NCBI GenBank assembly: GCA_019241525.1
Contig: JAFAWY010000022.1
Coordinates: 1-33,709, forward strand
Length of the DNA: 33,709 nt
Source of the DNA: Pseudonocardiales bacterium
GTDB taxonomy: Bacteria > Actinomycetota > Actinomycetes > Mycobacteriales > Pseudonocardiaceae
Direction: 5' to 3'
Below are positions 1 to 33,709 of the stretch, in pieces. How positions within the stretch are numbered: the first letter of the stretch is position 1; each line of letters begins with the position of its first letter. The notes beneath the pieces were generated by a model. It made no database searches, had not been told where the DNA came from, and saw nothing but the letters and a program-made list of their open reading frames with translations. A program made the translations under genes and the position numbers.

Positions 1-2
1 AA

Positions 3-47
3 GGGGAGATCGACAAGATCTTCTGGGAGACGAAGCAAGCCTCCTGA
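3..47 (+). CDS. C-terminal end of an unidentified protein (partial)
   Basis: The third frame from the left edge reads GEIDKIFWETKQAS and stops at 45-47. The mix of charged and aromatic residues looks protein-like compared with the other two frames, but 14 residues are too few to recognise a family. It may equally be a chance open stretch. No function is assigned. Confidence 0.25.
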   Translation, partial: GEIDKIFWETKQAS

Positions 48-834
48 TTACAGCCCCGAGATCAGCGCTGGCCAGCGAAGATTGTTCCTCGTTGGTCAGC
101 GCTGTATCTCGTTGTGACCGTCGCTGACGTCCACGGAGACGGCCACAGACGGCTCCGGCCACCGAACGTGGACTGCGAAACCGGTGGATGCCCGTGTGGT
201 TTAACGCGCGCATGCGTCGGCCGGATGCGACCATGGATATGCGGCTGAATCACCTGGAGGCACACGTGACCGAAGCGCGGGATGACGAACACCACGAAGA
301 TCCAGACAACGCTGCCAGCGGCCACGAAGACGAGCCCATCAACGATCCGCTTACTCGAACCGACGTGGAAGCCCGCCGGGTTCCCTTCGGGTCCCAGCAC
401 TCGACCAGTTAGCAGCGTCAGAGGCGTTGGGGTCAGACGTGACCTCGCGGCGTAGCAAGGGGGGAGCGGCCGCGTCGGTGCATCTCCTCCCCGCGTAAGC
501 CGAGCTGGAGGGACCAGCACCTGGTTTCTGGTGTAGAGAAATAAGCTTCATACCGCTGTCACGCTGCGAGCTGCGGCCGTCACGATAAGTGGCAACGGAC
601 GCAAGTTCCCTCTATTGGCGATTTGCACGTTGGAGAATGGCGCGCGAATATGGGCGGTTGGTGCAGCTGCGCGTGCGTGCGAATGTGCATCGGCATGGCG
701 TTCCCGAGGACGGCACGGGGATGACACGCTCGCGGCGCGTGGACACCAGTTGCCTTGCCGGTTGTGGTGACCTTGTGTTCGTGACGCTCGTGGGTGAGGA
801 TCGCGTGGGTATAGCTCAAGCAGGTCAAGCGTCG
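48..834. other. Stretch without a recognisable gene
   Basis: No frame gives a protein I recognise. On the minus strand, a frame read from about 396 down to 62 contains one strongly hydrophobic segment (GLVFVAAGSVVWIFVVFVI, about 294-350) followed by a His/Arg/Pro-rich tail. This could be a small single-pass membrane protein, but the only plausible in-frame start is a GTG near 396 without a Shine-Dalgarno sequence. The opposite plus-strand frame (188-412) is acidic and low in complexity. Between 590 and 834 the frame of the following regulator is open, but this extension is not typical of its family. Confidence 0.4.
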
Positions 835-1743
835 ATGGACGGTGGTCCTGTGGGCCAATCCCGGGGGCTCACCGTGCTGCGCACCACGCTAGGTACTCAG
901 TTACGCCGGCTACGCGAAGCCAGTGGTGTCACCGCCGCGGTAGCGGGTCACGCGATCCGGGCATCTCACATCAAGATCAGCCGTATGGAGCGCGGCCGGA
1001 TCGGGTTCAACGAGCGCGATGTGGCCGATTTGCTCACTCTCTACGGCGTTACTGACCAACACCAGCGTGCAAAGTTTCTGGCGCTGGCTCGCCAGGCCAA
1101 TGCAACGGATTGGGCGCATCACTACAGCGATCTTTTGCCAAGCTGGGGCCAGACCTACTTGGGTCTAGAGCAGGCCAGCTCGGTGATCCGCACCTATCAA
1201 CCGCGGTTGCTACCCAGCCTGCTACAAACCGAAGGTTTTGCCCGCGCCATCCTGCGGTTGTTGCATCCGAGTGCATCGGCTCTAGATATCGAGCGCAGGC
1301 TCGCTTTGCAGATGACCCGCCAGGAAATCTTGACTTCCCCCGATGCGCCTCGCCTGTGGGCGGTGATCGATCAAGCCGCGCTGTGGCGGCTTGTCGGGTG
1401 TTCGACACTGCAGGAGCAGATCAAGCATCTGATCACAATGGCCCAGTTACCACACGTCAGGTTGCAGCTGCTACCCGTTTATTCCGGTGAATATGTGGCC
1501 ATCCGCGGCCCCTTTACGATCCTCCGGTTCGCCGAACCCGAGCTGACGGACATCGTGTACCTTCAGCAACATACCACTGCACTGTGTCTTGATAGAGATG
1601 AAGACGTGCAGCACTACCGGGAACTGATGGATCATATATGCGTTCTTGCCAAGTCGCCGGCGGATACAATCAGCTATCTAGGCGCAATCCTCGCGAATTC
1701 TGAAGTGCCCATAGACCAACCATGGGCTTGCGACATCAGATAA
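835..1743 (+). CDS. XRE-type helix-turn-helix regulator with DUF5753 domain
   Basis: Predicted DNA-binding regulator of 302 aa. Residues about 15-70 form a Cro/C1-type helix-turn-helix (TTLGTQLRRLREASGV, then KISRMERGR, the usual recognition-helix ending). Residues about 90-280 match the DUF5753 sensor-like domain of Scr1-type actinobacterial regulators (GLEQASSVIRTYQPRLLPSL, LLQTEGFARAIL). The frame is open back to 589, but the ATG at 835 gives the usual family length; GTG at 850 is an alternative. Such genes normally sit next to a small DUF397 gene, and together they form toxin-antitoxin-like or morphogenesis-control pairs. No DUF397 frame is visible on either side here, so this copy looks orphaned. 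The ligand and targets are unknown. Confidence 0.85.
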   Translation: MDGGPVGQSRGLTVLRTTLGTQLRRLREASGVTAAVAGHAIRASHIKISRMERGRIGFNERDVADLLTLYGVTDQHQRAKFLALARQANATDWAHHYSDLLPSWGQTYLGLEQASSVIRTYQPRLLPSLLQTEGFARAILRLLHPSASALDIERRLALQMTRQEILTSPDAPRLWAVIDQAALWRLVGCSTLQEQIKHLITMAQLPHVRLQLLPVYSGEYVAIRGPFTILRFAEPELTDIVYLQQHTTALCLDRDEDVQHYRELMDHICVLAKSPADTISYLGAILANSEVPIDQPWACDIR

Positions 1744-2108
1744 GCACACGCGTTACCGAACAAATCGCAATGTCGACACACTGGCTAAATTTTCCCGCAC
1801 CGTTCACGGACTGCTGACGCTCACTCTGGACGCAGACACACTCCGGTGGCTCCAGCGGTCAACCTCGAATACCGTAACCTTCACTTTCCAGAAGATCGAA
1901 GGAGGCCCGCAACTATCTCCTCAGCTGACGCAGAGCTCTCAACCGTCGACTACGCCCGGACCGGGGGGCCGTCGCTGCCTTAGACCACGTCGCTACCGGA
2001 TTCGTGCCCGCCGGTGGTCGTGATGGCGGGCCAAGCACGCGAGTCATGCCGGATAACCGGTGCGGGGATCGACAGCGAGCCCTGGTACGGCGCACGATCG
2101 GCTACACC
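1744..2108 (+). other. Intergenic stretch with an orphan Shine-Dalgarno-like sequence
   Basis: No recognisable gene. A strong GAAGGAGG lies at 1898-1905, but no ATG, GTG or TTG follows at a usable distance; the nearest in-frame codon is ATC at 1915, opening a frame of 22 codons. This may be the remnant of a lost gene start or a chance match. The frame of the next gene is open from 2004, with an alternative ATG at 2046. Confidence 0.4.
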
Positions 2109-2888
2109 GTGGACGCAGTAGAGCACTTCATCGGGTTGCTGGCCGGGCGCGGGCCGGGGCCGGATCTTGACGTGGGCGCGCTGGCGATCGCCGCTGGTGC
2201 CGATCCAGATCTTGACCCGGGCACGTGGCTACAAGAATTGGATCGCTTGGCGCAGGGTGTCGACTCGCTTGAGTCGCTCATCCACCGGCTTTTCGTCGAG
2301 GAGCGCTTCGCCGGCAATACCACCAACTACTACGATCCGCGCAACTCGCTGCTGCATCAGGTCCTCCGGCGCAAGCTCGGCATCCCCATCACGTTGTCGA
2401 TCGTCTGCCTCGAGGTGGGGCGCCGTGCTGGAGTTGCGCTCGAGGGCATCAGCATGCCCGGCCATTTCCTCGTCCGTCCGATGGCCACTGATCACTACCT
2501 CGACGCGTTCAACGGCGGCACGCTGCTTGACCTGGCCGGTTGCGAGGCGTTGTTCCGCACCGCCAACCAGGCGGGTCCGGACGTCCCGTTCGAGCGGCAC
2601 TTGCTCACGGCCGCGCCCAGAAGGGCGATTTTCGCCCGCGTTCTGCAGAACTTGCGGGCAGTTTATCGGAATCTTGGACGGCCAGCTGATCTGGAATGGG
2701 TATTGCGGATGCGTCTTGCGCTACCCGGCGTGGGCGCAGAAGAGCTCATCGAGTTGGGGCATACGTTCGGCCAGCTGGCTAATTTCCGCGACGGCGCCAA
2801 ATTCCTGGAATCGCAGATCCCCAGATGGCCACAGCATACGGAGCTGCTCCAATACGCCGCACGCAGCCTCCGCGCCCAGCTCAACTGA
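2109..2888 (+). CDS. SirB1-family protein (transglutaminase-like domain plus TPR-like tail)
   Basis: Protein of about 259 aa in the SirB1/Transglut_core2 family. Visible landmarks are DLDVGALAIAAGADPDLDPG near the N-terminus, then YYDPRNSLLHQVLRRKLGIP and ITLSIVCLEVGRRAGV, and the PGHFLVR segment where transglutaminase-like folds place a catalytic His. The C-terminal 80 residues (RAVYRNLGRPADLEWVLRMR, then a second helical pair) look like tetratricopeptide helices. The biochemical role of the family is not established in actinobacteria. GTG at 2109 gives the usual family N-terminus; ATG at 2046 would add 21 residues (RCGDRQRALVRR) that I do not recognise. It converges with the membrane protein gene, 53 bp away. 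Confidence 0.8.
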   Translation: MDAVEHFIGLLAGRGPGPDLDVGALAIAAGADPDLDPGTWLQELDRLAQGVDSLESLIHRLFVEERFAGNTTNYYDPRNSLLHQVLRRKLGIPITLSIVCLEVGRRAGVALEGISMPGHFLVRPMATDHYLDAFNGGTLLDLAGCEALFRTANQAGPDVPFERHLLTAAPRRAIFARVLQNLRAVYRNLGRPADLEWVLRMRLALPGVGAEELIELGHTFGQLANFRDGAKFLESQIPRWPQHTELLQYAARSLRAQLN

Positions 2889-2941
2889 GGGTTTGTGGCG
2901 TCAAAAAGGTGTGAAATATCCAAATGATGTGTAAACACCGG

Positions 2942-3340
2942 TCAGCGCGTTGCCCTGTGTGCATCAGTGGCCCAGCGCCGGGCCGATGCACAGAACAGCA
3001 GTATCAACACAGCCAGACAGAATGCTCCGGCCGGTACGCCATAGAGGGGCTGCGACGACGGCCCGATGGCATACCAGCACACCCCGAGTAACAGCAATTG
3101 GGCGACGGTAGCCGGAGTGCGCGCACCATGCTTGCCCCGCACGAGATTGACACCCACCGTAAGTAAGATCACTCCGAAACTCAGCAGCCAGGCTGCAGTG
3201 GCCGCAATCGGTACCGGACCGGTGGATCCCCGTACCGCCGCAGTGAGCAACCAGGCTCCGATCACCACGCCGGTCAAGCCTTGCAGCACTACCAGCACAC
3301 CTGCGGCGCGTACCGGCCGCGGCACGTCGGCGGGCGTCAT
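2942..3340 (-). CDS. Small integral membrane protein, four predicted helices
   Basis: A 132-aa protein with four hydrophobic segments: about residues 12-34 (AAGVLVVLQGLTGVVIGAWLL), 45-66 (PIAATAAWLLSFGVILLTVG), 77-92 (TPATVAQLLLLGVCWYAIG) and 101-119 (PAGAFCLAVLILLFCA). The C-terminus is basic and probably cytoplasmic. Its position beside whiB1 resembles Rv3217c of M. tuberculosis, also annotated as a conserved membrane protein; the match is by context and topology only. ATG at 3340 is preceded by GGAG about 7 nt upstream. A 13-codon upstream frame ends in a 4-nt overlap with this start, so translational coupling is possible. No function is known. Confidence 0.75.
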   Translation of the reverse strand: MTPADVPRPVRAAGVLVVLQGLTGVVIGAWLLTAAVRGSTGPVPIAATAAWLLSFGVILLTVGVNLVRGKHGARTPATVAQLLLLGVCWYAIGPSSQPLYGVPAGAFCLAVLILLFCASARRWATDAHRATR

Positions 3341-3378
3341 ACCGTCTCCGCGGGGCCATGGAGGTCTGCGGGGCTCAT
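3337..3378 (-). CDS. Possible 13-aa leader peptide ahead of the membrane protein gene
   Basis: ATG at 3378 opens MSPADLHGPAETV and ends with TGA overlapping the ATG of the membrane protein gene (ATGA). Its first residues echo the start of the downstream protein (MTPADVPRP), so it may be a duplicated start region rather than a functional leader. No strong Shine-Dalgarno sequence was seen in front of it. Confidence 0.2.
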   Translation of the reverse strand: MSPADLHGPAETV

Positions 3379-3553
3379 GCCAGCAGATTAGCCGCCAACC
3401 TCGGTCTTTTCTCCAGCCAGCCCGAGCACCGGCTACGGCGCAAGGAGTCGCGAGAAGTGACCCGAAACGTTTTGGTATCCCGCCTCGTTAGGAGTGACAG
3501 GGCTAGCTGCCAGGAAGCCCCTGACCAGATCGGTGTGTGGGTTTACTGGCGAC

Positions 3554-3579
3554 TCACCAAGATGATCATATCTTGATGA
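3554..3579. promoter_or_regulatory. 26-bp operator-like inverted repeat
   Basis: Arms TCACCAAGAT and ATCTTGATGA are complementary at 9 of 10 positions around a 6-bp centre (GATCAT). It lies about 175 bp from the start of the membrane protein gene and 254 bp from whiB1. The size and symmetry fit a dimeric repressor site, but no cognate regulator can be named. There is no T-run, so it is unlikely to be a terminator. Confidence 0.4.
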
Positions 3580-3742
3580 GGGAGCGAAGCGGGCAGTGGT
3601 GAAGAAGCTGCCGTGACGCACAGTGACGTCCGAATGGTGCTTGGAGAATCGGTTTCACATGTGGTCGGTGGTTCGATCAGTCGGGTACTCCTGGGTGAAT
3701 TGGCTCACTGTGTCCGTAGATACCTCTTGACATCACGGATGA

Positions 3743-3760
3743 TTGTGAAATCATTCACAA
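3743..3760. promoter_or_regulatory. CRP-type binding site upstream of whiB1
   Basis: TTGTGAAATCATTCACAA is an 18-bp site with 7-bp perfect arms, and it contains the full TGTGA-N6-TCACA consensus. Its centre lies about 81 bp before the whiB1 start. In M. tuberculosis, whiB1 is controlled by the cAMP receptor protein Rv3676, so the site fits known biology. TTGACA (3727-3732) would place a -10 inside the box, but no good hexamer is present there, so whether the site activates or represses cannot be read from the sequence. Confidence 0.7.
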
Positions 3761-3832
3761 GCCCAAATGACATGACGACGACGGCGCTGGGACAAAGCAG
3801 TTCACCAGCGCGATCGACGAGGAGCAAGCACG

Positions 3833-4087
3833 ATGGACTGGCGCCACCGCGCGGCCTGCCGAGACGAGGACCCCGAGCTGTTCTTCCCTGTGGGAACCAG
3901 CGGCCCCGCTCTTCTGCAGATCAGCGAGGCGAAGGCCGTCTGCCGCCGCTGCCCGGTTAATGCTGAGTGCCTTAATTGGGCACTCGCCTCCGGGCAAGAT
4001 GCTGGCGTGTGGGGCGGTATGAGCGAGGACGAGCGGCGCGCCTTGAAGCGGCGTAACGCTCGGACCGGGGCCCGTAACGGCGTCTGA
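3833..4087 (+). CDS. whiB1: WhiB1-type iron-sulfur transcription regulator
   Basis: An 84-aa WhiB-family protein, the same length as M. tuberculosis WhiB1 and similar almost throughout. The four cluster ligands are C9, C37, C40 and C46 (the C-X2-C-X5-C pattern within KAVCRRCPVNAEC), which bind a nitric-oxide-sensitive [4Fe-4S] cluster. GVWGGMSEDERR is the family turn, and KRRNARTGAR is the basic DNA-binding tail. WhiB1 binds the principal sigma factor and controls essential genes; in mycobacteria it is essential. ATG at 3833 is preceded by GAGGAGC (about 3819-3825). A CRP box lies upstream and a strong terminator follows. WhiB1 rather than another paralogue is supported by the ELFFPVG motif and the pdtaS neighbour. 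Confidence 0.95.
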   Translation: MDWRHRAACRDEDPELFFPVGTSGPALLQISEAKAVCRRCPVNAECLNWALASGQDAGVWGGMSEDERRALKRRNARTGARNGV

Positions 4088-4110
4088 TTCGCGCACAGAG
4101 CACGACCAAC

Positions 4111-4146
4111 AGAGGGCTTGGCACCGATTTCGGTGCCAAGCCCTCT
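4111..4146. terminator. Bidirectional terminator between whiB1 and pdtaS
   Basis: A perfect 16-bp stem (4111-4126 with 4131-4146) closes a 4-nt ATTT loop. It sits between the whiB1 stop at 4087 and the pdtaS stop at 4186, where the genes converge. No long T-run follows on either strand, as is common in actinobacterial terminators. Confidence 0.85.
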
Positions 4147-4185
4147 GTCATCAGTACATGCCAAATCCGATGGGGCGTTAGTACG

Positions 4186-5673
4186 TCAACGGCGGCCTGC
4201 CAAGGGCAAACTCAGCATTGCCACAGTGCCGCGGGGCTGTCCGCGCTGCAATTCGAGAGATCCTTGCAGTTCGGAACCGACGAGGGTACGGACGATCTGC
4301 AAACCCAGCCGTTCGGCTCGCGACAGGGAGAAATCCACCGGCAGACCGCGGCCGTCGTCAGAAACAGTCACTTGCAGCGATCCGGCGGACCGTTCAGCGC
4401 GCAGCACCACTTCGCCCCGGCTGCCCGGCTCGAACGCATGCTCCAGAGCGTTCTGGACGAGTTCGGTGAGCACCATGACCAGCGGTGTAGCGAGTTCGGC
4501 AGCGAGTATGCCGAACTCGCCTTCCCGCCGGATGACGACTCGGCTCTCTTCTCCTGACACCTCAGCGACCATGGCGACCACCTTGTCCACGACCTCGTCG
4601 ATGTCTACCCGTTCATCCAGAGACATGGACAGCGTCTCGTGCACCATGGCGATGGAGGCCACCCGGCGCACCGATTCCTGCAGAGCCTGGCGGGCTTCAA
4701 CATTCGCGGTGCGCCGAGACTGCAAGCGCAGGAGAGCAGCCACCGTTTGCAGGTTGTTTTTCACCCGATGGTGAATCTCGCGAATGGTGGCGTCCTTGGA
4801 CAGCAACGCACGATCCCGGCTGCGTAGCTCCGTCACGTCGCGGACCAGCACCAACGCCCCGGCCGGCGCACCGCGCGGCCGTAACGGCAGCGCCCGGAAC
4901 AGCATCGTGGCACCGGCTGCTTCGGCCTCGATACGGGTGCTCGGGCTGCCCTGGATCGCGCCCAGGATGCGCTGCGCAACCTCCGCGCCATCGAACGGGT
5001 CGGAAATCAGGGTGCGGGTCAGCAGGGCAAGCCGCTCGCCCCGTAGTTCAGCGGCATGTCCCATGCGGTGATAGGCCGACAACGCGTTGGGACTCGCGTA
5101 GATCACGATTCCGTGCGGGTCGACCCGGAGCAAACCATCCCCCGCTCGCGGTCCACCTTGCAGATCTGGGGTGGTGTCGGTGTCTGGGAAGGTGCCGTCC
5201 ACCAGCATCTGGCACAGGTCCGCGGCGACACCCAGGTACGCGATCTCCAGCGGACTGGGCACCCGAGGAACCGCCAGATTCGCCTCCCGGCCCAGCACAG
5301 CGATCCACCGCTCACCTAGCCGTACCGGTATCACCTCACGCCGCACCGGAACACCAAGCAGCCAGGAGGGCTGTTCCTCGCGCAAGATACTGCCGTGCCG
5401 CAACGCCTTGCTCAGCCATAGGCGCTCAGAGTCACTTGCCCGGGTGCCGACGAGGTCGTCAGGATGGACCGTGGGGCCGGTCGTCGGCCGGACATGCGCC
5501 ACGCATAAGAATTCCTCTGCTTGATCGGCGGCGTTCAGCGGAGCCCACATCAACAGATCGGCGAATGCCAGATCAGCCAGTAGCTGCCACTCAGCGACGA
5601 CCCGCTGCAGGTGAGTGACCGCTGCGCCGGGTAGTCGGGTATGCCGGGCGAGTAACTCACTGAGCGTCGACAT
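4186..5673 (-). CDS. pdtaS: PdtaS-type sensor histidine kinase
   Basis: A 495-aa cytosolic histidine kinase of the HisKA_2 type. The N-terminal GAF-like domain spans residues about 1-155, a PAS-like domain 175-285 (RVDPHGIVIYASPNALSAYH), and the phospho-acceptor motif IREIHHRVKNNLQT carries H301/H302. The C-terminal ATPase domain shows TELVQNALEHAF, DDGRGLP and LGLQIVRTL. In M. tuberculosis PdtaS phosphorylates the RNA-binding antiterminator PdtaR and takes part in copper and nitric oxide signalling. From memory, the mycobacterial protein has two nearby cysteines (CVAQC); here the segment reads CVAHV, so only C57 remains. No pdtaR partner lies in the window. It converges with whiB1, and synteny supports the name. 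Confidence 0.93.
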   Translation of the reverse strand: MSTLSELLARHTRLPGAAVTHLQRVVAEWQLLADLAFADLLMWAPLNAADQAEEFLCVAHVRPTTGPTVHPDDLVGTRASDSERLWLSKALRHGSILREEQPSWLLGVPVRREVIPVRLGERWIAVLGREANLAVPRVPSPLEIAYLGVAADLCQMLVDGTFPDTDTTPDLQGGPRAGDGLLRVDPHGIVIYASPNALSAYHRMGHAAELRGERLALLTRTLISDPFDGAEVAQRILGAIQGSPSTRIEAEAAGATMLFRALPLRPRGAPAGALVLVRDVTELRSRDRALLSKDATIREIHHRVKNNLQTVAALLRLQSRRTANVEARQALQESVRRVASIAMVHETLSMSLDERVDIDEVVDKVVAMVAEVSGEESRVVIRREGEFGILAAELATPLVMVLTELVQNALEHAFEPGSRGEVVLRAERSAGSLQVTVSDDGRGLPVDFSLSRAERLGLQIVRTLVGSELQGSLELQRGQPRGTVAMLSLPLAGRR

Positions 5674-5709
5674 TGCGGCTCACCGCCGGCTGGCCCACTC
5701 GCAGAGACG

Positions 5710-5925
5710 TTACTCAACCACGGCGATCAAGTCGCCCTGCTGCACGACGTCGCCTTCTGAGACCGCCAACTTCGCGACCGTTCCGTCCACTTCGGATAAG
5801 ACCGGGATCTCCATCTTCATCGACTCCAGGATTACCAACGTGTCACCGTCCGACACCGCATCGCCCTCGGCGACCACGATCTTCCACACGTTGGCCACCA
5901 TTTCGGCCCGGATCTCCTCGGTCAT
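5710..5925 (-). CDS. Biotin/lipoyl-attachment protein (TB7.3-like biotin carrier)
   Basis: A 71-aa single-domain biotinyl/lipoyl carrier. ESMKMEIPV places the modified lysine at K37 in the centre of the hammerhead fold, with the mirror half (GTVAKLAVSEGDVVQQGDLI) completing it. Met-Lys-Met is typical of biotinylated proteins. It corresponds in size and position to the M. tuberculosis biotinylated protein TB7.3 (Rv3221c). ATG at 5925 follows a very strong AAGGAGGGCGATCC. Biotin carriers serve acyl-CoA carboxylases; the free-standing biotin carboxylase at 26578-27915 lacks its own carrier domain and is a candidate partner, which is inference only. Confidence 0.92.
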   Translation of the reverse strand: MTEEIRAEMVANVWKIVVAEGDAVSDGDTLVILESMKMEIPVLSEVDGTVAKLAVSEGDVVQQGDLIAVVE

Positions 5926-6062
5926 GGATCGCCCTCCTTAATGCTGTGCCTGCCATCCAACCACGCTGAGCCACCTACTCCGCGACGCAGTCATAGCGCA
6001 CCGTGACACACTGGTCCACGAACACAATCGCGTCGTTGGAGAATCAGAGAGGTAGGACAACA

Positions 6063-6137
6063 GTGTCCAAGAAGGGCCGTAAGAAGCGTAGCCGCAAGCG
6101 CAACGCTGCCAACCACGGCAAGCGTCCCAACAGCTGA
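6063..6137 (+). CDS. Ribosomal protein bL37 (24 aa)
   Basis: GTG at 6063 opens a 24-residue, extremely basic peptide: SKKGRKKRSRKR followed by NAANHGKRPNS after the initiator. It matches in length and pattern bL37, the small actinobacterial large-subunit protein found in the mycobacterial ribosome structure (RGRKKRDRK...ANHGKRPN). A purine-rich AGAGAGGTAGGA (6046-6057) supplies the Shine-Dalgarno sequence. It stands alone on the plus strand, divergent from the biotin carrier gene and convergent with rsrA, 48 bp away. It is easily missed by gene callers. Confidence 0.88.
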   Translation: MSKKGRKKRSRKRNAANHGKRPNS

Positions 6138-6185
6138 GGTCCCGCTGCGGGCCCGTCGTGACAGACGGTGAGCCCGCAGCACGGA

Positions 6186-6545
6186 TCAACTCTCGGTTGA
6201 CAGCCAGGCGTGCGATTCGACGCTGGAGACCTCGACGATGGTGCCGTCTTCGGTTTGGTGCACCGTCACTTCCGCACCGAGAACGGCCTGCCGGATCATG
6301 ATCTCCCGGATTGAATCGCGTAACCGCTGCTTGAGCGCGTCGGGTGCGTGATCACCGCCGCATTTGCGGGCCAGCAACGCCTTGAGGTGCTCCTCGAGGC
6401 CGTACTCTTCCAGGCACGGGCCACATTCGTCCAAGTGGCGCTGTAGCAACTCCCGGCGTTCGCGGTTGCATTCGTTGTCCAAGAACATCCACAGCTCGGC
6501 GAGAACCTGGTGGCAGTTGGTCTCGTGTGGCTTTCCACAGCTCAT
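6186..6545 (-). CDS. rsrA: RsrA/RshA zinc-binding anti-sigma factor
   Basis: A 119-aa ZAS-family anti-sigma factor that holds the SigR-type sigma factor inactive and releases it when its thiols are oxidised. Key residues are C11, H37, C41 and C44 (the H-X3-C-X2-C signature in RHLDECGPC); these positions coincide with those of Streptomyces coelicolor RsrA. Residues about 60-85 ([20 protein letters not shown]) form the next predicted helix. The start overlaps the sigR stop by four bases (ATGA), so the pair is translationally coupled. The C-terminal 35 residues are acidic and less conserved. Confidence 0.94.
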
Positions 6546-7261
6546 GACGCGACCTCCGCGTCACGCAGGAAGCCCCGCTCCCGGGCCACCCCGGTCAGCA
6601 TGTCGCGCAGTTGCTTGCGCCCCCGGTGTAGCCGCGACATCACAGTCCCGATCGGGGTGCCCATGATCTCGGCGATCTCCTTGTATGCGAAGCCTTCGAC
6701 ATCGGCCAGGTATACGGCCATGCGGAACTCATCCGGCAATTGGCTCAAGGCTTCCTTGACATCAGTGTCGGGCAGCCTGTCCAGTGCGTCCATCTCTGCT
6801 GACCGCAAACCCGACGAGGTGTGCTGCGCAGCCTGCGCGAGCTGCCAGTCGGTGATCTCCTCAGAAGGTTGTGCCACCGGCTGACGCTGACGCTTGCGAT
6901 ACCCGTTGATGTAGGTGTTGGTGAGAATACGGTATAGCCAGGCCCGCAAATTGGTCCCTTCGCGGAACGAGTCGAAAGCGCCGTAGGCCCGCAGGTAGGT
7001 CTCCTGGACAAGGTCCTCCGCGTCGGCCGGATTGCGGGTCATCCGCAGCGCCGCCGCATAGAGCTGGTCGAGCAACGGCATGGCGTCCCGCTCGAACCGC
7101 GCGGTGCGTTCTTCCGGCGTCTCCTCCGTTACGGAAGTCTGATCCTCGACCTTCGATTCGACGGCGGGGGTTTGCTCCCCGACGTTCGACTCGACGAGTG
7201 TCTCTTCGGGGCTCGGCTCAAGCTGACCGGATCGGGCAATCCCGGCGCTGTCGGCTGACAT
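6542..7261 (-). CDS. sigR: SigR/SigH-type ECF sigma factor
   Basis: ECF sigma factor for thiol-oxidative and heat stress, partner of RsrA. Region 2 is seen in [20 protein letters not shown] and [12 protein letters not shown], with [20 protein letters not shown] and [10 protein letters not shown]. Region 4 is [40 protein letters not shown], then RKQLRD. ATG at 7261 gives 239 aa; 7279 is an alternative, and the frame stays open much further upstream. A consensus sigma-R promoter at 7388-7413 excludes starts before about 7380. The roughly 45 residues before region 2 are acidic and hold an imperfect repeat (VESNVGEQT / VESKVEDQT). In S. coelicolor an upstream start makes a longer, unstable SigR; a GTG near 7372 could do the same here. 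Confidence 0.92.
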
Positions 7262-7387
7262 AATTCCGACCACCCCCATGCCCAGGTCTGCATTAGTGGT
7301 TGAGGGTACGCGCCAATCGACCAGTAAGCCCAACGAGCTCCGTGGGGTCTGGCGGCACTGCTGAGCTGTCACTACCACGGCCGGGGT

Positions 7388-7413
7388 AACGTCCTGCCCG
7401 GCACTCACATTCC
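7388..7413 (-). promoter_or_regulatory. Consensus sigma-R promoter of sigR
   Basis: On the minus strand GGAAT (7413-7409) and GTT (7390-7388) are separated by exactly 18 bp, matching the GGAAT-N18-GTT consensus of sigma-R/SigH promoters. Transcription would begin near 7380, about 100-120 bp before the sigR start. This indicates positive autoregulation of sigR-rsrA, as in Streptomyces and mycobacteria. Confidence 0.85.
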
Positions 7414-7481
7414 GCAGTCTGATCACCGTCGGTGCGCGCCGCTGATGGGTTGCGCCGATGCCGGATCTAAGCTGGTTCGCC

Positions 7482-7964
7482 ATGGCAGGGCAGAGCACGC
7501 CCGCGACGACGTTACTGAACCGCTGCGGCATCAACTACCGGCTGCATGCCCATACCCTTGATCACCGCACTGACTCCTACGGGGTGGAGGCGGCGGCAGC
7601 CCTGGGGTTGGCACCACAGCGGGTGTTCAAAACGCTGATCACCGAACTAGACGGGCGGCTGGCAGTCGCGGTCGTTCCCGTCAGTACCCAGCTCGACCTG
7701 CGTGCCCTTGCCGCCGTGATGGGCGCCAAAAAGGCCAAGATGGCGTCCGTAGCCGACGCCGAGAGGGCAACCGGTTACGTCATTGGCGGTATTTCAGCGC
7801 TGGGTCACCGAAAGCAGCTGCCTGTCGTCATCGACATTTCGGTCCAAGATTTCGAGACGGTTTTTTGCAGCGCCGGCCGGCGCGGGCTGCAACTCGAGCT
7901 GGCTCCAAATGCCTTGGTCCAAGCGGCAAAAGCTACCGTCGCGTCGATCGCGACCGCCTCATGA
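7482..7964 (+). CDS. ybaK: YbaK/EbsC-type aminoacyl-tRNA deacylase
   Basis: A 160-aa protein of the YbaK/EbsC (Cys-tRNA(Pro) deacylase) family, which removes wrongly attached cysteine or related amino acids from tRNA in trans. Landmarks are [19 protein letters not shown] near the N-terminus, [16 protein letters not shown] with the conserved lysine of the family, [19 protein letters not shown], and [22 protein letters not shown] at 7482 is preferred because it gives the usual family start; ATG at 7458 would add eight residues. The gene is divergent from sigR and converges with the hydrolase gene 89 bp on. Exact tRNA specificity cannot be read from the sequence. Confidence 0.9.
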
Positions 7965-8053
7965 AACATCACCGCTGGCAGCACGGCACGGCGACTACCA
8001 ATCGCAGCTGACTTTGCCGCACAGGTCCGACATGAGCACTGGGACCGTCTACG

Positions 8054-8668
8054 TCAGTCTGTCAAGGCACGCAGCTGGCCCGTCAGCCATGCCGCGACCG
8101 CGCTCTGCAGCATCTCGGGGTCAGCCTTGAGGGAGTGGTCTCCGGGCAACAGCACGACCTCGCGACCTGCGGCAGCTTCGGGACGACCGAAAGGATCCCG
8201 CTCACCCTGCACGACCAGCACCGGCACGGCCACGCCGTCCAATTCCTCCATCCGGCTACGGTCCGGACGCCCAGGCGGGTGCACGGGGAACGCCAGACAC
8301 AGCACGGCGACGGCTGCACCCGCTCGCGCGCTGCGGCAGGCCACTCTGGCCCCAGAGGAACGGCCGCCGAAAATCAAGGGCAGGCCGGAGAACGGTCCCT
8401 CGGACAGATTCCGGCTGATAGCCAACCATGCCTCATCCAGCTGCCGGGTCGGCGCCGGAGCGCGCCGGCCTGCCACCCGGTAAGGCTGGGTAACCAGCGC
8501 CACATGCACCCCCACCGCGGTTGCCGCCCTGGTAGCGGCCATGAGGTCGGGGGTGTTGATCGAACCACCAGCCCCGTGCCCGAGCAGCAACGCTGCATCA
8601 CCTCGCTCGGCGCGGTGCAACTCGACCTTGGCCGGCCCGTGAGGCGTCGCAACGGTCGATCCGGTCAC
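8054..8668 (-). CDS. Alpha/beta hydrolase (KANL3/Tex30-like)
   Basis: A 204-aa protein with an alpha/beta hydrolase fold of the short KANL3/Tex30-like type. LLLGHGAGGSINTP supplies the oxyanion-hole region, IFGGRSSGARVAC the nucleophile elbow (G-R-S-S-G), VQGERDPFG the probable acid and LLPGDHSL the probable catalytic His. The substrate is unknown. The start is GTG at 8668, overlapping the SRAP stop by four bases (GTGA), so the two genes are translationally coupled. Confidence 0.85.
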   Translation of the reverse strand: MTGSTVATPHGPAKVELHRAERGDAALLLGHGAGGSINTPDLMAATRAATAVGVHVALVTQPYRVAGRRAPAPTRQLDEAWLAISRNLSEGPFSGLPLIFGGRSSGARVACRSARAGAAVAVLCLAFPVHPPGRPDRSRMEELDGVAVPVLVVQGERDPFGRPEAAAGREVVLLPGDHSLKADPEMLQSAVAAWLTGQLRALTD

Positions 8669-9420
8669 CGGATGTGGTCCAGGTCGAGCAGCGCTGGCTG
8701 CTCCGGCTCAAGGGATTTAACTAGCTCAGGGCCGCCATGCCGGACATCGTTCACTGCGGTGGACACCGGTCGCAGCTCCAGCGCCTGCACCAGCTGCTCG
8801 GATGGCGGACCGAGCAGCGTACGGGCGTCGTCAGAATCGGGATCAAGCCAGGCCGGCCAGTCGTCCGCAGGCAGGATCAGCGGCATTCGGTCGTGGATGT
8901 CGCGCAGCGGGCCCACCGCGTCGGTGGTCAACACCGCGCAGGTCACCAGCGGCTGCGCCGCCGCATCCGCACCTCGCCAGGTGGACCACAGGCCAGCCAG
9001 CGCCAGCGTGGAGCCATCCGCTGGGGTAATGAAAAACGGCTGTTTGTGGTGGCCGGTGCGCTGCCACTCATACCAGCCGTCGGCCGGTATCAAGCAGCGC
9101 CGCCGCGCCATCGCATCCCGGAATGCGGGCTTGCTGGTGACGCTGTCGGCCCGGGCGTTGATCATCCGGGATCCAATCCCTGGATCCTTGGCCCAGTGCG
9201 GCACCAAGCCCCAACGCATCACCCGGATGCTGCGCACCTTCCGGTCTGGATCGGGATTTCCCTCCGCGTCGCGCGGATGCCGGGTCACCACCGAGAGCAC
9301 TGGCTTGGTGGGCGCGACGTTGTAGTCAGCACCGGGCGCCGCACCGTCGGTGGCGTCAACAGCGTCGAAGTCGACCGCCAACGTCGCGGGATTCTTGGTG
9401 GAGGCGTACCTGCCGCACAT
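8665..9420 (-). CDS. SRAP-domain abasic-site-binding protein (HMCES/YedK family)
   Basis: A 251-aa SRAP protein that crosslinks to abasic sites in single-stranded DNA through the N-terminal cysteine. MCGRYAST places the catalytic C2 directly after the initiator methionine, which fixes the start at 9420. Other family motifs are [50 protein letters not shown] (active-site Glu) and HDRMPLIL (conserved His). It is divergent from aroA with only 40 bp between the starts and is coupled to the hydrolase gene downstream. M. tuberculosis has the homologous gene (Rv3226c) in the same place. The frame remains open upstream to 10533, but that part is antisense to aroA. Confidence 0.95.
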
Positions 9421-9460
9421 AGCCTCATCGTGGCATGGTGCCCTGCGCGATGATGGCGCC

Positions 9461-10753
9461 ATGACCATCTCCACCCAGCTGCCCTGGACCGCGCCGCTGG
9501 CCGGCGGACCGGTGCGGGCCACCGTCACCGTCCCGGGATCGAAATCGATCACCAACCGGGCGCTGTTGCTCACCGCGCTAAGCGGAAGCGGCGGCACCAT
9601 CCGGCGGGCGCTACGCAGCCGGGACACCGATCTGATGGCTGGCGCTCTGGAGGCGATGGGAGTAGCGGTGACCAGCCAAGGCGCTGACCTCCACGTCGCC
9701 GCGCACAGCGGGCTGCACGGGACCGCCACAGTGGACTGCGGGCTGGCCGGAACCGTGATGAGGTTTGTGCCGCCGCTCGCTGCGTTGGCTGACGGCCCGA
9801 TTCGTTTCGACGGTGACGAGCGGGCCCGGCAGCGGCCGATGAGCGCGATGCTGGGTGCGCTGCGCGCGCTGGGTTGCCGGGTGGACGGGGACTCATTGCC
9901 CTTCGTGCTGCACGGCACCGGCCGGCTGCCTGGCGGGGAGGTATGCATTGACGCGTCCAGCTCGTCGCAGTTCGTCTCCGGACTGCTGCTGTCCGCCGCG
10001 GGGTATGACGGCGGCATCACGGTCCGCCATGACGGTCCCCCGGTGCCGTCCCGGCCGCATATCGACATGACCGTGCAGATGCTGGCCGATCGTGGCGTTG
10101 AGGTGCACTCCGACGGCGCGACATGGTGGCAGGTGTCCCCGGGCCCCGTCGCCGGCGGTGACTTCGATGTCGAGCCGGACCTGTCCAATGCCACGGTGTT
10201 CCTGGCGGCCGCCGCGGTCACCGGTGGGCAGGTCACCGTGCCAGGCTGGCCAGTGCGCACCACCCAGGCCGGCGACGCGATCCGCCCGTTGCTGGTGCAG
10301 ATGGGATGCATCGTGGAGCTGCACGAGCGCGGGCTGACCGTGTCCGGTCCCGAGCGGCTCAACGGCCTCGACGCCGATCTGCATGACATCGGGGAGCTGA
10401 CCCCGACCATCGCGGCGCTGGCGGCGCTGGCGACAACACCGTCGCGGCTGCGGGGTATCGCGCACCTGCGTGGGCATGAAACCGACCGGCTGGCTGCGCT
10501 GGCCATCGAGATCGGTGCGCTGGGCGGTGACATCCGGGAGATGCCCGACGGCCTGGAGATCCATCCCCGACCGTTGCGCAGCGACCCTGGCCGTCCTTGG
10601 GGCGCCTACGCCGATCACCGGATAGCGACCGCGGGCGCGATCCTAGGCCTCGTGGTACCCGGGATCGCGGTGGATGACATCGCCACGACAGACAAGACGC
10701 TGCCACAATTCCCGGCGACATGGGCGGCGATGCTGGCAGGTGGTGACGGCTGA
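9461..10753 (+). CDS. aroA: 3-phosphoshikimate 1-carboxyvinyltransferase (EPSP synthase)
   Basis: A 430-aa EPSP synthase that joins phosphoenolpyruvate to shikimate 3-phosphate in aromatic amino acid synthesis. The shikimate phosphate-binding motif [13 protein letters not shown] holds K28. [17 protein letters not shown] is the PEP loop, [16 protein letters not shown] the second signature, and [28 protein letters not shown] and [12 protein letters not shown] follow in the normal order. [17 protein letters not shown] and [12 protein letters not shown] close the protein. ATG at 9461 gives the normal family N-terminus. Its stop at 10751-10753 overlaps the reading frame that encodes the upstream part of rsgA. 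Confidence 0.97.
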
Positions 10754-10881
10754 GCCGACCAGGGAGCGCACCGCGGCGCGCTCAGAGTCTCGATGAGTCG
10801 GACGTCCGGGTCCGGCCGGGCCGGAGCGGTTCTCGGCCCCGCACCAAGCGCCGTCCCGATCACTCAGACGCAGCAGCCGCG

Positions 10882-11760
10882 ATGGTCGTCGCGGTGGATC
10901 GCGGCCGCTGGACGTGTGCACCTGACCACGATCCAACCCTGCGGGTGACCGCCATGCGGGCCCGTGAACTCGGGCGCACGCCAGTGGTCGTGGGAGACCG
11001 GGTCGGACTGGTCGGCGACGTCAGCGGCGCACCGGATGCTCTCGCGCGTATCGTTCGGGTCGACGAGAGAACCAGCGTGCTGCGCCGGACCGCCGACGAC
11101 ACCGACCCCTACGAACGCATCGTGGTCGCCAACGCCGAGCAGCTGCTGATCGTGGCGTCGCTGGCGGACCCACCGCCGCGCTTCGGGCTGATCGACCGCA
11201 CCCTGGTCGCTGCCTACGCCGGCGGCCTGGAACCGGTGCTCTGCCTGACCAAACGAGATCTCGCACCACCAGACGCCGTGCTCGAGCACTATGCAGCGCT
11301 GGAGTTGCCGGTGCTGGTGACCAGCCCGGAGATCGGGGTCGATGCGGTGCGCGCCCAGCTGGCGGACCGGGTGTCGGCCCTGGTTGGGCACTCCGGAGTG
11401 GGCAAATCGACGCTGGTGAACCGGCTGGTGCCCGACGCGTTGCGGGCCACCGCCGCGGTCAGTGCGGTGGGTAAGGGTCGGCACACCTCCAGCTCGGCCG
11501 TGGCGCTGCCGCTACCGGACGGTGGGTGGGTGATCGATACACCGGGGATCCGCTCCTTCGGGCTGGCGCACGTGACGCCGGACGACGTGGTCCGTGCCTT
11601 CGGGGATCTCGCTGAGGCGATCGTGGATTGCCCCCGCGGTTGTACCCATCTCGGACCTCCCGCAGACCCGGAATGCGCGCTGGACAACCTTCAGGGCGCG
11701 GCCTACCGCCGGGCGATGTCCGTACGGCGCCTGCTCGCCGCGCTCGCGGATTCAGGTTGA
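10882..11760 (+). CDS. rsgA: Ribosome small-subunit GTPase RsgA
   Basis: Circularly permuted GTPase assisting 30S maturation. From the ATG at 10882 it has 292 aa: an OB-fold (about 1-65), TKRD (G4, 123-126), P-loop GHSGVGKST (169-177), DTPG (G3, 219-222) and a zinc site using C250, C254, H256 and C265. Family members carry about 30 more N-terminal residues, and these are encoded in frame just upstream (DESDVRVRPGRSGSRPRTKR, 10792-10851). That frame is open back to 10747 but has no ATG, GTG or TTG; only a CTG at 10750, overlapping the aroA stop and preceded by AGGTGG, could serve. Either a CTG start is used, or translation begins at 10882 with a shortened N-terminus. Confidence 0.93.
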   Translation: MVVAVDRGRWTCAPDHDPTLRVTAMRARELGRTPVVVGDRVGLVGDVSGAPDALARIVRVDERTSVLRRTADDTDPYERIVVANAEQLLIVASLADPPPRFGLIDRTLVAAYAGGLEPVLCLTKRDLAPPDAVLEHYAALELPVLVTSPEIGVDAVRAQLADRVSALVGHSGVGKSTLVNRLVPDALRATAAVSAVGKGRHTSSSAVALPLPDGGWVIDTPGIRSFGLAHVTPDDVVRAFGDLAEAIVDCPRGCTHLGPPADPECALDNLQGAAYRRAMSVRRLLAALADSG

Positions 11761-11789
11761 TCTGGCCGCTGGGCCGCTGGCACCGTCGT

Positions 11790-12299
11790 ATGGTGCTCGT
11801 CGAGGTGACCATCACCCACCTGGAGATGACGTCTCGTGACCAGCTCGTCGCGGGCAAGCTGCCGCCGGCTGACATCGCGCTGCACCCTGCCGGCGTGGAC
11901 GCGCTGGCACTGATCCGCTCAACCCACAACCGGATTGCCGCAGCGCATCATTGGTTAAGCCTGGGATGGTCCGAACAGCGGTGGATGAACCTGCTGGACC
12001 GGCCTGGCGTGCAGTGCTGGATCGCGCGGGTCGATGTGGACATCATCGGCTTGATAATCATGCAGCGGCATGCGCGAGGCGACGTTGAGATCACCAAATT
12101 CGGGCTGGTTCCGGAATGGGTGGGTCGAGGATTCGGCGGCCACCTGCTGACCCTGGCCACCCAGCTCGCGTGGGGCCTTGGTTCAGTGGACCGGGTGTGG
12201 CTGGCCACCACATCGATCGATCACCCGCATGCCCTGAGTAACTACCGTGCCCGTGGGTTTCGCCCGTTCCGCGTCGAGCGTGCGCCACGTCAGGTATAG
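11790..12299 (+). CDS. GNAT-family N-acetyltransferase
   Basis: A 169-aa acetyltransferase of the GNAT superfamily. The VTITHLEMTSRDQL start resembles a common actinobacterial GNAT subfamily. The acetyl-CoA-binding motif appears as FGLVPEWVGRGFGGHLLTLA, with the R-G-x-G-G turn, and a C-terminal HPHALSNYRARGF motif completes the fold. The substrate is unknown. ATG at 11790 is adopted; GTG at 11805 is possible. The gene follows rsgA after 29 bp and converges with pruA only 9 bp away, with no visible terminator. Confidence 0.85.
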   Translation: MVLVEVTITHLEMTSRDQLVAGKLPPADIALHPAGVDALALIRSTHNRIAAAHHWLSLGWSEQRWMNLLDRPGVQCWIARVDVDIIGLIIMQRHARGDVEITKFGLVPEWVGRGFGGHLLTLATQLAWGLGSVDRVWLATTSIDHPHALSNYRARGFRPFRVERAPRQV

Positions 12300-12308
12300 C
12301 CTGGACGA

Positions 12309-13940
12309 CTATTCGATCATGTGCGGATAGGTGTACTCGTGGGGCGGGTCGAAGGTCTCCTTGATGGTGCGGGCGCTGATCCAGCGAAGCAGGTTGAGCA
12401 TGGAACCGGCCTTGTCGTTGGTGCCCGAGGCACGGGAACCGCCGAAGGGCTGGCGGCCCACAATCGCGCCGGTCGGCTTGTCGTTGACATAGAAGTTGCC
12501 TGCAGTGAAGCGCAACGCTCCTTGGGCTTGGGTGATCGCCTGCCGGTCGGAGGCGAATACCGCGCCGGTCAGGGCGTAGGGGCCGGTGGAGTCGACCAGG
12601 TCAAGGATTGCCGGGTAGTCGCCGTCGGGGTAGACGTGCACCGCCAGAATGGGTCCGAAATATTCCGTCGTGAATACCTCGTGCTTGGGGTCGCCGGCGA
12701 GCAGGACCGTCGGTTGCACGAACCAGCCCTGCGAGTCGTCACAGTGGCCGCCGGCAAGGACGTCGATCGACGGATCGGTGGCGACTCTGGCCAGCACGTC
12801 GCGGTGTTTGGCAAAAGCTCGGGCGTCGATTACCGCGCCACCGAAGTTCGACAGATCCGCGACATCGCCGTATTTGATCGTGCGTGTGGTGTCGGCAAGC
12901 TGTTGTCGTAAACCGCCGTCCCAAAGCGAGCGGGCAACGTAAGCGCGGGAGACCGCTGAACACTTCTGCCCCTGGTATTCAAACGCTCCCCGGACCAGAG
13001 CGGTGGTCACCGCCGCCGGCTCGGCCGAAGGATGCGCCACCAGGTAGTTCTTACCGCCGGTCTCCCCCACAACGCGCGGGTAACTGCGGTAGCCGTCCAG
13101 ATGGTCGGCGATCGTGCGCCAGAGCGTCTTGAAGGTCGCCGTCGACCCGGTGAAGTGCAATCCAGCAAAGTCTGTATTTGTCAATGCGACCTCGCTGACG
13201 GCTGCGCCATCCCCGGTCACCATGTTGATCACCCCAGGTGGTAGCCCGGCGGCCTCGAGCAGTCGCATCGTGTAGTGCGCAGCGAGTTGCTGGGTAGGGG
13301 TGGGCTTCCACACCACCGTGTTGCCCATCAGCGCAGGCGCGGTGGGCAGGTTAGCGGCGATCGCGGTGAAGTTGAACGGGGTGATCGCGGTGACGAACCC
13401 GTCGAGCGGTCGGTAGTCCATCCGGTTCCATTCGCCGGGTACCGAGTTCGGCTGTTCTTGGAGAATTCCACGCGCGTAGTGCACGTTGAACCGCCAGAAG
13501 TCGATCAGCTCGCAGGCTGCGTCGATCTCGGCCTGCTGCACGGACTTCGACTGGCCGAGCATGGTGGCCGCGTTGAGCGTGTCGCGCCACGGGCCGGCCG
13601 CGAGATCCGCGGCGCGCAGCAGGATCGCTGCCCGCTCGTCGAACGGCGTATCGCGCCAGGCGGCCGCCGCTTGTGTCGCAGCCCGGACGGCATCGGCGAC
13701 GTCAGTCTCGCTGGCCTGGGCGCTGATGCCCAGCACGTGGGCATGCCGGTGCGGGACCACCACGGTGAACGGTTGGCCTGCAGCCATGCGCTGCATCCCG
13801 CCGATGGTCATCGTCAGATCGGGCTGCTGGTCAGCCAGCTCGGTCAACCTGCGGATCAGTGACTTCCGCTCCTCAGTCTGCGGCGCGTAGCTGCGGACTG
13901 GTTCGTTACGCGGGGCTGGCGTGGACGTGATCGCGTCCAT
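12309..13940 (-). CDS. pruA: 1-pyrroline-5-carboxylate dehydrogenase (glutamate semialdehyde dehydrogenase)
   Basis: A 543-aa aldehyde dehydrogenase that oxidises glutamate semialdehyde to glutamate, the second step of proline breakdown. Signatures include DFWRFNVHYARGIL, GEWNRMDYRPLDGFV, ITPFNFTAIAANLPTAPALM, the NAD-binding HFTGSTATFK, the glutamate motif VVGETGGKNYLV and the catalytic cysteine in EYQGQKCSAVSRAYV near residue 320. FYVNDKPTGAIVGRQPFGGS is the C-terminal signature. It resembles M. tuberculosis PruA along its length. ATG at 13940 is preceded by GGGAGG at the right spacing. No proline dehydrogenase or regulator lies nearby. The 22-bp-phased repeat array begins 34 bp upstream. 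Confidence 0.97.
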   Translation of the reverse strand: MDAITSTPAPRNEPVRSYAPQTEERKSLIRRLTELADQQPDLTMTIGGMQRMAAGQPFTVVVPHRHAHVLGISAQASETDVADAVRAATQAAAAWRDTPFDERAAILLRAADLAAGPWRDTLNAATMLGQSKSVQQAEIDAACELIDFWRFNVHYARGILQEQPNSVPGEWNRMDYRPLDGFVTAITPFNFTAIAANLPTAPALMGNTVVWKPTPTQQLAAHYTMRLLEAAGLPPGVINMVTGDGAAVSEVALTNTDFAGLHFTGSTATFKTLWRTIADHLDGYRSYPRVVGETGGKNYLVAHPSAEPAAVTTALVRGAFEYQGQKCSAVSRAYVARSLWDGGLRQQLADTTRTIKYGDVADLSNFGGAVIDARAFAKHRDVLARVATDPSIDVLAGGHCDDSQGWFVQPTVLLAGDPKHEVFTTEYFGPILAVHVYPDGDYPAILDLVDSTGPYALTGAVFASDRQAITQAQGALRFTAGNFYVNDKPTGAIVGRQPFGGSRASGTNDKAGSMLNLLRWISARTIKETFDPPHEYTYPHMIE

Positions 13941-13974
13941 CGGAACCTCCCTGCTTGTCCTCCCCAAGCCCGCC

Positions 13975-14248
13975 GTGTCGGGCTCTCCTCCCCAGTGTGT
14001 CGCGCTCTTGTCCTCGGTGTGTCGCGCCCCGGTGCGCCGCGTGTCGCGCTTTCCTGCTCACCGTGTCGCTCCCCGGTGCGTGCTCTGTCGAACCATGACG
14101 CTCGGTGCCGGGTCGCTGGAGATCGCCACCGTCAATGGTGTGCAGCCGTCCCCGCGGCCGCAACAACACGGGAGCCCGACACGCCAAGCGTGAGAGCGCG
14201 ACACACCGCGCACCGGGGAGCGACACGGCGAGCAGGGAAGCGCGACAC
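13975..14248. repeat. 22-bp-phased GTGTCG array A (two facing arms)
   Basis: Left arm: GTGTCG at 13975, 13997, 14019, 14041 and 14063, plus CTGTCG at 14085, all exactly 22 bp apart and mostly continuing as GTGTCGCGC. Right arm: the complement CGACAC at 14177, 14199, 14221 and 14243, also 22 bp apart. An 86-bp spacer separates the arms. The 16 bases between cores are degenerate but tend toward pyrimidine-rich then GTGC/CTGC then CGG or CC. The right arm ends 20 bp from the stop of the DUF6912-type gene, and the left arm begins 34 bp before pruA. It is not a CRISPR: the cores are too short and the spacers resemble each other. Confidence 0.85.
14041..14248. repeat. 40-bp inverted repeat inside array A
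   Basis: 14041-14080 and the reverse complement of 14209-14248 agree at 38 of 40 positions, with differences at the 12th and 20th bases. The 128-bp centre contains further array units and the spacer. A minus-strand transcript running from the DUF6912-type gene toward pruA could fold into a 40-bp stem. This similarity far exceeds that between other units, suggesting recent duplication or selection for pairing. Confidence 0.85.
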
Positions 14249-14268
14249 GTCGGCACGAGGCGCGGGGG

Positions 14269-14772
14269 TTAGAGCAACTCAAGCAGGAAGGCAATCTCCT
14301 GGGTGGCATACCAGGCCATCTCGTGGTCCTCTGCGCTGCCAAGGGTGAACTCGGCATCTGGATCGCCGAGGTCAGCAGCATCCACAACCGCTGCCGCGGT
14401 GCGCACCGCATCCTCAGCCTCGGCCAGGTCGACGTGCACGGCGGCGACTGCGGATAGTGGTACCGGACCGGCAACCGCAACCGCGGCATCATCAAGATCA
14501 GCGCGCATCCGTACCGGCTCGACATCGGCCGCGACCACCACACGCCGCGGGAGCACCGCCGGGTTACCGTCTAGCTCGGCGGCTAGCAGCCGCAACGACG
14601 CCCGGGCGGCCTCGTTCATCGCCGCGTACTCCAGTTCCTCGGTATCCCCGGCAGCATAGGATTCGCGAAGCATCGGGGTTACGGCAAAGGCCGTGCCGGC
14701 AACCGGAACCAATTCGCCGGACTCGACGAGGCTACGCAGCGTCGCAAGCGTGGCGGGAATGTAGACCCTCAT
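14269..14772 (-). CDS. DUF6912-type conserved protein
   Basis: A 167-aa protein beginning MRVYIPATLATLRSLVESGE, a start I associate with the actinobacterial DUF6912 family. The middle (ELEYAAMNEAARASLRLLAA) is helical; the second half alternates VVVAADVEP, VPLSAVAAVHVDLAEAEDAV and DHEMAWYATQEIAFLLELL, the last resembling the conserved end of the family. Function is unknown. ATG at 14772 is favoured by this N-terminus; the frame stays open to 14820. It is divergent from the SpoU gene (108 bp) and its stop is followed after 20 bp by array A. Confidence 0.75.
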   Translation of the reverse strand: MRVYIPATLATLRSLVESGELVPVAGTAFAVTPMLRESYAAGDTEELEYAAMNEAARASLRLLAAELDGNPAVLPRRVVVAADVEPVRMRADLDDAAVAVAGPVPLSAVAAVHVDLAEAEDAVRTAAAVVDAADLGDPDAEFTLGSAEDHEMAWYATQEIAFLLELL

Positions 14773-14868
14773 CGGCGAAACGTCGCCTCTCTGTACCGGG
14801 TCCTCCACTGGCGAGAACAACGCACAAGACTAGATCACCGCCGGCCGCGACCTCCGTGGACGTCGGCT

Positions 14869-14874
14869 TACCCT
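14869..14874 (+). promoter_or_regulatory. Possible -10 element for a leaderless SpoU mRNA
   Basis: TACCCT fits the actinobacterial TANNNT -10 pattern and ends six bases before the GTG start at 14881, the spacing expected for a leaderless transcript. No Shine-Dalgarno sequence is present at the start and no clear -35 was seen. Confidence 0.4.
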
Positions 14875-14880
14875 GAGTAC

Positions 14881-15738
14881 GTGCGCTCTCCCGACGATCA
14901 GCTCGGTGGCCCGGCCGACCGGCAGGGCGCGAGCCCGAGAGACCTCTTCATCACCGTCTACGGCCGTAAACCAGTGCTGGAGGCGCTGAGCGACCCGACG
15001 CTGACCGTCGACAAGGTAATCATGGCCGTGCACGCCCGAGGGGATATCGTCGCGGAGATCATCGACGCAGCAGCGCGCCGCCAAATACCGGTGCAGCGGG
15101 CATCGGCGCACCGGGTGAAGGTCTTGGCTGGCAACGGGCGGCACGACCAGGGTGTGCTGGCTGACGTCAAGGCACCCCGCATGCGGCCGCTGGATAGCGG
15201 GTTGGCCACGCTGGGCAGCACGGCGGCGGTGCTAGTTCTCGATGCGATCACCAATCCGGCCAACGTGGGCATGATCCTGCGTACCGCCACCGCCGCCGGG
15301 ATGGATGGCGTCGTCCTGCCGCGCAGAGGGGTACCGGCGATCGATCCGCTCGTGATCAAAGCATCGGCAGGGGTGGCATTCCATGCCCCGGTGCTGCGCG
15401 CTGCCACTGCGGAGCAAGGTTGCGCCACGCTGCGCGCTGCTGGCTTCGCCGTACTCGGGCTGTCTGCCTCGGCGCCTGGAGCGCGCTCACTGTTCAACCA
15501 CGCACCACCGCCACGGGTGGCCTATGTGCTGGGCAACGAGAGCGCAGGCCTGTCCCCTGGCATCACCGCATACCTCACCGGCCGGGTCAGCATCCCGATG
15601 GCTGGCAACGTCGAGTCCCTCAACGTTGCCAGCGCCGCTGCGGTGGTGTGTTTCGACTGGGCTCGTCGACGTGCTGGCAGCTGGCCCAGTGGCCAGCGTC
15701 CCCCGCGCGGCCGTAGACATCACCAGATACCGAAGTAA
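14881..15738 (+). CDS. SpoU/TrmH-family RNA 2'-O-methyltransferase
   Basis: A 285-aa SPOUT methyltransferase. Residues about 25-100 form the substrate-binding domain (VYGRKPVLEAL, VQRASAHRVKVLAGNGRHDQ). The knotted catalytic domain shows motif 1 (DAITNPANVGMILRTATAAG), motif 2 (AYVLGNESAGLSPGI) and motif 3 (VSIPMAGNVESLNVASAAAV), which together bind S-adenosylmethionine. Such proteins methylate 2'-O-ribose in rRNA or tRNA; the target is not evident. The last 25 residues are basic and low in complexity. GTG at 14881 directly follows a TACCCT -10 candidate, suggesting a leaderless mRNA. Confidence 0.9.
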   Translation: MRSPDDQLGGPADRQGASPRDLFITVYGRKPVLEALSDPTLTVDKVIMAVHARGDIVAEIIDAAARRQIPVQRASAHRVKVLAGNGRHDQGVLADVKAPRMRPLDSGLATLGSTAAVLVLDAITNPANVGMILRTATAAGMDGVVLPRRGVPAIDPLVIKASAGVAFHAPVLRAATAEQGCATLRAAGFAVLGLSASAPGARSLFNHAPPPRVAYVLGNESAGLSPGITAYLTGRVSIPMAGNVESLNVASAAAVVCFDWARRRAGSWPSGQRPPRGRRHHQIPK

Positions 15739-15779
15739 GCCGGTAGAGCGCAAATCTGTACCCGGTCCGGCGACAGGTG

Positions 15780-15809
15780 CTGACAACGCTCTGCAACCGG
15801 ATGCATACT
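15780..15809 (+). promoter_or_regulatory. Candidate housekeeping promoter
   Basis: CTGACA (15780-15785) and CATACT (15804-15809) are spaced by 18 bp and match TTGACA/TATAAT at five and four of six positions. It lies about 145 bp before the TTG start of the DUF6459-type gene. Confidence 0.35.
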
Positions 15810-15954
15810 CAGCGCTACCGGCTCGGAGCCCCTCCTCCGACTGGTGCCCCGCGGTCCTGGCGCCGACGCCAGCGGCCGCCGCCACGGCGTCTCCGGCCCC
15901 GCCGTCGATTGATCGCGCTCACCCGCGCGCGGTCTTCCCGACGAGGAGGCTTCG

Positions 15955-16437
15955 TTGACGACCAGCATTGCTGAGCCACGTCCGCAGCAATCGCAGCGTC
16001 CCGTGCTGCGCCGCTTGGCAGACATCCTGCCGACTACCGCGCCGGTGACCACCGCACCACCTGCTGTCACAGCACTGCCGGCCACCGACCCTGCAGCGCC
16101 TGTCCTGGCTGACCGAGTGCTCCGCGCCGTGGTGGAAACGGTCCGCGGCCGGCGAGCCGCTCGGCAACTGTCCAGAGTGCTAAGTACCGACGTGCTTGAT
16201 TCCCTTCCTTCACTCCAAGCAGCGGCCGGTCATCTGCAGCCCCAGGTGCGAAAGGTGATCGCCCAGCAGCATGCCGTCGATGTGCTGGAGGCGGTCGCGG
16301 TCGTCACGCTGACCACCGGCGTTCGGGCGCTGGCCGCACGATTCGAAAAACACAGCGACAGGTGGCAGTGCACCACCTTGCAATTACGCCTCACCACTGG
16401 AGACCTGGCGGCTCGTGGCCAGCGCCGAACGTGCTGA
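15955..16437 (+). CDS. DUF6459-type Ala/Pro/Arg-rich protein
   Basis: A 160-aa protein. The first 50 residues are Pro/Thr/Ala-rich and probably disordered. The conserved part runs from ADRVLRAVVETVRGRRAARQL through LRPQVRKV-like helices to VRALAARFEKHSDRWQCTTL. This pattern matches the actinobacterial DUF6459 family found near secA (probably like Rv3235 of M. tuberculosis); its function is unknown. TTG at 15955 is preceded by GAGGAGG (15943-15949) at ideal spacing, which fixes this uncommon start. The stop at 16435-16437 falls within the first unit of repeat array B. Confidence 0.75.
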   Translation: MTTSIAEPRPQQSQRPVLRRLADILPTTAPVTTAPPAVTALPATDPAAPVLADRVLRAVVETVRGRRAARQLSRVLSTDVLDSLPSLQAAAGHLQPQVRKVIAQQHAVDVLEAVAVVTLTTGVRALAARFEKHSDRWQCTTLQLRLTTGDLAARGQRRTC

Positions 16438-16515
16438 TCCGCGCGACACAGCGCGCACCAGGGCGCGACACGCAGGGCGCACGAGCACGACACACGCGGC
16501 AGGAAGGAACGACAC
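16428..16515. repeat. 22-bp-phased GTGTCG array B (single arm)
   Basis: CGACAC cores at 16444, 16466, 16488 and 16510, exactly 22 bp apart (as GCGCGACAC at 16441 and 16463, GCACGACAC at 16485, GAACGACAC at 16507). All are in the same orientation, with GTGTCG on the minus strand. The array fills the gap between the converging DUF6459-type gene and secA and ends 14 bp from the secA stop. No opposing arm is present, unlike arrays A and C. Confidence 0.85.
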
Positions 16516-16529
16516 GCGGAGAAAAAGGG

Positions 16530-19340
16530 TCAGGAGTGAGCTGTGGTGGGGGCTCCGTGACAGCGCTTGTACTTGCGACCCGAGCCACAGGGGCAGGGCG
16601 CGTTCCGGGAGGGCTCCGCGGCGGCAGCCCCGCCATCCCCGCCACGAGTCTGCACCTCGCCGCCATCCTCGGCGGGCCCGGTGTAAGTCAGCGGGCGTGC
16701 CTCCGGCGCGGCCATGCCACCCATTCCGGCCAGCGCGGGCGCGCCAGCGGCGCCCTCGCCGGTCTGCCCGTCGATCTCGGACAGTGCCGAATCCGGCGCC
16801 GCGGCAGCGACCGCGGTCGGCGCCGGTTCGGCCGGCACCTCCGGAGCGGCCACCTGAACCTGCACGTTGAACAAGAAGCCGACCGACTCTTCTTTAAGCC
16901 CCTCGAGCAGCGCGCTGAACATTTCGAATCCCTCGCGCTTGTACTCGACCAGCGGATCACGCTGGGCCATCGCGCGCAGGCCGATGCCCTCTTTGAGGTA
17001 GTCCATCTCGTAGAGATGTTCACGCCACTTGCGATCCAGCACCGACAGCACCACCCGGCGCTCGAGTTCGCGCATCGCCTCTGGGCCGGCCATCTGCTCC
17101 AGTTCCGCCTCACGGCGGGCATACGCCGCTCTCGCATCCTCGAGCACCCCGGCCAGCAGCGTGTCCCGAGTCAGGTCCTCGGTGTTTCCGGCGATGTCCT
17201 CGTACTTGATGCCGACTGGGTACAGCGTCCGCAGCGCCGACCAGAGCTGATCGAGGTCCCAGTCCTCGACGTAGCCGTTCTCGGTGGCCCCGTTGACGTA
17301 GGCGGTCACCACATCGGTGATCATGTGTTGAACTTGGTCGCGCAGGTCCTCACCTTCAAGCACCCGCCGACGTTCGGCGTAGATCACCTTTCGCTGAAGG
17401 TCCATGACCTCGTCATATTTCAAGACGTTCTTGCGGATCTCGAAATTCTGCTGCTCGACCTGGGTCTGCGCGGACTGGATCGCCCGGGTGACCATCTTGG
17501 CCTCGATCGGAATGTCGTCATCCATCCGCAGGCGGGTCATGATGGACTCGACCAGCGGTCCGTTGAACCGGACCATGAGTTCGTCGCGCAAAGACAGGTA
17601 GAACCGAGATTCACCGGGGTCACCTTGGCGTCCGGAGCGGCCGCGCAACTGGTTGTCGATGCGCCGTGCCTCATGCCGTTCGGTGCCCAGGACGTACAGC
17701 CCGCCAAGGGCGATGACTTCCGCGGCCTCCGCCTCGGCATCGGCCCGGGCATCCGCCACCGCGGCCTCCCAGGCCGCCTCGTACTCTTCCGGAGTTTCCA
17801 CCGGATCCAACCCGCTGGCTCGGAGCACTTGGTCGGCGCGGAATTCCGGGTTGCCACCCAGCATGATGTCGGTCCCCCGGCCGGCCATGTTGGTGGACAC
17901 GGTGACTGCGCTCTTGCGGCCAGCCTCGGCGACGATCAACGCTTCCTTCTCGTGCTGCTTGGCGTTGAGCACCGAGTGCGGGATCGCGGCAGCGACCAGC
18001 GCCTTGGACAGGTACTCCGAACGTTCCACGCTGGCGGTGCCGACCAGGATCGGCTGGCCCTTGGTGTGGCGCTCGGCGATATCTGCCACCACCGCTTTGA
18101 ACTTGGCCTCTTCGGTCTTGTAAACCAGGTCGCCGTGATCCTTACGGATCATGGGTTTATTCGTGGGGATCGACACGACGCCCAACTTGTAGATCTGCAG
18201 CAGCTCGGCAGCTTCGGTCTGGGCGGTACCGGTCATGCCAGCGAGCTTTTCGTAAAGCCGGAAGTAGTTCTGCAGCGTGATCGTCGCCAAGGTCTGGTTC
18301 TCGGCCTTGATCTCGACCTTCTCCTTGGCCTCGATGGCCTGGTGCATGCCCTCGTTGTAGCGCCGGCCATGCAGCACCCGGCCGGTGAACTCGTCGACGA
18401 TGAGCACCTCACCATTGCGGACGATGTAGTCCTTGTCTTTGGTGTAGAGCTCCTTGGCCTTGAGCGCATTGTTGAGATAACCGACCAGCGGAGTGTTCGC
18501 TGCTTCATACAAGTTCTCGATGCCCAGCTGATCCTCGATGAGCGCAACGCCGTCCTCGGTGACGCCGACCGTGCGCTTGCGCTCATCCACCTCGTAGTGC
18601 ACGTCGCGCTTGAGCATCGGAGCCAATCGGGCGAACTCGCCGTACCAGCGGGACGATTGGTCAGCGGGTCCAGAAATGATCAAGGGAGTACGCGCCTCGT
18701 CGATGAGGATGGAGTCGACTTCATCAACGATGGCGTAACTGTGCCCGCGCTGGACGCAGTCCGCCAGGCTCCAAGCCATATTGTCCCGCAGGTAGTCGAA
18801 GCCGAACTCGTTGTTCGTGCCATAGGTGATGTCGGCGTGGTAGGAAGCCCGCCGCTCGTCGGGAGTCATCTGCGACAAGATCACCCCGACACTGAGGCCG
18901 AGGAACCGGTGCACCCGGCCCATCCACTCCGCGTCGCGCTTGGCGAGGTAGTCATTGACCGTGACGACGTGCACGCCGTTGCCAGCCAGTGCGTTGAGGT
19001 AGGCAGGCAGCACGCAGGTCAGGGTCTTGCCCTCGCCGGTGCGCATTTCAGCTACGTTGCCGAGATGCAGCGCGGCACCACCCATGAGCTGCACATCGAA
19101 GTGCCGCTGGCCCAGCGTGCGCTTAGCAGCCTCGCGGACCACCGCGAACGTCTCAGGCAGCAGATCATCCAGTGACTCGCCCTTGGCGTGGCGGCTGCGG
19201 AACTCTTCGGTCTTCGCCCGCAAGTCGGCGTCGGACAGGTCGCAGACATCGGCTTCCAGGCCGTTGATGTGGTCAGCGATGGCGCGTAACCGGCGGACAG
19301 TCTTGTGCTCGCCGGCGCGGAGCAGTCGGGACAGGACCAC
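16530..19340 (-). CDS. secA: Preprotein translocase ATPase SecA
   Basis: A 936-aa SecA, the ATPase that drives proteins through SecYEG. Walker A is TGEGKT (101-106) and Walker B VDEVD (205-209). Other landmarks are [83 protein letters not shown] and [18 protein letters not shown]. The end carries an intact SEC-C zinc motif (C916, C918, C927, H928 in [13 protein letters not shown]), which I recall as absent from mycobacterial SecA1. The linker before it is Ala/Pro/Gly-rich. The start is GTG at 19340. Synteny with hpf and lpqB-mtrBA identifies it as the housekeeping SecA1. Confidence 0.97.
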
Positions 19341-19455
19341 CTGAGGGACCTCACTCGTATCGGGACACTCGCATCAGGCGCGGGTCGGTCTGCGCGCCAT
19401 GGTATGCCCAGCACCAGTGGTGACGTCATCCGCGCAGCTCTGGGGTCCGCGGCAA

Positions 19456-19526
19456 ACCATAATCGCCGCCTGCGTGCGGTACGGGAGACCTGATGTCGTC
19501 CCTAGCACGCAGACGGCGACGATGGT
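19456..19526 (-). terminator. Imperfect 22-bp hairpin between hpf and secA
   Basis: Arms 19456-19477 and 19505-19526 pair at 19 of 22 positions around a 27-base loop. On the minus strand the hairpin starts about 10 bases after the hpf stop and lies about 115 bases before the secA start. It probably terminates or attenuates hpf transcription. Confidence 0.6.
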
Positions 19527-19535
19527 ATGCGAAGA

Positions 19536-20210
19536 CTAGACGAGCTGGATCACGCCGTAGTCGAAGCCGTGCCGGCGGTACACCACGCTGGGCAGCCCGG
19601 AGTCGGCGTCGGAGAACAGATAAAAGTCATGGCCCACGAGTTCCATCTCGTAGAGCGCCTCGTCGACGGTCATAGGCGTGGCAGAGTGCCGCTTACGCCG
19701 GACGATGCGACCCGGTCCATCGAGGTCCGGCGATTCCCACCGCTGTGTGGGCACCAGGTAGTCGACTTGAGGGTCAGGTGGCTCGACCATATCCATCTCA
19801 TCGCGATGGCCGTTGGTCTGCTCTTCAGTGTCAGTGATCGTGGGGGCTAGGACAGTCGCCAGCGATGCGGTGGCCTCGGCGACAGAAGTGGGATGGCGGC
19901 GCCCGTAGTGCACCTTGTGCCGATCGGCGACTCGGCGTAGCCGGTTGTCTAGCTTGTTGACCGCCGCATCCAGCGCGGTGTAGAAGTCGGAACCACATGC
20001 CTCTGCACGAACGACTTGGCCGCGGCACCGGCCGGTGATCTCTACCCGCTGGCAATTCTTGGACTGCCGCGGATTGCGTTCGTGGAACAGCTCGACGTCG
20101 TAGTGGTCGGCTTTCTGGTCATACCGTTCGACGCGGGCGAGCTTCTCGGTAACGTGCACCCGGTAATGATCGGGCACCTCGACGTTACGACCCTTCACGA
20201 CAATATTCAC
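19536..20210 (-). CDS. hpf: Ribosome hibernation-promoting factor, long form
   Basis: A 224-aa long-type HPF. The N-terminal S30AE domain (about 1-110) begins VVKGRNVEVPDHYRVHVTEK and includes the basic KLDNRLRRVADRHKVHYGRR. An acidic linker (about 115-160) leads to the C-terminal dimerisation domain (KRHSATPMTVDEALYEMELV, GHDFYLFSD, VVYRRHGFDYGVIQL). Long HPF pairs 70S ribosomes into inactive 100S dimers, or in mycobacteria stabilises 70S particles. The start is GTG at 20210 with GGAGGTCGCCCT in front. The 268-bp gap upstream probably holds its promoter. Confidence 0.95.
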   Translation of the reverse strand: MNIVVKGRNVEVPDHYRVHVTEKLARVERYDQKADHYDVELFHERNPRQSKNCQRVEITGRCRGQVVRAEACGSDFYTALDAAVNKLDNRLRRVADRHKVHYGRRHPTSVAEATASLATVLAPTITDTEEQTNGHRDEMDMVEPPDPQVDYLVPTQRWESPDLDGPGRIVRRKRHSATPMTVDEALYEMELVGHDFYLFSDADSGLPSVVYRRHGFDYGVIQLV

Positions 20211-20439
20211 AGGGCGACCTCCTCGCGTTGTCGTCCAATAGGGACTTCATCGACGCCGAAGGCAGTGATCGTTTCCACGTGAGGCTCAAGCAGCAGCTCG
20301 GGGGGCCGCTCGCTTGGATCACTCGGCCACCGGCGCCAGGACCATGGCTTTCTCGCCTCCTCCCGAACGCCTCAGCAATGCTGATGCCCGGACGGTAGTC
20401 CCCCGGCCGGTCTCTCGCCAGAGCCTGGCGTGCCCAGTC

Positions 20440-20457
20440 CCACGGTCAACACTGTGG
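20440..20457. promoter_or_regulatory. Operator-like palindrome upstream of hpf
   Basis: CCACGGT and ACTGTGG pair at six of seven positions around CAAC. On the minus strand it includes TTGACC, a possible -35 hexamer for hpf about 240 bp before its start, though no convincing -10 was found. The rest of the comF-hpf gap (20211-20478) shows nothing else recognisable. Confidence 0.3.
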
Positions 20458-20478
20458 TTGGTATCACGGAGCTGCCTC

Positions 20479-21192
20479 TTACGACGGCGGGTGACATCCA
20501 GCGGCTGCGAGCACCACGATGGCGGACACTGCGACACCCGTCTGGAGCAGCGTCGCCGCGCATGCTGCAGCAGTCGTGCCGGTGGTGACGACATCGTCGA
20601 CCAACACGACGGGTATGCCGCGGGGCGGTAAACCCGCTGGCCGGATTAACACCCGGCCAGCCAGATTGGCTCGCCGGGCCGCCCGCGCCAAGCCGACCGA
20701 GTCACGGACCCCGCGGCCCATGCGCAACGCGGGAGCAACGGCTGCGGCTACCTCCACCCCTGCCAGCGCGGCAGCCGCCTGCCGCGCCAGCAATTCCACA
20801 TGCTGTCCCCCACGCCGCGCCGCCGCGCTGGCGCGAGACGGCACGGGCACCATCCATACGGCCTCCGCTGCGCAGTCTGCATCCAGACTGCGGAGTTGGA
20901 GCAGCCCGGACGCGAGCGCGGTGCCCAGTGGTGTGGCGACGTCGCGGCGGCCTCGCTCCTTGTAGGCCAAGAGGGCGGCACGGAGGCAGCCCTGGTAGCT
21001 GCCTAGGGCATAGACCGGTGGGGCGGCCGGGCAACACGGCGGGCGAACCTGGATCGGCGCGCTCAGCAGCGCTGCACAGCGAGGGCATAGCGCAGCGCCG
21101 GGCGCGTTGCACCCGCCGCACTCGACAGGCAGCAGCAGGTCCAGCAGGTGGCGCAACACGCGCCCAAGCTTGCCCCTACCCGGGTGCGGCAC
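20479..21192 (-). CDS. ComF-family phosphoribosyltransferase-like protein
   Basis: A 237-aa ComF/GntX-type protein. A zinc-finger-like stretch near the N-terminus (VECGGCNAPGAALCPRC) precedes VYALGSYQGCLRAALLAYKE, MVPVPSRASAAARRGGQHVE and the phosphoribosyl-pyrophosphate loop VVLVDDVVTTGTTAAACAAT. ComF proteins take part in DNA uptake in naturally competent bacteria; in actinobacteria the role is unproven. The start is GTG at 21192; an internal GTG eleven codons later would also retain the zinc finger. It follows lpqB after 85 bp, the same order as Rv3244c-Rv3242c in M. tuberculosis. Confidence 0.9.
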   Translation of the reverse strand: MPHPGRGKLGRVLRHLLDLLLPVECGGCNAPGAALCPRCAALLSAPIQVRPPCCPAAPPVYALGSYQGCLRAALLAYKERGRRDVATPLGTALASGLLQLRSLDADCAAEAVWMVPVPSRASAAARRGGQHVELLARQAAAALAGVEVAAAVAPALRMGRGVRDSVGLARAARRANLAGRVLIRPAGLPPRGIPVVLVDDVVTTGTTAAACAATLLQTGVAVSAIVVLAAAGCHPPS

Positions 21193-21277
21193 CGCGATTT
21201 ACGGCCCGATACCGGCGCAGCTGTGCACATCGGCCCAGCCATCCCCAGCCTTAGTACTGCACGCTTGTCCTCACGGA

Positions 21278-22993
21278 TCAGCCCGGATAAAGCGGTACTG
21301 AGCCCGGTCCGATCCCGCCGAGCAGCGGGTTCCACACCTCCTGGGTATCCGAATAGGCCCACAGGCCAGTGGCATCGGCCACCAGAATTTCCCGGCCAGG
21401 GGCGGCGACGATATCCGTCAGCGGGCCGGTCAGGTTGGTGCTGGACAGTTGCCGCCGGGTCAGGCCGTCCACGGACACCGAGAAAACCTGCGGGGACGGT
21501 CCGGCTGAGGCCACGACCAGAAGTTCTGGACGGGCCCAGTCCACACTCACGGCAGCCGGCAAGCTTCCGTCGCGCAGCACTTGCGGATGGCGCAGGCTCA
21601 CCGTGCCTGACTCAGTCACCACCGCAGCCACCACCACTCGACCATCGATCACCGCGACCACCCGGACCCCGTCCCGGGACAGCCGCAGTTGCGAGATGCT
21701 GCCCAGCCGGGTTAGTTCCCTGGCGTCGACCGAATACGCCAGTGGCGGACCCGTTCCCGACAGCGCCACGCCCATGACCGAGCGCCCGTTGACTACCGTC
21801 CACAACTCGGTCCCTGACGGCCGCCAGGTCGGCCGGCTTATCGTCTGCGCCTCCAGTGGCGCCACCGCGAGATCTCCGTCGACCGGACCCACCCGCAGCT
21901 GAGGGTGCCCGTCCGGGCCGGCGACAACCGCCGCCAACGTCTCCCCGTTCGGATTCGAGCGAGCAGCGCTGAGCACGGTAAGCCGACCATCTCCGGCGGG
22001 TCCTGGTACCGGTGCGTTGTTGAGGCTACGCAACCGCCCACCAACAACTACTTCGCCGGGAACGTCTGACCGCGGGCCGGTGGACGGTGCGTAGGAAGCG
22101 ATGTCAGCCGGGCGCAGCTCAGGCTGCCCGGCCATGAGCGGCTCGCCGTCAGCAAGCAACCGCAACGGGGTGGGAACCAGGCCGTCCAAGGAGCCGACGA
22201 TCTGCGCGGCAACCAGCCGCCGTTGCGCCTCGGTCAGCGTATCCACCCCGCTGAGATTGATCACAGTCCGACCGGAGCGGCTAACCAGCACATTAGATCG
22301 GGGGCGCACGCCCTCGGGGATCGCCGTCCGGACTGCGCCAGCCAGCCGTTGAGACGGCCCGGCGAGCAACAGGTCTAGCACCCGCCCCGGGAGCGTGGCC
22401 GCAGGTTGCGCAGGTACCCAGCGCAAGTCGGCAACCAACGTGCCGCGGTCGGGGTCGACGAAACAGACCCGGACCTGGCGGTAGTTGCGCTGCACCGCAC
22501 TGGCTTCCACAAGCACCCCCGGCGGGGGATTGGAGATACGCCACTCGCCGTGCTCGCTGACCACGTCCAGCGGCACGGAGAACGTTCCCGCCGCCGGTAT
22601 GAAGCTGCCGTCCGCGGTCAGCGTGCCCAGCCGGGAACCGCCCACCCGGATGCGGCGGACTCCGTCGTTGGGGCCAGTCTCCGGCGCGGCGCCGGGTGCG
22701 TCCTCGATCACGGTCACACCGGCACGGTCGTCCCAGCTGGCCGCGGCGTTTCTCGTCAGAAAAGCACGAGCCGCGGCGTGCCCGTTGGCCGCGCTACCGG
22801 TAGCTTCGATGAATTCCCGGACCAGCCGGAACGGGTCCACGCCATGCTCGGGACCGGGTGGCGGCGCCAGTTGCGCTCCGACCGGCATGGACCGGATCAC
22901 CTCGAGATCGGAACTCGCCGGAATCGCGGCACATCCGGCAAGCGCAGCACAACCAACAATGATCACGATGGTGAGCCGGCGTCCGCGCATCAT
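21278..22993 (-). CDS. lpqB: Lipoprotein LpqB
   Basis: A 571-aa exported lipoprotein. The signal peptide (TIVIIVGCAALAGC) ends in the lipobox LAGC with the acylated cysteine at residue 21. The following GerMN-type domain covers about residues 50-320 (FVDPDRGTLVADLRWVPAQP, VRTAIPEGVRPRSNVLVS), and the C-terminal half is a beta-propeller-like LpqB domain (SRDGVRVVAVIDGRVVVAAV). In mycobacteria LpqB interacts with the sensor MtrB and modulates MtrA signalling. The ATG overlaps the mtrB stop (ATGATG), so the genes are translationally coupled. Confidence 0.95.
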   Translation of the reverse strand: MMRGRRLTIVIIVGCAALAGCAAIPASSDLEVIRSMPVGAQLAPPPGPEHGVDPFRLVREFIEATGSAANGHAAARAFLTRNAAASWDDRAGVTVIEDAPGAAPETGPNDGVRRIRVGGSRLGTLTADGSFIPAAGTFSVPLDVVSEHGEWRISNPPPGVLVEASAVQRNYRQVRVCFVDPDRGTLVADLRWVPAQPAATLPGRVLDLLLAGPSQRLAGAVRTAIPEGVRPRSNVLVSRSGRTVINLSGVDTLTEAQRRLVAAQIVGSLDGLVPTPLRLLADGEPLMAGQPELRPADIASYAPSTGPRSDVPGEVVVGGRLRSLNNAPVPGPAGDGRLTVLSAARSNPNGETLAAVVAGPDGHPQLRVGPVDGDLAVAPLEAQTISRPTWRPSGTELWTVVNGRSVMGVALSGTGPPLAYSVDARELTRLGSISQLRLSRDGVRVVAVIDGRVVVAAVVTESGTVSLRHPQVLRDGSLPAAVSVDWARPELLVVASAGPSPQVFSVSVDGLTRRQLSSTNLTGPLTDIVAAPGREILVADATGLWAYSDTQEVWNPLLGGIGPGSVPLYPG

Positions 22994-24816
22994 GGACGCC
23001 CCGGCTCGACCGGCACCGCGGTATCCCCCACCTCAGATTCCGCCCTGTCGGATCGCCCAATCACGGGATCCACTACTTCGGGTTCTGTTTCCTGGTCCTC
23101 TGCTTCATGGGGTTCTGCTTTCGGGGGTTGTGCCACCACAGGATCCGCTCCAACGGGACCTGACGCCGGGCTCGAGGTACGGGTGGCGTCGTCGGGTCCG
23201 AGTGGCAATGGACTGCTGGTCAGCTCCTCGCCGTGCCTGCGTGGCAACGTCAGCCGGAAGGCGCTGCCCTGCCCGGGAGCACCCCAGGCTTGTAACCAGC
23301 CCCCGTGGAGCCGGGCATCTTCCAGGCTGATCGACAAGCCCAGCCCGGTGCCTCCGGTACGCCGGTCCCGCGAGGGATCGCCGCGCCAGAAGCGGTTGAA
23401 CACGAGCTCCTCCTGACCGGGCTTGAGCCCAACGCCATGATCGCGCACCAGCACGGCCACTGCGTCGGCGTTCGCGGCAACCGTCATCCGGACCGGGCGT
23501 CCTTCTCCATGATCCAGAGCGTTAGTGAGCAGGTTGCGCACGATCCGCTCGACACGCCGCGGGTCGATCTCGGCTTCCACCTCCTCAGCCGGCTGCTCCA
23601 GTTCGAGCGGGGTGCCGGCGCGGTCGGCCACGGCGCGCACCGAGGCCACCGCCGCCGCCACGGTGGTCCGCACGTCGACGGGCTCGAGTTGGAGCTCGGC
23701 AACACCGGCGTCGACCCGGGAGATCTCCAGCAGATCGGCAAGCAACGCCTCGAACCGGTCAAGTTCACGCACCAGTAGTTCCGTCGGGCGGTGCAGCACC
23801 GGGTGCAACTGGTCCCGCGAGTCATACAGCAGATCCGCGGCCATCCGCACGGTCGTCAACGGGGTACGCAGCTCGTGGGAGACGTCTGAGGTGAAACCCC
23901 GCTGCAACTCACCGAACTCCTCCAGCTGGCGAATCTGCCGCTGAATGCTGGCGGCCATTTCGTTGAACGAGGTGCCCAGCCGGGCGATGTCGTCCTCCCC
24001 GACCACCGGCATCCGCTCGTCAAGATGGCCATCAGCGAAGCGTTCGGCGATCTCGGCCGCCTGCCGGATCGGCACCACCACCTGGCGAGTGACCAGGCTG
24101 GCGATGCCCGCGATCAGCACCAGGAGCACCACACCGCCGACCACCAAGGTGGACTGCACCAGGGTCAACGTGCGTTGTTCAGCGGTAAGCGGGAACAGCA
24201 GGTAGAGCTGCATGGTGCGACCCGCGCTGGCCACCGGCATGCCGACAACCAGCATGGTGACCGTCGCTGAGCCTCGACGCACCGTAGTGATCTTGTGGGC
24301 GAGCGCGCCACGTTCCACTGCGGACTGCAATACTGCGGGAACGTCTTCCAGGGGGCCGATTTTCTGCCCGGTGCCGGCCTCTCCGGATGGCCCACCGCCA
24401 TCGACCAGCACTGGCTCGAAGGCACCGGCGTTGGCCGTGGTGGGACCGCCCCCGGTCGGATCCGGGTTGGTTAAACGATCGATCGCGGTGGTCAGCCGGG
24501 CGGCCAGCGACGCCGAGGTGGGATCCACGGCGCCAAGTTCGGACTCCACCAGAACCCTGCTGTTGTCGGCCTGCAACAGCGCGGCCTGCGTCTTGTTCTC
24601 GATCAGCCGCTGGGCGAGCTGGGCCTGCAACAGCATGCCCAGCACCAGCACGACCGTTGACGACAGCGCCACGGTGCTGCTCACTACTCGGACCTTCAAG
24701 GATCGGCGCCATAGCGCGCCCGCCGCCATGGTGAGCTCGCCGGCTGCCACGGAGGCATCGGTGGCCCGTTCCGTCAGCGCGGTCAGCGCAGGCCGACCCC
24801 TGAACCGGGGACTCAC
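22990..24816 (-). CDS. mtrB: Sensor histidine kinase MtrB
   Basis: A 608-aa membrane kinase of the MtrA/MtrB system, which controls cell division, wall metabolism and osmotic responses. Transmembrane helix 1 spans about residues 45-68, an extracytoplasmic domain follows to about 220, and helix 2 spans 222-244. A HAMP domain comes next (VVPIRQAAEIAERFADGHLD), then the dimerisation helix with H314 in FTSDVSHELRTPLTTVRMA, and the ATPase lobe (LLTNALDHGEG, VRDHGVGL, GGTGLGLSISLEDARLHGG). The last 75 residues are a Pro/Glu/Asp-rich tail of unknown role. It starts 13 bp after mtrA. Confidence 0.95.
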   Translation of the reverse strand: MSPRFRGRPALTALTERATDASVAAGELTMAAGALWRRSLKVRVVSSTVALSSTVVLVLGMLLQAQLAQRLIENKTQAALLQADNSRVLVESELGAVDPTSASLAARLTTAIDRLTNPDPTGGGPTTANAGAFEPVLVDGGGPSGEAGTGQKIGPLEDVPAVLQSAVERGALAHKITTVRRGSATVTMLVVGMPVASAGRTMQLYLLFPLTAEQRTLTLVQSTLVVGGVVLLVLIAGIASLVTRQVVVPIRQAAEIAERFADGHLDERMPVVGEDDIARLGTSFNEMAASIQRQIRQLEEFGELQRGFTSDVSHELRTPLTTVRMAADLLYDSRDQLHPVLHRPTELLVRELDRFEALLADLLEISRVDAGVAELQLEPVDVRTTVAAAVASVRAVADRAGTPLELEQPAEEVEAEIDPRRVERIVRNLLTNALDHGEGRPVRMTVAANADAVAVLVRDHGVGLKPGQEELVFNRFWRGDPSRDRRTGGTGLGLSISLEDARLHGGWLQAWGAPGQGSAFRLTLPRRHGEELTSSPLPLGPDDATRTSSPASGPVGADPVVAQPPKAEPHEAEDQETEPEVVDPVIGRSDRAESEVGDTAVPVEPGRP

Positions 24817-24829
24817 AACGGTGCGGTTC

Positions 24830-25507
24830 TCACGATGTACCGGCCTTGTACCCGACGCCGCGCACGGTGAGCACTACCTCAGGGTGCTCGGGATCCCGTT
24901 CAATCTTGGAACGAAGCCGCTGAACGTGCACGTTGACCAGACGGGTGTCCGCGGCGTGCCGGTAACCCCATACCTGCTCGAGGAGCACCTCCCGGGTGAA
25001 CACCTGGCGCGGCTTGCGGGCTAACGCGACAAGCAAGTCGAACTCCAGCGGAGTCAGGGAGATTGGCTCCCCGTCTCGGCTGACCTGGTGACCCGGTACG
25101 TCAATGGTGAGATCCCCGATGGTGAGTTGCTCGGCGGGCTCCGGGTCAGTACGGCGTAACCGGGCACGCAACCGCGCCACGAGCTCTTGGGTTTTCGGCG
25201 GCTTGATCATGTAGTCGTCCGCACCGGACTCCAGACCCAAGACCACATCGACCGTGTCGCTCTTCGCTGTCAGCATCACGATCGGGATACCCGATTCGGC
25301 GCGGATCGCCTTGCAGACATCGATGCCACTCATGCCCGGCAGCATGAGATCGAGTAACACCAGATCAGGCTTGAGTTCACGCATCGCGGGCAGCGCCTTG
25401 GGACCCTCGGAGACCACCGCGGTCTCAAAGCCCGCCTGGCGTAGCGCGATGGCCAACATCTCCGCCGCCGCAGGGTCGTCCTCAACTACGAGTACACGAG
25501 CTGCCAT
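24830..25507 (-). CDS. mtrA: Response regulator MtrA
   Basis: A 225-aa OmpR/PhoB-type regulator. The receiver has the acidic pair in VVEDDPAAAEML, phospho-acceptor D53 (LVLLDLMLPGMSG), T80 and K102. The winged-helix domain begins near 132 and includes SLTPLEFDLLVALARKPRQV, FTREVLLEQVWGYRH and VNVHVQRLRSKIERDPEHPE. MtrA controls chromosome replication, division and wall hydrolase genes. At the receiver's usual K-P-F motif the sequence reads DYMIKPPKTQE, so Phe is replaced by Pro at 104. ATG at 25507 matches the family start; the open frame further upstream is not coding. Confidence 0.96.
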   Translation of the reverse strand: MAARVLVVEDDPAAAEMLAIALRQAGFETAVVSEGPKALPAMRELKPDLVLLDLMLPGMSGIDVCKAIRAESGIPIVMLTAKSDTVDVVLGLESGADDYMIKPPKTQELVARLRARLRRTDPEPAEQLTIGDLTIDVPGHQVSRDGEPISLTPLEFDLLVALARKPRQVFTREVLLEQVWGYRHAADTRLVNVHVQRLRSKIERDPEHPEVVLTVRGVGYKAGTS

Positions 25508-25553
25508 AGGACCATCGTGGCATTGCTCGTGACGGTTTCCCCGGTCGGGCGGC

Positions 25554-26204
25554 TTACCAGCCGAGAGCCTGCGCCACCACCTCGGCCAGCCCGTCGATCG
25601 CAGCCCCCGTCCCATCGACGGGTGACCAGGGTGCAAGCCATCCTTGGGCAGCAAGCCCGTCATAAACAGCCGCGCAGCGTGCCTGCAGTGCACCATCGGT
25701 TTCGTAACAGTCCTTGGGACGGGCACTATCCGCCGCTGCCCGCTGATCAGCCCGGCGCGCAGCAATGTCCAGTGGTACCCGCAACAGCAGCTGGAGATCG
25801 GGCACCGGCACGCCGAACCGGTCTACCTCTAAGGCCCGGACCCACTCGACAAAGGGGCCGTCAGCGCCCTCGTGCAGCCGTGCGGCGCCGTAGGCCGCGT
25901 TGGAACCGACGTATCGATCCAGCAGCACCACGTCGTAGCGGGCTCGTAGGGCGCGCAGTTGCCCAGCGGCGTCTCGCCGGTCCAGAGCGAAAAGCACCGC
26001 CATGCCGTGAACCGAGCTGACCAGGTCACCAAGCCTGCCGTGCAGAGCATCACGGACAAGGTCGGCGTGGACATCGGCGTCGTAACGGGGGAACGCCATC
26101 CTGGTGACCGTCACTCCCCGTGCATTGAGTTCGGCGACCAGCCCGTCGGCGAGGGTGCGCTTACCCGCCCCGTCCAGACCCTCGATGACCACCAACCGCC
26201 CCAC
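25554..26204 (-). CDS. tmk: Thymidylate kinase
   Basis: A 216-aa kinase that converts dTMP to dTDP. The P-loop is EGLDGAGKRT (residues 8-17). FPRYDADVHADLVRDALHG and DLVSSVHGMAVLFALDRRDA form the dTMP site, and LLDRYVGSNAAYGAARLHE contains the D-R-Y motif. VPLDIAARRADQRAA is part of the lid region. The mycobacterial-type G-A-G-K-R-T loop supports the family call. The start is taken as GTG at 26204, giving the expected N-terminus (VGRLVVIEG). It lies 46 bp before mtrA, as in M. tuberculosis. Array C fills the 373 bp upstream. Confidence 0.94.
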   Translation of the reverse strand: MGRLVVIEGLDGAGKRTLADGLVAELNARGVTVTRMAFPRYDADVHADLVRDALHGRLGDLVSSVHGMAVLFALDRRDAAGQLRALRARYDVVLLDRYVGSNAAYGAARLHEGADGPFVEWVRALEVDRFGVPVPDLQLLLRVPLDIAARRADQRAAADSARPKDCYETDGALQARCAAVYDGLAAQGWLAPWSPVDGTGAAIDGLAEVVAQALGW

Positions 26205-26248
26205 GACCGCACACGCTATCCCCGCGCGTAGCCCCCTCTCCGTCCGGT

Positions 26249-26558
26249 GTGTCGCTGCCCCATGCCTCGTGAGTCGGTCCCTCCCGCCTGGCGTGTCGGT
26301 CCCTCCCGCCTGGCGTGTCGGGCGTTCGCGCTCGGCGTGTTCGGCGCAGTGCGAGTCGCCTCCAACAGCGGTGCGGCACAACCCGGCTCTGTCGATGTCG
26401 GCTACGCCGCCTCGTTGCTCTTCACGGGTCCGACCCCCTGCGCTTGGTGATCGGCAGCAAACAACGTCGACACGTGCACAAGGACGGGACAGGCCGTGCA
26501 CGAGAACGCAACACAACGTGCACAAGAACGCGACACGACGTGCACGAGGGCACGACAC
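26249..26558. repeat. 22-bp-phased GTGTCG array C (two facing arms)
   Basis: Left arm: units at 26249, 26271 (GAGTCG), 26293, 26315 and 26337 (GTGTTC), each 22 bp apart; the units at 26271 and 26293 are identical apart from one base. Right arm: CGACAC-type cores at 26487 (GGACAG), 26509 (CAACAC), 26531 and 26553, 22 bp apart, plus CGACAC at 26468, 19 bp from the next. Right-arm units share a GTGCAC palindrome. The arms are not direct complements of each other over long stretches, unlike array A. The right arm ends 19 bp from the biotin carboxylase stop; the left begins 44 bp from the tmk start. The stretch between arms (26359-26467) holds no recognisable gene. Confidence 0.82.
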
Positions 26559-26577
26559 GCCGAGGAGGGGGGCGGGG

Positions 26578-27915
26578 CTAGGGGCGCATCCGGGGCACCA
26601 GGGCGGTGTCGTAATCGCCAGAGACGAAGTCTGGGTGCTCGAGCAGTTCGGCGTGGAAGGGTAGATTGCATCGGGGTCCGGTGATGGTGAACCCAGCCAC
26701 CGCCGCCCGAGCCCGGTCCAGCGCCTGCGCCCGATCGCGGCCATGGACCACAAGCTTGGCCATCAGGGAGTCGTAGAACGGCGTCACCGTTGTGCCGGCG
26801 GTGTAACCGGCGTCCACCCGTACCCCATCTCCAGCCGGTTCTGCCCACTCGGTGACCGGCCCGGGACCGGGGAGGAACCGCTTCGGATCCTCAGCATTGA
26901 CCCGCAGCTCGATCGCGTGGCCAGCGGGCCTAACAGTATCGACGTCGAAACCAGGGTCCGCGCCCGCCGCGATGCGCAGCTGGGCTGCGACCAGATCTAC
27001 GCCGTAGCGCAGCTCGGTCACCGGGTGCTCTACCTGCAGCCGGGTGTTCATCTCCAGGAAGAAGAACTCGCCGGTGTCCTGGTCGAGCAGGAACTCCACC
27101 GTTCCGGCGTTGCGGTAGTCCACGGTGGAGGCCGCGAGCACCGCCGCGTGTTCCATCCGGCGCCGCAGGTCCGGCTCCACGGCGGGCGACGGGCTCTCCT
27201 CGGCGACTTTCTGGTGCCGCCGCTGCACCGAGCAGTCGCGTTCCCCCAGGGTCACTATTCGGCCGTTGGCCAATCCGAGAACTTGCACCTCGACGTGTCG
27301 CACCCGCAGGAAGTACCGCTCGACGAACAGCCGCTGGTCACCGAAGATCCGCTGCGCGAATGCACTGACCTTGGCGTGCTCGGTGCGCACCGTGTCGGCA
27401 TCGCCGGCCACCGCCATGCCCATCCCGCCACCCCCGGCAGCGGCCTTGAGCATGACGGGAAAGCCAATCCGTTGAGCCTGCGCGACCGCGTCGTCCTGCG
27501 TGATCACCGCAGCGTCTGAACCGGGCGCAACGGGCACCCCTGCGGACGCCACGGTGTTGCGCGCAGCAACCTTGTCGCCCATCGCGGAGATCGCTTTGGC
27601 GCTGGGGCCGACCCAGATCAGGCCGGCAGCATCGGCTGCCTCAGCGAACCCGGCGTCCTCGGACAAGAATCCGTAGCCAGGATGCACGGCTTCCGCGTTG
27701 GTCTTGCATGCGACGTCGAGCAGCTGTGAAGCATTCCGGTACACCTGTGCAGGAGGACCGCTGAGTTCGACCGCCTCGTCCGCCTCGGCAACAAATGGCA
27801 GATCAGCATCCGCGCAGGAGTACACCGCGACGGTACGAACGCCCAATGACCGCGCAGAGCGGATGACCCGCCGGGCGATCTCGCCTCGGTTGGCGACAAG
27901 CAACGACTCAAACAC
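26578..27915 (-). CDS. Biotin carboxylase subunit of an acyl-CoA carboxylase
   Basis: A 445-aa biotin carboxylase that carboxylates biotin with ATP and bicarbonate. It starts FESLLVANRGEIARRVIRSA, followed by AVHPGYGFLSED, the ATP-grasp glycine loop KAAAGGGGMGMAVA, the HVEVQVLGL strand, GERDCSVQRRHQKVAEESPS, and the active-site FFLEMNTRLQVEHPVTE. GPRCNLPFHAELLEHPDF ends the carboxylase fold. The protein stops there: no biotin-carrier domain is fused, unlike the larger AccA3-type subunits. The carrier must therefore come from elsewhere, possibly the 71-aa protein at 5710-5925. The start is GTG at 27915 preceded by AAGGAGC. No carboxyltransferase gene is nearby. Confidence 0.92.
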   Translation of the reverse strand: MFESLLVANRGEIARRVIRSARSLGVRTVAVYSCADADLPFVAEADEAVELSGPPAQVYRNASQLLDVACKTNAEAVHPGYGFLSEDAGFAEAADAAGLIWVGPSAKAISAMGDKVAARNTVASAGVPVAPGSDAAVITQDDAVAQAQRIGFPVMLKAAAGGGGMGMAVAGDADTVRTEHAKVSAFAQRIFGDQRLFVERYFLRVRHVEVQVLGLANGRIVTLGERDCSVQRRHQKVAEESPSPAVEPDLRRRMEHAAVLAASTVDYRNAGTVEFLLDQDTGEFFFLEMNTRLQVEHPVTELRYGVDLVAAQLRIAAGADPGFDVDTVRPAGHAIELRVNAEDPKRFLPGPGPVTEWAEPAGDGVRVDAGYTAGTTVTPFYDSLMAKLVVHGRDRAQALDRARAAVAGFTITGPRCNLPFHAELLEHPDFVSGDYDTALVPRMRP

Positions 27916-27943
27916 CCACCAAGCTCCTTAACCCTCACGACGC

Positions 27944-28879
27944 TCAGGATGTCGGCCAGTTGGTGCCAGCCGGGGTGCGATCCAGGTCTGGCTCCAAGTA
28001 GATGATCCGGGCAGCGGGGACGGCGTCACGAACCCGTGTTTCGGCCTCGTCGATGATCCGAGCAACCTCGACGCTGGGCAATGTCGCCGGTACCGCGATC
28101 TTTGCGCCGACCAGTAGCTCGTCCGGCCCGAGATATTGGGTCCTGAGGTGGATCACCCGGTCCACGCCGCGCCCGACCAGCGCAGCGCGGATGCGGTTCA
28201 GTTCCTCGGTATCGGAGCCCTCACCGATCAGCAGGCTCTTGGTCTCCACGATGAGAATGATCGCAATGGCACCAAGCAGTACCCCGATGCCGAGCGTGCC
28301 GAGCCCGTCCCACAGCGGGTCGCCGGTGAGGACGGACAGTCCGACGCCAGCGAAGGCGAGCAGTAGCCCAGTCAGCGCACCGGCGTCCTCCAGCAGCACC
28401 ACCGGAAGCTCCGGGCTTTTGGACTCCTTGATGAACTGCCACCAGCTGCCTTCCCGCTTGGCGGGCCGAGACTCCCTGATCGCGGTTCGGAAACTGAGGC
28501 TCTCCAACACAATGGCCACCACGAGGATCCCGATGGCAACCAGGGGAGAGCTGATCGGGTCATGGCTGTAGATCTTGTGTGCGCCCTCGTAGAGCGCGAA
28601 CACCGACCCCAGGCTAAACAGCAGCAAGGCCACCACGAACGAATAGAAATAGCGGTCCCGGCCGTAGCCAAACGGGTGTTGCTGGGTGGCCTCTCGCCGG
28701 GCGCTATGACGACCCAGTAGCAACAGGCCCTGGTTGGCGGTATCGGCCACCGAGTGCACTGCCTCAGCCAGGAGTGACGACGACCCGGTGATCAAGAAGC
28801 CGATGAACTTCGCCACCGCGATACCGGCGTTGGCCAGCAACGCTGCAACGATCGCCGTTGCCCCACCGCCTGCGGACAC
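27944..28879 (-). CDS. Cation diffusion facilitator family transporter
   Basis: A 311-aa membrane transporter of the CDF family, which exports divalent metal ions such as zinc. The first metal-site helix has AEAVHSVADTANQ (H-x3-D). The equivalent later helix reads LEDAGALTG, with Glu where many CDF proteins have His, as in the SLC30A9-like branch. Six hydrophobic helices are visible (for example IVAALLANAGIAVAKFIGFL, SFVVALLLFSLGSVFALYEG, IGVLLGAIAIILIVET). The C-terminal cytoplasmic domain (about 215-311) includes HLRTQYLGPDELLVGAKIAV. The start is GTG at 28879 with GGGGAGG in front. Metal specificity is not evident. Confidence 0.88.
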   Translation of the reverse strand: MSAGGGATAIVAALLANAGIAVAKFIGFLITGSSSLLAEAVHSVADTANQGLLLLGRHSARREATQQHPFGYGRDRYFYSFVVALLLFSLGSVFALYEGAHKIYSHDPISSPLVAIGILVVAIVLESLSFRTAIRESRPAKREGSWWQFIKESKSPELPVVLLEDAGALTGLLLAFAGVGLSVLTGDPLWDGLGTLGIGVLLGAIAIILIVETKSLLIGEGSDTEELNRIRAALVGRGVDRVIHLRTQYLGPDELLVGAKIAVPATLPSVEVARIIDEAETRVRDAVPAARIIYLEPDLDRTPAGTNWPTS

Positions 28880-28902
28880 CGCGACGCCTCCCCTGTACCG
28901 CT

Positions 28903-28925
28903 CACCGGTGACCTACTCACCGGTG
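28903..28925. terminator. Hairpin between manA and the CDF gene
   Basis: Two copies of the palindrome CACCGGTG (28903-28910 and 28918-28925) flank a 7-base loop and can pair as an 8-bp stem. They lie just after the manA stop, in the 52-bp gap before the CDF gene. This may be a weak terminator or a tandem protein site; each CTCACCGGTG is a 10-bp direct repeat. Confidence 0.4.
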
Positions 28926-28931
28926 CGATCA

Positions 28932-30158
28932 TTACCCGAGCCCGGGCAAGGCCCGGAACACCTGCACCGGTCCGGAGCCCGGGCACACCGTGACGTCCGG
29001 TTCGGCAGCGGCCAGCCACACCGACCCGCCCCGCCGGACCGTAACCCGTCCGCCCTCTGGCGACCACAGCTCCACCGAGCCCTGGGTACACAGCAGGATC
29101 TGAGGAAACGGGCTGCGCAAGCAGATCGGGTCTGATTCGCCTGGTGCCCATTCCAGCCGGGTCAGCTGGAACTCCTCAGCCGGGGTGTCGTAAGCGGTCT
29201 CATGCGGCCCGATCCGCTGACCGGCCTGCACTGATACTTCACCGTAGGAAAAGTCCAGAACCCGCAGCAGCTCCGGCACATCGATGTGCTTAGCGGTCAA
29301 CCCGCCACGCAAGACGTTGTCCGAGTTGGCGCTGATCTCGACAGCGGTACCGCGCAGGTAGGAATGCAAATTGCCGGCTGGCAAGTACAGCGCCTCGCCG
29401 GATCTGAGCACCACGTAATTGAGCAGCAGGGCCGCGAGCGCTCCGACATCACCCGGGTACGTCCCAGCCAGCTCCAGCACCACCCGGCACTCGTCGCGGA
29501 AATCGCTGCCATTGCGGCGGAGCCGCGCCACGCACGCGTCCAGGATCTGCGGCAGCAGCGCCTTGACCGCGCGCTCCGGCATCGTGATCCAGGTCGTGAA
29601 CAGGGTGCGCAGACCGTGGGCGTTCGGTTCAGCCGCAAGCCCCACGCGGTACGGCTCGAGCTGCGGTACGTCGAGCACGCCGAGCAGTTCGACGGTGCGC
29701 CGCGGGTGCCGGAAACCTGCCAGCGCGTGCAGCTCGGTGAGCGCGCAGATCAGTTCAGGTTTGTGGCTGGCGTCTGTGTAGTTGCGCTCGGAGGCATCCC
29801 GGGGGATTCCCATCGCGTCTTCGCGGGCGAAGCCTTCGGCAGCCTGCTGCGCAGACGGATGCGCCTGCAGGCTCAACGGCTCCTCGGCCGCGAGCACTTT
29901 GAGCAGGAACGGTAACCGGTCGCCCCAGCGCCCAACGCAGCAGGTACCGAGGTGACGCGCAGGATCCGTCCGCAAGGCTGCCACCAGCGAGGTTTGGCTG
30001 CCATCGGCATGCAGCAGCACTGACGAGTCCGCCGGATGCGCACCGAGCCAGAGCTCAGCTTGCGGATGGGGAGCGGGGACGGGGTTGCCGAGCAGCTCCG
30101 CAATCGCAGTCCGGGAACCCCACGCGTAAGGCCGAACCGCGTTGCGCAACAGCTCCAC
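28932..30158 (-). CDS. manA: Mannose-6-phosphate isomerase
   Basis: A 408-aa type I phosphomannose isomerase that interconverts fructose 6-phosphate and mannose 6-phosphate for GDP-mannose synthesis. It begins VELLRNAVRPYAWGSRTAIA and has the zinc-site motifs SLQAHPSAQQA and YTDASHKPELICAL, then EALYLPAGNLHSYLRGTAVE and SANSDNVLRGGLTAKHID with the remaining catalytic residues. GTG at 30158 is chosen because AGGAGGGACT precedes it; the GTG at 30176 lacks such a signal. It follows the SIS-like gene after 21 bp, in the same order as in M. tuberculosis, where manA has similar length. Confidence 0.95.
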   Translation of the reverse strand: MELLRNAVRPYAWGSRTAIAELLGNPVPAPHPQAELWLGAHPADSSVLLHADGSQTSLVAALRTDPARHLGTCCVGRWGDRLPFLLKVLAAEEPLSLQAHPSAQQAAEGFAREDAMGIPRDASERNYTDASHKPELICALTELHALAGFRHPRRTVELLGVLDVPQLEPYRVGLAAEPNAHGLRTLFTTWITMPERAVKALLPQILDACVARLRRNGSDFRDECRVVLELAGTYPGDVGALAALLLNYVVLRSGEALYLPAGNLHSYLRGTAVEISANSDNVLRGGLTAKHIDVPELLRVLDFSYGEVSVQAGQRIGPHETAYDTPAEEFQLTRLEWAPGESDPICLRSPFPQILLCTQGSVELWSPEGGRVTVRRGGSVWLAAAEPDVTVCPGSGPVQVFRALPGLG

Positions 30159-30179
30159 AGTCCCTCCTGCGGTCACGGG

Positions 30180-31376
30180 TTAGTCGTTCAATTGAGGGCC
30201 GAGCGCGCCGGTCCAACTGACCCAACCTGGCCCGCCCAGCAGCCCACGACCAAGTCCGAGATAGAGCGCGGCAAAGTCGAACCGCAAGGCCAGCACCGCG
30301 GCGGCAAATGTGGCCGCACCTGGGTCGTCATGGTGCGCCATCAGCTCCTCGTCGGCGGTCACCGGATCAGCGCCGGGCAACGCCTCCAACGCCGCAGCAC
30401 GCTCGGCCTGGTAGCGGGCTGCGGCGTAGGGGGTCGGCACGCCCAGCAGCACGGGCCGCATCGCTGGCATCCGGTGGCCCGATTGGTCCCCGAATGATTC
30501 CTCGAATGGGTCGTCAAAGAGATCAGCCTCACTGCCCGCCCGGCTCGCCTCCTGGCGCAGCACCGGAAGCGCTGCCGCCTCGGGGAATCCTGCAGCGTGC
30601 GCCACGACGCCTGCGTGCGCGGCGAGGGCACCGGCACAATGACCGGCCACCGCCGTGGCCACCGGATCGGTGCCCCACAGCAACGGCGTTCGACCTTGGA
30701 GCCGCAGCGCCAGCGCCTTGGCGGGATTGACCAGCGATTCGTGCGCGACGTAGTTCCGCTCAGCTTCTCTATCCAGTTCTCCGGCAAGCGCTTCGGTGTC
30801 GGTCTCGAGCAGCTTGAGGGTGTCCAGCACCAACAGCCCGGCGGTCAACGCACGGGGCAAGGTCAACGTAGGGGGTACCTCGATCCGAGGCACCAATAAC
30901 ACCGCTCGGCCGGCAGCCGCGGCTGCCACCGGGCCGTCGGCAGGCGCGGTGAGTACTACCTGGGCTCCCCTGCGCACCGCACGGTCGATTCCTTCGGCCA
31001 GCTCCCGGTCGCCGGGGTCGGTGGTACTGGCCAGCACGACGTCCAGTGCGCCGACCCACATCGGCACCGACCGCGTCGTCACGACCGGCACCGGGCACGA
31101 CGGGCCGAGCAGCGCCAGCAGCAGCGGTGCGGCGGCTGGCGCGGCACCCGGCCGGGTGAGTAGCACCAATGCGCGCGGACGGTCTCCACGTAGCTGCGCA
31201 AGGTCGGCTTCCGCGGCGGCTGCCGTCGTGGAGCGCACCTGGGCGCCCGCCGTGGCCGCGGCGCGGAGCAACCCACCGGTGTCGGTGGCCTCCAGGCGCC
31301 CAGGGTCATCGAGTAAGTCGTCGTCACCGCTGGCATCCCGGCCGGCGTGGGACAGGCCACGGTCAGGTTGCGTCAC
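30180..31376 (-). CDS. SIS-like sugar phosphate isomerase-type protein
   Basis: A 398-aa protein resembling the conserved M. tuberculosis protein Rv3256c, encoded between manB and manA. LLDDPGRLEATDTGGLLRAA at the N-terminus is typical of the group. The first SIS-like lobe is LRGDRPRALVLLTRPGAAPA through PVPVVTTRSVPMWVGALDVV and GDRELAEGIDRAVRRGAQVV. The second is TPLLWGTDPVATAVAGHCAG, and RFDFAALYLGLG lies near the end. The group resembles bacterial phosphoglucose/phosphomannose isomerases by sequence, but catalytic activity is unproven. GTG at 31376 overlaps the trm112-like stop (GTGA). The frame stays open to 31499, but that part is antisense or out of frame with the upstream gene. Confidence 0.8.
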   Translation of the reverse strand: MTQPDRGLSHAGRDASGDDDLLDDPGRLEATDTGGLLRAAATAGAQVRSTTAAAAEADLAQLRGDRPRALVLLTRPGAAPAAAPLLLALLGPSCPVPVVTTRSVPMWVGALDVVLASTTDPGDRELAEGIDRAVRRGAQVVLTAPADGPVAAAAAGRAVLLVPRIEVPPTLTLPRALTAGLLVLDTLKLLETDTEALAGELDREAERNYVAHESLVNPAKALALRLQGRTPLLWGTDPVATAVAGHCAGALAAHAGVVAHAAGFPEAAALPVLRQEASRAGSEADLFDDPFEESFGDQSGHRMPAMRPVLLGVPTPYAAARYQAERAAALEALPGADPVTADEELMAHHDDPGAATFAAAVLALRFDFAALYLGLGRGLLGGPGWVSWTGALGPQLND

Positions 31377-31618
31377 CCTGAGCCCAGCCCGCCGCCGTCG
31401 CTGCCGTGCACCCCGTCGACACCCGGACCGGTCTCGGGCAACGCCTCGTCCAGCAGCAGCACCGGGATGCCATCGGTCACCGGGAAGCTGCGCCCGCACT
31501 CGGCGCAGGTCAGCGCATCAGCCTCGGGATCAGCGGCGGTACCGCTGTGCAGCTTGGCGTGCGCCGGGCACGGGCACGCCAAGATCTCCATCAGCGCAGG
31601 GTCCAAGTCCACGGCCAT
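31373..31618 (-). CDS. Trm112-family small zinc-ribbon protein
   Basis: An 81-aa protein of the Trm112 (formerly DUF343) family. LMEILACPCPAHAKL gives the first cysteine pair and LTCAECGRSFPV the second, followed by TDGIPVLLLDEA, a signature of the bacterial family. Trm112 proteins activate methyltransferases in eukaryotes; in bacteria the partner is unknown. The C-terminal 20 residues are Gly/Asp-rich and probably disordered. ATG at 31618 follows AGGAGGACG. It is packed between manB (11 bp away) and the SIS-like gene (4-bp overlap), so all three are probably one transcript. Confidence 0.9.
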   Translation of the reverse strand: MAVDLDPALMEILACPCPAHAKLHSGTAADPEADALTCAECGRSFPVTDGIPVLLLDEALPETGPGVDGVHGSDGGGLGSG

Positions 31619-31629
31619 CGTCGTCCTCC

Positions 31630-33000
31630 TCAGTTGCCGCGCACCAGTGCCAGCACCTCATCGCGCAACGCCTCGACCGCTGTGGTGTCGCGCGCCTCGA
31701 CGTTCAGACGCAGCAGCGGCTCGGTGTTCGACGGGCGCAGGTTGAACCACGACCCGTCAGGGCACCGTACGGTGAGACCGTCGAGCTCGTCGAGCTCGAC
31801 GGTCTCTCGCGCGGCGAACCGCTCCCGCACCGCCTCCATCCTGCCCCGCTGGTCGGCGACTATGGAGTTGATCTCACCGGACGCGGCGTAGCGGCTGAAC
31901 TCGGCCATCAGCGCCGAGGCCGGGCGCTGCTGCTGACCGAGTGCGGCGAGCACGTGCAGCGCGGCGAGCATCCCCGAGTCGGCGCGCCAGAAACTGCGGA
32001 AGTAGTAATGCGCGGAATGCTCGCCACCGAAGATCGCGCCGGTTTCCGCCATCCGCTGCTTGATGAACGAGTGGCCGACCCGGGTGCGCACCGGCCGCCC
32101 GCCGTGCTCGGCGACGATCTCCGGCACGGCCCGCGAGGTGATCAGGTTGTAGATCACCGCGGCACCGGGCTCGGTGGCCAGCTCCCGGGTGGCGACCAAC
32201 GCGGTGACAGCGCTGGGACTCACCGGATCACCACGCTCGTCGATCACGAAGCAGCGGTCGGCGTCGCCGTCCAGGGCCAGGCCCAGATCGACGCCATGCT
32301 CTCGCACGGCTATCCGCAGGTCCACCAGGTTCGCCGGATCCAGCGGGTTGGCCTCGTGGTTCGGGAAGGTCCCGTCCAGTTCGAAGAACAGCGGAATGAT
32401 GTGCAGCGGCAGCCCCTCGACGATAGCTGGCACCGTGTGCCCCCCCATCCCGTTGCCGGCGTCCACCACGACTCGCAACGGCCGGATCCCGGACAGGTCC
32501 ACCAGCGAGCGCAGGTAGCGCGCGTAGTCGGCGAGCATGTCCCGCTCGGTGACGACGCCGCCGCCCGGCCCCGGCTCAATGCCACGCTCGACCGCGACCC
32601 GGATCTCCTCCAGCCCGCTGTCCTGGCCGACCGGGGCGGCACCGGCCCGGCAGAGCTTGATGCCGTTGTAGCGAGCCGGATTGTGGCTTGCGGTGAACAT
32701 CGCCCCTGGCAACCCGAGCCACCCGGAGGCGAAATAGAGCATATCCGTGCTGGCCAGGCCGATCGAGATGACATCGAGACCGCGGTCGGTCACGCCCCGC
32801 GCGAAGGCGGCCGCCAGGCCGGGTGAGGAGTCCCGCATGTCGTGTCCGACGACCACGCCCCGCGGGCCGGTCGAACCGCCGGAGCCGACCACGAGGTCGG
32901 CGAAGGCGGCGCCGATATCGCGCACCACCTCGGAGTCCAGCTCCCTCCCGACGATACCCCGGATGTCGTAGGCCTTGACTATCGCAGACAGGTCGGCCAC
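31630..33000 (-). CDS. manB: Phosphomannomutase/phosphoglucomutase
   Basis: A 456-aa alpha-D-phosphohexomutase that converts mannose 6-phosphate to mannose 1-phosphate for GDP-mannose, feeding mannolipids and glycoproteins. The phosphoserine loop is FTASHNPARYNGIKL, the metal loop LDGDADRCFV, the sugar-specificity loop GGEHSAHYYFR and the phosphate-binding loop RPSNTEPLLRLNVEA. It begins VADLSAIVKAYDIRGIVGRE, from GTG at 33000 with GGAGGGAGA in front. It leads an operon with the trm112-like gene, SIS-like gene and manA. A strong hairpin upstream separates it from DUF3499. Confidence 0.96.
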   Translation of the reverse strand: MADLSAIVKAYDIRGIVGRELDSEVVRDIGAAFADLVVGSGGSTGPRGVVVGHDMRDSSPGLAAAFARGVTDRGLDVISIGLASTDMLYFASGWLGLPGAMFTASHNPARYNGIKLCRAGAAPVGQDSGLEEIRVAVERGIEPGPGGGVVTERDMLADYARYLRSLVDLSGIRPLRVVVDAGNGMGGHTVPAIVEGLPLHIIPLFFELDGTFPNHEANPLDPANLVDLRIAVREHGVDLGLALDGDADRCFVIDERGDPVSPSAVTALVATRELATEPGAAVIYNLITSRAVPEIVAEHGGRPVRTRVGHSFIKQRMAETGAIFGGEHSAHYYFRSFWRADSGMLAALHVLAALGQQQRPASALMAEFSRYAASGEINSIVADQRGRMEAVRERFAARETVELDELDGLTVRCPDGSWFNLRPSNTEPLLRLNVEARDTTAVEALRDEVLALVRGN

Positions 33001-33063
33001 CGCTCTCCCTCCACCGAGCCCCATCCACCGACCCTATCCACGTATCACACCCCGGACGCAACC

Positions 33064-33113
33064 AGCGGGCTCAGCGGGGTTATCAGGGTAGCCACCACCC
33101 CGCTGAGCCCGCT
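33064..33113 (-). terminator. 17-bp perfect hairpin between DUF3499 gene and manB
   Basis: 33064-33080 and 33097-33113 are perfect complements over 17 bp around a 16-base loop. On the minus strand it begins 22 bases after the DUF3499 stop and ends 63 bases before the manB start. No T-run follows, so it is a terminator of the actinobacterial type or an attenuator of manB. Confidence 0.75.
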
Positions 33114-33135
33114 GAATGCGACAAGACAAGAGAGG

Positions 33136-33504
33136 TCAGTTGTCGGGGGGGGTGGGGAGGATGCGGAGGTGGGCGCGGTGGGGTGCTGGAGTGGTGGGAA
33201 CGGGCTCGATCGGACGGAGGGCGCGGCCGGCTTCGCGTACCGCCTCGGCGAGCGCGGTGAGATCGTCCACCGAGGGTTCCGGCTCGACGAGGTCACCGTC
33301 GTGACGCACGACGTCCCACCCCCGCGGAGCGGTCAGCCCTAGCGCGTGCCGCTCGCACAGGTCGTAGGAGTGCGGCTCGCTGGAGGTGGCCAGGGGACCC
33401 ACCACCGCTGTGGAGTCGGCGTAGGCGAAGGTGAGCGTGGCAACCGCCGGGTTCGTGCACCCGGTTCTCGAGCACCGCCGCGTGCTGCGCACAGCCGGGA
33501 CCAT
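33136..33504 (-). CDS. DUF3499 family protein
   Basis: A 122-aa conserved actinobacterial protein of unknown function. RRCSRTGCTNPAVATLTFAY and YDLCERHALGLTAPRGW give a C-x4-C ... C-x2-H arrangement that probably binds zinc. The C-terminal third (VDDLTALAEAVREAGRALRP) is helical, then Pro-rich. ATG at 33504 fits the family N-terminus. It corresponds to Rv3258c, next to manB in M. tuberculosis, and is divergent from the metallopeptidase-type gene with 66 bp between starts. Confidence 0.9.
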   Translation of the reverse strand: MVPAVRSTRRCSRTGCTNPAVATLTFAYADSTAVVGPLATSSEPHSYDLCERHALGLTAPRGWDVVRHDGDLVEPEPSVDDLTALAEAVREAGRALRPIEPVPTTPAPHRAHLRILPTPPDN

Positions 33505-33558
33505 AGCGCGCAGGTCCCGCCGAACACGGTAGGCGCGCGGCGCGGTCCCGATGCTCGC

Positions 33559-33564
33559 TAGACT
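33559..33564 (+). promoter_or_regulatory. -10 element of a leaderless mRNA
   Basis: TAGACT matches TANNNT and ends six bases before the ATG at 33571, so transcription should begin at or next to the start codon. No Shine-Dalgarno sequence is present. A convincing -35 was not seen. Confidence 0.5.
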
Positions 33565-33570
33565 CGGTCG

Positions 33571-33709
33571 ATGGCGGGGACTCGGTCAGTCCGTTCTCGG
33601 CTACGCAGGCGTCGGGACCGGCGCGGCCGCGGCGTCCGGGGGCTGCTGTTCCCCGCCACGCTGCCCGCGGCGCGCAGCCGCTCGGAGCGGTTCGACGCGA
33701 TCGTGCTGG
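33571..33709 (+). CDS. Metallopeptidase-family protein (N-terminal part)
   Basis: ATG at 33571 opens a frame that runs off the right edge after 46 codons. The start is very Arg-rich (RLRRRRDRRGRGVRGLLFP), followed by TLPAARSRSERFDAIVL. This matches the beginning of the actinobacterial metallopeptidase family (zincin-like, formerly DUF1025; compare Rv3259), whose H-E-x-x-H site would lie beyond the window. The position beside DUF3499 supports this. It is probably translated from a leaderless mRNA. Confidence 0.75.
   Translation, partial: MAGTRSVRSRLRRRRDRRGRGVRGLLFPATLPAARSRSERFDAIVL

Follow-up and report, generated by a model that had tools for sequence, protein, structure and literature searches.

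REP and BIME elements of bacteria are intergenic repeats that lie at gene ends, form facing pairs and occur in many copies; the REP unit is a hairpin that RAYT transposases move, and a chromosome-organising role has been proposed for BIMEs. The BOX elements of pneumococcus follow the scheme boxA-boxB(n)-boxC, the two ends being distinct and the middle units varying in number. In eukaryotes, and there in rDNA only, the Sal-box terminators bound by TTF-I are arranged in tandem behind the rDNA gene and stop the polymerase in an orientation-dependent manner; we know of no bacterial counterpart of these terminators. The window analysed in this work, which is the whole stretch of 33,709 nt, carries arrays of a GTGTCG core repeated every 22 bp. 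No description of such arrays was found in the open literature, subscription papers and preprints being beyond our reach. The exact strings of the units do occur in three papers of unrelated title, and a word search of the Saccharothrix espanaensis genome paper (PMC3469384) did not return the word "repeat".

The arrays resemble REP/BIME in their intergenic location at gene ends, facing pairs and copy number, and they differ by the absence of a hairpin unit and of RAYT. A BIME-like family, one of the possibilities raised in the preliminary description, is matched by the facing pairs and by some elements that have been copied, but not by the unit or by the enzyme: RAYT (Y1_Tnp) was detected in 0/11 array-bearing genomes at E <= 0.001, and in 2/11 array-free genomes. 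Distinct end modules around middle units of varying number, the BOX scheme, were found in one genus only (g21), and the facing symmetric arms, the 22-bp units and the anchoring to stop codons are unlike BOX. With the Sal-box terminators, the arrays share the tandem and polar arrangement behind genes, the bound protein being, in our case, a putative one. Variable unit number is also common to the GGGNATC heptamer repeats of Xanthomonas and Nostoc, which have a unit of 7 and form quadruplexes (PMC4692102), while the unit here is 22 and a G-quadruplex pattern was found on either strand in 1/149 arrays, fewer than in shuffled sequences. The TAACTGA direct repeats of Beggiatoaceae, cyanobacteria and Bacteroidetes likewise form many intergenic sets of patchy distribution, are suspected to be binding sites and have neighbours without a functional theme; the majority in the studied genome is placed just upstream of start codons (PMC4679880), and the abstract mentions no 22-bp register. 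BldC is a small actinobacterial protein which assembles head to tail and directionally on direct repeats of varying number (PMC5859096), but its sites are 9 bp long and AT-rich (AATTXXXX(C)), unlike the 22-bp arrays.

Arrays of the window and the genes that bear them

An array was defined as at least three cores spaced by exactly 22, each with at most one mismatch to GTGTCG and at least two of them exact. The window contains five arrays at three sites (Table 1), which together have 21 cores, 18 of these without mismatch, and 100 dinucleotide-preserving shuffles of it yielded none. In the genome from which the window comes (G000), the three-core pattern was matched 42 times and the reversed pattern 0 times, far above this control for chance. 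All three sites of the preliminary description are present at essentially the positions given there; the coordinates of sites 1 and 3 agree, and site 2 begins at 16444 instead of 16428. The number of units, put there at about 23, is reached only when degenerate flanking units are included by eye. Site 2 is a single array, while sites 1 and 3 are each a facing pair, with 86 and 188 nt, respectively, between the counted cores of the facing arms. The minus-sense copies had been said to begin about 15-21 nt after the stop codon of a minus-strand gene, and the measured distances (20, 14 and 19 nt) agree well with this; the plus-sense halves of sites 1 and 3 are far arms. The far arms begin upstream of predicted gene starts, 34 nt from that of the aldehyde dehydrogenase gene (minus strand) and 44 nt from that of the thymidylate kinase gene, which is an odd place for a terminator.

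The genes that flank site 1 are separated by 328 nt here and by 13-85 nt in five array-free sister species. The gene whose end bears site 2 is presumably secA, as judged from its C-terminal zinc motif. The 20 host genes that were scanned are unrelated to each other and mostly of housekeeping character. No Rfam family matched the window at the gathering threshold.

Table 1. Arrays, intervening stretches and flanking genes in the window
Feature	Position	Strand	Remarks
Aldehyde dehydrogenase gene, downstream of site 1	12309..13940	-	
Site 1, far arm	13975..14090	+	6 cores (5 exact), 22-bp spacing
Site 1, centre between facing arms	14091..14176	.	No match to other G000 centres; partly alike in G009 orthologue
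Site 1, stop-proximal arm	14177..14248	-	4 exact cores; first core 20 nt past DUF6912 stop
Leader from DUF6912 stop codon to first core	14249..14268	-	C-rich
DUF6912 gene, 3' end bears site 1	14269..14808	-	
Site 2, solo array	16444..16515	-	4 exact cores; first core 14 nt past secA stop
secA, 3' end bears site 2	16530..19340	-	Name from C-terminal zinc motif
Thymidylate kinase gene, downstream of site 3	25554..26204	-	
Site 3, far arm	26249..26342	+	4 cores (3 exact) up to 26320, plus degenerate fifth
Site 3, stretch between counted arms	26321..26508	.	Degenerate units on both sides, unique middle
Site 3, stop-proximal arm	26509..26558	-	3 cores (2 exact), further degenerate units; first core 19 nt past biotin carboxylase stop
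Biotin carboxylase domain gene, 3' end bears site 3	26578..27915	-	

Register, polarity and turnover in related genomes

Among consecutive exact cores at most 70 nt apart in the stretches taken from G000, 79 of 97 steps measure 22, five measure 44, three 21 and one 23. Arrays of other periods, from 8 to 39, were not found in these stretches, themselves chosen by their 22-bp hits. The near-constant spacing with drifting filler is well borne out, and the 22-bp register is kept at other loci and in relatives. The idea that 22 bp would place a protein on one face of the helix holds only approximately, as simple arithmetic puts the repeat about 34 degrees beyond two turns of 10.5 bp; strict helical phasing of the unit was rejected, 22 not being 21.

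At orthologous gene ends of G000 and its nearest relative, G009, the cores are 96.6% identical (a figure inflated by the reliance of array detection on the cores), the fillers 65.7% and the coding DNA 90.1%; random unit pairs are 55.0% identical. Filler thus turns over while the phase persists, and the number of units also changes with the register kept. At least two phased cores are present in G009 at 16 of 17 orthologous array ends; the stretches of both genomes were chosen around array hits, which inflates this retention, and since 12 of the 16 G009 ends could have selected their own stretch, the fair figure is 4 of the 5 ends that could not. At the secA end, G009 has a four-unit array at the same place as site 2, with changed filler. 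The centres of facing pairs in the two genomes match between orthologues only, and that of site 1 has no match among the other pair centres of G000 and is partly alike in the orthologous G009 element. The facing gaps fall into no clear size classes. No clearly new array site was seen between the two genomes, although stretches chosen by arrays could show few. One G009 locus (L065) was counted as two arrays, in two registers.

As regards position, 25 of 38 arrays of G000 start between -5 and 30 nt past a stop codon in the sense orientation, a range reached by 405/6600 (6.1%) random intergenic placements, the genes having been called with a codon-score script of our own instead of a standard caller. 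The association with minus-strand stops noticed earlier thereby generalises: in most cases an array has the sense orientation of the gene whose stop precedes it. Arrays are either solo and polar or arranged in facing pairs, a facing order that is in part a consequence of stop anchoring itself. Solo arrays near one stop only are sense in 12 cases and antisense in 1 in G000, and in 13 and 2, respectively, in G009. In Amycolatopsis antarctica, 23/30 arrays lie at most 100 nt from a stop; arrays follow stops in 21/32 cases in Kutzneria and in 7/8 in the genome G127, and in G696, from another family, 7/8 are stop-anchored, some of them overlapping the stop codon itself. On the other hand, Pseudonocardia TRM90224 has GTGTCG arrays of which 0/8 follow stops, and 323/378 gene ends have no core in the first 120 nt past the stop, even in stretches chosen for their arrays.

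The core of the family as a whole is G-A/T-GTC-C/G, with GTGTCG in the window's genome; variants by lineage are GTGTCG, GAGTCG and GAGTCC, and many relatives carry GAGTC cores. The wider core GWGTCS gave matches in 88 of 390 family genomes. Arrays are present in one of ten sister species within the genus of the window's genome and in few members of the large genus g15, and one genome of another family (G696) is array-rich. In another search, 80 of 104 stretches were listed, and the non-actinobacterial ones (15 examined) were set aside as unrelated repeats. Two arrays of Saccharothrix luteola (L089 and L138), both at contig ends, look like one array, and the named loci of Kutzneria and Kibdelosporangium overlap with another set of stretches. 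In some arrays, neighbouring units are identical.

Helical steps were measurable in genus g21 only, where, in most facing pairs, the distance between the arms follows steps of about 10 bp, about one helical turn. A pattern that allowed inner dyads of 28-58 bp, with the classes counted by hand, gave 40-42 bp in 48, 50-51 bp in 8 and 37 bp in 1 among 57 of 172 matches listed; a wider pattern, applied to 23 loci, gave 40-41 bp in 18, 50 in two, 60 in one, and 37 and 39 once each. Convergent elements of this genus are at most 17 nt from both stops in 9/11 cases, and the 22 elements analysed have GARTTCAACGCTC as their inner unit, flanked on either side by 0-5 units. Middles at least 80% identical make up 5/253 pairs, against 0 in shuffles, which indicates that whole elements have been copied, and a near copy of a short middle is present in 9/23 elements. 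Spreading is shown by these near-copied elements, and the argument from helical spacing is weakened by them. In g21, Amycolatopsis and Kutzneria, the arms of an element resemble each other no more than arms taken from separate elements do; in G000 and G009 they do so slightly more. Units within one arm are more alike than those from different pairs, and this held in each of the four sets measured.

Mobile elements and RNA structure

The ends of Tn7/Mu-type transposons contain 22-bp transposase sites. The corresponding transposase (PF09299) is absent from G000 and present in 5/11 array genomes and 4/11 array-free ones, so that it does not track the arrays. LAGLIDADG homing sites were rejected likewise: PF14528 (LAGLIDADG_3) was found in 8/13 array genomes and 10/13 array-free ones, and not in the array genomes G000, G009, G146, G222 and G696. 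A MITE with a conserved interior is at odds with the unrelated centres in G000 and G009; in g21, where centres are partly copied, the exclusion is incomplete.

Covariation of base pairs is not clear in the array units; in G009, some columns far apart pair slightly above shuffled ones (0.96 vs 0.89). Between arms there is little covariation, if any, so that an RNA hairpin under selection is unlikely. The mean z of the best 50-nt fold is 0.02 to -1.02 at array ends and -0.37 to -0.90 at other ends, the convergent array ends of G000 folding slightly better than other convergent ends (-1.02 vs -0.51). An RNA hairpin or cruciform was rejected on these grounds, with no clear covariation in units or between arms and no consistent excess of folding; so was an intrinsic terminator, as hairpins are not clearly enriched and no T run was seen by eye past the arrays. 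Replacement of a hairpin terminator by the array at secA is unproven: z falls below -2 in only 3/8 array-free sister 3' ends, and also in the array-bearing G009. The leaders between stop and array are C/T-rich, and in G000 and G009 the first 100 nt past the stop have an A content of 4-6% at array ends and 18-20% at other ends whose gap is 100 or more, the C content being 40-42% and 32-33%, respectively; this A-poverty is not common to array units of other genera.

A proposed gene-end element and its rivals

The explanation we favour, with a probability of about 0.4, is a gene-end DNA element that would be bound in 22-bp register by a putative protein and act on the polymerase as a polar roadblock or termination aid. 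On asymmetric sites such as the core, the protein would assemble head to tail, with one protomer or dimer per 22 bp, and since arrays usually start from a few to about 40 nt from the stop and point away from the gene, the assembly would be oriented with respect to transcription. Where arrays form facing pairs, which happens between convergent genes and also at some co-directional junctions, the two assemblies probably come together over the centre. The target would be DNA and not RNA; the nucleoprotein array may act on RNA polymerase leaving the gene and so affect transcript ends, and facing pairs would make the roadblock bidirectional, with neighbouring genes insulated from each other. The phased protein-binding array of the preliminary description gains support from the kept phase and from the helical steps in g21, the binding itself being predicted; of its alternative of a 3'-end or termination element, the 3'-end part stands, with arrays in sense just past stops, and the termination part is not helped by hairpins, which are not clearly enriched. 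A more ambitious version, which we regard as doubtful, is an undescribed system in which a dedicated protein would polymerise directionally on stop-anchored 22-bp arrays to end or insulate transcription, facing arrays being joined in helical register, and core preference and filler changed by lineage; it would be a bacterial parallel to protein-bound tandem terminators. Against the gene-end reading speak the patchy distribution, which would fit a host system and a recent invader equally well, the coreless majority of gene ends and the arrays of TRM90224 away from stops.

The main rival is a selfish dispersed repeat without host function, which would spread itself by insertion or conversion with tandem duplication and survive where it is least harmful, past stops. 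It accounts for the patchy distribution, for the junction of site 1, short in five sisters and occupied here by a facing pair, for the whole elements copied in g21, for the likeness of units within an arm in four sets and for identical adjacent units. The copied elements, together with the retention bias, lowered our estimate for the gene-end reading and raised that for the selfish repeat, which nevertheless appears unlikely: the centres in G000 and G009 match between orthologues only, no link to a RAYT or a Mu/Tn7-type transposase was found, no clearly new site separates the two genomes (in stretches that could reveal few), and harmlessness explains neither the tight distance to stops nor the polarity of solo arrays. 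Action at the RNA level, by sense 3'UTR repeats for a sequence-specific single-strand RNA-binding protein or by strong Rho loading sites that set transcript ends or mRNA stability, would agree with the sense polarity past stops, the C/T-rich leaders, the frequent YC dinucleotides and the A-poor, C-rich array ends of G000 and G009. We consider it quite unlikely, as an invariant 6-bp core at exact spacing exceeds what Rho is known to need, Rho is to our knowledge near-universal while the arrays are patchy, the far arms are in antisense, often with no stop of a gene close by, the dyad steps of about 10 bp point to B-form DNA, and the A-poverty is missing from units of other genera.

A chromosome-organising site that places a nucleoid protein, gyrase or condensin loader where transcription units end would agree with the fixed register, the facing pairs between convergent genes and the mostly housekeeping hosts. 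It is improbable, for the sense polarity of solo arrays would not be explained by an architectural protein that lacks polarity, and only part of the gene ends bears an array. Even less can be said for arrays of WhiA sites. The motif of Streptomyces WhiA, GACAC, is bound by a monomer (PMC3781837), and its reverse complement, GTGTC, is contained in every GTGTCG core, but not in the GAGTC cores of many relatives. Moreover, the end of the WhiA helix-turn-helix domain (TKDAVAGRIRRLLAMA) is identical in ten domains read in frame, which come from array-free genomes as well as from those whose core is GTGTCG, GAGTCG or GAGTCC. The domain is present in 4/4 of the array-free genomes examined, and none was found in the array-bearing G009. 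WhiA does not track the arrays, and we regard it as a highly improbable array protein.

The manner in which transcription ends in GC-rich actinobacteria is poorly understood. If the gene-end reading is true, actinobacteria of antibiotic-producing genera would end a set of housekeeping genes by a protein-bound DNA array, with no hairpin, and the arrays would offer a direct handle on gene ends, with defined DNA as bait and natural presence or absence between close species. Even if the arrays are selfish, a repeat that holds its phase and its anchoring to stop codons over many genera, while its sequence turns over, would be an uncommon sort of genomic passenger.

The 22-bp register and its distribution

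The preliminary description had reported GTGTCG cores at 22-bp spacing at three intergenic sites of the window, and all three are present. Under a fixed definition (at least three cores, each with at most one mismatch to GTGTCG and at least two exact, spaced by exactly 22 bp), the window holds five arrays comprising 21 cores, 18 of them exact, versus no array in 100 dinucleotide shuffles. Three exact cores matched 42 times in the whole genome (4.72 Mb, 148 contigs) and two exact cores 117 times; the backwards pattern gave 0 and 5. In 428 kb of this genome, composed of the window and 21 stretches around genome matches, 38 arrays were found at period 22 and none at other periods from 8 to 39; since the stretches were picked by their 22-bp matches, this result demonstrates the absence of slippage and is no independent discovery of the number 22. 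Shuffled core words yielded zero or one array per draw in the same DNA (20 draws, 16 distinct). One array in G009 (Centralia_MAG_342, a near relative) carries two GTGTCG words per unit (13 + 9 bp), with the period still 22.

The spacing is also kept in relatives. Of 390 family genomes, 32 (in 10 of 46 genera) contain four cores with no more than two mismatches to GTGTCG, and a GWGTCS core (at most one mismatch) extends this to 88 genomes and 17 genera; many carriers have tens to about 300 matches versus mostly none in the reversed control (maximum 21, in G357), and those of the 88 with one or two matches may reflect chance or unrelated repeats. The family is taken to be Pseudonocardiaceae, since two carriers considered below, Amycolatopsis antarctica and Kutzneria viridogrisea, belong to it. 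In the own genus one of ten other species has arrays. A class-wide draw of 296 genomes, which includes the own genome and one other family member, contained ten with a match: besides the own genome only G696, from another family, is array-rich (38+20 matches versus 4 in the control), and the remaining eight have one or two matches each.

Placement after stop codons

As for position relative to stop codons, the proximity first noticed in the window extends to the genome, where arrays are anchored in the sense direction after stops. A gene 3' end lies upstream of and sense to the array in 32 of 38 cases, always within 100 nt (median 19 nt), and 25 of the 38 are found at -5 to 30 nt from the stop, as against 405 of 6600 random intergenic placements (6.1%); a C/T-rich leader separates the stop from the first core. 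Of the six exceptions, half are solo arrays and the other half belong to facing pairs, including the far arms of window sites 1 and 3. In G009, 23 of 27 arrays have a sense gene 3' end upstream, with one locus entering the count as two arrays of different register. Solo arrays with only one stop nearby run in the sense of that gene end in 12 of 13 cases in the own genome and 13 of 15 in G009, and nine and three further solo arrays, respectively, lie between two close convergent stops. All 12 cases of opposed arrays less than 400 nt apart in the two genomes are facing, a set that includes several mutual orthologues and two cases with a gene between the arms; between convergent genes this order is entailed by stop anchoring. 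One facing pair forms a perfect inverted repeat, both 28-nt arms being identical on opposite strands, unlike the other pairs examined. Directly before the array of a clpC-type gene lies a hairpin that resembles a terminator by eye, so array and hairpin can coexist.

The 20 array-bearing genes scanned against Pfam, out of 32 listed, are unrelated to each other and include glutamine synthetase and genes of the hisA, proB, panB, clpC and alpha-ketoglutarate dehydrogenase types; the name secA (window site 2) derives from a C-terminal motif.

Loci of other genera, which come from the genome scan and further family genomes and have weaker gene calls, follow the same rule. Arrays lie in sense no more than 100 nt from a stop in 23 of 30 cases in Amycolatopsis antarctica, 4 of 7 in Saccharothrix and 6 of 7 at Kutzneria and Kibdelosporangium loci. 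A further set, which shares some loci with the first, gave 21 of 32 in Kutzneria viridogrisea stretches, 7 of 8 in G127, 4 of 8 in g27 and 4 of 6 in G246. Further counts are 3 of 6 in G100, 7 of 11 in G128, 2 of 4 at four other actinobacterial loci, and 7 of 8 in G696, where the stop codon can belong to the first unit. The exception is Pseudonocardia sp. TRM90224, in which none of eight GTGTCG repeats closely follows a stop; its arrays, by eye without the C-rich leader, may be a different repeat family.

Positions of arrays and associated features
Feature	Genome or locus	Position	Remark
Window site 1	window	13975-14248	DUF6912 / aldehyde dehydrogenase genes
Window site 2	window	16444-16515	secA
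Window site 3	window	26249-26558	biotin carboxylase / thymidylate kinase
Array with two words per unit	L065 (G009)	9526-9610	
Hairpin before array	L048 (G000:C100)	11797-11850	own genome, clpC-type gene
Perfect inverted repeat	G000:C127	30222-30289	own genome
Small gene at site 3 junction	L238 (G001:C104)	within 1-14895	array-free sister; label by eye
Small gene at site 3 junction	L237 (G005:C11)	within 5000-24900	array-free sister; label by eye
TRM90224 arrays	L103, L110, L112, L126, L127, L132, L137, L162		GTGTCGACTCACCGTGCCGGAR arrays at 22 bp
g21 near-identical-middle subfamilies	L285, L297, L286, L294 and others		e.g. AGAACAGTCGATCTTGTACT in G120

Turnover of units and copying of facing elements

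Among 17 evaluable orthologous ends (those whose orthologue lies within the G009 stretches analysed; an 18th runs off its contig), 16 show two or more phased cores in each genome and one keeps a single core. This retention is inflated, as 12 of these 16 could themselves have caused their G009 stretch to be chosen; the array is kept at four of the five ends unable to do so, including secA and DUF6912. Identity between the two genomes is 90.1% in coding DNA, 96.6% in cores (biased upward by core-based detection), 65.7% in fillers and 55.0% in random unit pairs, and unit numbers often differ. Thus, where an array is kept, the register stays and the units turn over.

The spacer between the DUF6912 and aldehyde dehydrogenase genes measures 13-85 nt in array-free sisters (five of five loci with both genes, among eight sisters), versus 328 nt in the own genome and about 325 nt in G009, where a facing pair occupies it. 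The biotin carboxylase-thymidylate kinase junction is shorter than 60 nt in G007 and G010 and holds other DNA, 0.5 to 1.2 kb long, in G001, G005 and G006, which makes it less clear than the DUF6912 junction. In G001 a small gene starting MPDILIRDVPDG, by eye resembling a ribbon-helix-helix antitoxin, stands where the own genome has site 3, and in G005 an apparent 3' part of the same small gene lies beside the stop.

The strongest mutual information within units of the own genome, Amycolatopsis and Kutzneria joins mainly near columns (8-9, 11-13, 13-14, 19-20, 20-22) and does not indicate stems; in G009 units the distant pairs 16-22, 8-17 and 8-22 pair slightly more than shuffled, perhaps owing to tandem copies. 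Folding at array 3' ends of the own genome and G009 is similar to that at other ends (mean fold z 0.02 and -0.45 versus -0.90 and -0.51 at co-directional ends, -1.02 and -0.47 versus -0.51 and -0.37 at convergent ones). Within genomes, the two arms of an element resemble each other no more than arms drawn from different elements in genus g21 (0.71 versus 0.79, for the unit adjoining the inner one), Amycolatopsis (0.643 versus 0.656) and Kutzneria (0.573 versus 0.614), with the slightly opposite result in G009 (0.538 versus 0.466) and the own genome (0.544 versus 0.519).

In g21 the inner end of the element is the unit GARTTCAACGCTC, and facing units form a dyad, TTCAACGCTC-N-GAGCGTTGAA. The dyad is confined to g21, where 11 genomes have it out of 386 searched. 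Its total length, counted by hand at the 57 distinct places listed of 172 (pattern allowing 28-58), is 40 in 21, 41 in 25, 42 in two, 50 in three, 51 in five and 37 in one; at 23 element loci, with slightly varied ends and lengths up to 68 allowed, it is 40 in eight, 41 in ten, 50 in two, and 37, 39 and 60 in one each. Such increments of roughly 10 bp are consistent with B-DNA. In 9 of 11 convergent g21 elements the two stops lie no farther than 17 nt from the outer cores. Taken together, the arms, dyads and stop distances favour proteins on DNA that would be in contact across the dyad.

A serious rival holds that the arrays are a self-spreading, selfish repeat. Near copies exist for 9 of the 23 g21 middles (an identity of 80% or more is reached by 5 of 253 pairs and by no pair in shuffles), so that part of the constancy of dyad length is due to common descent, and the near-identical subfamilies show copying of whole facing elements within and between genomes. 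Equal-length g21 middles have a mean identity of 47%, and the centres of facing pairs in the own genome and G009 are unrelated except between orthologues.

Candidate proteins and interpretation

For the reading as a gene-end element bound by protein, head-to-tail assembly on direct repeats has a precedent in the host phylum, Actinomycetota, in BldC (PMC5859096). RAYT (Y1_Tnp) was present in 0 of 11 array genomes versus 2 of 11 others, a Mu/Tn7-type transposase domain in 5 of 11 versus 4 of 11 (none in the own genome), and LAGLIDADG_3 in 8 of 13 versus 10 of 13. WhiA, as a monomer, is reported to bind GACAC (PMC3781837); in ten genomes read in frame its DNA-binding domain has an identical end, whichever core they carry, and no such domain was detected in G009, an array carrier. 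None of these four is a demonstrated specific factor.

No prior description of these arrays was found in the open literature, the sole literature covered. The closest published patterns found are heptamer repeats located near stops in Xanthomonas and Nostoc (PMC4692102) and TAACTGA repeats (PMC4679880); neither abstract refers to a 22-bp register or to a facing architecture. At the level of sequence, register, stop anchoring and polarity are established properties of the arrays. Binding of a protein to them is a proposal with fair support, and an effect of the arrays on transcription, with less support than binding, may be proposed for the gene ends that carry them.
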